From the NCBI GenBank assembly GCA_035550055.1, contig DASZRO010000059.1, forward strand, positions 1 through 44,908: a stretch of 44,908 nt of DNA, written 5' to 3'. Shown piece by piece: positions 1 to 44,908 of this stretch (the stretch's first letter is position 1; every line of letters starts with the position of its first letter). Made by a program: the position numbers and the translations under genes. Origin of the DNA: Mycobacteriales bacterium (lineage in GTDB: Bacteria; Actinomycetota; Actinomycetes; JAFAQI01). The notes under the pieces are model-generated. The model was not told the DNA's origin and ran no database searches. It was given only the letters and a program-made list of their open reading frames with translations.

Positions 1-401
1 ATCGCGCCGCCGTACCCGTTGCGCAGATCCCACCAGTAGCTGCCGTCCCATTGCACGATCTCGCCGTACCCGCGATCGATCCGGATCCGCCAATGGTCAC
101 GCTGCCAGTACTGGCACTTGGCCGCGACGGAGAACCGCGCCGGCTCGGCGAGCGCGAACCGGATCGCGCCACCGTTGTCGACGGTGATGTCGCGCTTGTC
201 GTAGACGACGCACAGCGTGCGGCCGGCAAGGCCGGCCAGCGGCGGTGCGACGCCGTTGCCGTAGTAGTGAACCGTCGGGCAATGGAAGGTCGGCGGCCGG
301 TACGGCGCGAAGCTGGGCGGGTTCGCGCCGCTCGGGGTCGCGACCATCACGAGCGCCGTCGTCGCAAAGGCGGTCGAAAACATCCGCAGCAGGCGACGCA
401 C
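1..401 (-). CDS. Secreted protein of unknown function, 3' part outside window
   Basis: An open minus-strand frame enters the window from the left edge with no stop. From GTG at 401 it begins with two arginines and then a hydrophobic stretch (FATTALVMVATPSGA), which reads as a signal peptide. ATG at 383 is an alternative start. The exported part has composition typical of a real protein: Tyr/Trp-rich, with GGAIRFALAEPARFSV, a lone Cys in AAKCQYWQRDHW, and VQWDGSYWWDLRNGYGG near the edge. Competing frames here give Arg-rich nonsense. I recognise no family. No clear ribosome-binding site precedes either start, so the start is uncertain. The C-terminus is missing from the window. Confidence 0.6.
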   Translation of the reverse strand, partial: MRRLLRMFSTAFATTALVMVATPSGANPPSFAPYRPPTFHCPTVHYYGNGVAPPLAGLAGRTLCVVYDKRDITVDNGGAIRFALAEPARFSVAAKCQYWQRDHWRIRIDRGYGEIVQWDGSYWWDLRNGYGGA

Positions 402-541
402 CCGAAGACAGTTCGGCAGCGCGGACCTCACGCCTGCAGTGTCGCGTACAGCGAGCCGCGCCGCGGTCTGCGTCGCCGCCCCCGTTCCTGTCGTACGCAT
501 CCGGTTGGGTCTGCTGGGGGCAAGCCGCGAGGAGGCAACGC

Positions 542-1132
542 ATGTACGAGCCGGCAGAGGACGACGAGAGCACTGGACTGCTTCGCTATCTCGACCAGCA
601 GCTCGATGCGCTGCGCGCTTCGGTCTTCGGCCTCACCGAGGAGCAGAGCCGCGCGACGCCGTGTCGAAGCGCGCTGTCGTTGGCCGGCCTGCTCAAGCAC
701 GTCACTCACGGCATGAGGGGCGCAACGGCACGGCTCAACGGCACCGCGGCGGCTCCGGACGCTGACGCGATCGCGGCATACCTGGCGAGCTTCGCACCGC
801 TTCCCGAGGAGAGCACCGAGTCCCTCGTCGCGGACTTCGACGCAGCGCGCGCCGACTATTTGCGCGTGTTCCAGGTGGCTGACCCGGGTGCGACGGCGAT
901 CGAGCCGCCGGCGCCCTGGCACGGCCGCTTCGACGACCGCCCGATCCGGCTGCGCTACTTCCTCGTACATCAGATCGAGGAGATGGCGCGCCACGCCGGC
1001 CACGCGGACATCATCCGTGAGCAGCTCGACGGGACGTCGATCCCGGCGCTCGTGCTGACCGTCGAGGGTGCGCCGGCCAACGACTTCTTCCAGCCGTACT
1101 CGCCCGCTCCCGGCACGATCGGCGCGGCGTGA
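542..1132 (+). CDS. DinB/DUF664 family protein
   Basis: A 196-residue protein of the DinB-like four-helix-bundle superfamily, DUF664 branch. Many members are metal-dependent and some actinobacterial ones use mycothiol as cofactor. The helix-bundle histidines are visible: LLKHVTHGMRG near residue 58 and FLVHQIEEMARHAGHADIIRE near residues 140-160. The RHxGHxDIIRE signature is characteristic of this group. The ATG at 542 has a good ribosome-binding site (GAGGAGG about 7 nt upstream), which fixes the start even though the frame stays open upstream. It converges on the epimerase gene with only 7 nt between stops. Enzymatic activity cannot be deduced; thiol transfer or detoxification is an inference from the family. 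Confidence 0.8.
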   Translation: MYEPAEDDESTGLLRYLDQQLDALRASVFGLTEEQSRATPCRSALSLAGLLKHVTHGMRGATARLNGTAAAPDADAIAAYLASFAPLPEESTESLVADFDAARADYLRVFQVADPGATAIEPPAPWHGRFDDRPIRLRYFLVHQIEEMARHAGHADIIREQLDGTSIPALVLTVEGAPANDFFQPYSPAPGTIGAA

Positions 1133-1139
1133 ACGTTCC

Positions 1140-2171
1140 CTAGCGTGCGAGGTTGCCGGCCTGTCTGGCCGTCACACGCCCGGCGGCGTACAGGCCGCGG
1201 AGGGCATCGGTGAGCGTGTCGGTCGCGGGCCGGTAGCTGATGCCGAGGTCGTCATGGACGGCCGAGTCGTCGGTGTCCTTCGCGAGGGTGAGCAGCTGCA
1301 TCCCTTCCGCGGTGAACGGGCTGTTGAACGCAACCACCCGGCGCATCGCGTCCAGCGTTGCGCCGAGGCCGCGGTAGACGCTGCCGGGAGCGCGGACCGC
1401 GGGTATCCGTTTGCCGGTCGCTCGGCGAAACGTCGCGATGATCTCGGACATCGGTACGAGGGTGCCGCCCGCCATGTAGCGGCGAGGGCCGCGTCCCGGT
1501 GTCAGTGTCGCGACGAGCACCGCCGCGAGGTCGCGGACGTCGATGACGTTGATGCCACCCTCGGACAACACCAGGAAGCCGATCCGCAGAATCGAGGCGA
1601 ACCCTTCGGCGGCATCGCCACAGACGTTGCCCACGGGTGGCCCGATGACGCCTCCCGGGTACACGATCGTGACCGGCCGGCCTGCCGACTGCCGGTCGCG
1701 GGCAACCTGGTCGGCGAGGGCTTTGGAGCGGGTGTAGGGGTTGTCCGCCGCGGTCATGAGCGGTAAGTCGGCGGTGACGACCTCGACCGACGGGGTGAAG
1801 ACGGCGGCGATGCTCGACACGTGCACGATCGGGTCGCAGCCTTCGGCAACCGCGGCATCGATGACGATCCGGGTGCCGTCGACGTTGGTGTCGACGGATC
1901 GCTCCGCCTGCCGGCGATCCAAGGCTGCGACCACCGCCGCGGAGTGGATGACCGCGTCGACACCCTTGACGGCCCGCGCGACCGCATCGGCATCGGTCAT
2001 GTCGCCTTCGGCGACGTCGACTGTCGCCACGTCGACGCCCAGCGCACCGATCGTCGAAACCACCCGTTCAGGTCGGCGGGCCAGTACGCGCACCTCGTGG
2101 CCGGCGTCGAGCAGTGCCGCCACCGTGTGCGCGCCGACGAACCCCGTCCCGCCGGTGACGAGCACCTTCAC
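1140..2171 (-). CDS. NAD(P)-dependent epimerase/dehydratase (extended SDR)
   Basis: A 343-residue extended short-chain dehydrogenase. The N-terminal Rossmann motif GGTGFVGAH (residues 7-15) binds NAD(P). The substrate side shows VHVSSIAAVF with the catalytic serine and NPYTRSKALAD with the YxxxK pair, and VTIVYPGGVIGPP follows as in dihydroflavonol-reductase-like and 3-beta-HSD-like members. Such proteins reduce or oxidise carbonyl groups on varied small molecules, and the substrate is not evident. The start is GTG at 2171. A TAGACT -10 box ends 7 nt upstream, which argues for a leaderless transcript starting at this codon. It stands alone, converging with the DUF664 gene and divergent from the zinc-ribbon membrane protein. 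Confidence 0.85.
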   Translation of the reverse strand: MKVLVTGGTGFVGAHTVAALLDAGHEVRVLARRPERVVSTIGALGVDVATVDVAEGDMTDADAVARAVKGVDAVIHSAAVVAALDRRQAERSVDTNVDGTRIVIDAAVAEGCDPIVHVSSIAAVFTPSVEVVTADLPLMTAADNPYTRSKALADQVARDRQSAGRPVTIVYPGGVIGPPVGNVCGDAAEGFASILRIGFLVLSEGGINVIDVRDLAAVLVATLTPGRGPRRYMAGGTLVPMSEIIATFRRATGKRIPAVRAPGSVYRGLGATLDAMRRVVAFNSPFTAEGMQLLTLAKDTDDSAVHDDLGISYRPATDTLTDALRGLYAAGRVTARQAGNLAR

Positions 2172-2184
2172 CGCGCGAAGTCTA
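2172..2184 (-). promoter_or_regulatory. Leaderless-type -10 box for the epimerase gene
   Basis: On the minus strand TAGACT (2184-2179) matches TANNNT and is followed by exactly 7 nt and then the GTG start at 2171. No ribosome-binding site fits in that space. This suits transcription starting at the start codon, as is common in actinobacteria. Confidence 0.5.
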
Positions 2185-2270
2185 GGTGCGCGGTCTGCGC
2201 GAGGAGTCCGTCGGGCTGTGGTGATCGTTTCCGGTCAAGGCGACGTGAGGTCGTACCGATTGACCATCTG

Positions 2271-2948
2271 ATGGAGAACGTATGTCCGCAGTGCGGCGCC
2301 GGTCTCGCGGCGGGGGCGACAGTCTGCTCCTTCTGCGGCACGCGGGTCGAGCCGCCTGCTGCCGCGGTGACCTACGCCGAGCGTCCCGGTCTCAACGGGA
2401 TGGCCGTGGCGAGCTTCGCGCTGAGCCTGCTCTGGATCGTCGGGCTCGCCAGCGCGGTGGCCATCTACACCGGCTATCGCGCTCGCAACCAGATCAAGCA
2501 GACCGGTGAGCGGGGCAGCGGGTTGGCGACGGCCGGTCTGGTCATCGGGACGTTCGGCCTGATCACCGGGATTCTGATCGTGAGTCTCGGCACCATCTTC
2601 GGTGGCCAGGAGACGGCCCACGACACCGCGCGGGCGCGGGCGGACATCCTCACGGTCGCGGCGGCCGAGTCGCGGTACTACGACGTCCATCACAGCTATC
2701 CCGCTTCGACCGCTGACCTCGGCGTGGGCAGCGCGACGCTGGGCCTCAACGAGGTCATCAACGTCGCGTCCGGCCCGAGTGCGTTCTGCGTCGTCGGGAC
2801 CTACGGAGACGACGAGCCGTGGTTCCTCTATGACAGCAGCAACGACGGGGCCACCTTGAGCACCGAGAAGTTCGACACCGGGTTGGCTGCCGAGAACGCC
2901 TGCGTCGCCGGCAACGTCGGCGGCTTCGCGACGCTGGCCGCTCAGTAG
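2271..2948 (+). CDS. Zinc-ribbon membrane protein with pilin-like C-terminal domain
   Basis: A 225-residue protein with three parts. Residues about 5-22 form a zinc ribbon (CPQCGAGL...CSFCGTRV). Residues about 40-110 contain two hydrophobic segments flanking a YRARNQIKQTGERG loop, the pattern of DUF4190 membrane proteins. The C-terminal 110 residues (ARADILTVAAAESRYYDVHH, SYPASTADL, then a Cys-containing tail) resemble the mature part of type IV pilin/GspG-like proteins, where a helix is followed by a 'YY...SYP.S..DL' segment. The cytoplasmic zinc ribbon and probably external pilin-like domain suggest a membrane sensor or scaffold; this is inference. The ATG at 2271 directly precedes the ribbon. 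No strong ribosome-binding site is seen. It converges with the acyl-CoA synthetase gene. Confidence 0.75.
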   Translation: MENVCPQCGAGLAAGATVCSFCGTRVEPPAAAVTYAERPGLNGMAVASFALSLLWIVGLASAVAIYTGYRARNQIKQTGERGSGLATAGLVIGTFGLITGILIVSLGTIFGGQETAHDTARARADILTVAAAESRYYDVHHSYPASTADLGVGSATLGLNEVINVASGPSAFCVVGTYGDDEPWFLYDSSNDGATLSTEKFDTGLAAENACVAGNVGGFATLAAQ

Positions 2949-2956
2949 GTCCGGCG

Positions 2957-4477
2957 TCAGCTCGCGAACTGCTGCTTGCCGCTCCAGGTCCGGTCTCGCA
3001 GCACCCGGCGCAGCAGCTTGCCGGCCTGGTCGCGTGGGATCTCGTCGACCACGGTCACGGACCGGGGTCGCTTGTACGGCGCGAGGCGCTCGGTCGCGGT
3101 GGCGTCGAGGTTGCGCAGCACGGTGATCTCGTCCGCATCCGGCAGCAGCTGGACGAACACCGCCACGACTTCGCCTCGCTCGTCGTCGGGCGCGCCCACC
3201 GCGGCGAGGTCGGCGACGCCGGGTACGTCGCTGAGGGCCTGGTCGATCTCGGCGGGGTAGACGTTGACGCCGGCCGAAACGACGACTTCCGCCGCTCGCC
3301 CGCACAGGTAGAGGTAACCGTCGTCGTCGAGCCGGCCGATGTCGCCGACCGTGAACGCGTCGCCGACGTGTGCGTCTTCGGTCTTGGTGTCGTCGCCTTG
3401 GTAGTGGAACATTCGGCCCTTGCTCGGTGCGAAGTACACCGTGCCCTCGGTGCCGGGTGGCACGGCGTCGCCGTTGTCGTCGAGGATCTCGACGGCCATG
3501 CCGGGAAGTGGCCGACCGACGGTGCCAGGCCGGGTGCGCCATTCGTCGCGACGTACCACGGTCATCCCGCCTTCGGTGAAGCCGTAGTACTCCACGAGGA
3601 CGTCCCCGAGTACCTCGGCGATCGCCTCCTTGACGGGGATCGGGCACGGCTCGCCGCCGTGCAGCACCGTCCGCAGACCGGCCGGCCGCGCATCGCCTCG
3701 GACATCGGCGGGCAGCGCGAGGATCTGCCGGAACATCGTCGGCACCATGATCGTCGACGTCACGTCGTCGCGGCGCAGCTCGTCGAGGGCGAGGTGCGGA
3801 TCCCACTGCGGCATCACCCGCATCGTCGCGCCGCGCGCCATCGCGCCGAAGCCGAAGGTCTGTGGTGCGCCGTTGAACAGCCGCGAGCAGAACAGGTGTA
3901 CGCCGTCGCCGGGAAGCTCCAGCGCCTCGGCCCAGTAGGCGACGCCGGCCCAGCCGGTCGCGAACGGCGTGGTGCCCGAGCCGCGCATGACGACGCCCTT
4001 CGGGCGTCCCGTCGTGCCGGAGGTGTAGGGCATCTTGTAGCCGCAGCGGTCGTCGCCGAGCGGCTCGTCCGGCGCAGCGGCCAGCCAGGTCGAGTAATCC
4101 GCATCGTCGAGGTCGACACAGGGCAGGCCGCGTGAGTACGCCGCGGCGCGAGCTCCGTCGCGGTCGGTGACGACGACGGCGGTGCGCGCGTCGTCGAGGA
4201 CCGCGCCGACCTCGTCGGCGGTCCAGCCGGTCTTCAACGGCGTGTAGGCGCAGCCGGCCCGCCAGGCGCCGAGGAGCGCGACGACGAACTCGACGCGGTT
4301 GCTGACGCAGATCGCCACATGGGCGCCCGGGCGGGCACCGAGTGCCTCCAGGCCGTGACCGAAGCGGGTCGAGGCGTCTTCGAGCTCCCGCCAGCTCAGG
4401 CGCGTCGTACCGTCCTCGACCGCGATCCGCGAGTCGTCGGCGACCCCCGAGAGCTCGGCGAGGCTGGAGCGCCGCAT
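2957..4477 (-). CDS. Acyl-CoA synthetase (AMP-binding, FadD-like)
   Basis: A 506-residue ANL-superfamily adenylate-forming enzyme that activates a carboxylic acid to its CoA thioester through an acyl-AMP. Visible motifs are the P-loop YTSGTTGRPKGVV, EYYGFTEGG (core motif A5), GDIGRLDDDGYLYLCGR (A7/A8 with the hinge), GVNVYPAEID, and the C-terminal catalytic lysine in RDQAGKLLRRVL. It is the last gene of a minus-strand operon. Its ATG at 4477 shares the A of the preceding TGA stop (TGATG), so translation is probably coupled to the small acyl-CoA dehydrogenase. The frame is open further upstream, but that part overlaps the neighbour. The substrate is unknown; the partner dehydrogenases suggest a branched or polycyclic acid. 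Confidence 0.9.
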   Translation of the reverse strand: MRRSSLAELSGVADDSRIAVEDGTTRLSWRELEDASTRFGHGLEALGARPGAHVAICVSNRVEFVVALLGAWRAGCAYTPLKTGWTADEVGAVLDDARTAVVVTDRDGARAAAYSRGLPCVDLDDADYSTWLAAAPDEPLGDDRCGYKMPYTSGTTGRPKGVVMRGSGTTPFATGWAGVAYWAEALELPGDGVHLFCSRLFNGAPQTFGFGAMARGATMRVMPQWDPHLALDELRRDDVTSTIMVPTMFRQILALPADVRGDARPAGLRTVLHGGEPCPIPVKEAIAEVLGDVLVEYYGFTEGGMTVVRRDEWRTRPGTVGRPLPGMAVEILDDNGDAVPPGTEGTVYFAPSKGRMFHYQGDDTKTEDAHVGDAFTVGDIGRLDDDGYLYLCGRAAEVVVSAGVNVYPAEIDQALSDVPGVADLAAVGAPDDERGEVVAVFVQLLPDADEITVLRNLDATATERLAPYKRPRSVTVVDEIPRDQAGKLLRRVLRDRTWSGKQQFAS

Positions 4478-5388
4478 CACAGAAGGGTGGCGAGGTGGTC
4501 GGCGTGGTTGTCCGCGGTGCCGAACTCGGTGGCGTGCAGCCAGGTGCGCTTGAGCAGGAAGTGGACCGGCACCTCCCAGGTGAAGCCCATGCCGCCGTGC
4601 ACCTGGACGCACGACCTGGCGTTGCCGCACGCGGCCTCGTCGGCGAGCTGCTTGGCGCCTGACACCGCGCGTGCCGCGTCGCCGACCTCCGGGTCGTCGA
4701 GGGTGACGGCGGCGGCGTGCAGCGAGGCACGGGCGAGCTCGGTACGCACGAGCATGTCCGCGCACAGGTGCTTGACCGCCTGGAACGACCCGATCGGCCG
4801 GTCGAACTGCTCGCGGGTCTTCGCGTAGTCGACCGCCAGCTCGGTCATCCGCGCCGCCAGCCCCACCTGCAGCGCAGCGGTCAGCAGCGCGCCCTGCTGA
4901 GGCAGCGGCGGAGTCTGTCCGTCGTACGGCGACCCGTCGGGCACCGTCGACAGCTCGAACAACGGGCTGAGCGGGTCGATCGGCTCGGGGAGCGCGACGC
5001 CGGACGGCGCAGCCGCGATCGCTGCCGTGTCGCCATCGAGGACCAGCAGCGACCGTGCGACGTCGAGATGAGCCGCGAGCAGCGGTCGCCGATCAGCTTC
5101 GAGCACGGCGACCGGGGCCTCGACCACGCCCGAGACGCCGGCGGTCAGGAACGTCCCCACGAGCGGACCGGGGACGGCGGCCCGGCCGAGCTCCTCGAAC
5201 ACCATGACCGACTCGACGAAGCCCAGCCCGAGCTCGGTGCGCAGCGAGAACACGCCGGTCTCTTCCAGCGTCTTCCACACGGCCGCGTCGAATCCGGCGG
5301 GCAGCTTCTCCAACGGAAACGCGGAGTCGAGGACCTCGCGCACCCCGCGCTGCAGCCCGAGCTGGTCCTCGGTCGGCAGGAAGTACAT
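4477..5388 (-). CDS. Acyl-CoA dehydrogenase, small partner subunit
   Basis: A 303-residue acyl-CoA dehydrogenase-like protein, shorter than the usual 380-400. Its C-terminal half is typical: YAKTREQFDRPIGSFQAVKH, then QVHGGMGFTWEVPVHFLLKR. It lacks a glutamate both at the medium-chain-type site (YEGT, here GGMGFT) and in the helix-G 'ERG' position. In actinobacterial steroid degradation such short proteins pair with a full-length FadE to form heterotetramers with one FAD site per heterodimer. The adjacent upstream gene encodes the expected full-length partner. The ATG at 5388 lies at the very end of a 164-bp palindromic element that fills the gap between the two subunit genes. The stop overlaps the synthetase start. 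Confidence 0.85.
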   Translation of the reverse strand: MYFLPTEDQLGLQRGVREVLDSAFPLEKLPAGFDAAVWKTLEETGVFSLRTELGLGFVESVMVFEELGRAAVPGPLVGTFLTAGVSGVVEAPVAVLEADRRPLLAAHLDVARSLLVLDGDTAAIAAAPSGVALPEPIDPLSPLFELSTVPDGSPYDGQTPPLPQQGALLTAALQVGLAARMTELAVDYAKTREQFDRPIGSFQAVKHLCADMLVRTELARASLHAAAVTLDDPEVGDAARAVSGAKQLADEAACGNARSCVQVHGGMGFTWEVPVHFLLKRTWLHATEFGTADNHADHLATLL

Positions 5389-5551
5389 AGGTCGTCCCGC
5401 CCTATCCCTTGCCCTGCTGCGCGGCGCCCGGCATGCCCGCTCGCTTCGTTGTCGTCGTCGGCGGTAGCGCCGCTACCGCACTCCTCCTCCGCCTTGCGAG
5501 CGGCCATCCGGACACCGCTCGCGACGGCCAGGGACAGGGCGGCACGACCTA
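5388..5551. repeat. 164-bp nested inverted-repeat element filling the gap between two acyl-CoA dehydrogenase genes
   Basis: The whole intergenic gap is one nested palindrome. The ends, 5388-5408 (TAGGTCGTCCCGCCCTATCCC) and 5531-5551, are inverted repeats with 19 of 21 positions complementary, beginning and ending with TA. Inside, 5429-5445 pairs with 5497-5512 (CCGCTCGC against GCGAGCGG plus flanking matches). At the centre GCGGTAGCG (5461-5469) and CGCTACCGC (5471-5479) make a perfect 9-bp hairpin with a 1-nt loop. The right end overlaps the stop codon of the upstream gene and the left end touches the ATG of the downstream gene. It looks like a small non-autonomous (MITE-like) insertion or a long structured mRNA spacer. 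No transposase is present. Confidence 0.75.
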
Positions 5552-6733
5552 GCGCTCCTTCGGCAGGCCGAGGATGCGCTCGCCGATGATGTTGCGCTGG
5601 ATCTGCGAGGTGCCGGCGGCGATCGTGTAGGACAGCGAGTTCAGCCGTTCCGTCGTCCACTCGCCGACGGGCAGGCCGGCGATGTCGGTGCGCGACACGG
5701 CCGCCCGGTCGAGCACCCGCGCGCCGAGATCCATCAGCCGCTGTCGTGCCTCCGTGTAGCGCAGCTTCAGCACCGACGCGCTCACCCCCGGTACGCCGGA
5801 GCCCGCCTCCGTCACACCACGCTTGGTCAGCGCCCACAGCGCGTCGAACTCCGCCGCCATGTGGCCGATGTCGCGGCGCAGCCCGCGGTCCTCCCACGCG
5901 ACGCCGGCGGATGACGTGACCTTCTTGGCGATCGCCGCGAGATCGGTGACCAGCCGGACCGAGTCGACGATCTGGTCGACCCACGCGGTACCCCGCTCGA
6001 ACGACAGCGTGACCATCGTCACTCGCCACCCGTCGTTCTCCTCGCCGACCCGGTTGGCCACCGGGATCCGGACGTCATCGAAGAAGACCTCGGAGAACTC
6101 GCTCGATCCGAGCAACGTGTTGAGCGGGCGAACCGTGAGGCCGGGAGAGTCCATCGACATCATCAGCCAGCTGATGCCTTTGTGCTTGGGCGCATCCGGG
6201 TCGGTACGCACCAGCAGCTCGCAGTAGTCGGCGACCTCGGCGTGCGACGTCCAGATCTTGTGCCCGTTGACGACGTACTCGTCGCCGTCCCGTACCGCGC
6301 GCGTCCGCATCGACGCCAGGTCCGAGCCCGATCCCGGCTCACTGAAGCCCTGACACCAGATCTCCTCACCGGACAGGATCTTCGGCAGGTGGTCGGCGCG
6401 TTGCTCGGGCGTGCCCTCCGTGACGATCGTCGGACCGGCGTGGAGCAGCCCGACGAAGTTGACCCCGACGTACGGCGCGCCGGCGCGCTCGGTCTCCTCG
6501 AGAAAGATCAGGTGTTCGGTGGGTGTCGCGCCGCGTCCGCCGTACTCCGTCGGCCAGTTGATCCCGGCGTACCCGGCGTCGAACAGCAACCGTTGCCAGG
6601 CGGTGTCATAGCGGCGGCGGCCCGGCCAGTCCGTGTGATGCGGCTTGTCCCCGAGCGTCGGCAGCGTGCGCGCGAGCCAGTCGCGCAGCTCTTCTCGGAA
6701 GGCCCGCTCGGCGTCCGAGTCGCGCAGGTCCAC
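5549..6733 (-). CDS. Acyl-CoA dehydrogenase, full-length FAD-binding subunit (FadE-like)
   Basis: A 394-residue flavin dehydrogenase that introduces an alpha-beta double bond into an acyl-CoA. FAD- and substrate-binding segments are visible: WCQGFSEPGSGSDLASMRTR (residues 127-145), KIWTSHAEVADYCELLVRT, and AAGTSQIQRNIIGERILGLP at the C-terminus. The medium-chain-type base is absent (AAGTSQ instead of YEGT), but Glu246 in LSFERG lies in helix G, where isovaleryl-CoA and steroid side-chain dehydrogenases carry theirs. The start is GTG at 6733: a TAGTCT -10 box ends 7 nt upstream and a palindromic operator abuts it. The frame stays open to 6793, but that extension merely translates the operator (LTGRQ). 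First gene of the minus-strand operon. Confidence 0.9.
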   Translation of the reverse strand: MDLRDSDAERAFREELRDWLARTLPTLGDKPHHTDWPGRRRYDTAWQRLLFDAGYAGINWPTEYGGRGATPTEHLIFLEETERAGAPYVGVNFVGLLHAGPTIVTEGTPEQRADHLPKILSGEEIWCQGFSEPGSGSDLASMRTRAVRDGDEYVVNGHKIWTSHAEVADYCELLVRTDPDAPKHKGISWLMMSMDSPGLTVRPLNTLLGSSEFSEVFFDDVRIPVANRVGEENDGWRVTMVTLSFERGTAWVDQIVDSVRLVTDLAAIAKKVTSSAGVAWEDRGLRRDIGHMAAEFDALWALTKRGVTEAGSGVPGVSASVLKLRYTEARQRLMDLGARVLDRAAVSRTDIAGLPVGEWTTERLNSLSYTIAAGTSQIQRNIIGERILGLPKER

Positions 6734-6740
6734 GCGCGCA

Positions 6741-6765
6741 AGACTAATCTGACGCCCCGTCAGAT
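6741..6765. promoter_or_regulatory. TCTGACG-N3-CGTCAGA operator with -10 box, divergent dehydrogenase/SDR promoter
   Basis: ATCTGACG-CCC-CGTCAGAT (6747-6765) is a perfect palindrome with 8-bp arms. On the minus strand the -10 box TAGTCT (6746-6741) touches it directly, followed by 7 nt and the GTG at 6733. Its centre lies 23 nt from that start. The divergent SDR gene starts 76 nt to the right, so one site may control both operons. The same palindrome recurs at 11905, 27026, 29316, 29370 and, degenerate, at 33475. Confidence 0.8.
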
Positions 6766-6776
6766 CTCTTACGAAG

Positions 6777-6809
6777 TCGCTCGATTTGCTCACGACTCCG
6801 CGGGGGCCC
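6777..6809 (+). repeat. 33-bp dispersed repeat, copy 1
   Basis: This copy matches 10068-10100 at 28 of 33 positions. The right half (GCTCACGA, one variable base, TCCGCGGGGGCCC) is otherwise identical. It lies between the operator and the SDR start. Confidence 0.55.
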
Positions 6810-6840
6810 GACGAGCAAGGTCGAAGACGAGGGTGGTGGC

Positions 6841-7599
6841 GTGGGCAGGCTGGACGACAAGGTCGTGATCGTGACCGGCGCCGGTCAGGGCATCGGCGAG
6901 GGGATCGCGCTCGCTGCCGCCGCCGAAGGCGCGAAGATCGTCGCCGCCGGGCGGACGTTGGAGAAGGTCGAGCGCACGATCGCGACGATCGTCGGGCGGG
7001 GTGGCGAAGGCCTCGCGTTGCGCTGTGACGTCCGCCGCCAGGACGAGATCGGCGCCGCGGTCGCGGCCACGCTCGACCGGTTCGGTCGCATCGACGGTCT
7101 GGTCAACAACGCCCAGATGGTCTCGCTCGGTCCGGTGCTCGAGATCACCGAGGCCGACGCCCGCCGCACCTGGGAGAGCGGCTTCCTCGGCTCGCTGTGG
7201 TTCATGCAGGCCGCGCACCCCGCTCTGGTGCAGAGCAAGGGCTCGGTCGTCAATCTCGGCACCGGGTCCGCGTTGCGCAACGACCTCCCCGGGTTCGCGC
7301 TGTACGCCGGCACCAAGGAGATGATCCGCACCCTGTCGCGGATGGCCGCGCTCGAGTGGGGCAAGGACGGCATCCGTGTCAACGCGATGATCCCGAACGG
7401 GATGTCGCCAGGTCTCGAGATGTGGTCGCAGTTCGCTCCGGAGGAGTACGCGAACTTCGTCGACACCATCCCGCTCGGCCGGGTCGGCCGCCTCGAGGAG
7501 GACGTCGGGCGCGCCGTCGCGTTCCTGCTCAGCGAGGACGCGGCGTACGTCACCGGCTCGACCCTGATGGTCGACGGCGGTCAGGCTTATCTCCGATAG
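6841..7599 (+). CDS. Short-chain dehydrogenase/reductase (SDR)
   Basis: A 252-residue classical SDR, probably oxidising a 3-hydroxyacyl-CoA or another hydroxyl of the pathway intermediate with NAD(P). The cofactor motif TGAGQGIG is at residues 13-20. The usual NNAG is NNAQ here, the catalytic lysine is in YAGTKEM, and the C-terminal YVTGSTLMVDGG is standard. The catalytic serine falls in LGTGSAL. The GTG start at 6841 follows a purine-rich GAGGGTGGTGGC tract, a plausible ribosome-binding site. It is the first gene of a plus-strand operon with the next SDR 26 nt downstream. It is divergent from the acyl-CoA dehydrogenase, with a shared operator between. Confidence 0.9.
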   Translation: MGRLDDKVVIVTGAGQGIGEGIALAAAAEGAKIVAAGRTLEKVERTIATIVGRGGEGLALRCDVRRQDEIGAAVAATLDRFGRIDGLVNNAQMVSLGPVLEITEADARRTWESGFLGSLWFMQAAHPALVQSKGSVVNLGTGSALRNDLPGFALYAGTKEMIRTLSRMAALEWGKDGIRVNAMIPNGMSPGLEMWSQFAPEEYANFVDTIPLGRVGRLEEDVGRAVAFLLSEDAAYVTGSTLMVDGGQAYLR

Positions 7600-7625
7600 C
7601 TCAGACGGACAGAGAGGCAACACCT

Positions 7626-8528
7626 GTGGGGATCTGCGACGACCGGGTGGTCATCGTCACCGGCGCCGGCGGGGGACTCGGCCGAGCACACGCGCTGGCC
7701 TTCGCCGCGGAAGGCGCCGCCGTGGTCGTGAACGACATCGGCACCTCCCGCGAGGGTGAGGGCAGCTCGGCCGGGCCGGCGCAGGCGGTCGTCGACGAGA
7801 TCCGTGCCGCGGGCGGCGAAGCCGTCGCCGACACCTCCGACGTCGCGGACTGGGAGGGCGCCAAAGCGCTCGTCGACACCGCGCTCGACGCCTTCGGTCA
7901 GCTCGACGTGCTCGTCAACAACGCCGGCTTCCTGCGCGACCGGATGCTCGTCGGCACCTCGATCGAGGAGTGGGACGCCGTCGTACGCGTCCACCTCCGG
8001 GGACACTTCTGCACGTTGCGGCATGCCGCCGAGTACTGGCGAGAACAGTCGAAAACCGGCACGCAGCGGGATGCGCGCATCGTCAACACCTCCTCCGGCG
8101 CGGGCCTGATGGGCAGCGTCGGCCAGGGCAACTACAGCGCCGCGAAGGCCGGCATCGTCGGGCTGACTCTGGTCGCTGCGGCGGAACTGGCCAGGTACGG
8201 CGTGACGGTCAACGCGATCGCGCCCGCAGCGCGCACCCGGATGACCGAGGTCGCGATGCCGGAGATGATGAAGGCGCCCGAGGAAGGCTTCGATGCGATG
8301 GCTCCCGAGAACGTCTCCCCGCTCGTCGTCTGGCTCGGATCGCCGGAGTCCCGAGAAGTGACCGGTCGCGTCTTCGAGGTGGAGGGCGGTGTGGTGGGCG
8401 TCGCGGACGGCTGGCAACACGGTCCCAAGGTCGACAAGGGCGAGCGATGGTCGCCGGCCGAGCTGGGTCCTGTCGTGCGCGACCTGCTCGCGCAGGCACC
8501 GGCGCCGAGTCCGGTGTACGGCGCATGA
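7626..8528 (+). CDS. SDR of the 3-hydroxyacyl-CoA dehydrogenase type (HSD17B4/FabG-like)
   Basis: A 300-residue SDR with a longer C-terminus than FabG. Cofactor motif TGAGGGLGRAHAL at residues about 13-25, then VVVNDIGTSREGEG, an acidic NAD-type site with the insertion seen in multifunctional-enzyme-2 dehydrogenases. The catalytic set is NNAG, NTSSGAG and NYSAAKAG. The tail (GPKVDKGERWSPAELGPVVRDLL) is typical of SDRs acting on acyl-CoAs in actinobacterial catabolic clusters. The GTG at 7626 has a GAGAGG ribosome-binding site. Its stop overlaps the next start as ATGA, so it is translationally coupled to the acyl-CoA synthetase. The likely role is oxidation of the 3-hydroxyacyl-CoA made by the enoyl-CoA hydratase downstream. 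Confidence 0.9.
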   Translation: MGICDDRVVIVTGAGGGLGRAHALAFAAEGAAVVVNDIGTSREGEGSSAGPAQAVVDEIRAAGGEAVADTSDVADWEGAKALVDTALDAFGQLDVLVNNAGFLRDRMLVGTSIEEWDAVVRVHLRGHFCTLRHAAEYWREQSKTGTQRDARIVNTSSGAGLMGSVGQGNYSAAKAGIVGLTLVAAAELARYGVTVNAIAPAARTRMTEVAMPEMMKAPEEGFDAMAPENVSPLVVWLGSPESREVTGRVFEVEGGVVGVADGWQHGPKVDKGERWSPAELGPVVRDLLAQAPAPSPVYGA

Positions 8529-10111
8529 GCACCTTGTTGGAGGCGCCGACGATCTGGGAGCTGGTCCGCCGTCGCGCGGAGCTGTCCGGTGACCGGCCGT
8601 TGCTGCTCGAACCGTCCGGTCGCACGGTCGGCTTCGCACAGTTCGCCGCTGACGTCGAGCAGGTGGCATCCGGCCTGTACGCGATGGGCATCGGCCCGGG
8701 CACGAAGGTCACCTGGCAGCTGCCGACCCGGGTCGAGAGCATCGTCGTCTCCATGGCCCTCGCCCGGCTCGGCGCGGTCCAGAATCCGATCCTGCACCTG
8801 TACCGGGAGCGTGAGGTCGGCGCGGTGCTGCGGGCGAGCAAGCCGGAGTTCTTCATCGTTCCCGGAGTCTGGAAGGACCGCGACTTCGGGCAGATGGCCC
8901 GCGACCTTGCGGCTGACCTCGCGGCGGCGCCCACCGTCCTGGAGATCGGCACCGAGCTTCCGACCGGGGACGTCGCCGCGCTTCCCGAGCCTCCGGATTC
9001 GGGCACCGACGTGCGCTGGGTGTACTACACCTCCGGCACCACGTCGGAGCCGAAGGGGGTCCAGCACACCGACCAGACGCTGATGGCGGGCGGGCGGGGA
9101 TTGGCGGCGGCACTGGACATGTCGCCCGACGACATCGGGTCGATGGCGTTCCCGTACTCCCACATCGCCGGACCGGACTACCTGCTGATGATGCTGTCGG
9201 CAGGGTTCGGCGCGGTGCTGATCGAGGCGTTCGTCCCCGCCGAGGCGGTCGCGGCGTACCGCGAGCTCGGCGTGACGATGTGTGGCGGCAGCACGGCGTT
9301 CTATCAGATGTTCCTCGCCGAGCAGCGCAAGTCGCCAGGGGAGCCGATCATCCCGACGCTGCGGATCATGTCCGGTGGCGGAGCGGCGAAGCCACCCGAG
9401 CTGTTCTACGACGTGGCCAAGGAGATGGGCGTCCGGCTGGTTCACGGCTACGGCATGACCGAGGTGCCGATGATGGCGATGGGGTCGCCCCACGACACCG
9501 ACGAGCAGCTCGCCTACACCGACGGCAAGCCGGTGCTCGGCGCCGAGATCCGGATCGTCAAGGACGACGGGACGGTTGCGGGCCCGGACGAGGAGGGCGA
9601 GATCCGTCTCAACGGTCCGGTGGTCTGCGTCGGGTACACCGACCCGGCGGTCAACGCGGAAGCGTTCGACGCCGACGGCTGGTTTCGCACCGGGGATCTG
9701 GGCGTGCTGCGCGCCGACGGCCATCTTCGACTGACGGGCAGGCTCAAAGACGTCATCATCCGCAAGGGCGAGAACATCTCCGCCCGCGAGCTCGAAGACG
9801 TTCTGTTCAACCACCCCAAGGTGGGTGACGTCGCGGTCATCGGGGTGCCCGACGAGGAGCGGGGGGAGCTGGTCTGCGCCGTGGTCGAGACCGCGGCCGG
9901 TGCGCAGCCGATCTCCTTCGAGGAGATGGTGGGGTGGTGCAAGGACGCCGGACTGATGACGCAGAAGATCCCGGAGCGGTTGGAGATCGTGGCATCGCTG
10001 CCGCGAAACGAGACCCTGAACAAGGTGCTGAAGTTCAAGCTCCGCGAGCAGTTCTCATCCCACGAGCTCGCTCGCGCCGCTCACGATTCCGCGGGGGCCC
10101 CGAATGACTGA
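8525..10111 (+). CDS. Acyl-CoA synthetase (AMP-binding)
   Basis: A 528-residue ANL enzyme that activates an acid to its CoA ester. Motifs: YYTSGTTSEPKGVQHT (P-loop), VHGYGMTEVPMM, WFRTGDLGVLRADGHLRLTGR with the hinge, DVIIRKGENISARELE, and a C-terminal lysine in LNKVLKFKLRE where the acylation lysine is expected. It resembles cyclohexanecarboxylate/AliA-type or FadD-type ligases, but I would not fix the substrate. The ATG at 8525 overlaps the preceding stop by 4 nt. Its last 15 residues (ELARAAHDSAGAPND) are encoded by the dispersed 33-bp repeat and overlap the hydratase start by 8 nt, so the native C-terminus may have been extended by repeat insertion. Confidence 0.9.
   Translation: MSTLLEAPTIWELVRRRAELSGDRPLLLEPSGRTVGFAQFAADVEQVASGLYAMGIGPGTKVTWQLPTRVESIVVSMALARLGAVQNPILHLYREREVGAVLRASKPEFFIVPGVWKDRDFGQMARDLAADLAAAPTVLEIGTELPTGDVAALPEPPDSGTDVRWVYYTSGTTSEPKGVQHTDQTLMAGGRGLAAALDMSPDDIGSMAFPYSHIAGPDYLLMMLSAGFGAVLIEAFVPAEAVAAYRELGVTMCGGSTAFYQMFLAEQRKSPGEPIIPTLRIMSGGGAAKPPELFYDVAKEMGVRLVHGYGMTEVPMMAMGSPHDTDEQLAYTDGKPVLGAEIRIVKDDGTVAGPDEEGEIRLNGPVVCVGYTDPAVNAEAFDADGWFRTGDLGVLRADGHLRLTGRLKDVIIRKGENISARELEDVLFNHPKVGDVAVIGVPDEERGELVCAVVETAAGAQPISFEEMVGWCKDAGLMTQKIPERLEIVASLPRNETLNKVLKFKLREQFSSHELARAAHDSAGAPND
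10068..10100 (+). repeat. 33-bp dispersed repeat, copy 2
   Basis: This is the partner of the copy at 6777-6809 (28/33 identical). It lies inside the 3' end of the acyl-CoA synthetase gene and supplies its final residues, ending 4 nt before the hydratase ATG. Confidence 0.55.
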
Positions 10112-10925
10112 TGCACACCACGGGGTGGTCACCGAAAGCTCGGAAGGCGTGCTGACGATCACCCTCGACCGGCCGGACGTGCACAACGCCCTCGACTGGC
10201 AGGCCCGCGAGGAGCTGGTGGCGGCGTTTGCTCGGGCGAGCGCCGACGCTGCGGTGCGCGCGGTCGTCCTGACCGGTGCCGGCGATCGCGCGTTCTGCAC
10301 CGGCGCGGACCTGCGGGTGCCGATGCCCTCGATCGCGAAGCCGGAAGGTGCGCCGGCGCGCACTCAAGGCGACATTGCGCGTGGCATCGCGACCGGCTGG
10401 CAGCGAGTGGTGACGGCGGTGCTGGACTGTGACAAGCCGGTCGTCGCCGCCGTCAACGGCACCGCGGCGGGCGCAGGCATGCACCTGGCACTCGCCTGCG
10501 ACGTCGTGGTCATGTCCGAGTCGGCGAAGCTCGTACCGGTCTTCGTCCGGCGCGGCATCGCGCCGGACGCGGCGGGCGCCTACCTGTTGAGCCGGCTCGT
10601 CGGCCCGATGCGCGCCAAGCAGATCTACCTCTTCGGCGACGACGTGCCGGCGGCCCGCGCTTCGCAGTGGGGTCTGGTCAGCGAGCTGGTTCCGGCAGAG
10701 CGGACCGTCGAGGTCGCCACCGAGCTGGCGACCCGGCTGGCAAGCGGGCCTACTCGGGCTCTGGCAGTGACGAAGCGGTTGGTCAACCACGCGATGGACG
10801 TCGATCGTGAGGCTGCCCTCGCCGAAGAGGCGTGGGGTCAGGAGCTCGTGATGACCAGCGAGGATGCTCAGGAGGGCGTTCGTGCATTCGTCGAGCGCCG
10901 CGAGACTTCGTTCAGGGGCTGGTGA
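10104..10925 (+). CDS. Enoyl-CoA hydratase/isomerase (crotonase family)
   Basis: A 273-residue crotonase-fold protein, expected to hydrate an enoyl-CoA to the 3-hydroxyacyl-CoA. Visible features: ITLDRPDVHNALDW at the N-terminus, AFCTGADLRVP (oxyanion-hole strand), VNGTAAGAGMHLALACDVVVMSE (second oxyanion Gly), and VRRGIAPDAAGAYLLSRLVG. At the catalytic positions an Asp is present in PDAAG, while the first glutamate of rat hydratase is not obvious, so isomerase or lyase activity is possible. It sits in the operon after the acyl-CoA synthetase with an 8-nt overlap, and 3 nt before an SRPBCC gene. It supplies the hydration step between the dehydrogenase and SDR reactions. Confidence 0.88.
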   Translation: MTDAHHGVVTESSEGVLTITLDRPDVHNALDWQAREELVAAFARASADAAVRAVVLTGAGDRAFCTGADLRVPMPSIAKPEGAPARTQGDIARGIATGWQRVVTAVLDCDKPVVAAVNGTAAGAGMHLALACDVVVMSESAKLVPVFVRRGIAPDAAGAYLLSRLVGPMRAKQIYLFGDDVPAARASQWGLVSELVPAERTVEVATELATRLASGPTRALAVTKRLVNHAMDVDREAALAEEAWGQELVMTSEDAQEGVRAFVERRETSFRGW

Positions 10926-10928
10926 GCA

Positions 10929-11366
10929 ATGCCGTCGACGTACGACGTTCGGGTGAGCTGCAAGGCGCCGCAGCAAAAGGTCTTCGATCTGGTTGCGGAC
11001 GCGACGAGCTGGCCGAAGTGGGCGGGTCCGGTGATCCGGTGGGGCGGCTGGGTCGTCGAAGGTGAGCCGGCTCCCGGCGGCGTCGGTGCGATCCGCAAGC
11101 TCGGCTCGAAGCAGCTGGGCACTCGCGAGCAGATCATCGAGTACGACCCGCCGCACTACATGGCGTACACGATCCTCACGCCGATGCCGGTCAGGGACTA
11201 CCGCGCGATCGTGTCGATCGATCCCGAAGGGGACGGCTGCCGCATCACGTGGGCCGCGAGCTTCGAGGGGAAGTTCCCCGGCGCCGGCGCCGCGACGGCC
11301 TGGGGACTGAAGCGCTTCATCGGCAACCTGGTGGTCCGGCTCGCCCGTTACGCAGAGACGCACTAG
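10929..11366 (+). CDS. SRPBCC-fold polyketide-cyclase/lipid-binding-like protein
   Basis: A 145-residue START/SRPBCC-fold protein: N-terminal strand TYDVRVSCKAPQQKVFDLVAD, then ATSWPKWAGPVIRWG, the usual 'W..W' helix-strand turn. After mid-strands (EQIIEYDPPHYMAYTIL, YRAIVSIDPEGDGCRITW) comes a long C-terminal helix. The fold makes a deep hydrophobic pocket that binds lipids, polyketides or CoA intermediates. In this operon it may carry or shield a hydrophobic pathway intermediate, or act as a cyclase; this is inference. It starts 3 nt after the hydratase stop and ends 2 nt before the DUF2505 gene, which has the same general fold, so two lipid-pocket proteins are encoded in tandem. Confidence 0.8.
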   Translation: MPSTYDVRVSCKAPQQKVFDLVADATSWPKWAGPVIRWGGWVVEGEPAPGGVGAIRKLGSKQLGTREQIIEYDPPHYMAYTILTPMPVRDYRAIVSIDPEGDGCRITWAASFEGKFPGAGAATAWGLKRFIGNLVVRLARYAETH

Positions 11367-11368
11367 CC

Positions 11369-11872
11369 GTGAAGCTGCGGCTGGAGCACCACTACGACGC
11401 GGACGTCGAGACGGTGTACGCGTTGATCAGCGACCCAGGCTTCATCGAGCGCAAGTACGTCGCGCTCGGCGGCCGTGGCGTCGCGGTCGACCGAACCGAC
11501 GACGACGCCGGCGGCTGCGAGGTCGTCACCAGGCGCACCGTCGACATCGAGCTCCCCGGGTTTGCCAAGAAGGTGCTGACGCCGAGCCAGACCGCCGTAC
11601 AGACCGAGACGTGGGCCGCGGCCGACTCGTCGGGCGTGCGGGAGTGCAGGTACCGGGTCGAGGTGCAGGGCGTGCCGTCGCGCGTCGAGGGCACCCACTC
11701 GCTGCGCCCGGCCCCCGGTGGTGGCACCGACCACACGATCGACATCGATGCGAAGGTGTCGATTCCCCTGCTCGGCGGTCGCCTCGAGAAGCTCGCCGCA
11801 GACCACGGCCGCGACGATATCGACGCCCAGTTCAGCTACACCGACCGGGAGCTTGCCACCCCCGCTGCCTAG
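11369..11872 (+). CDS. DUF2505 domain protein (SRPBCC-like)
   Basis: A 167-residue protein of DUF2505, an actinobacteria-typical family related to the SRPBCC fold. The signature start is LRLEHHYDADVETVYALISDPGF, followed by IERKYVALGG, and then by TRRTVDIELPGFAKKVLTPSQ and a repeated-strand core ending with LEKLAADHGRDDIDAQFSYT. Function is unknown; a lipid-binding role is suggested by fold and by the SRPBCC gene just upstream. The GTG start at 11369 is 2 nt after the preceding stop. It is the last gene of the operon, and the next gene has its own operator-controlled promoter about 35 nt downstream. Confidence 0.82.
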   Translation: MKLRLEHHYDADVETVYALISDPGFIERKYVALGGRGVAVDRTDDDAGGCEVVTRRTVDIELPGFAKKVLTPSQTAVQTETWAAADSSGVRECRYRVEVQGVPSRVEGTHSLRPAPGGGTDHTIDIDAKVSIPLLGGRLEKLAADHGRDDIDAQFSYTDRELATPAA

Positions 11873-11904
11873 CCGCCGCGTCCCCGAAGACGCACCGAGG
11901 GGGT

Positions 11905-11934
11905 TTCTGACGGGTCGTCAGATTCGCGTAGCCT
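11905..11934 (+). promoter_or_regulatory. Operator and leaderless -10 box upstream of the HMGCS-like/DUF35 gene
   Basis: TTCTGACG-GGT-CGTCAGAT spans 11905-11923; the 7-bp arms TCTGACG and CGTCAGA are perfect. A TAGCCT -10 box (11929-11934) follows and ends 7 nt before the ATG at 11942, so the mRNA is probably leaderless. The operator centre is 28 nt from the start codon. Confidence 0.8.
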
Positions 11935-11941
11935 GGGGTGC

Positions 11942-13279
11942 ATGCGCGGGGTTCTCGGATGGGGCGTGCACGTCCCGCATCGGCGGCTGGACCGTACGCA
12001 GATCGCGGCGGTCGCCGGGACCGGCGGCGGCAAGGGCACCCGCGCGGTCGCGTCGTACGACGAGGACTCCACGACCATGGCGGTCGAGGCTGGGCGGGCG
12101 TGCCTCGCGTCGGTCGACGTGTCGCCGCAGTCGCTGTGGTTCGCGACGACCAGCCCGACCTACCTCGACAAGACGAACGCCACGGCGATTCACGCCGCAC
12201 TTCGCCTGGACCGGGCCGCGGCGGCCTACGACTCGATCGGGTCGGTACGGTCCGCCGTCGCCGCGTTGCGCGGCTGTTTCGAGGCAGGCAAGGCGGCACT
12301 CGCCGTCGCCGGTGACGTCCGCATCGGACGGCCCGGCTCTGCCGACGAGGCGGCGGGTGGCGACGCGGCCGCGGCGTTGCTCGTCGGTGACGAAGCGGAC
12401 GGGCCGCTGCTCGCGGAGCTGCGCGGCTACGCCTGCGTGACCGAGGAGTTCATCGACCGCTGGCGGGTGCCCGGTGATGCCGGGTCGAAGGTCTGGGAGG
12501 AGCGCTTCGGCGAGACGAAGTACGCGCCGCTGGCCGCGGAGGCGCTGAAGACGGCGCTCGGCTACGCCGGGATCGGTCCGGAGGACGTCGACGCGCTCGT
12601 GGTCGCCGGGCTGCACGAGCGGGCCTGCGCAGCTGCGGCCAAGTCATCGGGAGTCGCTGCGGAGAAGGTCGTCGACCGCCTCGCGGCCTCGGTCGGAAAC
12701 CCGGGCGCCGCCCAGCCGTACCTGCTGCTGGCTCGCGCCCTGGAACAAGCCGAGCCGGGCCAGACGATCGTGCTCCTGGTGCTCTCCGACGGCGCGGACG
12801 CGCTGGTGCTCACCACCACCGCGGCGATTGCGACGTACGCCCCGCGCCGCCTCGTCGGCGCCGAGATCATCGCCGGGGCCCCGGTCTCCTACGGTCGCTA
12901 TCTGTCCTGGCGCGGTCTGCTCGAAGTGGAGCCGCCGCGGCGCCCGGAGCCGGCCCGGCCTTCGGCGAGCGCGGCAGGGCGGTCGACCGATTGGAAGTTC
13001 GGGCTGGAAGGTGCCGGAGGCGCCCTGGCTGACCAGCGCGGCACGGTGACGACGTTCACGGTCGACCGGCTCGCGTACTCGCAGAGCCCGCCGGTCGTCT
13101 TCGCGGTGGTCGACTTCGACGACGGTCGCCGGCTGCCGGTCGAGCTGACCGACGTCGACGCTGACGAGGTCGCGATCGGCATGCGGGTGGAGATGACCTT
13201 CCGTCGCCTGTTCACCGCGGACGGGATCGCGAACTACTTCTGGAAGGCGCGGCCGACACGAGCGGAGGATCCGTCTTGA
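11942..13279 (+). CDS. HMG-CoA-synthase-like thiolase-fold protein fused to a DUF35 OB-fold domain
   Basis: A 445-residue two-domain protein. Residues about 1-310 have the HMG-CoA synthase/KAS-III fold: GVLGWGVHVPHRRLD at the N-terminus, LWFATTSPTYLDKTNAT, EAAGGDAAAALLVGDEADG, VVAGLHERACAAAAK. The loop that should hold the nucleophilic Cys reads YDSIGSVRSAVAAL, so Ser98 or no nucleophile replaces it. After a Pro-rich linker, residues about 355-440 form a DUF35 OB-fold (GTVTTFTVDRLAYSQ, FAVVDFDDGRRLPVELT, IGMRVEMTFRRLF) without its usual N-terminal zinc ribbon. In archaea separate HMGCS, DUF35 and thiolase proteins assemble into one complex. Here the first two are fused and the thiolase is the next gene, overlapping by 4 nt (TTGA). 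Confidence 0.85.
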   Translation: MRGVLGWGVHVPHRRLDRTQIAAVAGTGGGKGTRAVASYDEDSTTMAVEAGRACLASVDVSPQSLWFATTSPTYLDKTNATAIHAALRLDRAAAAYDSIGSVRSAVAALRGCFEAGKAALAVAGDVRIGRPGSADEAAGGDAAAALLVGDEADGPLLAELRGYACVTEEFIDRWRVPGDAGSKVWEERFGETKYAPLAAEALKTALGYAGIGPEDVDALVVAGLHERACAAAAKSSGVAAEKVVDRLAASVGNPGAAQPYLLLARALEQAEPGQTIVLLVLSDGADALVLTTTAAIATYAPRRLVGAEIIAGAPVSYGRYLSWRGLLEVEPPRRPEPARPSASAAGRSTDWKFGLEGAGGALADQRGTVTTFTVDRLAYSQSPPVVFAVVDFDDGRRLPVELTDVDADEVAIGMRVEMTFRRLFTADGIANYFWKARPTRAEDPS

Positions 13280-14463
13280 GCTCTCATGGGATTCGCGATC
13301 GCGTCGCCATCGTCGGGATGGGTTGCACGCGATTCGCCGAGCACTTCGACAAGGGCACCGACGACCTGCTTCGGGAGGCCACGACCGAGGCATTTGCCGG
13401 CGCCGGCGTCACCAAGGACGACGTCGACGCGTACTGGCTGGGCACCGCTCAGTCCGGCATGAGCGGGATCACGCTCGCGCGACCGCTGCAGCTCGACGGC
13501 AAGCCGGTGACCCGGGTCGAGAACTTCTGCGCCACCGGTTCGGAGGCGCTGCGGCAAGCGGCGTACGCCGTTGCCTCCGGCGCGTACGACCTGGCGATGG
13601 CCGTCGGCGTGGAGAAGGTGAAGGACTCGGGCTACCAGGGACTCAACGCCTTCCCGATCCCCAACGACGGCACTCAGCGGTCGCTGACCGCGGCGGCCAT
13701 GTTCTCGATGGTGGCGCCGGCGTACGCCAAGCGGTACGGGGTCGATCCCGACGAGATGCGCACGGTTCTGGCGAGGATCGCCTCGAAGAACCATGCGAAC
13801 GGCGCTCGCAACCCTAAGGCGCAGTTCCGCAAGGAGATGCCGGTCGAGAAGCTGGTCGCGATGCCGGCCGTCGCCGGCGGGCTGAGCGTCTTCGACTGTG
13901 CCGGGGTCGCCGACGGCTGCGCCGCCGCAATCGTGTGCCGGGTCGAGGACGCAGCCAGGTACACGGACCGGCCGCTGGTCATCAAGGCGTTGTCGTTCGT
14001 CGCCGGCAACGGGTCCGGTCTGGAGGACCCGTCCTACGACTACACCCAGTTCCCGGAGGTGGCCGCTTCCGCCGCCGACGCCTACGCGCAGGCCGGCATC
14101 TCCGATCCGCGCTCGGAGCTCGCGATGGCCGAGGTCCATGACTGCTTCACCCCGACCGAGCTCGTGCTCATGGAGGACCTCGGCTTCTGCGAGCGCGGGA
14201 CGGCCTGGAAAGAGGTCCTGGCGGGCACCTTCGAGCGAGACGGGGAGCTGCCCGTCAACCCCGACGGCGGTTTGAAGTCCTTCGGTCATCCGGTCGGCGC
14301 CTCGGGACTGCGAATGATGTATGAGGCATGGCTGCAGCTGCGGGGTGAGGCACCCGAGGAACGGCGCATCGCGACCTACGGGAAGCGGTCGCTGGCGCTG
14401 ACGCACAACCTCGGCGGCTATCCCGGGGAGATGGTCAGCTTCGTCGGAATCGTGGGCATCTAG
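13276..14463 (+). CDS. Thiolase / lipid-transfer-protein (SCP-x type)
   Basis: A 395-residue thiolase-superfamily protein. Cys85 in VENFCATGSEALRQA is the acyl-accepting nucleophile; His288 in MAEVHDCFTPTE and His338 in LKSFGHPVGASG complete the active site. The C-terminal Cys of biosynthetic thiolases is replaced by HNLGGYPGEMV, as in SCP-x and Ltp-type proteins. Ltp2-like members with a DUF35 partner act as retro-aldolases in steroid side-chain removal, while others are thiolases. The start is TTG at 13276, overlapping the upstream TGA, with GGAGGA about 6 nt before. Coupled translation with the HMGCS/DUF35 gene supports a shared complex catalysing the C-C cleavage step. Confidence 0.9.
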   Translation: MSSHGIRDRVAIVGMGCTRFAEHFDKGTDDLLREATTEAFAGAGVTKDDVDAYWLGTAQSGMSGITLARPLQLDGKPVTRVENFCATGSEALRQAAYAVASGAYDLAMAVGVEKVKDSGYQGLNAFPIPNDGTQRSLTAAAMFSMVAPAYAKRYGVDPDEMRTVLARIASKNHANGARNPKAQFRKEMPVEKLVAMPAVAGGLSVFDCAGVADGCAAAIVCRVEDAARYTDRPLVIKALSFVAGNGSGLEDPSYDYTQFPEVAASAADAYAQAGISDPRSELAMAEVHDCFTPTELVLMEDLGFCERGTAWKEVLAGTFERDGELPVNPDGGLKSFGHPVGASGLRMMYEAWLQLRGEAPEERRIATYGKRSLALTHNLGGYPGEMVSFVGIVGI

Positions 14464-14468
14464 GTGGG

Positions 14469-15539
14469 GTGACCCGAAGCCACGACGAGCTCGCCGAGCT
14501 CTACGACGACCCTGCCCGGTGCGCGGAGGTCGCCGGGCTGACGTACGTGAGCGTGGACGAGCCGGGCATCCGCCGAGTGCGCCATGGCCGCGGCTTCAGC
14601 TATCGCTACGCCGACGGCATGGTGGTCGGTGCTGCCGTTCGCGAACGCATCGCTGCGCTGGTGATCCCGCCGGCCTGGCAGGACGTGTGGATCTGTCGCG
14701 ACGAACAAGGCCATATCCAGGCGGTCGGCACCGACGATCGCGGCCGTCGGCAGTACCTGTACCACCCGCGGTGGCGGGAGGTCCGCGACCATCTCAACTT
14801 CTGCCGGCTGGCCGGCTTCGGCGAGCGCTTGCCGATGGTGCGCGCAGACATCGAGGCCCAGCTGCGGCGGCGCACCGTCGACCGCGACCTGGTGATCGCC
14901 GCGATGTTGCGCATCGTCGACTGTTGCGGCATCCGCGCCGGATCTGAGATCTACGCCGAGGAGAACGACTCGTTCGGCCTGAGCACCTTGGCGAGACGGC
15001 ACGTGAGCGTGCGCGGGAGGCAGGTGAGGTTCTGCTTCCCGGCGAAGTCCGGCCGGCGCGCTGAGGTGAGCATCGAGGACGCCGCCGTCGCCCGGGTCGT
15101 CCGACAGCTGCTGGCCCGCCCGGGACGGCGGCTGTTCGTCGTGGACGGTACGACGCTCGGTGCGGACGAGGTCAACCAGCGGCTCGCGGCGCTCGCCGGC
15201 GCCCGGGTCACCCTGAAGGACTTCCGCACGTGGCGAGGCACGCGCGAGGCGTTCGGGTACCTGCGCGCTCATCTCGACAGCGACGAGCGGGAGGGGGAAG
15301 TGGTGGCGGCGGTCGATGCCGCGGCTGAACAGCTGGGGAACACTCGCGCGGTGGCGCGCGCCCACTACGTTCATCCCGCCGTCGTCGAGGGGTATCTCGA
15401 CGGCGGCCTCGAGCGGTTCCTGCGCGGCTGGCGGGGCCGGGCGCGTCGCGGTCTCGACCGCGACGAGACCGCCCTGCTCAGCTATCTCGACGCCGTGATG
15501 CGCGACCCGCTCGCGGCGATCCGCGGCCACGCGAGCTGA
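14469..15539 (+). CDS. DNA topoisomerase IB (poxvirus-like bacterial type)
   Basis: A 356-residue bacterial type IB topoisomerase that relaxes supercoils through a 3'-phosphotyrosine intermediate. The N-terminal domain contains IPPAWQDVWICRDEQGHIQA and GRRQYLYHPRWREVRD. The catalytic domain shows CCGIRAGSEIYAEEN (first Arg), TLKDFRTWRGT (second Arg) and the nucleophile Tyr300 in AVARAHYVHP. The GTG start is 6 nt after the thiolase stop, so it may be read from the catabolic operon although the function is unrelated. A GGTGGGGT tract overlaps the junction. It converges with the aldo/keto reductase gene, 12 nt between stops. Confidence 0.93.
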   Translation: MTRSHDELAELYDDPARCAEVAGLTYVSVDEPGIRRVRHGRGFSYRYADGMVVGAAVRERIAALVIPPAWQDVWICRDEQGHIQAVGTDDRGRRQYLYHPRWREVRDHLNFCRLAGFGERLPMVRADIEAQLRRRTVDRDLVIAAMLRIVDCCGIRAGSEIYAEENDSFGLSTLARRHVSVRGRQVRFCFPAKSGRRAEVSIEDAAVARVVRQLLARPGRRLFVVDGTTLGADEVNQRLAALAGARVTLKDFRTWRGTREAFGYLRAHLDSDEREGEVVAAVDAAAEQLGNTRAVARAHYVHPAVVEGYLDGGLERFLRGWRGRARRGLDRDETALLSYLDAVMRDPLAAIRGHAS

Positions 15540-15551
15540 CGACGGCCCTGC

Positions 15552-16544
15552 CTAGTCCGCGTTCAGCCAGGGCTGCGCGTCGATCTCGCGCCAGATGTCC
15601 TTGGACAGCGCGGTCGATGCCCATTCGACGTCCGTGGCCACCTCGGTGACGTTGCGCATGCCGCAGATCACCGAGGTGACTGCGGGGTGCTGGAACGGGA
15701 AGCGCAGTGCGGCGTGTGGCATCTGCATCGAGTGCGACCGACACAGCTCAGCCATCCGCCGGGCCGTGGCGAGCACCGACGCCGGCGCCGCCACGTAGTC
15801 GAACCGGGCGCCTACCTCTGGCCAGTCGCTGGCCAGCAGCTCGCTGTTGAAGGGTGCGGCGGCGAGCACGGAGACCCCTCGCTCCAGGCAGTCGTCGAGC
15901 AGCGCTTTCGCCGAACGGTCGATCAGGGTCCAGCGTCCGGCTACGAGCAGCACGTCGACGTCGGTCTCGGCAGCAATCCGGGACAGCGGCGAGACGTAGT
16001 TCATCCCGGCCCCGACCGCTTTGATCACGCCCTGGTCGCGCAGCTCGATGAGCGCGGGCAGCGCCTCGTCGATCGCCTGGTCGAGGAAGTCGTCCGGGTC
16101 GTGTACGAGAGCGATGTCGATGCGATCGAGACCGAGCCGATCGAGGCTTTGGTCGATGCTGCGCAGCACGCCGTCGCGGCTGAAGTCCCATTGCCGGGTG
16201 AGGTCGTCGGGGACGTCGTAGCCGGCAATGCCGAGATCTGAGCCGCACGGCGCCGGGTTGGGCACGAGCAGGCGCCCCACCTTGGTGGAGACGACGTAGG
16301 TGTCGCGGGGCTTCGTTCGCAAGGCCGCGCCCAGCCGGCGCTCGGACAGGCCGAGCCCATAGTGCGGAGCGGTGTCGAAGTAGCGGATGCCGCCGGCCCA
16401 GGCCGCCTCGACTGCGGCGTACGCGTCCTCGTCGCTGACCGCGGAGTACATGTTGCCCAGCGCGGTGCCACCGAAGCCGAGCTCGGTCACGAACAGCCCG
16501 CTGCTGCCGATCTGGCGGCGAGGCAGCACTCCACCGGCCGACAT
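15552..16544 (-). CDS. Aldo/keto reductase, L-fucose/D-threo-aldose dehydrogenase-like
   Basis: A 330-residue aldo/keto reductase with the standard tetrad: Asp57 and Tyr62 in YFDTAPHYG, Lys88 in VVSTKVGRLL and His in IALVHDPDD. The stretch LIELRDQGVIKAVGAGMNY and VAGRWTLID is characteristic of sugar 1-dehydrogenases acting on L-fucose, D-arabinose or other D-threo-aldoses. It diverges from the sugar ABC transporter genes, which suggests it oxidises the imported sugar. The ATG at 16544 is chosen because the protein fold begins there (LPRRQIGSSGLFVTELG). The frame is open to 16778, but that stretch has no family similarity. A LacI-type site lies about 217 nt upstream. Confidence 0.85.
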   Translation of the reverse strand: MSAGGVLPRRQIGSSGLFVTELGFGGTALGNMYSAVSDEDAYAAVEAAWAGGIRYFDTAPHYGLGLSERRLGAALRTKPRDTYVVSTKVGRLLVPNPAPCGSDLGIAGYDVPDDLTRQWDFSRDGVLRSIDQSLDRLGLDRIDIALVHDPDDFLDQAIDEALPALIELRDQGVIKAVGAGMNYVSPLSRIAAETDVDVLLVAGRWTLIDRSAKALLDDCLERGVSVLAAAPFNSELLASDWPEVGARFDYVAAPASVLATARRMAELCRSHSMQMPHAALRFPFQHPAVTSVICGMRNVTEVATDVEWASTALSKDIWREIDAQPWLNAD

Positions 16545-16760
16545 CAGGGCCGCCCGCCCGGAGGCCGTGCACAGCGGATGGGGCAACGAACGGCCGGTCG
16601 AGCCGTGATGAAGCGAACCGATCGTGCAGCCATTGGGGGCGCTCCAGCGTCCGGAGGCCTGCGGCCGACGCAGGTGTGCGTCAGTGGTCGATACCCCCGG
16701 TAGGTGCCTGCCGGTCACGGCGACTCCAATCCAGTCAGTATCGCGCCCGCGGCGCAAGGT

Positions 16761-16776
16761 GAGGAAACGATTCCTC
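16761..16776. promoter_or_regulatory. Candidate LacI-family operator, aldo/keto reductase side
   Basis: GAGGAAACGATTCCTC has 6-bp inverted arms (GAGGAA/TTCCTC). Read on the minus strand it shares the GARAATCG-type core with the sites at 17025, 17040 and 21088. Confidence 0.5.
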
Positions 16777-17024
16777 AAGAATGACGACCGGGCTGCGGCT
16801 TGTCAAGAGGGGCGACCGGGCCGGCTCAACGGCTCAGCAGCGGAAGCGATCCTGCCGCCAGGGAGCGCGGACCGCGGTACTCGTGGCCCTTCTTTGAACG
16901 GAAATCGCCGCGCTCGGTCGAGATGGGTCGGGGCGAACCACCAGTGCGCGACCCACTGGTTGCCGCGAACTCGGCGGCTACCTGAGCTTTCGACATTGGT
17001 CCGACCCCTCCCCGTGACCCATCC

Positions 17025-17053
17025 AGATAACGATTTCTAAGATAACGATTTCT
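17025..17053. promoter_or_regulatory. Two tandem LacI-type operators upstream of the sugar-binding protein gene
   Basis: AGATAACGATTTCT occurs twice as an exact direct repeat (17025-17038 and 17040-17053), 15 bp apart, about 110 bp before the binding-protein ATG. The reverse complement AGAAATCGTTATCT closely matches the site overlapping the lacI-type promoter at 21088-21102. Confidence 0.65.
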
Positions 17054-17163
17054 CATGTCACGTCAAGCGCCGTGGCGAAATTTCCTGAGGATCGCTTGAA
17101 TGGAGTAACGGGGGCGGCGATTGCCCTCCGCGCGCGACGGGGATCACGGGGAGGACATCGCGC

Positions 17164-18315
17164 ATGGCTGGCATCTCACGGCGTGACGCGATCAAGCTCG
17201 CCATGCTGGGCGCGGGAGGGCTCGCGAGTCTGGACCTGATCGCCGCCTGCAGCTCGGCCAGCTCGACCCCGCTCGCCGCGACGAGCAGCGGCGCCCGGCT
17301 GACCGCGTTCGTGCCCGGCACCGCGTCGTCCCCGACCGGGCTTCCCAAGCGGGTGGCGTGGGCGAGCACTGCCGACTCGGAGTTCTTCCTGGCGCTCAGT
17401 GCAGGGATGAAGGCGGCGGCCGACGCTCGTGGCGTCGGCTACCTCACCGCGACCGGGACCGACCCGAGCACCCACGTCGACCAGATGAACTCCTTCCTGG
17501 CGCGTGGCGTCGGCGCATTGGCGATGCAACCGCTCGACGAGGCGGCAGAGAAGCCCGTGCTGACCGGCGCCATCGGCAAAGGCGTCTGCGTGCAAGGGAT
17601 CATCACCGCACCGTGCACGCTTCAGGTCGCCGCCAGCCAGTACCAGATCGGCTACGACCAGGGCGTGGCGGCGGCGAACTGGGCGAAGTCGCGACTCGGC
17701 GGCACCGCGCAGGTCGCCTACTTCAACCTGGACACGATCTCGCCACAGCTCAAGCTCCGGCACGAAGGCGTGTTGGCCGGGCTCGCGACGGCCGGCTCCG
17801 GCGTCCGCGTGGTCAGCGACCAGACGATCACCGACATCAGCAACGAAGCCGGCTTCAAGGCGATGAACACGATCATCCAGGCACATCCGGACGTCACGAT
17901 CGTCATGGGCGGCGACACGCTCGTGGTGGGGGCTTACCACGCGATCCAGCAGGCCGGAAAGCTCGAGCCGGACATGTTCCTGTCCGGCGTCGACGGCGAC
18001 AGCGAAGCCCAGCAGCTGGTCAAGCAGGGCGGCCCGTACCGGCTCTCGATCGCGTTCGCGTGGGGGTTGATGGGGTACGGCCTCGGGCAGTTCGGCGCGG
18101 ACTGGATCGAGGGCAAGTCGGTGCCGCGGGTGATAGTCGCGAAGGGTGTGCATCTCGACTCTGCCGCGGCCGTGACGAAGTTCCAGCGTGCGGCTGCCGA
18201 TCCCGCTCCGGTGTTCGCCGACCCGGCGGCGTATCAGGAGTACCTGCCGCTGCTCGGGAATGTCAGCTACGCGAGCCGTTCCGACTACTGGACCACGGAG
18301 TACACGCCGAAGTGA
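17164..18315 (+). CDS. Sugar ABC transporter substrate-binding lipoprotein (RbsB-like)
   Basis: A 383-residue periplasmic-binding-protein type 1 family member. The N-terminus has a twin-arginine signal (ISRRDAIKLAML) followed by a lipobox LIAAC with the lipidated Cys29, so it is predicted to be Tat-exported and membrane-anchored. The mature part reads as a sugar-binding protein: VAWASTADSEFFLALSAGMK, the GVGALAMQPLDEA hinge, VTIVMGGDTLVVGAYHAIQQ and MFLSGVDGDSEAQQLVKQGG. ATG 17164 has a GGGGAGG ribosome-binding site. Its stop overlaps the start of the permease-ATPase gene (GTGA). Two LacI-type sites lie upstream. The sugar is unknown; the linked aldose dehydrogenase hints at a fucose- or arabinose-like aldose. 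Confidence 0.9.
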   Translation: MAGISRRDAIKLAMLGAGGLASLDLIAACSSASSTPLAATSSGARLTAFVPGTASSPTGLPKRVAWASTADSEFFLALSAGMKAAADARGVGYLTATGTDPSTHVDQMNSFLARGVGALAMQPLDEAAEKPVLTGAIGKGVCVQGIITAPCTLQVAASQYQIGYDQGVAAANWAKSRLGGTAQVAYFNLDTISPQLKLRHEGVLAGLATAGSGVRVVSDQTITDISNEAGFKAMNTIIQAHPDVTIVMGGDTLVVGAYHAIQQAGKLEPDMFLSGVDGDSEAQQLVKQGGPYRLSIAFAWGLMGYGLGQFGADWIEGKSVPRVIVAKGVHLDSAAAVTKFQRAAADPAPVFADPAAYQEYLPLLGNVSYASRSDYWTTEYTPK

Positions 18316-20069
18316 TCTCGGCGCCCGCCGGTGGCAGCCGGCGCAGCGGCCTGGCCTTGCTCGGCGTCGCGCAGCTGCTGTTCTTCGGGTTGAGCTTTCA
18401 CAACTTCCTAGCCGGCTCGAATCTGACGGCGATCGCGCAGAACAACACCGACGTCCTCATTGCGGCGATCGGGACTGCGGCGCTCGTCATCAGCGGCAAC
18501 GTCGACCTGTCGATCGGCAGCCAGTACGCGCTCGCCTCCGTCGTCACCGCCGATGTGGCGGTTCACGTTCCGGCGCCGGTCGCCGTGCTCGCCGCGATCG
18601 CGGTCGGTCTTGCGATGGGGGCTTTCAACGGGCTGCTCGTGGTCTGGCTTTCGATCTCGCCGCTGATCGTGACGATCGCCATGCTGGCCTTCTACCGCGG
18701 CCTCGCCTTTGCGATCTCCGGGGGCAATCCGGTCGTCGTCGCCCGATCGGGCTTTCTGCGCATCGGGCTGGAACGCGTCGCCGACGTGCCGGTGACGGTG
18801 ATCGTCGGGCTGGTCGTCTTCGCTGTCGGCGCCGCGTTCCTGATGACGAGCGTCACCGGGTTGCGGCTGTACGCGGTGGGGGGCAACTCGGAGTCGGCCC
18901 GGCTGGAAGGGCTGCCCGTGCGGCGACTCGCGGTGGCGACGTACGCCGTGAACGGCGCGCTGATCGGCCTCGTCGCGCTGCTGGTGAGCGCTCAGCTGGG
19001 AAGCGGATCGGCGAACCTCGGAGTCGACTTCGAAGTGTCGGTCCTGACCGCGGTCATTCTCGGCGGCGTCGCGTTCACCGGCGGCCTGGGCAGCCCGATC
19101 GGCGTCTTCGTCGGCGTCGCGGTGTTGGCGATCCTGCAGTCCGGGCTGCTGTTCGAGGGGCTGGCGTCGTGGTATCAGAGCATGGCGCAAGGTGCGTTGC
19201 TCGTTCTGGCGCTGGCAGCCGATCAGGCGCTCGCCAGGTGGCGACGGGCACACGCCGGCCGGAGGGACGAGCGCCCCGAGTCCGCTGCTGCGGGCGAGCC
19301 GCGCACCGCACCGTCGAGCAGCGCAGAGCGCGAGCGCGAGGCGCTGCTCGAGGTCACCGGGATGACAGTGGGCTACGGGACGCTCACCGCGTTGGACCAG
19401 GTCGATCTCGTGGTCCGCACCGGCGAGGTCGTCTGCCTCGTCGGAGACAACGGTGCCGGGAAGTCGACGCTGGTCAAGGCCGTCACCGGAGTGCTTCGCC
19501 CGCAAGCCGGATCGTTGCGGTTCGCCGGTGAGCCGCTGCCGCCGACCGCGGCCGAGGTACGCCGGCGCGGCATCGAGACCGTCTTCCAGGATCTCGCGCT
19601 GTTCCCCAATCTCAGCGTCGCCGACAACGTCACGATCGGGCTCGAGCCGCGGCGCCGGCTGGCGGGCCTGCTGCCGGTCCGTGACCACGCGGCCGCGACC
19701 GCGCTCGCGACGGCCCGGCTCCGCTCGCTCGGCAGCACCATCGACCCGAGGCGCGCGATCTCGGAGCTCTCCGGAGGCCAACGTCAGGCGGTCGCCATCG
19801 CACGCGTGCTCCGCGACGACGTGCGGCTGGTGGTGCTCGACGAGCCGACGGCGGCGCTCGGCGCTCGCCAGACCGAAGAGGTCCTCAACCTGATCCGCGC
19901 CGCCGCGACAGCAGGCTGCGGGGTGCTGCTCGTCACCCACGACATCGAGGACGTCTTCGAGGTCGGGGACTCGGTCGTAGTGCTCGGCCGCGGCCGGGTC
20001 GTGACGCAGCGCCCGGTGGCGGCGATGGATCGGCTCGAGCTCGTCCGCGCGATGTCCGGGCGCGAGTAG
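18312..20069 (+). CDS. Sugar ABC transporter permease-ATPase fusion
   Basis: A 585-residue fusion. Residues about 12-305 are an RbsC-type permease with many membrane segments and the family signatures ISGNVDLSIGSQYAL and AVILGGVAFTGGLGSPIGVF. A polar linker (about 306-345) leads to one ABC ATPase domain with Walker A GDNGAGKST (378-386), Q-loop VFQDLALFPN, signature SELSGGQ, Walker B VRLVVLDEPTAALG and switch His in LVTHDIEDV. Ribose-type systems normally use a separate ATPase with two ABC modules. Here each polypeptide carries one, so a homodimer would make the full transporter. The GTG at 18312 overlaps the binding-protein TGA. It converges with the lacI-type gene after 8 nt. Confidence 0.92.
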   Translation: MISAPAGGSRRSGLALLGVAQLLFFGLSFHNFLAGSNLTAIAQNNTDVLIAAIGTAALVISGNVDLSIGSQYALASVVTADVAVHVPAPVAVLAAIAVGLAMGAFNGLLVVWLSISPLIVTIAMLAFYRGLAFAISGGNPVVVARSGFLRIGLERVADVPVTVIVGLVVFAVGAAFLMTSVTGLRLYAVGGNSESARLEGLPVRRLAVATYAVNGALIGLVALLVSAQLGSGSANLGVDFEVSVLTAVILGGVAFTGGLGSPIGVFVGVAVLAILQSGLLFEGLASWYQSMAQGALLVLALAADQALARWRRAHAGRRDERPESAAAGEPRTAPSSSAEREREALLEVTGMTVGYGTLTALDQVDLVVRTGEVVCLVGDNGAGKSTLVKAVTGVLRPQAGSLRFAGEPLPPTAAEVRRRGIETVFQDLALFPNLSVADNVTIGLEPRRRLAGLLPVRDHAAATALATARLRSLGSTIDPRRAISELSGGQRQAVAIARVLRDDVRLVVLDEPTAALGARQTEEVLNLIRAAATAGCGVLLVTHDIEDVFEVGDSVVVLGRGRVVTQRPVAAMDRLELVRAMSGRE

Positions 20070-20077
20070 CCGGGTCG

Positions 20078-21079
20078 TTACGCCGCGCGCTGCGAGGACT
20101 CGCGGATCACCAGGGACGGCTGCATCGTGATGCGCTGAGTCGGCCGGTTGGGTTCTTCGAGCCGGTCGAGCATCAGGCGCATCGCCGCTTTGCCCACCTC
20201 GCGGGCGGGTTGTGCGACGCTCGTGATGCTCGGCTTCCACGATCCCGACCAGGGCTCGTCGTCGTACCCCGCGAGCAACAGGTCGTGGGGAATCCGGACG
20301 TTGCCGTCGGCGAGCTCCTGCAACGCGCCGAGCGTCATCTGGTTGTTGCACACCAGGAGCGCGTCGGGCCGGGTGCTGGTCAGGATGTCCCGAAGTGCGG
20401 CGCGCGCGCCGGCGGAGCGGAAGTCGGCGTGACGGAAGGTGATGTCCCGCCTGGGAATCCCTCGATCGCTCGCGGCGGCCAGGAAACCGGCCAGTCGTTC
20501 CTCGGCGGTCGACACCTTCTCGGGTCCGGTGATGCAGGCGAGGGTACGAGCGCCGCCGTCGAGCAGATGCTCGGTGGCTTCACGCGCCCCCTGCTTGTTG
20601 TCGACGAGCACCACGTCGGCCTTGATCCCCGCAACCTCACGGTCGATGAGGACGAGCGGCGGCAGCGCCTTGCCCGGACGGACCAGCTCCTCGGGAGCGG
20701 CCGACATCGCCGAAGCGAGGATCACCCCGTCGACTCGCTGGTCTTCGACGAGGCGCAGGTAGCGCATCTCCGCATCGGGCTGGTCGTCGGAGTTGCACAG
20801 GACCGCGAGCAGGCCGGCGGCGCGCGCGACGTCTTCGATTCCGCGCACTACCGAGGTGAAGAACGGGTTCTCGACGTCGGGTACGACGACCGCGACGATG
20901 CTGGTGCGTTGCGTGCGCATGCTGCGAGCGACGTGGCTGGGCCGGTAGTCCAGCTCGGCGATCGCGGCGCGGACCCTGGCCGCCATCTCGGCGTTGACCG
21001 CGGCGTTGTCGTTGAGCACGCGCGACACGGTCGCCACCGACACGCCGGCTTGCGCCGCGACGTCGTGAATGGTCGCCAC
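20078..21079 (-). CDS. LacI-family transcriptional regulator
   Basis: A 333-residue LacI/GalR repressor. The N-terminal helix-turn-helix is IHDVAAQAGVSVATVSRVLN (residues 4-23) and the hinge helix is YRPSHVARSMRTQRT. The effector domain has SIVAVVVPDVENPFFTSVV, VDGVILASA, LLVCNNQMTLGAL and LAGYDDEPWS. It probably represses the adjacent sugar transporter and the divergent aldo/keto reductase, and itself. The start is GTG at 21079. A TACGAT -10 box ends 6 nt upstream, and a candidate operator (21088-21102) overlaps that box, a direct sign of autoregulation. It converges on the transporter gene. Confidence 0.92.
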   Translation of the reverse strand: MATIHDVAAQAGVSVATVSRVLNDNAAVNAEMAARVRAAIAELDYRPSHVARSMRTQRTSIVAVVVPDVENPFFTSVVRGIEDVARAAGLLAVLCNSDDQPDAEMRYLRLVEDQRVDGVILASAMSAAPEELVRPGKALPPLVLIDREVAGIKADVVLVDNKQGAREATEHLLDGGARTLACITGPEKVSTAEERLAGFLAAASDRGIPRRDITFRHADFRSAGARAALRDILTSTRPDALLVCNNQMTLGALQELADGNVRIPHDLLLAGYDDEPWSGSWKPSITSVAQPAREVGKAAMRLMLDRLEEPNRPTQRITMQPSLVIRESSQRAA

Positions 21080-21085
21080 ATCCGT

Positions 21086-21102
21086 ATCGTAATCGATTTC
21101 TC
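21086..21102 (-). promoter_or_regulatory. Autoregulatory LacI site overlapping the leaderless -10 box of the lacI-type gene
   Basis: The minus-strand -10 box TACGAT (21091-21086) lies 6 nt before the GTG at 21079. The operator-like GAGAAATCGATTACG (21102-21088) overlaps it and shares GAGAAATCG with the sites near 17040. It also overlaps the stop codon of the cyclase gene. Confidence 0.6.
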
Positions 21103-24100
21103 AGCGTGCTTCGGCGTTCTGGCGCAGCGTTTCGTCGCAGACCGCGAGCCAGTGCTCGACGGCCGGACCCGGCGCGAGCGCGGCCGAGCGGCGCAGCAGG
21201 TCGAGCGCGCCGCGCGGGTTGGAACGGCGCAGCTCGATTCGGCCGAGCAGCAGATAGCCCAACGCCAGGAAGGACTCGGAGCCGGCCGCCTGCCAGCTCG
21301 GGATGACGTCATCGAGGATCTGCTGGGCCTCGTCGACGCGGCCGGCGTCGATGAGGATGTCCGCGCGGTTGACGGCGTTGGTGACCGCGTCAGCCTCGCG
21401 GCCGAGGGTGCGATAGGCGTCCTCGGCCGCTTGGAACTGCTCGGCGGCGGCTTCTGCCGAGCCGGCGAGGTACAACGCCGCGCCCAGCCGGTTGTGCGCG
21501 CGGGCCATCGCGGCGAGCTGCCCGGCCTCCTCGTAGCGATCGAGGGCCTCGTGGAAGGTCGACGCCTCCCAGGGTTGGCCGGCGGCGGCGGCGCACAGCG
21601 TGAGGATCTCCTGGGCGCGCGCTGCGACGAGCTCGTCGCCGCCGTTCAGCGCCTCCTCGCGGGCGCGGCCGGCCCACCTCGCGGCGGCCGCGATGTCGCC
21701 TTGGCGATAGCGGACCTGGGCGTAGGCGTCGGACAGCTCCGCGCGCAAGCGTGGCGCGGCGTCGTCGGCGGTGGTGTCGAGCAGCCGTCTTGCCCGGGTG
21801 ATCCATCGCAACGCGTCGGGATAGGCCCCGCCCGACTCGCGATGGCGGGCGGTCGCCAGGTGTGCCCTCGCGAGCCGGACCGGGTCGCCGCGCAGCAGCC
21901 GGCGTGCCTGCCGCAACGCCTGCTCGCTGTCGGCCAGCTCGGCGAGGTCGGCATGAACCTCCGCCAGCGCGAGCCACACCTCGGCGACGTCCGCGCCGAC
22001 CAGGTCGAGATGCGTCGCCGCGACGAGAGCACGGCGATAACAGTCGATCGCCTGCTGGAGTGCCGCACTCTCGCGGGCGAGCGCGGCGGCGCGGCAGGAG
22101 TGGCGCCATGCCGGCTCGAAGTCGTCACCGAGCAGGTAGTGGATCGACAGCGTGGTGGCGACCTCGTCGATCCTTCCCTCGCTGCGCTGTTCGATCGTCC
22201 GGCCGACCCGCGCGTGCAGCGCCGTACGGATCCGGTAGGGCAGACCTTCGTAGGCCGCCAGCCGGACCAGGCCGTGCACGAAACGCACCTGGGAGCGGTC
22301 CTCGACCGCGATGAAGTCGTCGAGTCCTTCCAGTCCGGCGTCGCCGTCGACGACGGCCGCGAGCAGCTCCAGTGACATGCGCTCGCCGACGACTGCGGCG
22401 GTACGAAGGAGCCGGCGCTGCTGCGGGGCGAGGCGGTCGATGCGCGCGGCCAGGACGCCTTCGATCGTCTCCGGCAGTGCGTCGAGGTCCTCGCCGGCCG
22501 CGACGCTGCCCGCGATCGCCTCGAGAAACAGCGGGTTGCCCGCCGCACGGTCTGCGGCAGCGGCCAGCAGCGCCGCTGGGATCGAGGCGGTTCCTGCGAC
22601 CTGCGCGAGCAGGCTCGCGGAAGCGACGTCGTCCAGCGGGCCGAGCTCCAGCCGGGTCGTCGCGGGCATTGGTGCGGCAGTCGGCTCGGGCCGGCGGGTG
22701 ACGACGATCAGCCACGGTCGCACGGACACGTCGCGGACGAGACGGCTCACCAGATCGAGCGTCAGGTCGTCCATGTCGTGGGCGTCGTTGAGCACGAGCA
22801 TGGTCGGCCGCGTGAGGGTGGCGCCCATCAGCTCGCTGGTCACCGTCTCCAGATGCTCTTTCTGCTCGGTCGGTGTCAGTGCTGTCACTTGCCGGCTGTC
22901 GGGGATCGCAGCGTTGGCGACCCGTCCCACCAGCGACATCCAGGGCAGCAGATGAGGCGCGCTGCCGCGGGCGAGCTCGACGAGCACTCCGGCGATCCGT
23001 TGGCGGCCGGCGGTCTCGGGGAAGCCCAACGTCCGGCGCAGCAGCCCGTGCATCGGGTGGTAGGCGCTCGCCCGCTGGTAGAGCTCGCCTTCGGCCCACA
23101 ACACCCGGACGCCACGCGTGCTCGCCTCGGCGGCGAGCGCCGCGGTCAGCCGGGACTTCCCGATGCCGGCCGGTCCCGTGATCTCGACGGCCTGACCCGC
23201 GCCATCGCAGGCAGCGTCGAGGAGTCCCCGCAGCGTGGCGAGCTGGTCGTCCCTGCCCAGCAGCGCATCCGGTCGGCCGTCCGCCGAGATTCCGCGAGCG
23301 CGCACGTCGCCCACTGAGAGCACGTGAACCGGCTCCGCCTTCCCCTTCAGGTGCATCGGGGCGACCGCGGTCGTCACGAATCGGGTCTTCGAGCGTTCGA
23401 CCACATCGGGTAGCGCCAGGACCTGACCGGGCTCCGCGGCGCCGGCGAGGCGGGCCGCGAGGTTCACCGCATCGCCGATCACCGAGTACGTCCGCCGATG
23501 GGCAGGGCCGTAGTCCCCGGCGAAGACGCGGCCTCTGGTCAGTCCGGCGCGCAGCTGGAGCCGCCCTCCAGGACGGACGATCCGACGTACGGTGCTGAGC
23601 ATTCGGGTCTCGTCGTCGCCGAGTGATCGAGGTGCCCCGGAGACCAGCAGCATTGCCGCGCCGTTCTCCCGCAGATCCGTCGCCAAGTAGGAGACCTCGG
23701 TGTCGGCGGCGGTGCGTTGGGTCAGGTCGACGACGTACCCGATGGCGTCGACTGCGGCCTCGACGCCCTGCGCGCGGATCAGATCGTCCGTGCCGAGCAT
23801 CTCGATGAATGCGACCGTGACGATGCGATGCTCGTAGTCGCTCTCTGACCCGTGCACGTGCTCGCGCAACGGCGGGCAGACGGCCGTCGCGAGATGCGCG
23901 CCGAGCTCTCGAGTGGTCACTGGCACGATCGCTGTCGCCTCGGGGGGCGCGACGAGTGCTGTGAGCCCGTCACGCCCTTCGCCGAGGCACTGCGGCGGAA
24001 GGTCTGCTGCGGCAGCCGCCGACAGCAGCACGGTTCCCGCCGCCGCGCGGCTTTCGGTGCTGACGGTGACCGACGCCGACGGACCCGCGATGACGAGCTC

Positions 24101-24565
24101 TCGGTGGACCGGACCGAGCAGCATGAAGTCGAACTCGCCGGTGTGGATACCGAACGACATCTCGATGCGCGTCGTCCAGTTGCCGATCCGCAGCTTCCCG
24201 AGGGTTCGCAGCTCGGCGAGCATCGCCCAGGCTGCCCGCGCGGCGCGTGCTGTGGCCTGATCGCCGTCGAAGAACAGGACCGCGCCGTCGCCGGCGAGCT
24301 TGAGCAGGTTGGCGCCGTAGTCGTACGCGGCGGCGAGCACCGGCTCGAAGACCATGTTGAGCAGATCGCCGGTCAGCTCGGCGCCGACCTTTCCCTGCTG
24401 GGCGAGGCGTTCGGTGAGTGCGGTCGATCCGACGACGTCGGCGAACACGCAGGTCCCGAAGACCGAACGGTGGGTGACGTCGGGCGTGGTGACGAGCCAG
24501 TCGGACACCACTTTCGACACATACGGCGCCAGCCGTCGTTGCAGCTCTGCGTCGCCCTGGGTCAT
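21101..24565 (-). CDS. Tandem class III adenylyl cyclase with ATPase and TPR-like region (soluble adenylyl cyclase layout)
   Basis: A 1154-residue multidomain protein. Cyclase domain 1 (about 33-185) keeps both metal aspartates, Asp43 (FADVVGST) and Asp93 (LKLAGDG), plus Lys89, but lacks the catalytic Asn/Arg. Cyclase domain 2 (about 246-420) has Ser361, Asn368 and Arg372 (YSVIGDAVNLAARL) but has lost the first aspartate (FIEMLG, Glu255). The two halves together would form one complete composite site, as in mammalian soluble adenylyl cyclase. An AAA/AfsR-like ATPase follows (Walker A GPAGIGKS, 464-471; GRDDQLATLRGLLDAA before it), then a long helical TPR-like tail from about 800. No DNA-binding domain is visible. 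ATG 24565 follows the upstream stop by 13 nt. Confidence 0.88.
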   Translation of the reverse strand: MTQGDAELQRRLAPYVSKVVSDWLVTTPDVTHRSVFGTCVFADVVGSTALTERLAQQGKVGAELTGDLLNMVFEPVLAAAYDYGANLLKLAGDGAVLFFDGDQATARAARAAWAMLAELRTLGKLRIGNWTTRIEMSFGIHTGEFDFMLLGPVHRELVIAGPSASVTVSTESRAAAGTVLLSAAAAADLPPQCLGEGRDGLTALVAPPEATAIVPVTTRELGAHLATAVCPPLREHVHGSESDYEHRIVTVAFIEMLGTDDLIRAQGVEAAVDAIGYVVDLTQRTAADTEVSYLATDLRENGAAMLLVSGAPRSLGDDETRMLSTVRRIVRPGGRLQLRAGLTRGRVFAGDYGPAHRRTYSVIGDAVNLAARLAGAAEPGQVLALPDVVERSKTRFVTTAVAPMHLKGKAEPVHVLSVGDVRARGISADGRPDALLGRDDQLATLRGLLDAACDGAGQAVEITGPAGIGKSRLTAALAAEASTRGVRVLWAEGELYQRASAYHPMHGLLRRTLGFPETAGRQRIAGVLVELARGSAPHLLPWMSLVGRVANAAIPDSRQVTALTPTEQKEHLETVTSELMGATLTRPTMLVLNDAHDMDDLTLDLVSRLVRDVSVRPWLIVVTRRPEPTAAPMPATTRLELGPLDDVASASLLAQVAGTASIPAALLAAAADRAAGNPLFLEAIAGSVAAGEDLDALPETIEGVLAARIDRLAPQQRRLLRTAAVVGERMSLELLAAVVDGDAGLEGLDDFIAVEDRSQVRFVHGLVRLAAYEGLPYRIRTALHARVGRTIEQRSEGRIDEVATTLSIHYLLGDDFEPAWRHSCRAAALARESAALQQAIDCYRRALVAATHLDLVGADVAEVWLALAEVHADLAELADSEQALRQARRLLRGDPVRLARAHLATARHRESGGAYPDALRWITRARRLLDTTADDAAPRLRAELSDAYAQVRYRQGDIAAAARWAGRAREEALNGGDELVAARAQEILTLCAAAAGQPWEASTFHEALDRYEEAGQLAAMARAHNRLGAALYLAGSAEAAAEQFQAAEDAYRTLGREADAVTNAVNRADILIDAGRVDEAQQILDDVIPSWQAAGSESFLALGYLLLGRIELRRSNPRGALDLLRRSAALAPGPAVEHWLAVCDETLRQNAEAR

Positions 24566-24578
24566 GCCGCGTTCACCG

Positions 24579-25040
24579 CTAGGTGCCGGAGAATCCGATC
24601 TCGACCGCGATGTTGTCGTAGGAGTCCGCGCTGGCGACCAGGCAGTGCAGAGGCGGCTTGGCCGGGTCTTTGCCTTTGAGGTAGGTGTACATCCCGTCGG
24701 CGCCGAGCCGCTGCTGGCCCTGAGCACGGAAGCCGAGCTCTTCGAGGACGGCGTGGTTGCGTGCCGGCGCGGAGTAGGTACCCGGGTCGTCGGCATCGGG
24801 TGCCATGTAACGACCGGGGATCGCCCGGTCGAGCGGGCATGCCGCCGCAATCTCGCGCAGTGCCGCGGCAGCGGTCAGGTCGCCACGTTCGTTGCCGAGG
24901 TAGTAGAACTCGTGCGCGCCGTCGGGCAGGTCGTAGCTCGGGTCACAGATCACGAGCAGCCGGCCGTGCCCGGCTCGGGTGAGAAGCCCGCCGGCATCAC
25001 GCGAGAAGTTCTTCGACAGGGGCCCGAGCAGCGGTGGCAC
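24579..25040 (-). CDS. Protein of unknown function
   Basis: A 153-residue protein I do not recognise. It has no membrane segment or signal peptide. Features include LLTRAGHGRLLVICDPSYDL near the N-terminus, EFYYLGNERGDLTAAAALRE, an acidic-proline stretch (MAPDADDPGTYSAP) and MYTYLKGKDPAKPPLHCLVAS near the end. Start GTG 25040 is supported by a TACGAT -10 box exactly 6 nt upstream, the same leaderless arrangement as other genes here. It lies 13 nt before the tandem cyclase start, so both are probably cotranscribed; a role with the cyclase is only inferred. Codon usage and amino-acid composition look like a genuine gene. Confidence 0.7.
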   Translation of the reverse strand: MPPLLGPLSKNFSRDAGGLLTRAGHGRLLVICDPSYDLPDGAHEFYYLGNERGDLTAAAALREIAAACPLDRAIPGRYMAPDADDPGTYSAPARNHAVLEELGFRAQGQQRLGADGMYTYLKGKDPAKPPLHCLVASADSYDNIAVEIGFSGT

Positions 25041-25052
25041 CTGCGAATCGTA
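25041..25052 (-). promoter_or_regulatory. Leaderless-type -10 box upstream of the unknown gene and cyclase
   Basis: The minus-strand TACGAT (25052-25047) is followed by 6 nt and the GTG at 25040. It is identical in sequence and spacing to the -10 box of the lacI-type gene. Confidence 0.5.
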
Positions 25053-25076
25053 TGCGCGCGACTGCCTCGGCGGCCG

Positions 25077-26033
25077 TCACTGCCAGGTCTGTGTCAGGAA
25101 GCCGACGATCTTGGCGCGTAGCTCGTCCGCGGCCGGGGTGACCGCGCGCAGGCACAGGTACCCGTGGACCATGCCCATGCGGTCGTCCGCGACGACCCGG
25201 ACGGCTGCGGCACGCAGCCGCTCGGCGTACGCCAGACCTTCGTCGCGGAGCGGGTCGAGCTCGCACGTGGCGATGTACGTCGGCGGCAGTCCGGAGAGGT
25301 CCGCTGAGCGCAGCGGCGACAGCTCGGGGTGCGAGCGGTCGACACCGGGCGGCGCGTACTGGTCGAAGTACCAGCGCATGTCGGCGGCGGTCAGCCCGAA
25401 GCCTTCGCCGCAGCGGCGGTAGGACCCGGTGTCGAGGTCGGAGTCGGTGACCGGATAGGCGAGCGCCTGCGAGGCGATGCGGCGGCCGTCAGCAAGCAGG
25501 CGTTGCGAGGTGACGGCGGCGAGGTTGCCACCGGCGCTGTCGCCGGCGACCGAGACGCGGGACGGCTCGATCTCGAGTTGGGCGGCATTGCTGAGCACCC
25601 AGGAGGCGGCCGCCGCGCAGTCGTCGACGGCTGCGGGAAACGGGTGCTCCGGGGCACGTCGGTAGTCGACGGAGACGACGACGGCCTGCGCGTCGTACGA
25701 GAGCTGCCGGCACAACCCGTCGTGGGTGTCGACGTCGCCGATCACCCAGCCGCCTCCGTGGAAGTACACGATCGCGGGCAGGACGCCGTCCCGTGGTCGG
25801 TAGAGCCGGACCGGCACGTCGCCTTCCGGCGTCGGCACGGCGAGGTTCGCCACCGTTGGGAGCATCGTGACCGGCCCCCACCAGGTCGCGAAGGCTTGCG
25901 CCATCACCCGCCGCGCGGTCGTTGCGTCGAGTGCGCACAGCGGGGTGGCGTCGGCCCCGGCGTCGAGCCAGGCTCGGATCTCGCGGTCCACGTCTGATCG
26001 TTGCACCGGGGTCCCGGATTCGACCACCCGCAC
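25077..26033 (-). CDS. Alpha/beta hydrolase fold-3 esterase (hormone-sensitive lipase family)
   Basis: A 318-residue serine esterase of the HSL family. The oxyanion-hole motif HGGGW (IVYFHGGGWVIGD), nucleophile GDSAGGN (VSVAGDSAGGNLA), catalytic Asp in CELDPLRDEG and His in MGMVHGYL are all present and spaced as usual. VVVSVDYRRAPEHPFPAAVDD is a strong family signature. It hydrolyses short acyl esters in the cytoplasm; no signal peptide is seen. The start is uncertain: GTG 26033 gives the longest protein, but GTG codons 6-20 codons further in are equally possible because no clear ribosome-binding site is visible. It follows the isomerase gene by 81 nt on the same strand. Confidence 0.88.
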   Translation of the reverse strand: MRVVESGTPVQRSDVDREIRAWLDAGADATPLCALDATTARRVMAQAFATWWGPVTMLPTVANLAVPTPEGDVPVRLYRPRDGVLPAIVYFHGGGWVIGDVDTHDGLCRQLSYDAQAVVVSVDYRRAPEHPFPAAVDDCAAAASWVLSNAAQLEIEPSRVSVAGDSAGGNLAAVTSQRLLADGRRIASQALAYPVTDSDLDTGSYRRCGEGFGLTAADMRWYFDQYAPPGVDRSHPELSPLRSADLSGLPPTYIATCELDPLRDEGLAYAERLRAAAVRVVADDRMGMVHGYLCLRAVTPAADELRAKIVGFLTQTWQ

Positions 26034-26114
26034 GCCTCGCGCCGCCGTCGCGGGGATGGAGGGCGCCCTCGAGAAGCTGGCGGCGCTCGCTACCGCGTGA
26101 CGCCTGCCTCCCGG

Positions 26115-26933
26115 TCAGATCGCACTGGCGGCGATCACCCGACGGGCCGCGTCGCCCGCGAGTCTCGCGACGGTGTCGACAGGCTGCCGGCGCAGGTCGG
26201 TGTTGAAGACCTCGACCGACAGGGGCGCCTCGGCGGTGGCTTCGCGGAGCAGCGACAACAGCTCCAGCAGCGGGATGACGCCCTCGCCCGGCAACAGTCG
26301 TGCGCTGATGGACTCGGTCATCGAGTCGGTCGCCGGCTGGGCCACCGCGTCACTGATCTGGATGGCCCGTACGACGGAGAGGTCCTCGGCGGTCAGGCTG
26401 GCGAGTCGGCTGCCGCCGCGGTGGAAATGCCAGGTGTCGAAGGTGACTCCCGCGTTGGCCGCGCCGCAGGCTCGTACGACGCGTGCCGCTGCGGGAAGGT
26501 CCCCGACCGTCGACCATGGGACGAACTCGAGCAGCACCCCCACCCCTGCCTCGGCACCGCGCCGGCACAGCGCCGCAAACGCGTCGGTGATCTCGGCCTG
26601 CGACCACGGACCGGGAAACGCCACCGCTGCATTGATCCAGCGCGCACCGAGCGCCTCCGCAGTCGTGAGGACGTCCGCGGTGTCGTAGGAGAGCAACCCG
26701 CCGTCGGGGGTGGGCGGCATGCCGGGGAGCCAGGTGAGCGCGGGATCGACGGCGTCGACGACGACGCCGCAGTCGGCAAGGCGCAACCGCAGCTCGGCCG
26801 GCGACCGATGTGCGGACAGGTACTGCTCCGGGGAGACAGAGATGCTCGTGAAGCCGGCGTCGGCGGCGGCGTCGATGTGCGTCAGCAGCGGCGCGCGAGG
26901 CACCGTCCCCCAGCACAGCCCCAGCCCCATCAT
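26115..26933 (-). CDS. Sugar phosphate isomerase/epimerase-like TIM barrel
   Basis: A protein of about 272 residues of the xylose-isomerase-like TIM-barrel superfamily (AP_endonuc_2). Barrel strands and likely metal ligands are visible: FTSISVSPEQYL, ARWINAAVAF, VGVLLEFVPWS (Glu ligand), AGVTFDTWHFHRGG (Asp and His ligands), AIQISDAVAQP and PLSVEVFNTDLRRQ (Glu ligand). Members isomerise or dehydrate sugars, inositols or shikimate intermediates. I chose ATG 26933; an in-frame TTG at 26942 and ATG at 26930 are alternatives. It diverges from an SDR gene across a region with two palindromes, so it may share control with the CoA catabolic regulon. Confidence 0.8.
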   Translation of the reverse strand: MMGLGLCWGTVPRAPLLTHIDAAADAGFTSISVSPEQYLSAHRSPAELRLRLADCGVVVDAVDPALTWLPGMPPTPDGGLLSYDTADVLTTAEALGARWINAAVAFPGPWSQAEITDAFAALCRRGAEAGVGVLLEFVPWSTVGDLPAAARVVRACGAANAGVTFDTWHFHRGGSRLASLTAEDLSVVRAIQISDAVAQPATDSMTESISARLLPGEGVIPLLELLSLLREATAEAPLSVEVFNTDLRRQPVDTVARLAGDAARRVIAASAI

Positions 26934-26975
26934 GCCCAGCAATGTGACATCCCTCGGCCGGTCTGTGCTACCCGT

Positions 26976-26993
26976 CGACCGTTCGGTCGAACG
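26976..26993. promoter_or_regulatory. Overlapping palindromes between isomerase and SDR genes
   Basis: CGACCG-TT-CGGTCG (26976-26989) and CGTTCG-GT-CGAACG (26980-26993) are two overlapping palindromes with perfect 6-bp arms. Their spacing from the isomerase start (43 nt) suits an operator, TetR-like in style. This is a different sequence from the main regulon operator. Confidence 0.45.
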
Positions 26994-27025
26994 CTGTCGT
27001 CGGGGCGCGGCCGAACGGCCCGGCC

Positions 27026-27051
27026 ATATCTGACGACCCGTCAGATATTCT
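27026..27051 (+). promoter_or_regulatory. Operator (10-bp perfect arms) and leaderless -10 box of the SDR operon
   Basis: ATATCTGACG-ACC-CGTCAGATAT (27026-27048) is the longest copy of the regulon palindrome, with perfect 10-bp arms. The -10 box TATTCT (27046-27051) overlaps its right end and lies 7 nt before the ATG at 27059. The operator centre is 22 nt from the start codon. Confidence 0.85.
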
Positions 27052-27058
27052 CGCGCGC

Positions 27059-27970
27059 ATGCCAGGGATGCTCGAAGACAAAGTCATCGCGATCACCGGC
27101 GCGGGCCGCGGAATCGGCCGCGCGATCGCGCTGGCGTGCGCCGCCGAGGGTGCGAAAGTCGTCGTCAACGACTACGGCGTGGCGATGGACGGCGCCGAGC
27201 CGTCGAGTGAGGTCGCGGCAGCGGTCGTGGCCGAGATCGAGGCGTCAGGCGGCGAGGCCATCGCGCTGGCCGACGACATCTCCACGATGGCGGCCGGCGA
27301 GCGACTCGTGACGGCGGCGGTCGACAAGTGGGGGCACATCGACGGCGTGGTCACAGTGGCCGGCATCCTGCGCGAGCGGATGCTGTTCAACATGTCCGAA
27401 GACGAGTGGGACGGTGTCATCGACACCCACCTGAAGGGCACGTTCACCGTCTTTCGCGCCGCCGCCGCGGTGATGCGCAAGCAGGAGACCGGCGGCTCGA
27501 TGGTCGCGTTCACCTCCGGTGTCGGGATGTGGGGGAGCGTCGCGCAGGCCAACTACGCGGCCGCGAAGGGTGGGATCGTGGCGCTGATGCGAAGCGCGGC
27601 GCTCGGGCTCTCCCGGTACAACATCAACGCCAACGCGGTCGCGCCCGTCGCCAGCACCCGGATGCAGGCCAACGTGCCGGGCGGCACGGCGGAGACCGGC
27701 GAGCCCGAGGACGTCGCGCCGATGGTGGTGTACCTGCTCTCCGACGCGGCCCGCGAGATCACCGGTCAGACCTACACCGTCGTCGGTGGGCGAATCGCGT
27801 TGTGGAGCCAGCCCCGTGAGATCAAGGAGATCACGAAGGACGGCCGCTGGACACCGCAGGAGCTCGCCGAGCGCATCCCGGCCGAGGTCGGGTTCGACCG
27901 GCTGCCGATGCTCGACTACATGGACATGATGAAGAAGCGTGCGGCAGAGGCGGGCGCGTCCGAAGGATGA
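27059..27970 (+). CDS. SDR of the 3-hydroxyacyl-CoA dehydrogenase type
   Basis: A 303-residue SDR, similar in layout to the protein at 7626: cofactor motif TGAGRGIGRAIAL, the acidic VVVNDYGVAMDGAEPSSE insertion, FTSGVGMWGS with the catalytic serine, ANYAAAKGGIVAL with the Tyr/Lys pair, and a C-terminal extension (REIKEITKDGRWTPQELAER). The usual NNAG is VTVAG. Probable reaction: NAD-linked oxidation of a hydroxyacyl-CoA. ATG 27059 is 7 nt from a -10 box overlapped by the strongest operator copy, so the gene should be leaderless and tightly controlled. It overlaps the next SDR by 4 nt (ATGA). Confidence 0.9.
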   Translation: MPGMLEDKVIAITGAGRGIGRAIALACAAEGAKVVVNDYGVAMDGAEPSSEVAAAVVAEIEASGGEAIALADDISTMAAGERLVTAAVDKWGHIDGVVTVAGILRERMLFNMSEDEWDGVIDTHLKGTFTVFRAAAAVMRKQETGGSMVAFTSGVGMWGSVAQANYAAAKGGIVALMRSAALGLSRYNINANAVAPVASTRMQANVPGGTAETGEPEDVAPMVVYLLSDAAREITGQTYTVVGGRIALWSQPREIKEITKDGRWTPQELAERIPAEVGFDRLPMLDYMDMMKKRAAEAGASEG

Positions 27971-28740
27971 GCCCTTCCGCGCCGCGTTATCTCGAGGGCC
28001 ACAACCTGCTCGCGGGCAAGCGCGTCCTCGTCACTGCCGCCGCCGGGACCGGCATCGGCTTCGCGACCGCGAAGCGATGTGCCGAAGAAGGCGCACTCGT
28101 CGCGATCAGCGACCGGCACGAGCGACGCCTCGCCGAGTCCGCCGAGCGGCTCGCCGATGTGATGGGTGCCGAGCCGGTCGCCGTCCCGTGCGACGTGACC
28201 GTCGAAGAAGACGTGCAGCGGATGTTCGACGCCGTCGGCGACCTCGACGTCCTCGTGAACAACGCCGGCCTCGGCGGCACCGTGGAGCTCGCCGAGATGA
28301 CCGACGAGCAGTGGACGAAGGTGCTCGACGTCACGCTCAACGGGACGATGAGATGCACCCGCGAGGCGTTGAAGCGGATGCGCAGCCGTGGCGCGGGCGG
28401 CGCCATCGTCAACAACGCGAGCGTGATCGGTTGGCGCGCCCAAGCCGGCCAGGCGCACTATGCGGCCGCGAAGGCGGGGGTCATGGCGCTCACCAGAACG
28501 GCCGCGGTCGAGGCCGCAGCCTTCGGAGTGCGGGTCAACGCGGTGGCCCCGTCGCTGGCGATGCACGAGAACCTTGCGAAGGTCACGACGGACGAGCTGC
28601 TGGCCGAGCTCACCTCCCGCGAAGCGTTCGGTCGCGCGGCCGAACCATGGGAGATCGCGAACATCATCGTCTTCCTGGCCAGCGACTACGCGTCCTACCT
28701 CACCGGCGAGGTGATCTCGGCCAGTAGCCAGCACCCCTGA
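27967..28740 (+). CDS. SDR, possibly IpdF-like
   Basis: A 257-residue SDR. The cofactor motif is unusual: VTAAAGTGIGFATAKRC, with AGTGIG in place of GxxxGxG. It continues with ISDRHERRLAESAERL, NNAGLGGTVELAEMTDEQW, NNASVIGWRAQAG (Ser) and HYAAAKAGVMAL (Tyr/Lys). The 'AAAGTGIG...SDRHERR' pattern recalls SDRs of actinobacterial steroid CD-ring catabolism such as IpdF; this identification is from memory and tentative. It is translationally coupled to the upstream SDR. Two SDRs in tandem under one operator suggest two successive hydroxyl oxidations, or different stereochemistry. It converges with the secreted-protein gene across a small hairpin. Confidence 0.88.
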   Translation: MSPSAPRYLEGHNLLAGKRVLVTAAAGTGIGFATAKRCAEEGALVAISDRHERRLAESAERLADVMGAEPVAVPCDVTVEEDVQRMFDAVGDLDVLVNNAGLGGTVELAEMTDEQWTKVLDVTLNGTMRCTREALKRMRSRGAGGAIVNNASVIGWRAQAGQAHYAAAKAGVMALTRTAAVEAAAFGVRVNAVAPSLAMHENLAKVTTDELLAELTSREAFGRAAEPWEIANIIVFLASDYASYLTGEVISASSQHP

Positions 28741-28747
28741 GGTCGAC

Positions 28748-28762
28748 CCGCCCTAGAGGCGG
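28748..28762. terminator. Small hairpin between convergent genes
   Basis: CCGCC-CTAGA-GGCGG forms a 5-bp stem between the SDR stop and the C-terminal codons of the convergent gene. No U-tract follows, so it is a weak terminator candidate. Confidence 0.3.
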
Positions 28763-29304
28763 CCGTCGGCGCCCGGCGGCTGAGGCGGGATCACCGGTGC
28801 CGGAGCGGGTGTCGCTGCCGGCGGGGAGAAGGCCTCGGGCGGCGGTGCCGGGGGACGCGCCGGCGGCGGTGTGCTCGCCGAATGGTCCTCGGGGTAGTAC
28901 GCCGTGACGGTGGCTTGCCGGGCGGGCACTCCGGTGACCGTCGGCGGCGTACCGCGCAGCCGCCGGTCGCGCTGGCGCGGCAGCACCCATTGCCAGTAGA
29001 CGATCGCGAGGATGCCCACCACGCAGACGATGACGACTGCCAGGCCGATGTCCTGGTTGGTGTTGCTGCCCTTGCCGTCGTCGAGGTTGCCGCCGCCGGT
29101 CGGGTAGGTCACGGTCCAGGTGCCGTCGGGGTTCTCGGTGCACAGCGGGAGCGCGCCGTCCTGCTGCACGAAGCACTGCGGCGGCGGGCTGATCTGGGGC
29201 GCGGGTGTGGTGGCCGCAGCGGCGACGCCCGCGGCGCCGAAGCTCGCGAGCAGTGTGATGCCGCCGGCCACGAGGAAGCGTCCGGTCAGCCGTGCACGTC
29301 CCAT
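28753..29304 (-). CDS. Secreted/single-pass membrane protein with proline-rich tail
   Basis: A 183-residue protein of unknown function. The signal peptide is GRARLTGRFLVAGGITLLAS to about AAGVAAA. A short external part holds a likely disulfide pair (PPPQCFVQQDGALPLCTENP) and a TWTVTYPTGGG strand. A single membrane helix (IGLAVVIVCVVGILAIVYW) is followed by basic PRQRDRR and a cytoplasmic tail rich in Pro/Ala. ATG 29304 is preferred because the signal peptide begins there. Longer starts at 29358 or 29418 would translate the operator repeats (LTGRQTRQ). The upstream operator copy 29316-29332 lies 12 nt before this start, so the gene may belong to the catabolic regulon, perhaps as an envelope component; this is inference. 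Confidence 0.7.
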   Translation of the reverse strand: MGRARLTGRFLVAGGITLLASFGAAGVAAAATTPAPQISPPPQCFVQQDGALPLCTENPDGTWTVTYPTGGGNLDDGKGSNTNQDIGLAVVIVCVVGILAIVYWQWVLPRQRDRRLRGTPPTVTGVPARQATVTAYYPEDHSASTPPPARPPAPPPEAFSPPAATPAPAPVIPPQPPGADGRL

Positions 29305-29306
29305 CA

Positions 29307-29392
29307 GCTGCCGGGTCTGACGACCCGTCAGCCGTCCACGTCCCCGCCCACCGCCCATTGGCTGCCGGGTCTGACGACCCGTCAGATAATCT
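29307..29392. promoter_or_regulatory. Duplicated operator in a 25-bp direct repeat, with leaderless -10 box of the aldehyde dehydrogenase gene
   Basis: A 25-bp segment (GCTGCCGGG, then TCTGACG-ACC-CGTCAG) is repeated exactly at 29307-29331 and 29361-29385, 54 bp apart. Operator 1 is 29316-29332 (16/17 palindromic) and operator 2 is 29370-29386 (perfect). After operator 2 the -10 box TAATCT (29387-29392) follows directly, with 7 nt to the GTG at 29400. Operator 2 therefore serves the aldehyde dehydrogenase and operator 1 probably the divergent secreted-protein gene. The operator 2 centre lies 22 nt from the start. Confidence 0.85.
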
Positions 29393-29399
29393 GCGCGGC

Positions 29400-30863
29400 G
29401 TGACTGAAGAGCGTTCATACCGCCTCTACATCGGCGGCGAATGGGTCGAGCCTGAGCGCGGCTTTTACGACGTGATCAACCCTGCGACGGAGCAGGTCGT
29501 GGGCCGAGCGCCCGAAGCCAGCCGCCAGCAGGTGTACGACGCCGCCGCGGCGGCCAAGGCGGCGCTGCCCGCATGGTCGGCAACGTCTCCGGCGGAGCGC
29601 GCCGAGATCCTGAATCGGGTGGTCGAGGTGATCGGCAAGCACGCCGACGAGTACGCCGCGATCGCGCAGGCCGAGACCGGGGCGACCTCGGCGACAGTGA
29701 AGTCGTTGCAGGTCAACGTGGCGATGCAACGCTTCCGCCGCTATGCGCAGGGCGCGCTCGAGTCGAACCAGATCCCGCTGCCGCCGACGGTCAGCGAGAG
29801 CACCCCGTTGTCGAAGGGCGGGCTCACCGGCGCGCTCGTCATCCGCCAGCCGGTGGGCGTCGTCACCTGCATCACGTCGTACAACAACCCGTGGGCGAAT
29901 CCGTCCGGCAAGATCGCGCCGGCTCTCGCCATGGGCAACACCCTCGTCGTGAAGCCCGCGCCGCAGGATCCGCTGTCCGTCGTACTCATGACCGAGGCGC
30001 TGGAGGAGGCCGGGCTGCCCGCCGGCGTCGTCAACCTGGTCAACGGCCAGTCGATCGAGGTCGGTGAGGCCAGCGTCGACTCACCTGACGTCGACATGGT
30101 CTCCTTCACCGGCAGCACCAACGTCGGGCGTGCGATCGGCGCCGCGGCGGGCGGGCAGATGAAGCGCGTTCTGATGGAGCTGGGCGGCAAGGGCGCGGCG
30201 ATCGTGTTCGCCGACGCCAACCTGCAGGCCGCGATCGGAGCGATCGGCACGACTTTCTCCTTCTACTCGGGACAGATCTGCACCGCCCCGACCCGGGTGT
30301 ACGCCGAGCGCTCCGTCTACGACCAGGTCGTCGAGGGCCTGAAGGCCTACGCGACCGCAATCAAGGTCGGCGACCCGACGGCCGCCGACACCGTCGTCGG
30401 CCCTGTCATCTCAGCGGCGCATCGCGATCGGATCGAGGCCTACATCGAGAAGGGCAAGGCCGAAGGCGCGACATTGCTGGCCGGCGGCGAGCGGCCGGAC
30501 CTCGACACCGGCTTCTACGTGGCGCCGACGCTGTTCGCCGACTGCCGCAACGACATGACGATCGTGCGCGAGGAGATCTTCGGACCGGTCGTTGCTGTCC
30601 TACCCTTCGAGACCGAAGAAGAGGCGATCGCCCTCGCGAACGACTCGGACTTCGGGCTCATCAACTACGTGTGGACCGCCGACCTCGCACGCGGCTATCG
30701 GGTCGCCCGTCAGCTGCAGGCCGGCACGGTCGACCTCAACACGGTCACGCAGCAGATGGAGGCGCCTTTCGGCGGCTTCAAGCAGAGCGGTGTGGGGCGC
30801 GACCGCGGCTCGTTCGGGCTGCACGCGTACAGCGAGATGCAAGCGATCGTCTGGCCCGGCTGA
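29400..30863 (+). CDS. NAD(P)-dependent aldehyde dehydrogenase
   Basis: A 487-residue ALDH-superfamily enzyme that oxidises an aldehyde to the acid. Catalytic Cys294 is in YSGQICTAPTRV, the general base Glu260 in LMELGGKG, and Asn162 in SYNNPW; the cofactor loop is SFTGSTNVG. FGPVVAVLPFETEEEAIALAN and PFGGFKQSGVGRDRG are the usual C-terminal signatures. The start is GTG 29400, 7 nt after a TAATCT -10 box that abuts the operator; the open frame back to 29292 just reads through the operator repeats. It is the first gene of an operon with the alcohol dehydrogenase (17 nt gap) and an isochorismatase-like gene, feeding acid to the acyl-CoA synthetases of the regulon. Confidence 0.93.
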   Translation: MTEERSYRLYIGGEWVEPERGFYDVINPATEQVVGRAPEASRQQVYDAAAAAKAALPAWSATSPAERAEILNRVVEVIGKHADEYAAIAQAETGATSATVKSLQVNVAMQRFRRYAQGALESNQIPLPPTVSESTPLSKGGLTGALVIRQPVGVVTCITSYNNPWANPSGKIAPALAMGNTLVVKPAPQDPLSVVLMTEALEEAGLPAGVVNLVNGQSIEVGEASVDSPDVDMVSFTGSTNVGRAIGAAAGGQMKRVLMELGGKGAAIVFADANLQAAIGAIGTTFSFYSGQICTAPTRVYAERSVYDQVVEGLKAYATAIKVGDPTAADTVVGPVISAAHRDRIEAYIEKGKAEGATLLAGGERPDLDTGFYVAPTLFADCRNDMTIVREEIFGPVVAVLPFETEEEAIALANDSDFGLINYVWTADLARGYRVARQLQAGTVDLNTVTQQMEAPFGGFKQSGVGRDRGSFGLHAYSEMQAIVWPG

Positions 30864-30880
30864 CAGCGAGGAGCGAACTC

Positions 30881-31936
30881 ATGCGCGGCGTCGTATACGA
30901 CGGCAAAGACTACCAGGTCGTCGACGATCTGTCGGTGAAGGATCCCGGTCCCGGTGAGGTCGTGGTGCGGATCTCCGCGGCGGGTCTGTGTCACAGCGAC
31001 CTCTCGGTCATCAGCGGCACGATTCCGTTCCCCACTCCCGTCGTGCTCGGCCATGAGGGTGCTGGGGTCGTGGAGGCGGTCGGCTCCGAGGTGAAGACGG
31101 TCAAGGAAGGCGACCACGTCGTCCTGTCGACCCTCGGCAACTGCGGCGCCTGCCAGTACTGCGACGCCGGCAAGCCCACGATGTGCCGTTCCACGTTCGG
31201 CGAGCGGCCGCAACCGTTCACGTGGCGCGGTGAGCCGGCGTACGCGTTTGCCAACGCGTCGGTGTTCTCCGAGCGCACCGTCGTCAAGGCCAACCAGTGC
31301 GTGCCGATCCCCACGGACGTCCCGCTCGAGGCGGCATCCCTCGTCGGCTGCGGCGTGCTCACCGGGGTTGGCGCGGTGCTGCAACGGGCGCGTGTCCCGG
31401 AGGGGGCAAGTGCGCTCGTGATCGGCGTCGGCGGCATCGGCCTCAACGTGATCCAGGGCCTCGCGCTCGCCGGTGCCTCGACGATCATCGCGGTCGACAC
31501 GAACCCGTTGAAGGCCGAGATCGCGAAGACGTTCGGCGCGACGCACTTCGTGGACAGCGTCGAGGCGGTCAAGGACGTCGCAAAGACCGGTGTCGACTTC
31601 GCCTTCGAATGCGTCGGTCACGTCAAGCTGATTCGCGCCGCCATCGAGGCCCTGGACTGGGGCGGTACGGCGGTCATGCTCGGCGTACCGGGCTTTGCCG
31701 ACGAGGCGTCGTTCAACGTCTCCTCGATGTATCTCGACAAGGGGGTCCTCGGCTGTCGCTACGGCTCGTCGCAGCCGCAGCGCGACATCCGCCGTTACGT
31801 CGAGCTCTACCAGCAGGGTCGGCTCAAGCTCGACGAGCTGGTGTCGGCGAAGTACCCGCTCGCCGACATGGCCAAGGCGGTGCACGCGATGGAGTCAGGC
31901 GAGCTGGCGGCTCGCGGCGTACTGCAGATCGCCTAG
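30881..31936 (+). CDS. Zinc-dependent alcohol dehydrogenase (MDR, class III-like)
   Basis: A 351-residue medium-chain dehydrogenase. Catalytic zinc ligands are Cys in AAGLCHSDL, His in GHEGAG and Cys in SLVGCGVLTG. The structural zinc site has four cysteines in GNCGACQYCDAGKPTMC. The cofactor motif is VIGVGGIGLNVIQG followed by IIAVDTNPLK, an Asp indicating NAD preference. It should oxidise a primary alcohol to the aldehyde used by the neighbouring aldehyde dehydrogenase. ATG 30881 has a GAGGAG ribosome-binding site 8 nt upstream; the frame continues far upstream, but inside the ALDH gene. The actinobacterial homologues I know include mycothiol/formaldehyde and long-chain alcohol dehydrogenases; the substrate is open. 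Confidence 0.92.
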   Translation: MRGVVYDGKDYQVVDDLSVKDPGPGEVVVRISAAGLCHSDLSVISGTIPFPTPVVLGHEGAGVVEAVGSEVKTVKEGDHVVLSTLGNCGACQYCDAGKPTMCRSTFGERPQPFTWRGEPAYAFANASVFSERTVVKANQCVPIPTDVPLEAASLVGCGVLTGVGAVLQRARVPEGASALVIGVGGIGLNVIQGLALAGASTIIAVDTNPLKAEIAKTFGATHFVDSVEAVKDVAKTGVDFAFECVGHVKLIRAAIEALDWGGTAVMLGVPGFADEASFNVSSMYLDKGVLGCRYGSSQPQRDIRRYVELYQQGRLKLDELVSAKYPLADMAKAVHAMESGELAARGVLQIA

Positions 31937-31952
31937 CGTTCCGGCCTCGGCG

Positions 31953-32570
31953 ATGCCTCTCGACGTCGCGGCGCTCGTGGCTCCGGCGCGCACCGCGGTC
32001 GTGACCAGTGAGTGCCAGAACAGCGTGTTGGGCGTCGACGCGCTGCTGCCCGATCTGGCGGCTGCTGCCGCGTCGACCGTGATCCCCAACGGGGCCCGGG
32101 TGTGCGCGGCGGCGCGCGAGGCTGGCGTGGCGGTCGTGCACTGCGTGGCCGGTCGGCGTACCGACGACCTGGGCTCCAACCGCAACGCCCGGTTGTTTTC
32201 GGCGTTGCTCGGCCGATCGGTGTCCAACGTCCTCGGCACGCGCGCCACGGAGGTCATCGACGAGTTCGGCGTCGTCGACAGCGACCTGGTGCTGTCGCGG
32301 ATGCACGGGCTCAACCCGATGTCGGGTACCGATCTGGAGCCGGTTCTGCGCAATCTCGGTGTGAGCACGGTCGTGGTCGTCGGTGTCTCGGTCAACGTCG
32401 CCATCACGAACCTGGTGATGGAGGCGGTCAACCGGGGCTTTCAAGCGGTGGTCGTGCGCGACGCCGTCGCCGGCGTACCGCCGTCGTACGCCGATGCCGT
32501 GATCGACAACACGCTGTCCTACCTCGCGACGGTCCTCACCACGCAGGAGCTGCTGGCCCATTGGGCGTGA
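31953..32570 (+). CDS. Isochorismatase-fold protein lacking the catalytic triad
   Basis: A 205-residue member of the isochorismatase/cysteine hydrolase fold. The overall pattern is clear (VVTSECQNSVLG, RMHGLNPMSGTDLEPVLRNL, VVVVGVSVNVAITNLVMEAV, VVVRDAVAGVPPSYADAVI), but all three catalytic positions are altered. The usual Asp of 'DxQ' is Glu20, the Lys position falls in SRMHGLNP without a lysine, and the Cys of 'TDVCV' is Ala150. Hydrolysis by the normal mechanism is therefore unlikely. It may be a binding protein or use other chemistry. It is third in the ALDH-ADH operon, 16 nt after the ADH stop. No strong ribosome-binding site is seen (GGCCTCGGCG before ATG). Confidence 0.85.
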   Translation: MPLDVAALVAPARTAVVTSECQNSVLGVDALLPDLAAAAASTVIPNGARVCAAAREAGVAVVHCVAGRRTDDLGSNRNARLFSALLGRSVSNVLGTRATEVIDEFGVVDSDLVLSRMHGLNPMSGTDLEPVLRNLGVSTVVVVGVSVNVAITNLVMEAVNRGFQAVVVRDAVAGVPPSYADAVIDNTLSYLATVLTTQELLAHWA

Positions 32571-32620
32571 TCATGACGTGATCGGCGGACACACCCGGTT
32601 CCCCAACGCCATGATCACGC
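32565..32620. terminator. Inverted repeat between convergent genes
   Basis: GCGTGATCATG (32565-32575) and CATGATCACGC (32610-32620) are perfect 11-bp inverted arms with a 34-nt loop. They fill the gap between two convergent genes and could act as a bidirectional terminator, although there is no U-tract. An operator or a small mobile remnant is also possible. Confidence 0.45.
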
Positions 32621-32625
32621 GGGAG

Positions 32626-33462
32626 TCAGGCCAGCCAGTCGAGGATTCGTTTGTTGATCTCGGTCGGGTTCTCGAGGTGCAGGAAGTGGCCGACCCCTTC
32701 GACGATGTCGACGCGTGATTCCTCGGAGAGGTTCTGCTCTGTCCCGGCCACGCCCTCGACGCCGAAGGCGCCGTCCTCGGTGCCGTGCAGATACAGCGTC
32801 GGCTGGGTGGGCGTGCCGTCACCACCCCCGACGGTGAACATCGCGCGGTAGTAGCCGATCGCTGCGGCGAGGTTCGCCGGCGCCCACAGCGCGTCCTTCA
32901 CGTGCGGCAGGTCGGCGGAGCCGTCGTACGACGGAGACCAGTCGGCCCACAGCTTCTCGATGAAGACCAGGTCATCGGCACCCACCACGATGTCGGCGAG
33001 CGGGGTCTGGAACAGCATGATGTAGAAGCTGCGCTTGAGCTGCTCGTAGCGGAAGAACGCGTTCGTCGCGACGCCGGGTGGCGGCACCGCCAGGGTGACC
33101 AGCCGCCGCCAGTTCCCGGGCTGGTTCGCGGCCGCGTTGTACGTCGCGAGGGCACCCCAGTCGTGACCGATCAGTACGGCGTCACTGTCACCGCCGAGCG
33201 CGTCGTGCAGCGCGTTCGCATCCGAGGCCAGCGCGACGGCCGAGTAGTCACCGTCGCTCGGCACCATCGTCGGCGCGTACCCGCGAGTCCATGGCGCGAC
33301 GGCTCGGTAACCCGCCGCGGCCAGCTCGGGCAGCAGGTGCCTCCAGGTGTGCGCGGAGTCGGGAAACCCGTGCAAGCACAAGGCGAGCGGCCCGGTGTCG
33401 CCACACGTCAGCGCGCCGAAGGTCAGTCCGTTGGCGTCGACCGTCGTCTGCTCGATGTCCAT
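32626..33462 (-). CDS. Alpha/beta hydrolase, epoxide hydrolase-like
   Basis: A 278-residue alpha/beta hydrolase. The oxyanion motif is LHGFPDSAHTW and the nucleophile elbow is LIGHDWGALATY, with Asp at the nucleophile position as in epoxide hydrolases and haloalkane dehalogenases. The catalytic His is in EGVGHFLHLENP and a cap domain lies between residues about 135 and 205. ATG 33462 is preferred: GGAG lies 5 nt upstream (ACGGAGTGGCGATG); GTG 33468 is possible. It diverges from an acyl-CoA dehydrogenase across a 48-bp gap containing a degenerate operator, so it probably belongs to the same regulon and may open an epoxide or hydrolyse a ring intermediate. Confidence 0.88.
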   Translation of the reverse strand: MDIEQTTVDANGLTFGALTCGDTGPLALCLHGFPDSAHTWRHLLPELAAAGYRAVAPWTRGYAPTMVPSDGDYSAVALASDANALHDALGGDSDAVLIGHDWGALATYNAAANQPGNWRRLVTLAVPPPGVATNAFFRYEQLKRSFYIMLFQTPLADIVVGADDLVFIEKLWADWSPSYDGSADLPHVKDALWAPANLAAAIGYYRAMFTVGGGDGTPTQPTLYLHGTEDGAFGVEGVAGTEQNLSEESRVDIVEGVGHFLHLENPTEINKRILDWLA

Positions 33463-33474
33463 CGCCACTCCGTT

Positions 33475-33504
33475 TCTGACGGGCTTTCAGATGCACGTTA
33501 CGGT
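33475..33504. promoter_or_regulatory. Degenerate operator and leaderless -10 box, hydrolase/acyl-CoA dehydrogenase promoter
   Basis: TCTGACG-GGC-TTTCAGA (33475-33491) matches the regulon palindrome with two changes in the right arm. The -10 box TACGGT (33499-33504) ends 6 nt before the GTG at 33511. The operator centre is 28 nt from that start, the same spacing as at 11942. Confidence 0.65.
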
Positions 33505-33510
33505 AGCGAC

Positions 33511-34671
33511 GTGGATCTTCGTTTCACGGCCGACGACGAGGCCTTCCGCCTCGAGGTCCGCGACTGGCTGAAGCAGCATCTCGTCGGCGAGTTCGCCGAG
33601 CTCGGCGACGCCGGTGGGCCGGGCCGCGAGCATGAGGGTGTCGAGACCCGCCGCGCGTGGGAGCGGGTGCTCGGCGAGGCCGACTGGTCGTGCATCGGCT
33701 GGCCAGAGCCCTACGGTCGGGGTGCGAGCCTGATCCAGCAGGTGATCTTCGCCGAGGAGTACGCCGCCGCAGGCGCCCCTCACCGGATCAACCACTTCGG
33801 TGAGAACCTACTCGGACCGACGCTGCTCGAGTGCGGGAGCGAGGAGCAGAAGCGGCGGTTCCTGCCGCCCATCAAGGTCGGCGACGAGCTGTGGTGCCAG
33901 GGCTACTCCGAACCCGGCGCCGGCTCCGACCTCGCCGGTGTCAAGACCAGGGCCGTGAAGGACGGCGACGAGTGGGTCATCACGGGCCAGAAGGTATGGA
34001 CGTCGCTGGCGCACATCGCCGACTGGTGTTTCGTCGTCGCGCGCACCGATCCGGACTCTTCGCGGCACGCGGGCCTGTCGTACCTGCTGGTGCCGATGCA
34101 CCAGGACGGCATCGAGATCCGGCCGATCGTGCAGATGACCGGCACGGCGGAGTTCAACGAGGTCTTCTTCGAAGGTGCGCGCACGTCGGCTGACAACGTG
34201 GTCGGCGAGGTGGGCGACGGCTGGCGCGTCGCCATGGCAACCCTCGGCTACGAGCGCGGCGTCGCGACCCTCGCCCAGCAGATCGGGTTCGCCCACGAGC
34301 TCGACCAGGTCATCGCACTCGCCCGGCGTACCGGCGCCGCCGACGACCCCGTGATCCGCGACCGGCTGACGCAGGCGTGGATCGAGCTTCGCGTGATGCG
34401 CTACACGGCGTTGCGCACGCTGGCCGTCGACGTCCCGGGTGCCGAGGCGTCGATCTCGAAGCTGCTGTGGGCGCCTTGGCACCAGCGCCTCGGCGAGCTC
34501 GCGATGGCGGTGCGCGGTGAGGCGGCCCTCGATCTCGACATCGACACCGACGAGCTCGACGGCCTCCAGCGGCTGTTCCTGTTCAGCCGGGCGGACACGA
34601 TCTACGGCGGGTCGAACGAGATCCAGCGCGACATCATCGCCCGCCGGATGCTGGGGCTCCCTCGCGGATAG
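33511..34671 (+). CDS. Acyl-CoA dehydrogenase (FadE-like)
   Basis: A 386-residue flavin acyl-CoA dehydrogenase: LWCQGYSEPGAGSDLAGVKT (FAD/substrate loop), WVITGQKVWTSLAHIADW, FNEVFFEGARTSADNVVGEV, and IYGGSNEIQRDIIARRMLG at the C-terminus. As in the protein at 5549, the medium-chain-type glutamate is missing (YGGS rather than YEGT), and Glu248 in LGYERG offers the alternative helix-G base. No small partner gene adjoins it, so it may be homomeric or pair with a subunit elsewhere. GTG 33511 is supported by a -10 box 6 nt upstream; MDLRFTADDEAFRLEVRDWL is a typical N-terminus. Divergent from the hydrolase and followed by a hairpin. Confidence 0.92.
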   Translation: MDLRFTADDEAFRLEVRDWLKQHLVGEFAELGDAGGPGREHEGVETRRAWERVLGEADWSCIGWPEPYGRGASLIQQVIFAEEYAAAGAPHRINHFGENLLGPTLLECGSEEQKRRFLPPIKVGDELWCQGYSEPGAGSDLAGVKTRAVKDGDEWVITGQKVWTSLAHIADWCFVVARTDPDSSRHAGLSYLLVPMHQDGIEIRPIVQMTGTAEFNEVFFEGARTSADNVVGEVGDGWRVAMATLGYERGVATLAQQIGFAHELDQVIALARRTGAADDPVIRDRLTQAWIELRVMRYTALRTLAVDVPGAEASISKLLWAPWHQRLGELAMAVRGEAALDLDIDTDELDGLQRLFLFSRADTIYGGSNEIQRDIIARRMLGLPRG

Positions 34672-34685
34672 GGAGTTCTCCTGAT

Positions 34686-34702
34686 TCGCCCGGCGCGGGC
34701 GA
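34686..34702. terminator. GC hairpin after the acyl-CoA dehydrogenase gene
   Basis: TCGCCCG-GCG-CGGGCGA is a perfect 7-bp stem with a 3-nt loop, 15 nt after the dehydrogenase stop and 18 nt before the amidase ATG. It may end the dehydrogenase transcript, or be an operator for the amidase. A -10-like AATACT follows, 6 nt before the amidase start. Confidence 0.4.
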
Positions 34703-34719
34703 GTCTGAATACTGACCGC

Positions 34720-35847
34720 ATGACGACGTTCATCACGCGGCTGGACACCACCGGGGCAGGCCCGCGGCTCGCGGTCAAGGACATCATTGACGTCGCGGGC
34801 GTGCCGACGACGGCAGGCTGCCGAGCGCTGGAGCGCATCGCGAAGCCCGCAGCGGAGGACGCGGCGTGCCTCGCGGGGGCGCGGGCGGCCGGCGCCCGGA
34901 TCGTCGGCAAGGCCAACACCCACGAGCTCGCTGCGCTCGCCTTCGGGACGAACCCGTGGTTCGGTACGCCGGCGAACCCGTTCGACCCCGCCCTCATCCC
35001 CGGTGGCTCCTCGAGCGGCTCCGCGGTCGCGGTCGCCACGGGTGAGGCCGACGTCGCGCTCGGCTCGGACACCGGCGGATCGGTCCGCATCCCGTCCGCC
35101 TGCTGCGGCACGACAGGTCTGAAGACGACGTACGGGCGAGTGTCGCTCGACGGGGTCTGGCCGCTTGCGCCGAGCTTCGACACGATCGGTCCGATGGCGC
35201 GCGACGTGGCCGGAGTCGTTGCCGGCATGCGCCTTCTCGAGCCCGGCTTCGAGGCCGCAGCCACGCCGGCCACCTCGATCGGCCGGATCCGCACGGACAG
35301 CGACCCACTGATCGAGGCCGCGGTCGATGAGGCGCTGCGCGCGGCCGGCTTCGAGATCACCGAGCTCGGGTGGCACGACCTGGCCCAGGCAAACGAGCTG
35401 TGGACCTCGATCTACCTGCAGGAGATGTGGGAGTCCGACCACGAGCTGCTGGAAAGCGATCCCGAGGGGATCGGCGAAGACGTCGCGGGCCTGATCGCGA
35501 TGGGTTCCGGGTCGGGAGGCGAGTCGGCGGACTCGCGAACGAAGCTGGCGGACTGGCGCAGGTCGTTCGCCGAGATCTTCGAGCGGGTGCAGCTGCTCGC
35601 CCTGCCGACGATGCCGATCTTCCCGCCGCGGATCGACGCGATCACGCCCGCCACGTTGCTGCCGCTGACGATCGACGTCACCAGGTACGCGACCGTCTTC
35701 AACGCCGCTGGCACGCCGTGCACCGCACAGCCGGTGCCGGTGCCGGCGGCCGGCTCGAGGTTGCCCGCCAGCCTCCAGCTGGTCGGGCCGCACGGCGCGG
35801 AGCCGCTGCTGCTCGCGACGGCGCAGCGCGTGGAGTCGGCGCTCTAA
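34720..35847 (+). CDS. Amidase signature family enzyme
   Basis: A 375-residue amidase with the Ser-cisSer-Lys triad: Lys20 in LAVKDIIDVAG, the serine run in PGGSSSGSA (97-99), and nucleophile Ser121 in SDTGGSVRIPSACCG. It is shorter than many members (450-500) but complete at both ends, with LALPTMPIFPP and the final VGPHGAEPLLLATAQRVE segment. It hydrolyses a small amide in the cytoplasm; the substrate is unknown. ATG 34720 lies 6 nt after an AATACT sequence, a possible leaderless -10. Its TAA overlaps the stop of the convergent nucleosidase gene (CTAA shared). Confidence 0.9.
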   Translation: MTTFITRLDTTGAGPRLAVKDIIDVAGVPTTAGCRALERIAKPAAEDAACLAGARAAGARIVGKANTHELAALAFGTNPWFGTPANPFDPALIPGGSSSGSAVAVATGEADVALGSDTGGSVRIPSACCGTTGLKTTYGRVSLDGVWPLAPSFDTIGPMARDVAGVVAGMRLLEPGFEAAATPATSIGRIRTDSDPLIEAAVDEALRAAGFEITELGWHDLAQANELWTSIYLQEMWESDHELLESDPEGIGEDVAGLIAMGSGSGGESADSRTKLADWRRSFAEIFERVQLLALPTMPIFPPRIDAITPATLLPLTIDVTRYATVFNAAGTPCTAQPVPVPAAGSRLPASLQLVGPHGAEPLLLATAQRVESAL

Positions 35848-36404
35848 GCGAGGTAGTCGGCGAGCCAGGCGCCGAGCTCGCGCGCGCTCACGTCGATTCG
35901 CTCCGGCCAGTCCAGCGCGGTGGCGTCCGCGTTGTCGCTGACGTGCTTGACCAGCACGCTTCGCACCCGCGCCTGCCGGCACGCCCAGGCGACGGCGAAA
36001 CCTTCCATGTCGACCAGCGACGCCCGAGTCGCGAGGGCGGCTCGGGTCACCGTGTCGGCGACGAACGCGTCGCCCGTCGCCAGCACGACGTCGGACTGGT
36101 CGGACAGCACGATCTCGTCTTCCACCCGCACCCCCATCTCGGCGAGGAGGTTGGCTGCGATGTCGTGGTTGATCACGCGGCCGGGGATCTGCAGCCCGGA
36201 CACGCCGTCGCGGAGGGCTCCCGCCGTACCGACGTTGATCACTTCGAAGCCCGGCTCCAGTGGCGTGGCGGCGCCGAGCCAACCGGCGACCGCGGAGGCC
36301 GCTGCGACTTTGCCGAGCCCGGTGACCAGCAGGGGCAGGTCGTCCGGCACGTAGCGCGCTTCCTCGCGCGTTGCCGCGACGACCAGCACGTCGGATCGGC
36401 CCAT
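35844..36404 (-). CDS. Nucleosidase/phosphorylase superfamily protein (MTA/SAH nucleosidase-like)
   Basis: A 186-residue nucleoside phosphorylase-fold protein, shorter than MTA/SAH nucleosidases (about 230). Conserved elements: VVAATREEARYV at the N-terminus, VTGLGKVAAASAVAGWL, EVINVGTAGAL, LVDMEGFAVAWACRQ (the Met-Glu ribose-binding pair) and VKHVSDNADATA with the catalytic Asp. It probably cleaves a purine or related nucleoside. ATG 36404 lies 6 nt after a TAGGTT -10 box, suggesting a leaderless transcript. The promoter squeezes into the 15 bp between it and the helicase stop. Confidence 0.82.
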   Translation of the reverse strand: MGRSDVLVVAATREEARYVPDDLPLLVTGLGKVAAASAVAGWLGAATPLEPGFEVINVGTAGALRDGVSGLQIPGRVINHDIAANLLAEMGVRVEDEIVLSDQSDVVLATGDAFVADTVTRAALATRASLVDMEGFAVAWACRQARVRSVLVKHVSDNADATALDWPERIDVSARELGAWLADYLA

Positions 36405-36416
36405 CGGGTCAACCTA
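36405..36416 (-). promoter_or_regulatory. Leaderless-type -10 box of the nucleosidase gene
   Basis: The minus-strand TAGGTT (36416-36411) is followed by 6 nt and ATG 36404. The promoter lies directly against the stop codon of the upstream helicase gene. Confidence 0.5.
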
Positions 36417-36419
36417 GAC

Positions 36420-38120
36420 CTAGAAGAGCTGCTCCATGAGCCAGTCGCGGCGCGCGGCGAGGACCTCTTCGGATGCCTGCGCCGACGCCGGACCGGGAAC
36501 CGCCTTGCGGACCTGACCGTGCACCACAGCCGGCGTCAGCTTCTGCCGTGACGCGAGCTTGCGCACTAGGTCGTTGATCTCGCTACGCAGCCCGGCGATC
36601 GACTGCCACGAAGTGTCGCGCGGCACGCCGAACAGCTCGTCCTGCGTCGCGCGCCGCCGATGCGCCTCGTCGCGGCGCGCCAACAACGCGGCGGTCTGCT
36701 CAGCGCTCAGCAGGCCGGGCAGCCCGATGAAGTCCTGGTCCTCGTCGTTGTGAACGACCTGGGTCGCGAGGACCGCGCGCCCTCCCTCGACCACGTGCGC
36801 GAACTCGGCGTCGGAGTCCAGTGCCTCCCACGAGTCGGGAGTCGCGATGCGGTCCTCGTCGGCGACCAACGGGTCGAGGTCGTGAGCGTCACCGTCGCTG
36901 GTGCGCGGTGGCATCACGCTGTTGCGCGCCACTTCCATCTCTGCCGCCAGCGCCAGCAGCGGCCGCACCGCGGGCAAGAACACCGTCGCCGCCTCACCCG
37001 GGCGCCGCGACCGTACGACGCGACCCACGGCCTGGGCGAAGAACAGCGGCGTCCGGTAGCTGGTCATCCATGCCAGACAGGCGGCGCGGGGAATGTCGAC
37101 GCCTTCGCTGATCATGCGGACACACACCGCGAAGCGGTCGTCGGAAGCGGTGAAGCGTTCCAGGCGTTCGCTCGCCTTCGGGTCTCCGGAGACGATCAGC
37201 GCCGGCTTGTGGCCGGTGATCCGAGCGACGATGTCGGCGTAGGCCTTCGCGTCGTCCTGGTCGCTGGCGAGCACGATTGCGGCGGCGTCAGGCATGGTCG
37301 TCGCGCGCAGGTGGGTGAGCCGCTCGTCCATGGCCGCGATCACGTGAGGAACCCACTTGCCGCCCGGGTTGAGCGCGGTCTTCCACGCCCGCGCCTCGAC
37401 GCTTTGCGTCGACGTCTCGGACAGTGACGCCGCGATCACGTCGCCGGCCGAGTTCTTCCAGCGGGAGACGCCGGTGTAGGCCGCGAAAACGACCGGACGG
37501 ACCACGCCGTCGCGCAACGCCTCGGCGTAGCCGTAGGTGTAGTCGGCGATGCTGCACAGCGCCCCGTCGCTGTCCGTCTCGTAACGGACGAACGGGATCC
37601 GTTCGTCGGCTCTGGTCCGAAACGGCGTGCCGGTCAGCGCGAGCCGGCGGGTGGCGGTGTCGAACGCCAGCATCGTGGCCTCGCCCCACGACAGCCCGTC
37701 GCCAGCGTGATGGATCTCGTCGAGAACGACCAGTGTCCGCTTCGCGCGGGTGCGGGCTTCGTGAATCGCCGGGCGGGCTGCCACCTGCGCGTACGTCGTC
37801 ACGTAGCCGTGCATGTCGACGCGCACGGGGCCGGCGTCGTTGGCGAGCGTCGGATCCAGGCGCAGACCGAGCCGGTCCGCGGCGTGTGCCCACTGCGTGC
37901 GCAGGTGGTCGGTGGGAGCGACGACGATCACCCGATCGATCGCCCGTCGGCTCATCAGGTCACTCGCCATGGTCAGCGCGAATGTGGTCTTGCCGGCGCC
38001 GGGCGTGGCGGTGACCAGGAAGTCAGTCGGCGCACCCTCGCGGTAGCGCGCGAGTGCTTCGGCCTGCCAGGCGCGCAGCCGCGCCCGCGGCCGGTCGATG
38101 TCCATCGTCCGGTCTGCCAT
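36420..38120 (-). CDS. SF2 DEAD/DEAH-type helicase
   Basis: A 566-residue superfamily 2 helicase. Motif I is TATPGAGKTTFAL, motif II LDEIHHAGD (DEIH), motif III LTGTPFRT, motif V MISEGVDIPRAACLAW and motif VI QAVGRVVRSRR. The layout resembles stand-alone ERCC3/UvrB-like nucleic-acid translocases common in actinobacteria. The C-terminal 170 residues are helical, with a poorly conserved linker (LDPLVADEDRIATPDSWEAL). No nuclease or phage-defence partner gene lies nearby, so a repair or RNA role is as likely as defence. ATG 38120 is used; ATG 38105 is possible. It follows the GH5 gene by 9 nt. Confidence 0.9.
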   Translation of the reverse strand: MADRTMDIDRPRARLRAWQAEALARYREGAPTDFLVTATPGAGKTTFALTMASDLMSRRAIDRVIVVAPTDHLRTQWAHAADRLGLRLDPTLANDAGPVRVDMHGYVTTYAQVAARPAIHEARTRAKRTLVVLDEIHHAGDGLSWGEATMLAFDTATRRLALTGTPFRTRADERIPFVRYETDSDGALCSIADYTYGYAEALRDGVVRPVVFAAYTGVSRWKNSAGDVIAASLSETSTQSVEARAWKTALNPGGKWVPHVIAAMDERLTHLRATTMPDAAAIVLASDQDDAKAYADIVARITGHKPALIVSGDPKASERLERFTASDDRFAVCVRMISEGVDIPRAACLAWMTSYRTPLFFAQAVGRVVRSRRPGEAATVFLPAVRPLLALAAEMEVARNSVMPPRTSDGDAHDLDPLVADEDRIATPDSWEALDSDAEFAHVVEGGRAVLATQVVHNDEDQDFIGLPGLLSAEQTAALLARRDEAHRRRATQDELFGVPRDTSWQSIAGLRSEINDLVRKLASRQKLTPAVVHGQVRKAVPGPASAQASEEVLAARRDWLMEQLF

Positions 38121-38129
38121 CGGCCCGGG

Positions 38130-39575
38130 TCAGCCGAAGGTGTCGTAACCGGAAGGCGGGCTCTGGCAGGTCACCGGCGCGCCGGTGCCCGCCCGCTTGA
38201 CCACGGCACCGTCGACCGATGCCGGCCACGGGCCCTTGTCGCCGGGTGCTACCGGCTGTTTCGTGAGCAGATACGGCCCGTTCCAGGTAGAGCCGGTGTC
38301 GCTGTCGTTGAAGGTGAAGACCGCGAACCCTTCACCGCGAGCTTCCGCCGACGCGATGAAGTTGTTGAGGTAGAGACCGTGCTGGTAGAGCTTGATCGGC
38401 GCCTCGACGGTCCGCCCGAACGACCGGCGGGCCGCTTCGTACACCTGCTCGCCCTCCGGGAAGCCGACCTCGTCGTACACGACCGGTTGCGCGAGCCGTG
38501 CGTGGGTGTACAGGTCGGAGTCGAACGTCGCGAGCCGCGGCGCGATGGTGCCGCACAGCTCGGGTGAGGAGTTGACGCAGACGGCGGTCGTCTTCTGCTT
38601 CGCGGTCTTGTCCGCCGGCGTACGGTCCTGGCAGTCGTAGGGGTGGAGCACGTCGACGAGGTCGTTCGCCGTCGCCATGTCGGCGGGCAGCGACGCGTAG
38701 GTCTCGGGCTGCGCGGCCCAGCCGTTGGCGTCGAGGAACACCAGGCTCGCCGGCGCCGCCTTGTGGATCACCTGGAACAACCGGTCCATGCCGACGTCGG
38801 CATAGGTGATGTCGGCTTTCATCGTCAGGCTCTTCGCCCAGCCCGCGTCGAGGTCGCTCTGGCTGCACGTCGACGTCACCGGCTCGGCAGTGGACGCGCC
38901 CGTCGCGCAGACCTCAGGCTCGTTCCACGGCGAGAAGCCGACGAGCGGGTTGTCCGCGAACTCTTTCGCGATCGCCTGCCAGAACGTCACGGCGTCCTGC
39001 CCCGGCATCGGCGCGAGGCCGCTCGTGTTGGGGCCGCCGCTGAGCTTGCACGATGGGTTCGAGGTGTAGAGCAGCACTTCGACGTACATTCCCGCCGAGG
39101 TCAGCGCCTTGATGCTGTTCGTGACGTCATCGCGATAGCCGGGCGCCGGGTAGCTGCCGGCGTAGTCCTCGTGGCAGGTCTGGTCGTAGATGTCCGACGA
39201 CAACGCGAGCCGCACGAAGTTGACGCCCCACGCCTTGAGCGTGTTGATCGCGCCGGTGTCCGGGAAGCCGTGGACGTTGTACGACGGCTGACCCTTCAGC
39301 CATCCCGGACCGTCGAACATCACCCCTTGGAACAGGACCGGCACGCCGCCCTGCCCCTTATCGAGGATCTTGCGACCTGACACCGCGAGCGGGCCGACCA
39401 GGCGCCCGACGCAGTACCCGTGTGACATCCGCCGGCACGCCTCGGCGCGACCCTTGGCCCTGGCGGCGGTCGAGCCCATTGCGGGTGTCAGCACGATCAG
39501 CAGCGCGCCGAGCAGGACGAGCACACCCAGTCGGCGAGTGGCCGGACGCTGGAGCAGGGTCGGCGAGACAATCAC
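38130..39575 (-). CDS. Secreted glycoside hydrolase family 5 (cellulase-like)
   Basis: A 481-residue exported glycosidase. The signal peptide (RRLGVLVLLGALLIVLTPAMG, ending near ARA) is followed by a TIM barrel with FQGVMFDGPGW, WGVNFVRLAL, the acid/base Glu219 in FSPWNEPEV, LDANGW and nucleophile Glu369 in VVYDEVGFPEG, the GH5 arrangement. Several cysteine pairs suit an extracellular enzyme. It probably cleaves beta-linked glycans or glycolipids; the endoglycoceramidase-like branch is possible. GTG 39575 is chosen because a TAGGTT -10 box ends 7 nt upstream and the signal peptide starts properly. The open frame to 39644 adds no recognisable sequence. It diverges from the RHS gene. Confidence 0.88.
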   Translation of the reverse strand: MIVSPTLLQRPATRRLGVLVLLGALLIVLTPAMGSTAARAKGRAEACRRMSHGYCVGRLVGPLAVSGRKILDKGQGGVPVLFQGVMFDGPGWLKGQPSYNVHGFPDTGAINTLKAWGVNFVRLALSSDIYDQTCHEDYAGSYPAPGYRDDVTNSIKALTSAGMYVEVLLYTSNPSCKLSGGPNTSGLAPMPGQDAVTFWQAIAKEFADNPLVGFSPWNEPEVCATGASTAEPVTSTCSQSDLDAGWAKSLTMKADITYADVGMDRLFQVIHKAAPASLVFLDANGWAAQPETYASLPADMATANDLVDVLHPYDCQDRTPADKTAKQKTTAVCVNSSPELCGTIAPRLATFDSDLYTHARLAQPVVYDEVGFPEGEQVYEAARRSFGRTVEAPIKLYQHGLYLNNFIASAEARGEGFAVFTFNDSDTGSTWNGPYLLTKQPVAPGDKGPWPASVDGAVVKRAGTGAPVTCQSPPSGYDTFG

Positions 39576-39588
39576 TCCGTCAAACCTA
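39576..39588 (-). promoter_or_regulatory. Leaderless-type -10 box of the GH5 gene
   Basis: The minus-strand TAGGTT (39588-39583) is followed by 7 nt and the GTG at 39575. A GGAG next to the GTG is too close to serve as a ribosome-binding site. Confidence 0.5.
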
Positions 39589-39786
39589 GGCCAGGAACTC
39601 CGTGACGTGGCATGCGAAGCCGAGTCAGCGGCGACCGTGCGCACGGCCGCGAATCAGCGGGCTCCTGCCCCTGTCCGCGTCGGAGTGGTCGGTCACATGC
39701 GCCGTCTGGCGTTACCCGTGTTAGCCCGTTTGCCTGCCGGACCATCGTTGTCTGGCCTCGCTCCCCCTGGTACTACGTAGCCACTT

Positions 39787-39813
39787 CCTTCGTGCACGCA
39801 ATCACAACGAAGG
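39787..39813 (+). other. Hairpin in the RHS-gene leader
   Basis: CCTTCGT (39787-39793) and ACGAAGG (39807-39813) form a perfect 7-bp stem with a 13-nt loop, 35 nt before the RHS ATG and just after CTACGTAG. It may structure the mRNA leader. I could not match it to a known riboswitch. Confidence 0.35.
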
Positions 39814-39847
39814 GCGCGCGCAGGGTCCGGAACGCTTGGGGGATCGC

Positions 39848-42800
39848 ATGAACGCTACGCAGATTCGAACCGCCTTTCGCCCGCAGCACAGCTTGGTTCG
39901 GGGCGCGACGGTCGTGGTTGCGGTCTCGGCCGTGGTCGGCGCGTCGTTCGTTGTTGCGGCTACGCCTGCCGACGCCGCCGGTAGCGGTATCGCAGCCGCA
40001 AGCGCGGCGCCGAGGGCGCAACGTGAGCAGCGGTCGGGCACACGAGTGCCCGATCTCACACAGCCTCGCGGGACAGCGCGTCCAGCAGACAGCGTTCCGC
40101 CTCCTCCGTCCTCGATCACCTTGACCTCTGATCGCGCCGAGGTGACGTCGATATCCTCGGCGACGTTGACGGCGACGGCCTCATCGACGTTGAACAACAC
40201 GCCGTACGAGATCGCGATCGTCGACGTCACCACCGGGGTACGTCTTGGGTTCTGTGACACCGACCACACGCCGTGCGCGGATAACTACACCGCCTATGTC
40301 GCTCAGGTGGGCTGGACGGCGACGGCACAGACGTATCGGGCCGAGATTACTCTTAACGGCAGCGCGGTGGTCACTGGTAACACCGTGACCATCTCGCCTG
40401 AGCCATGGGCGGTCACTCTCACGAGTTCGACCGAGCAGCTGACGACCGGGCAGCAGGCGACGCTGACAGCAACGGCGAATCAGCCGATTACGAACACCCC
40501 GTACTTCATCGCGATCTACGACACGACCACGGGCGATCGCGTCGGCTACTGCGACGGCGACCACACGCCGTGCAATGTCACCGCCACGATAGAGACGGCG
40601 ATCGTGGACTGGACCGACGACCCCGAGGTATACGTCGCAGATGTCAGTCCCCAAGGTGTGTCACCAACCTCGGCTGGCGTGGTCGCGACCAGTGATCCGG
40701 TGACGATCTCCCCTCTGGGTGGGTGGTCGATCACGCTCACCGCCTCTACCGCATCATTGACTGGCGGTCAGCAGGCGACCCTGACCGCGGTCTCAAGCCA
40801 GACAATCGACGGGACCCCGTCTTACTTCATCGCGATTTACGACACCACCACCGGCGATCGCGTGGGCTACTGCGATGGCGACCACACGCCGTGTACCGTC
40901 GATGACACAACTGCGACCACCAGCGTGGGCTGGTCGGATGCGCCTCAAACCTACGTAGCAGACGTCAGCCCGCACGGCGACCCGCCGACGGCGAGTGATG
41001 TCGTGGCCATCAGCGACCCCGTCATCATCAGTCCGGCGGCTTGGTCCGTCACACTGACGACGACTGCCGCAGCGGTGGGCAGCGGGCAGACGGCTGTGTT
41101 GACAGCGACGGCGAATCAGACGATCGACGACACCCCCTATTTCATCGCGATTTACGACACCACCACCGGCGATCGCGTCGGCTACTGCGACGGCGACCAC
41201 ACTCCGTGCACCACCGTCCATGACATCGCGACGATCGCCGATGTGGGCTGGTCGGCGACACCCCAGACGTACGTCGCGGATGTCAGTCCCAACGGTGCGC
41301 CCCCGACCTCACACACGGTGGTCGCTGTCAGCAATCCGATCACCATCAGCCCGACGCCATGGACGGTCAGGCTTTATGTGCACCCTCAGGGCGTTGGAAA
41401 GGCGACACTGACGGCGGTCGCCGATCAAGACGTCGACTTCACTCCGTACTGGATCGTGATCTACCGGACCAACGGCGAGACAACTGCCGCAGTCTGTGGC
41501 AGTGGCTCGATCTGCACCGCACAGGTTGAGGGCAGCAGCCAGCCGTACGTAGCGGAGGTCAAGGCAACTCCCGCACAGTTCTCCGCGCCATTCGTGGCGC
41601 GCTCCGGGGTCGTGTGGGCGCCATCCGACGGCCCATCGGGAGGTTGCGGTTGCCCGGACGGCGATCCGGTCTATCCGAGTACCGGCCAGATGCTGCTGAC
41701 CCAGGCCGATGAGACGATCGGCGGTCGAGGGCCGCAGCTGGATCTCGACCGCACGTATGACAGCTTCGACTCGGAGCTTCCCAGTCCGTTCGGGTACGGC
41801 TGGACGAGCAATTTCGGGCTGACTCTGTCAGTGGACCCGGTCGCGACCGGGAGCTCGTTGGACACGGCGAGCATCGTCGATCTGGGGGAGACCAACGGTG
41901 GCATCGTTCCCTTCACCCGCAACGCGGACGGCACGTACACCGCACCGGAACCGATCCTCGGCACGCTTGCGCAAGGCGCAGACGGATCGTTCACCTACAT
42001 CCAGCAGGCACAGACGATCTACACCTTCGATGACGCCGGGACACTCGTCGAGATGAGCGATCTCAACGGCAACACTCTGACGCTGCACCACACGAATGGC
42101 GAGCTTGCCACGATCACCGACTCCAACGGCCGAGCCATCAGGCTCGCCTACAACGACTCCGGAGAAGTTACGCAGCTGACCGATCCAGCCGGCCGCGTCA
42201 CCACCTACACATATGACGGCGACGGGAACCTCACCTCCGTGACCGACCCGTCGGGCGCCACGAACGAGTACACCTACGATTCCGACCACAAGCTCCTGAC
42301 CCACACCGATCCCGACGGCAACGTCGCAACCAACACCTACGACGACGCCGGCCGAGTCATCGGCCAAACCGACCGTGCCGGACGCCGCTACGCCTTCGGC
42401 TACAACGGCGACAACACCGTCACGGTGACCGATCCTGACGGGAACCAGAGTCTGGAGACCTACAGCAACAACGAGCTCATCGCGGACACGGTCGGCGTGG
42501 GCACGTCGAACCCCGAAACCACCACTTACACCTATAACCCCGGCGCCCTCCAGGTGAGTACCGTGACCGACCCCGGCGGCCATGTCTGGTCGGCCACCTA
42601 TGATTCCCAGGGCAATCAAACATCGGTGACTGACCCTGACGGCGAGGTCACACAGGCGACCTACAACAGCCTGGACGAACCACTCACCGTCACCGATCCC
42701 ATGGGTGTCGCCACGACCTTTACCTATGACTCGAACGGCAACCTGATCTCCGAGTCGCAACCGGTCGACGGTCAGCGCACCGCGACCACGACCTACAGCT

Positions 42801-44284
42801 ACGCGGATAGCGCCAATCCCGGGATGCCCACGACTATCACCGACCCGCGCGGGAGCCAGACGCACATCGGTTATGACAGCGATGGCGACGTGACCTCGGT
42901 GACCGATCCGGACGGCGATGAGACGACGTACTCCTACTCATGTGCCAGTGGGTGCGCGAACGGACTCGGGTGGCTCTACTCATCGGTCAGTCCACGCGGC
43001 AACGCTCCGGACGGGGATCCTGCTGCATACACCACCGTCTACACCCGTGACCAAGACGGCCGCGTCGTGTCACAGACCAGCGCGCTCGGCAACGCGACGT
43101 CGTATCGGTACGACGCCAACGGAAACCTCACGTCCTCAACCGATCCGCGTGGACAGACCACCACCTACGGATACGACGGGGACGGTGAGCAGATCTCAGT
43201 AGGTCGCCCCGACGGCACGACGACCTCAACGACCTACAACGGCGATGGTCAGGTGACAGGCCAGACCAACGGCCTCGGGCGCACCACCACCTACAGCTAC
43301 AACGCGCTCGGCGAGCTAACCGCGAGCACCACACCCCCGACAGCGACAAACCCGAACGGGATCACCACCTCCTACGGCTACAACACCGCAGGGTGGCTGA
43401 GCACCTTAGCCCAACCGGGCACGGCCGGGTCGTTAACAACCAGCTACGGCTACGACTCAACCGGTCGGCTCACCTCTGTTGCCTACAGCGACAACACGCC
43501 CGCCGTCGTCTACCGCTACGACGCCGATGGCAGGCGGACCGCGATGACCGATGGAAGCGGCACCAGCACCTACAGCTACAACCTTGCGGGCTGGCTCACC
43601 TCGACAACGAACGGTGCTGGAAAGAGCGGCTCCTACGGCTACGACCTCGATGGTGATCCGACGACGATCACCTACCCGAACGGCAAGAACGTGACTCGCA
43701 GCTACGACCCCGCGGGTCGGTTGGTTTCGGTTGCCGACTGGGAGGGTGATACCACGTCGTTCGCTTATGACCCTGATGGGGATCTCATCGACACTGACTA
43801 TCCGAATGGGGTTGTCGAGGCTGATACCTATCGGGCCGATGACTCGATGTCTGGCCTGACCGATACCGGTGGAGGCTCGACTCTCGCCGACTACGCCTAC
43901 ACCAGAGACCCGAACAACGACCTGACCGGTGTCACCGCCGGAGGGACGACCGCACCACCCGCCGAGTCCTACGGCTACAACGCCCTCGATCAGCTCGCTC
44001 AGTACACGACGAACACGCCAGGGGTGAGCAGCGGTGCCTATTCATACGACGCGGACGGCAACCTCACCAGCACCCCGGACGGCACGACTCTGTCCTATGA
44101 CCCGGCCGACGAGCTCACCCAAACAGCAAGCTCTGCGGGCGGCACTGCCTACACCTACGATGCCCGTGGCGACCGCACCGGATACACGCCGGCGGTTGGA
44201 GCGCCCACGAGCTACAGCTACAACGCTGCGAACGAGCTCACCCGGATTCACCCGCAATGCCAGCACCGCAACTTACGGTTATGA
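39848..44284 (+). CDS. Giant secreted Ig-like/YD-repeat (RHS) protein, frameshifted near 44246
   Basis: A 1478-residue open frame, and the protein should be longer. The signal peptide spans residues 1 to about 42 (VVVAVSAVVGASFVVA...ADA). Residues about 89-580 hold five tandem Ig-like modules, four with a G-[YF]-C-D-x-D-H-T-P-C motif. Then GGCGCPDGDPVYPSTGQM starts the RHS part, with DLDRTYDSFDSELPSPFGYG, and from about 733 many YD repeats (YDxxGNLTSxTDP, YTYDGDGNL). Such proteins wrap into large cell-surface or exported shells, often ending in a toxin. ATG 39848 follows GGGGGAT. The frame ends in out-of-frame residues; one base removed near 44246 restores homology to the window end. Confidence 0.85.
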   Translation: MNATQIRTAFRPQHSLVRGATVVVAVSAVVGASFVVAATPADAAGSGIAAASAAPRAQREQRSGTRVPDLTQPRGTARPADSVPPPPSSITLTSDRAEVTSISSATLTATASSTLNNTPYEIAIVDVTTGVRLGFCDTDHTPCADNYTAYVAQVGWTATAQTYRAEITLNGSAVVTGNTVTISPEPWAVTLTSSTEQLTTGQQATLTATANQPITNTPYFIAIYDTTTGDRVGYCDGDHTPCNVTATIETAIVDWTDDPEVYVADVSPQGVSPTSAGVVATSDPVTISPLGGWSITLTASTASLTGGQQATLTAVSSQTIDGTPSYFIAIYDTTTGDRVGYCDGDHTPCTVDDTTATTSVGWSDAPQTYVADVSPHGDPPTASDVVAISDPVIISPAAWSVTLTTTAAAVGSGQTAVLTATANQTIDDTPYFIAIYDTTTGDRVGYCDGDHTPCTTVHDIATIADVGWSATPQTYVADVSPNGAPPTSHTVVAVSNPITISPTPWTVRLYVHPQGVGKATLTAVADQDVDFTPYWIVIYRTNGETTAAVCGSGSICTAQVEGSSQPYVAEVKATPAQFSAPFVARSGVVWAPSDGPSGGCGCPDGDPVYPSTGQMLLTQADETIGGRGPQLDLDRTYDSFDSELPSPFGYGWTSNFGLTLSVDPVATGSSLDTASIVDLGETNGGIVPFTRNADGTYTAPEPILGTLAQGADGSFTYIQQAQTIYTFDDAGTLVEMSDLNGNTLTLHHTNGELATITDSNGRAIRLAYNDSGEVTQLTDPAGRVTTYTYDGDGNLTSVTDPSGATNEYTYDSDHKLLTHTDPDGNVATNTYDDAGRVIGQTDRAGRRYAFGYNGDNTVTVTDPDGNQSLETYSNNELIADTVGVGTSNPETTTYTYNPGALQVSTVTDPGGHVWSATYDSQGNQTSVTDPDGEVTQATYNSLDEPLTVTDPMGVATTFTYDSNGNLISESQPVDGQRTATTTYSYADSANPGMPTTITDPRGSQTHIGYDSDGDVTSVTDPDGDETTYSYSCASGCANGLGWLYSSVSPRGNAPDGDPAAYTTVYTRDQDGRVVSQTSALGNATSYRYDANGNLTSSTDPRGQTTTYGYDGDGEQISVGRPDGTTTSTTYNGDGQVTGQTNGLGRTTTYSYNALGELTASTTPPTATNPNGITTSYGYNTAGWLSTLAQPGTAGSLTTSYGYDSTGRLTSVAYSDNTPAVVYRYDADGRRTAMTDGSGTSTYSYNLAGWLTSTTNGAGKSGSYGYDLDGDPTTITYPNGKNVTRSYDPAGRLVSVADWEGDTTSFAYDPDGDLIDTDYPNGVVEADTYRADDSMSGLTDTGGGSTLADYAYTRDPNNDLTGVTAGGTTAPPAESYGYNALDQLAQYTTNTPGVSSGAYSYDADGNLTSTPDGTTLSYDPADELTQTASSAGGTAYTYDARGDRTGYTPAVGAPTSYSYNAANELTRIHPQCQHRNLRL
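40405..41361 (+). repeat. Tandem Ig-like module repeats in the RHS gene
   Basis: Three DNA-similar units of about 310 bp (starting near 40405, 40724 and 41038) encode Ig-like modules. Each includes a nearly identical stretch coding FIAIYDTTTGDRVGYCDGDH (near 40506, 40828 and 41141). More divergent modules flank them (about 40113-40400 and 41362-41590). The DNA identity suggests recent duplication or gene conversion. Confidence 0.75.
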
Positions 44285-44908
44285 CGGTGACGGTCTTCGC
44301 ACCACCAAGACCGTGAACGGAACCGCCAGCGCCTTCAGTTACGACCAGGTCTCCGGCGACGTGCCTCTCGTCACCGGCGACGGTGCCGACAGTTTCATCT
44401 ACGGGCCGAACGACATGCCGATCGAGCAGGTCGGGAGCCCGGCTCCGATCACCCTTGTCGGTGCCGCTACCAAGGCTGACTCGGTTGGTACCGCGACGAG
44501 CCTGTCCGTGACCTTCAGCCCGGCCCCGAAAGCGGGAGATCAGATCCTGCTCGCGGTGAACGAGGAGAACAACCAAGACGCCACGACACCCGCCGGTTAC
44601 ACGCTGGTCGGGAGCTACCCGGCGACCGATCCCGGGGAGGTCACGGTCGTCTACCGGCGCACCGCGACCGGCAACGAAACCGGTGCCACCGTCACCTTCA
44701 ACCAAGGTCTCAACATCCACTCCAAGACCGTGATCGCACTGATCTACCGTGGCGTCGACACCAACAACCCGATCGACACCACCTCGGCGGCGGGCACCGC
44801 CTATGGACAGTCCAGCGTCACCGCGCCGTCAATAACGACCACCAACGAGGGCGACGAGCTCGTACTCATCGAACACGCGCTCACCACGCTGCCCGGGACG
44901 ACCTGGAC
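44247..44908 (+). pseudogene. Continuation of the RHS gene in the +1 frame, running off the window
   Basis: From 44247 the next frame reads on to the window end without a stop and continues the RHS logic exactly: FTRNASTATYGYDGDGLRTT, then DVPLVTGDGADSFIYGPNDM and PIEQVG, the segment normally just before the RHS core. An inserted beta-sandwich-like domain follows (VTFSPAPKAGDQILLAV, TVVYRRTATGNETGATVTF, DELVLIEHAL). Removing A44246 (CCCGG-A-TTCACC) joins the two frames seamlessly. This is a frameshift mutation, a sequencing error, or less likely a recoding site. No ribosome-binding site or start supports a separate gene. Confidence 0.7.

Follow-up and report, generated by a model that had tools for sequence, protein, structure and literature searches.

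Thiolases that work with HMGCS-like and DUF35 proteins are known from several systems. The best solved relative of each part of the locus studied here is the acetoacetyl-CoA thiolase/HMGCS/DUF35 complex of Methanothermococcus thermolithotrophicus (6ESQ/6ET9), described in PMC6392133 as three separate proteins with an active HMGCS, a role in the mevalonate pathway and CoA sitting where all three proteins meet. In PhlACB (PpATase, 5M3K), according to the same source, the HMGCS-like PhlA lacks the key Cys and Glu, a DUF35 subunit is present, only PhlC residues act, and the PhlA and PhlC sites form one common cavity. The combination of an inactive HMGCS-like subunit, a DUF35 protein and an active thiolase has already been published for PhlACB (PMC6392133, PMC2954200), and CsATase (9SKH) is described in similar terms (PMC6392133, PMC12955522). 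We liken MucABC (9VBO) to these by its PDB titles only. PhlACB, CsATase and MucABC have separate HMGCS-like and DUF35 proteins and are biosynthetic, PhlACB by CoA-free acyl transfer. The benzoylsuccinyl-CoA thiolase BbsAB (7PXP) combines a DUF35 protein with a thiolase in a catabolic cluster and, to our knowledge, has no HMGCS-like part. The steroid aldolases Ltp2-ChsH2 and Sal-Shy are described as pairing a thiolase fold with a DUF35 domain (PMC12329534), which in Shy is joined to a MaoC domain rather than an HMGCS-like one (PMC12329534, PMC11321319). A 2010 paper noted that DUF35 homologues can be fused to members of the thiolase superfamily generally (PMC2954200).

Here we analyzed a window of 44,908 nucleotides, i.e., the whole of contig C59 from a 3.5-Mb assembly of 122 contigs (98.75% complete). 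Two of its ORFs carry all three homologous parts of the thiolase/HMGCS-like/DUF35 family, encoded together. The locus differs from 6ESQ in that two parts lie in one chain, the HMGCS half is dead as judged from its residues and the zinc ribbon is gone; it differs from PhlACB, CsATase and MucABC in having two genes, set in a beta-oxidation operon. We consider it likely that the two ORFs encode a two-gene thiolase/HMGCS-like/DUF35 complex acting as the thiolytic step of that operon; its binding, stoichiometry, reaction direction and substrate class are what we infer for it.

A fused HMGCS-like/DUF35 chain and an overlapping thiolase gene

The two ORFs and their parts are as follows.

11942..13279, + strand: fused HMGCS-like and DUF35 OB-fold ORF, 445 aa (ORF call, Pfam, AlphaFold2; fused in all of the best 80 of 251 relatives)
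11942..12925, + strand: HMGCS-like domain, residues 1-328, predicted catalytically dead (alignment to archaeal HMGCS)
12227..12253, + strand: former nucleophile loop YDSIGSVRS, residues 96-104, after A95, with Val102 at the Cys position
12926..13030, + strand: linker, residues 329-363, with near-invariant Arg334 and Arg347 (family alignment)
13031..13255, + strand: DUF35 OB-fold domain, residues 364-438, with a conserved YFWKA motif at its end (Pfam PF01796; best solved relative 6esq_E)
13264..13269, + strand: GGAGGA, Shine-Dalgarno-like, 6 nt before the thiolase TTG
13276..14463, + strand: SCP2-type thiolase, 395 aa, TTG start (NCBIfam PRK06157/NF004810 equivalog)
13528-13530, 14137-14139, 14143-14145 and 14287-14289, + strand: thiolase catalytic codons for Cys85, His288, Cys290 and His338, respectively

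The first-pass annotation had placed the HMGCS-like and DUF35 parts in one chain, in agreement with the Pfam matches ACP_syn_III_C at residues 209-284 and OB_ChsH2_C at residues 364-421 of the 445-aa ORF. It had also reported a 4-nt gene overlap, which is the TTGA at 13276-13279: the fusion stop TGA occupies 13277-13279 and the thiolase TTG starts at 13276. The AlphaFold2 model of the fused chain (pLDDT 89.5, pTM 0.91) was closest among solved chains to archaeal 6esq_I (Z 43.3, rmsd 2.0, 327 residues), followed by CsATase 9skh_C (Z 41.8), PhlA 5mg5_A (40.8) and MucABC 9vbo_A (38.2), with free-standing HMGCS ranking behind these subunits of complexes (best Z 35.9). Profile searches returned 6esq_E first and PhlB second for the OB part, and 6esq_A first for the thiolase (238.6 bits). 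Since all three parts are closest to 6ESQ subunits, we read the pair as the thiolase/HMGCS/DUF35 architecture encoded by two genes. The earlier claim that the two products form one complex gained the support of homology in this way, with each part nearest to its matching 6ESQ subunit; physical interaction is what such homology would lead us to expect.

The HMGCS-like half has lost its catalytic residues

Glu82, Cys114 and His238 of archaeal HMGCS aligned with Thr70, Val102 and Ala222 of the window chain. The YDSIGSVRS loop had previously been read as having no nucleophilic Cys, and the alignment bore this out for the family as a whole, with Cys and His lost in 112/112 rows and Glu in 111/111. 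The window itself is among these rows; two others are truncated (L050, L084), and L066 and L119 are identical to each other. The window copy L118 was left out, as were 35 of the 66 fusion matches from the phylum sample described below. The losses of Glu and His are observations beyond the first-pass annotation. Residue 102 itself varies across the family (2.1 bits entropy). The replacement of both Cys and Glu, by Val102 and Thr70 in the window (0/112 and 0/111 rows keep them), is the pattern of PhlACB, and in our alignment PhlA has Cys, Gly and Gln at the Glu, Cys and His sites. The chain does not carry the Glu/Cys/His set that defines an HMG-CoA synthase, and the HMGCS enzyme model NCBIfam PRK04262 scored 132.9 bits, below its cut-off of 244.

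A conserved Cys elsewhere in place of the nucleophile would have argued against a dead domain; none was present among the 47 positions conserved in at least 97% of the 112 rows. A compensating Cys near the loop was also rejected, scattered Cys occurring in just 4/80 rows. His225 was considered as a shifted catalytic His and rejected: it lies near the old site in 78/80 close relatives, yet aligns three residues past Ala222.

Purifying selection acts on the HMGCS-like half, a point that the first-pass annotation had not addressed. Across five orthologue pairs, dN/dS was 0.15-0.31 for this half, compared with 0.08-0.15 in the OB fold and 0.055-0.088 in the thiolase, so that it evolves faster than either. 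Asp97, Asp125, Arg127 and Gly252 were kept in 112/112 rows, and Asp97, Asp125 and Arg127 around the old pocket could have a role beyond that of a scaffold. It is possible, and we put it forward tentatively as a refinement compatible with the two-gene complex, that CoA or the acyl chain occupies this pocket, close to the thiolase site, and that the domain thereby sets chain length or channels the intermediate. The shared PhlA/PhlC cavity and the CoA at the three-protein junction of 6ESQ, both as described in PMC6392133, point the same way as the conserved residues. Against it stand the faster evolution of this half and the occurrence of Asp97, Asp125 and Gly252 in active HMGCS as well, where their conservation may be structural.

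The thiolase keeps a complete catalytic set

The thiolase scored 591.4 bits against NF004810/PRK06157 (cut-off 403). Its SCP2-type set of Cys nucleophile, HDCF (residues 288-291) and GHP is complete. Cys85, His288 and His338 had been assigned correctly before, and Cys290, within HDCF, completes the set. Cys85, His288, Asp289, Cys290, Phe291 and His338 were invariant in 73/73 complete thiolases, six of 79 being incomplete or stop-broken and left out. The 6ESQ thiolase has the same Cys, His and HDCF. Thiolytic activity of the PRK06157-type thiolase is predicted from this intact set. That the thiolase alone keeps a catalytic set is well supported by the alignments, and the earlier view that it is the only chemically active part agrees with a set intact here and lost in the HMGCS-like half.

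In the profile search, scores below that of 6esq_A included those of SCP2-thiolases (162.6 bits), 7pxp_C (144.6), PhlC (110-115), and 6ok1_A (106) and 9myr_A (99), the last two being lipid-transfer-protein chains solved with DUF35/dehydratase partners. The NCBIfam BbsB model reached 137 bits against a cut-off of 750. These scores bear on two alternatives. The pair could work in the acyl-transfer direction of PhlACB, moving an acyl group onto a carbon nucleophile in a biosynthetic step, as the three acyltransferase complexes among the fold-level neighbors (PhlABC, CsATase, MucABC) would suggest; the thiolase is, however, nearer to the archaeal acetoacetyl-CoA thiolase and the SCP2-thiolases than to PhlC. 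It could alternatively be an Ltp2/Sal-type retro-aldolase whose substrate is a steroid-like side chain, given that DUF35 domains are described as partners of the Ltp2 and Sal aldolases (PMC12329534) and that other DUF35-thiolase pairs are present in the window's genome. The lower scores of 6ok1_A and 9myr_A speak against this, as does the motif: the aldolases are described with YDHF or YDCY (PMC12329534), whereas the window thiolase has HDCF together with Cys85.

The DUF35 part has lost its zinc ribbon

The OB fold was recognized clearly (PF01796, 54.5 bits, cut-off 27.1). The zinc ribbon, noted as missing in the first pass, was indeed not found: no Pfam zinc-ribbon model matched the window chain, and there was no CxxC..CxxC pair between its domains, a stretch free of any Cys. 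The four-Cys ribbon by which a DUF35 protein is recognized is thus lacking. The 3' part of the linker is the site of the ribbon or its remnant in relatives, and the compared inter-domain stretch measured 25 residues in the window vs 42-52 in most relatives. The DUF35 homologues compared in PMC12329534 are reported to bind zinc on four Cys in every case except the authors' own protein, which uses three Cys and one His, and PMC2954200 calls the zinc domain conserved in all DUF35 homologues. Set against near-universal four-Cys binding in that published comparison, complete loss of the ribbon is unusual.

Among the best 80 of 251 relatives, a CxxC..CxxC ribbon occurred in 0/80; most had a Cys-less loop in its place, and this loop is lost in the window's clade. 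An intact four-Cys ribbon was present inside the same fused chain in 18/112 rows, from more distant relatives. Because fusion relatives retain the ribbon, we take its absence in the window to be a secondary loss. On a tree of the HMGCS-like domain, most ribbon-bearing rows fell outside a large ribbon-less group, and the three states (ribbon, Cys-less loop, no loop) needed five changes; the deletion needed three, in the window clade (6 rows, SH-aLRT 95), in L066/L119 and in L054. The tree was a quick one of this domain alone, with long branches and a root resting on two distant outgroups, and the order that it implies, from four-Cys ribbon to Cys-less loop to deletion on three branches including the window's, depends in its direction on that root. 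Complete loss of the ribbon suggests a changed substrate cleft.

The fusion and the thiolase are inherited together

A search of one genome per species (84,980 species) gave 251 relatives, of which the best 80 were kept. All 80 collected loci carried the fused HMGCS-like and DUF35 chain; the search patterns were drawn from the fusion family itself, so the collection leans towards fused members. The one-chain arrangement, present in the window and these 80 relatives, sets the family apart from the separate polypeptides of PhlACB. The thiolase lay downstream in 79/80 loci, and the remaining locus was cut by a contig end. Two isolate assemblies, Thermomonospora echinospora DSM 43163 (L025) and Actinocorallia populi (L069), carried the fusion, which is therefore not an assembly error; this too goes beyond the first-pass annotation. 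The closest named relatives among the 80 were Frankiaceae/Frankiales MAGs.

We also examined an even sample of 396 genomes from the window's phylum. Of these, 55 had the fusion, 57 the PRK06157 thiolase and 54 both, a co-occurrence for which the Fisher test ignores phylogeny. The thiolase was directly downstream in 63/66 fusion loci. The other three were on the minus strand and began 60-223 bases from the contig start, which would place the thiolase beyond the assembled sequence. Six thiolases lacked a listed fusion; on reading the DNA upstream, a complete or partial fusion was seen for five, very divergent in one case, and the sixth starts at base 3 of its contig. The sample therefore held no readable PRK06157 thiolase without the fusion. 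A triple fusion of all three parts in one chain was not found in eight phylum-sample regions with unusually long open frames, read solely for this check; the thiolase was in another frame each time.

Inheritance of the fusion and thiolase genes as a unit is well supported. Co-inheritance of adjacent genes does not by itself prove binding. An alternative is that the two proteins act apart and share only their regulation. We regard such separate action as quite unlikely: every readable thiolase of the subfamily in the sample comes with the fusion, and a dead domain has no evident purpose alone, yet this one is under purifying selection. With a dead enzyme half and a binding domain encoded beside a working thiolase, the pair is probably one acyl-CoA-cleaving machine.

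The operon encodes a beta-oxidation set

Upstream of the fusion lie the following genes, those on the + strand identified by domain search and locus comparison.

2957..6793, - strand: divergent half of the cluster, an acyl-CoA ligase and two acyl-CoA dehydrogenases
6841..10111, + strand: two short-chain dehydrogenases and an AMP-dependent acyl-CoA ligase, same operon
10104..10925, + strand: enoyl-CoA hydratase/isomerase family protein, same operon
10929..11872, + strand: two small START-like proteins (Polyketide_cyc2 family, DUF2505)

The true start of the divergent ligase is probably near 4480. Taken together, the cluster has two genes each for acyl-CoA ligases, acyl-CoA dehydrogenases, short-chain dehydrogenases and START-like proteins, and one for an enoyl-CoA hydratase family protein. 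Such a set fits beta-oxidation of a CoA-activated acid, in which the thiolase complex would be the cleaving step. The operon genes scanned included no polyketide synthase. This, together with the oxidative character of the operon (acyl-CoA dehydrogenases, hydratase, dehydrogenases), further weakens the acyl-transfer alternative, which we judge unlikely.

The steroid connection drawn by the first-pass annotation was not supported. KshA_C was absent from the window's genome and present in 3/13 genomes of the order, not matching the distribution of the fusion. Combined with HDCF in place of YDHF/YDCY, this makes a retro-aldolase very unlikely, and steroid rings are an unlikely substrate. We reject steroid degradation as the pathway on the absence of KshA_C, an argument that does not extend to other side-chain catabolism.

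The ligase/short-chain dehydrogenase cluster of the window is kept only in Frankiales relatives, as far as contigs reach. In four loci of the Thermomonospora/Actinocorallia/Streptosporangiaceae type (L021, L025, L069, L087), the hydratase and both dehydrogenases lie 3' of the thiolase. Beyond these groups, other neighbors occur, such as different acyl-CoA dehydrogenases and class III CoA-transferases, the latter within 3 kb upstream in 31/71 loci with enough upstream sequence. Because neighbor genes vary between loci, a single pathway for the entire fusion family is not supported, and we rejected it.

Discussion

In the two-gene complex that we favor, the fused chain would stand in for two subunits. 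The dead HMGCS-like half would probably dimerize and form the core, as PhlA does, and the OB fold, on a linker with near-invariant arginines, would grip the thiolase dimer. Chemistry would be confined to the thiolase, with residue roles that we carry over, as an assumption, from SCP2-thiolases: Cys85 would accept the acyl group, Cys290 and His338 would serve in acid/base catalysis, and His288 would help bind the thioester oxygen. The reaction would be thiolysis of a 3-oxoacyl-CoA, as the last step of beta-oxidation. Without the zinc ribbon, which shapes the substrate cleft in the related Sal-DUF35 complex, the acyl site may be more open. A more speculative extension, about which we are doubtful, is that the dead pocket now serves permanently as a chamber for CoA or acyl groups next to the thiolase site, that repeated ribbon loss re-cut the cleft, and that these proteins form a distinct actinobacterial thiolase class in which a pseudoenzyme subunit confers specificity for bulky or branched acyl-CoAs.

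In the literature searched, by title and the start of the abstract, we found no description of a thiolase accompanied by a dead HMGCS-like domain fused to an OB fold. Relative to that literature, three features appear to be new: that the fused chain forms a family widespread in actinobacteria, that its pairing with PRK06157 thiolases is near-obligate, and that its zinc ribbon was lost stepwise. A channeling complex would have been rebuilt, losing its second active site, fusing two subunits and shedding a zinc domain stepwise, with the gene pair kept. The nearest named families, hydroxymethylglutaryl-CoA synthase and acetyl-CoA acetyltransferase, would mislead pathway models, because the first ORF is without every HMGCS catalytic residue. 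Natural variants with a ribbon (such as L010), a Cys-less loop (such as L025 of T. echinospora) or no loop (the window) offer a way to test what the DUF35 zinc ribbon does.

DUF35-thiolase systems in the window genome

Genome-wide, the Mycobacteriales genome to which the window belongs (G000) yielded eight matches to OB_ChsH2_C, the Pfam model of the DUF35 OB fold, and 11 matches to Thiolase_C_1. The OB matches were located on contigs C5, C8, C20, C21, C59 (the window), C78 and C111, and a thiolase (Thiolase_C_1) was found nearby on all seven. This amounts to about seven DUF35-thiolase systems in a single genome. The arrangements referred to here are listed below.

C8, near 33263-34717: DUF35 and lipid-transfer-type thiolase in one chain (locus L094)
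C111, near 14423-15868: DUF35 and lipid-transfer-type thiolase in one chain (locus L098)
C78, 5445-8409: two adjacent DUF35-type matches with a thiolase alongside (loci L097 and L100)
Window, 14469-15539, + strand: bacterial-type topoisomerase IB, immediately after the thiolase

The chains on C8 and C111 are an alternative fusion of the same parts. In both, the DUF35 part comes first and the lipid-transfer-type thiolase follows, its top NCBIfam model being PRK07855 with a score below the cut-off. The double DUF35 locus on C78 neighbors a frame that, on inspection by eye, appears P450-like.

Fusion relatives in other genomes

Among the 80 collected loci (the best 80 of 251 fusion relatives), a gene similar to the window topoisomerase IB was present in one. 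A stop interrupts the thiolase frame of locus L036 after residue 207, around 10043-10047, reflecting either sequencing error or decay; the rest of this locus is normal. The fusion family was also present in three records titled Bifidobacterium breve (L020, L048, L049). In the tree of the HMGCS-like domain these cluster with other actinobacterial MAG rows, and their titles are probably wrong.

Among the fusions with an intact zinc ribbon are those of two further loci.

L137 (genome G133, contig C1, 1364500-1371500): two tandem fusion-thiolase pairs

Both L137 fusions retain the ribbon, and a putative enoyl-CoA hydratase frame, assigned by eye, lies between the pairs. The ribbon is likewise intact in the highly divergent fusion of L144 (genome G147, contig C331; approximately 22% identity to the fusion relative L120), where the old nucleophile loop appears by eye to lack the Cys. 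This fusion is adjoined by a PRK06157 thiolase.

Follow-up and report, generated by a model that had tools for sequence, protein, structure and literature searches.

The window, namely the whole stretch of 44,908 nucleotides analysed here, contains on its minus strand a complete coding sequence for a predicted nucleotidyl cyclase of 1154 residues at 21101–24565, with the ATG at 24565 and the stop codon ending at 21101. A longer ORF of 1249 residues at this locus has the same frame and adds only a TTG-started extension. The relatives start at approximately the same residue as the 1154-residue form. A stray overlapping ORF was ruled out as the true gene by codon-position composition and conservation. 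According to the translation, Pfam, profile search and structure matches, the domain order of the protein is C1 cyclase, C2 cyclase, STAND NTPase and TPR superhelix. Pfam detects Guanylate_cyc (59 bits in two stretches), AAA_16 (residues 435–621) and TPR_12, and each cyclase domain by itself exceeds the Pfam cut-off in the genome scan (36.0 and 25.7 bits against 21.9). All the segments lie on the minus strand. The C1 domain (residues 32–205; 23951–24472) is delimited by the profile alignment and the model, the C1–C2 linker (residues 206–242; 23840–23950) by the secondary structure of the model, and the C2 domain (residues 243–425; 23291–23839) by Pfam and alignments. The STAND NTPase module (about residues 430–790; 22196–23278) and the TPR superhelix (about residues 816–1149; 21119–22120), a putative sensor, follow.

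A short upstream ORF at 24579–25064 (minus strand) ends 13 bases before the cyclase ATG and is a possible operon partner. It has weak RbsD/FucU similarity (E 0.001, below the Pfam cut-off), and searches against PDB and NCBIfam gave no match. A LacI-family regulator (20078–21079, minus strand; Pfam, and RbsR-like in NCBIfam) is located 21 bases downstream of the cyclase and is another possible partner. An esterase and a sugar-isomerase-like gene are also present beside the cyclase. None of these neighbours is common to the loci of the relatives, and the operon context was therefore rejected as a clue to the signal. No phage match to the cyclase was found and the plasmid matches cover the protein in part only, so that a plasmid or phage origin was also rejected. 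The window protein is one of many. When 296 species of the phylum were sampled, 26 had matches at E <= 1e-50, which were mostly tandem proteins of full length. Of the 13 genomes from the order to which the window belongs, 11 had matches at E <= 1e-40. In the host genome there are about ten further class III cyclase genes, as well as six genes for cNMP-binding proteins.

The profile of 12 relatives was searched against PDB, and the first match was human ADCY10 (soluble adenylyl cyclase, sAC, the cAMP-forming enzyme of sperm) with an E-value of 1.6e-40, in which both cyclase domains are collinear. The predicted model of C1–C2 has a pLDDT of 94.2 and a pTM of 0.93, and the two domains are packed together. 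A sequence-only reading of this DNA had asked whether C1 and C2 pack as a pseudo-heterodimer, and they do so in this high-confidence prediction. Human sAC accounts for all the best PDB matches to the model (Foldseek E 3e-28), with a Z-score of 42.1 and an rmsd of 2.4 Å over 401 residues in VIA. The next matches are AC9 (Z 37) and the Pseudomonas aeruginosa ATP-binding protein 6yii (Z 26.6). The β2–β3 hairpin of C2 has a four-residue insertion compared with C1 and with Rv1625c, and sAC is aligned without that gap. By the profile match, the resemblance to sAC is far from chance. The ADCY10-like domain order proposed in the sequence-only reading was borne out by the Pfam domains, the collinear profile match, and the STAND and TPR structure matches described below.

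The residues that the same reading had listed, Asp43, Lys89, Asp93, Glu255, Ser361, Asn368 and Arg372, are each found at the position given. The metal aspartates are Asp43 (24437–24439, minus strand) and Asp93 (24287–24289, minus strand) of C1, which also has Lys89, corresponding to sAC Lys95. Ser361, Asn368 and Arg372 belong to C2, as does the KGK motif (residues 407–409), and Glu255 of C2 occupies a metal-aspartate position. Conservation was analysed using 64 bacterial tandem sequences including the window protein, 35 of clade I and 29 of clade II. Asp43, Asp93, Asn368 and Arg372 are invariant in all 64. Asp is present at the C2 metal position in none of them, and C1's own Asn/Arg positions show only scattered Asn or Arg. 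Thus the metal aspartates are found in C1 and never in C2, and Asn and Arg always come from C2. Ser361 of C2 lies at the class IIIb position, equivalent to sAC Thr405, where Ser or Thr is present in 31/35 members of clade I and Thr in 22/29 of clade II. The four core catalytic residues and both lysines of the KGK motif are kept in every clade I member (35/35), and dN/dS in C1–C2 is about 0.2 in two pairs of relatives. At some conserved positions, the window copy departs from clade I in having DVVGST in place of DISGFT, Asn301 where most members have Asp, and Ala304 where 33/35 have Lys.

According to the tree, human sAC is located within clade II (a six-row group with support 100/99), though on a long branch (2.32), and the window protein is located in clade I, which is mainly actinobacterial. 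The base-binding Lys334 of sAC corresponds to Ala295 here (in C2, within 23291–23839), and the phosphate-binding Lys144 corresponds to Ser137. Both lysines are absent in all 35 aligned members of clade I, in which the Lys334 position is occupied by Glu (13), Ala (11), Gly (5), Ser (3) or Asp (3) and never by Lys. In clade II, a basic residue is present at the Lys144 position in 28/29 sequences, and Lys, Gln or Arg at the Lys334 position in 27/29. Lys89 was rejected as the base-binding lysine, since it is aligned with sAC Lys95 of the pseudo-site, and in a one-sided pair the base-binding lysine must come from C2, where Ala295 is found. Asp297 was rejected as a base-binding marker of clade I, as 12/29 sequences of clade II also have Asp there. 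The earlier proposal that only the C1 and C2 pair makes a complete site thus holds in part: the alignment and the model agree with a one-sided pseudo-heterodimer, but the base-binding and phosphate lysines are missing. Its proposal of a cAMP source is likewise half retained. The split site with the metal aspartates and Asn/Arg stands, but cAMP cannot be assumed as the product because the two substrate lysines are absent, and with a pocket different from that of human sAC the nucleotide cyclised may be ATP or another.

The STAND module has the Walker A motif GPAGIGKS (residues 464–471), a Walker-B-like NDAHDMD (593–599) and GNPLF (676–680). The predicted model of the tail has a pLDDT of 90.3, and the top Foldseek match is the TPR-STAND protein 6mfv. 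The model is matched to MalT (8bob) with Z 22.3 over 364 residues, to Apaf-1 with Z 19.7 over 393 residues, and to TPR domains with Z 20–25. The P-loop, Walker B, GNP motif, NOD fold and putative C-terminal sensor of STAND NTPases are all found in the motifs and structure matches. The suggestion of nucleotide gating in the sequence-only reading is therefore supported as far as a tail that is a predicted nucleotide switch. In full-length sAC, five NTPs and several other nucleotides were without isoform-specific effect (PMC12802110).

In our preferred reading, which we consider likely, the protein is a sAC-like, STAND-gated cytosolic class III nucleotidyl cyclase, whose fold is predicted and whose catalysis, gating and product we infer. 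C1 and C2 would fold onto each other as a pseudo-heterodimer with a single usable active site and an altered substrate pocket. C1 would give the two metal aspartates, and C2 the transition-state residues Asn368 and Arg372, the class IIIb-type hydroxyl of Ser361 and the KGK lysines; the other C1–C2 interface would be degenerate. The TPRs may catch a ligand or a protein, and the ATP/ADP state of the STAND NTPase would then shift. The nucleotide state may in turn alter the packing of C1 and C2, with STAND-TPR probably serving as an on/off switch. This reading is favoured by the model, the invariant residues and the low dN/dS, by the cNMP-binding and other cyclase genes of the genome, and by the cNMP-binding and MBL-fold neighbours of relatives described below. 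The two substrate lysines absent throughout clade I and the departures of the window copy at conserved positions count against it.

Direct activation by bicarbonate, as in a bacterial equivalent of sAC that makes cAMP, is quite improbable. The fold and the residue split agree with this explanation, Lys89 corresponds to Lys95, which together with Arg176 binds bicarbonate, and a sAC-like cyclase of Chloroflexus is reported to be activated by bicarbonate (Kobayashi 2004, as cited in PMC11006738). However, bicarbonate regulation of human sAC requires both Lys95 and Arg176 (PMC12867704, PMC12250328), and sACs with a neutral residue at either position are sensitive to pH but insensitive to bicarbonate (PMC12867704). 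Arg176 corresponds to Val168 here, Arg is present at this position in 0/64 bacterial tandem sequences, and the base-binding lysine is also missing. The bicarbonate gating suggested in the sequence-only reading thus finds no support by the human mechanism, and the alignment makes control through the Arg176 switch unlikely. If the Chloroflexus enzyme also has no Arg, its reported activation would mean another bicarbonate route. The trigger and the product of clade I probably differ from those of human sAC, judging from the aligned residues.

Loss of the purine-binding lysine may have changed the substrate, so that C1–C2 is a guanylyl or broad-specificity cyclase; this is unlikely in our estimate. 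Lys is never present at the Lys334 position of clade I, Glu at this position is usually a mark of guanylyl cyclases (PMC4886424), and in Ma1120 a swap at the equivalent position and its partner residue increased the use of GTP and decreased that of ATP (PMC4215837). The window copy, however, has Ala and not Glu, with Ser and not Cys at the partner position, and position 295 varies within clade I, which is not expected of a specificity determinant. The exact equivalence is also less sure, as the hairpin with residue 295 has four residues more than that of standard cyclases. A pseudoenzyme, in which C1–C2 would bind a nucleotide but not turn it over and would provide the STAND switch with a second sensor, is rather unlikely. 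The likeness of the model to 6yii and the loss of both substrate lysines agree with it, but the core residues and KGK lysines kept throughout clade I are not required for binding alone. The neighbours of the relatives also suggest a cyclic product. One MBL-fold phosphodiesterase-like family adjoins clade I cyclases in nine loci plus G098, and the cyclase of the relative L011 (in L040) follows the gene of a cNMP-binding protein at a distance of about 10 bases and directly precedes that of an ABC transporter which has a cNMP-binding domain. A Pycsar-like anti-phage cyclase under a STAND sensor is highly improbable. Defence systems include STAND proteins, and PADLOC gives a weak similarity to PycC, as expected of any class III cyclase, but this hit is fragmentary, with 33.8 bits in a stretch of 41 residues, and the neighbours resemble sugar catabolism genes. 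No Pycsar effector gene was recognised by Pfam or NCBIfam among the genes near the cyclase, and the PycC assignment was rejected. We tentatively propose, as a possibility that is on the whole doubtful, that clade I is a separate sAC-like branch which has lost both substrate lysines, forms not cAMP but cGMP or some further cyclic nucleotide, is switched by STAND-TPR, and in many lineages is paired with an adjacent dedicated MBL-fold phosphodiesterase. Should the product of clade I indeed be a different cyclic nucleotide, a STAND-gated signal route would be added in Actinobacteria.

sAC serves both as a drug target and as a model of how metabolism controls cAMP directly. Its bacterial relatives, in which a STAND-TPR tail is predicted with confidence, offer compact objects for testing what the STAND tail of sAC does. 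The window protein resembles human ADCY10/sAC (4clk, 4oya) in the single-chain C1–C2, the residue split, the longer C2 hairpin, the class IIIb-type hydroxyl residue and the P-loop STAND domain after the cyclase. It differs in the low identity (19%), in the clade, and in having Val168 for Arg176, Ser137 for Lys144 and Ala295 for Lys334. The likeness of the tail to ADCY10 is one of domain order only, as ADCY10's own C-terminal tail is absent from the solved structures that were matched. 6yii, too, joins two class III-type domains within a single chain, but it is described as an ATP-binding protein, whereas none of the four core catalytic residues is lost in the window protein. The TOMM system kinase/cyclase fusion (TIGR03903) likewise combines a cyclase and an ATPase region, but the best stretch starts inside C2, and this assignment was rejected (149.5 bits against the curated cut-off of 705.75). 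The paralogue G000:C95:104993-107638, an example of the single-domain class III cyclase-ATPase-TPR proteins, has a class III domain, an ATPase and a helical tail, with 32% identity over residues 239–1097. It differs in that its only cyclase domain itself carries metal aspartates and the lysine, and it must therefore dimerise with another chain. The sAC-like layout is not new in bacteria. A bacterial sAC with a P-loop NTPase domain is known (PMC6660944), and sAC-like cyclases with the P-loop domain were described in 2004 (Kobayashi, Buck and Levin, as cited in PMC6660944 and PMC11006738). Clade II, which comprises the sAC-like enzymes of Chloroflexota, among them that of Chloroflexus from 2004, and of their relatives, shares the tandem cyclase domains and the split site, but clade I has neither its basic residue at the Lys144 position nor its Lys, Gln or Arg at the Lys334 position. 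The comparison of the two clades is a natural experiment on the sAC residues needed to respond to bicarbonate, to select the base and to bind phosphate. The window protein appears, from its alignment and predicted model, to be a member of a substrate-site-altered actinobacterial subfamily of sAC-like, STAND-gated nucleotidyl cyclases.

The cyclase gene likely starts from the ATG at 24565 and extends to the end of the stop codon at 21101 on the minus strand, and its translation has 1154 residues. The ORF finder gave a longer form of 1249 residues from a TTG start; the ATG is considered the likely start because the relatives start near residue 1. The codon-position base composition agrees with coding in this frame, and Guanylate_cyc, AAA_16 and TPR_12 were detected in the product by Pfam. 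In the window's genome (3.5 Mb, 122 contigs), the sole other whole-protein match is a paralogue with a single cyclase domain (32% identity).

The sequence-only reading assigned to this protein the layout and split active site of soluble adenylyl cyclase (sAC), and all seven residues it named are correct. In the alignment of 64 bacterial tandem sequences including the window protein, Asp43, Asp93, Asn368 and Arg372 are invariant, and position 255 is Glu, Gln, Lys, His, Asn, Arg, Gly, Ser or similar, with Asp in none. According to the profile–profile alignment of C1 against C2, the C1 positions 165 and 169 correspond to Asn368 and Arg372, and no conserved Asn or Arg is present there among the 64 sequences. 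By this residue pattern, C1 and C2 jointly supply the metal residues and the transition-state residues exactly once, giving one complete site per chain as proposed.

The AlphaFold2 model of residues 1–425, built with a 54-sequence alignment, is confident (pLDDT 94.2, pTM 0.93), and the best 24 Foldseek matches are all human sAC (first E 3e-28). Using VIA-align, the model is closest to sAC (4clk; Z 42.1, r.m.s. difference of 2.4 for 401 residues), with lower scores for AC9 (Z 37.4) and the P. aeruginosa ATP-binding protein 6yii (Z 26.6). STAND motifs are present in the window protein, and the tail model (residues 430–1154; pLDDT 90.3, pTM 0.87) has the TPR-STAND protein 6mfv as its top Foldseek match (E 9.8e-15). 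Its VIA list also includes MalT (Z 22.3), Apaf-1 (Z 19.7) and numerous TPR domains (Z 20–25). As 610 residues of 6mfv are aligned with an r.m.s. difference of 9.3, the two probably differ in domain arrangement.

A single scan of public genomes yielded 80 loci, and the 57 with both domains were used for a tree of 70 rows. The tree splits clade I (mainly Actinobacteria, including the window protein) from clade II (Chloroflexota, Acidobacteriota, Verrucomicrobiota and others). Human sAC lies within clade II in a six-row group (support 100/99); its branch is long (2.32), and thus its exact neighbour is unsure. Of the 296 genomes in the phylum sample, 26 gave matches at E <= 1e-50, mostly but not exclusively full-length tandem proteins, and 11 of the 13 genomes of the window's order gave matches at E <= 1e-40. 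The dN/dS values from two pairs of close relatives, near 0.2 in C1–C2 and 0.25 in the tail, indicate that purifying selection acts on the proteins. Three Chloroflexales genomes (G308, G310, G311) each contain many tandem sAC-like cyclases, a lineage expansion.

The C2 hairpin is 4 residues longer than those of C1 and Rv1625c. This extra length is common to sAC, and therefore Ala295 corresponds to the sAC Lys334 position. In clade I this position is Glu (13), Ala (11), Gly (5), Ser (3) or Asp (3), never Lys; in clade II it is Lys, Gln or Arg in 27/29. The position of sAC Lys144, which contacts PPi, is Ser or Thr in 35/35 of clade I and basic in 28/29 of clade II. The window protein departs from its clade with Asn301 for the usual Asp, Ala304 for the usual Lys, and DVVGST for DISGFT. 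Guanylyl cyclases usually carry Glu at the base lysine position (PMC4886424), whereas the window protein has Ala. The sequence therefore cannot name the product, and the cAMP proposed by the sequence-only reading is not fixed by it.

The neighbours of the relatives favour a cyclic nucleotide as the family product. An MBL-fold hydrolase family (PF12706, 49–68% identical; signature VRGSTPAPG..VRYGGHTS) adjoins the clade I cyclase in nine loci of several lineages and orientations (L032, L037, L041, L046, L047, L055, L058, L063, L066), and in genome G098 lies 80 bases upstream of it. Rough estimates ignoring the detailed phylogeny give chance probabilities of about 3e-9 for 9/34 loci and 1.5e-5 for 5/20 independent lineages. 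Hydrolase and cyclase occur together in 12 of the 296 sampled genomes (Fisher P 1.5e-4, uncorrected for relatedness); the window's genome has no hydrolase match at E <= 1e-40. The hydrolases resemble RNase Z, and five copies show a weak likeness to a cyclic-nucleotide-degrading phosphodiesterase model (38–62 bits, cut-off 400). They are possibly partner phosphodiesterases of clade I cyclases. Likewise, the clade II-type relative L011 (in L040) is located between a stand-alone cNMP-binding protein (L040:6495-6917, plus strand) and an ABC transporter carrying a cNMP-binding domain at its C-terminus (L040:10626-12848, plus strand).

Within the window's own GTDB family, a conserved signal-peptide-like protein adjoins the cyclase (L033:5614-6660, L034:9995-11038, L036:10870-12168, L037:9150-10421, L032:10946-11833), with no Pfam match in the two members scanned. 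A serpin gene (L031:11594-12751, minus strand, Pfam E 2.9e-72) is located just upstream of the closest cyclase relative.

In the window, a xylose-isomerase-like TIM barrel (26115-26903), an esterase (25077-25991) and a short ORF (24579-25064), ending 13 bases before the cyclase, precede it on the minus strand, and a LacI-type regulator follows on this strand after 21 bases. Similarity of the short ORF to RbsD/FucU is weak (E 0.001, below the cut-off), and searches of PDB and NCBIfam gave no match for it. None of these four is common to the relatives' loci, and thus any connection with sugar utilisation is no more than a lead. A long predicted protein of about 1380 residues with a low-complexity Ser/Thr/Ala start is encoded at 40142-44284 (plus strand).

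Human sAC binds bicarbonate via Lys95 and Arg176, the latter acting as the switch that releases Asp99 (PMC12250328, PMC12867704). In the window protein Lys89 matches Lys95, as bicarbonate gating would need, but Val168 is located at Arg176; this column is Ala, Val, Ser, Met, Gly or others in bacteria, and Arg in 0/64. Metazoan sACs in which either Lys95 or Arg176 is replaced by a neutral residue are controlled by pH and insensitive to bicarbonate (PMC12867704), so human-type gating is unlikely. Some chance of bicarbonate gating is left by the reported bicarbonate activation of a Chloroflexus enzyme (work cited in PMC11006738) and by the clade II sequences, which likewise lack Arg in this column.

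Most likely, the TPR superhelix would bind a ligand or protein, and the STAND NTPase would then switch its nucleotide state. The C1–C2 packing would then shift, and the single active site would turn over. The evidence directly covers the predicted fold, the residue split, its conservation and the layout, whereas activity, gating, product and signal are inferred.

Kobayashi, Buck and Levin reportedly described in 2004 Chloroflexus proteins that have a pair of catalytic domains and whose similarity continues up to the C-terminus. Bacterial sAC-like cyclases carrying a P-loop domain have been known since that year (Kobayashi, Buck and Levin, 2004, as cited in PMC6660944, PMC3085406 and PMC11006738), so the layout is already known in bacteria. 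In the open-access literature, to which our search was limited, no account was found of clade I having replaced both substrate lysines.
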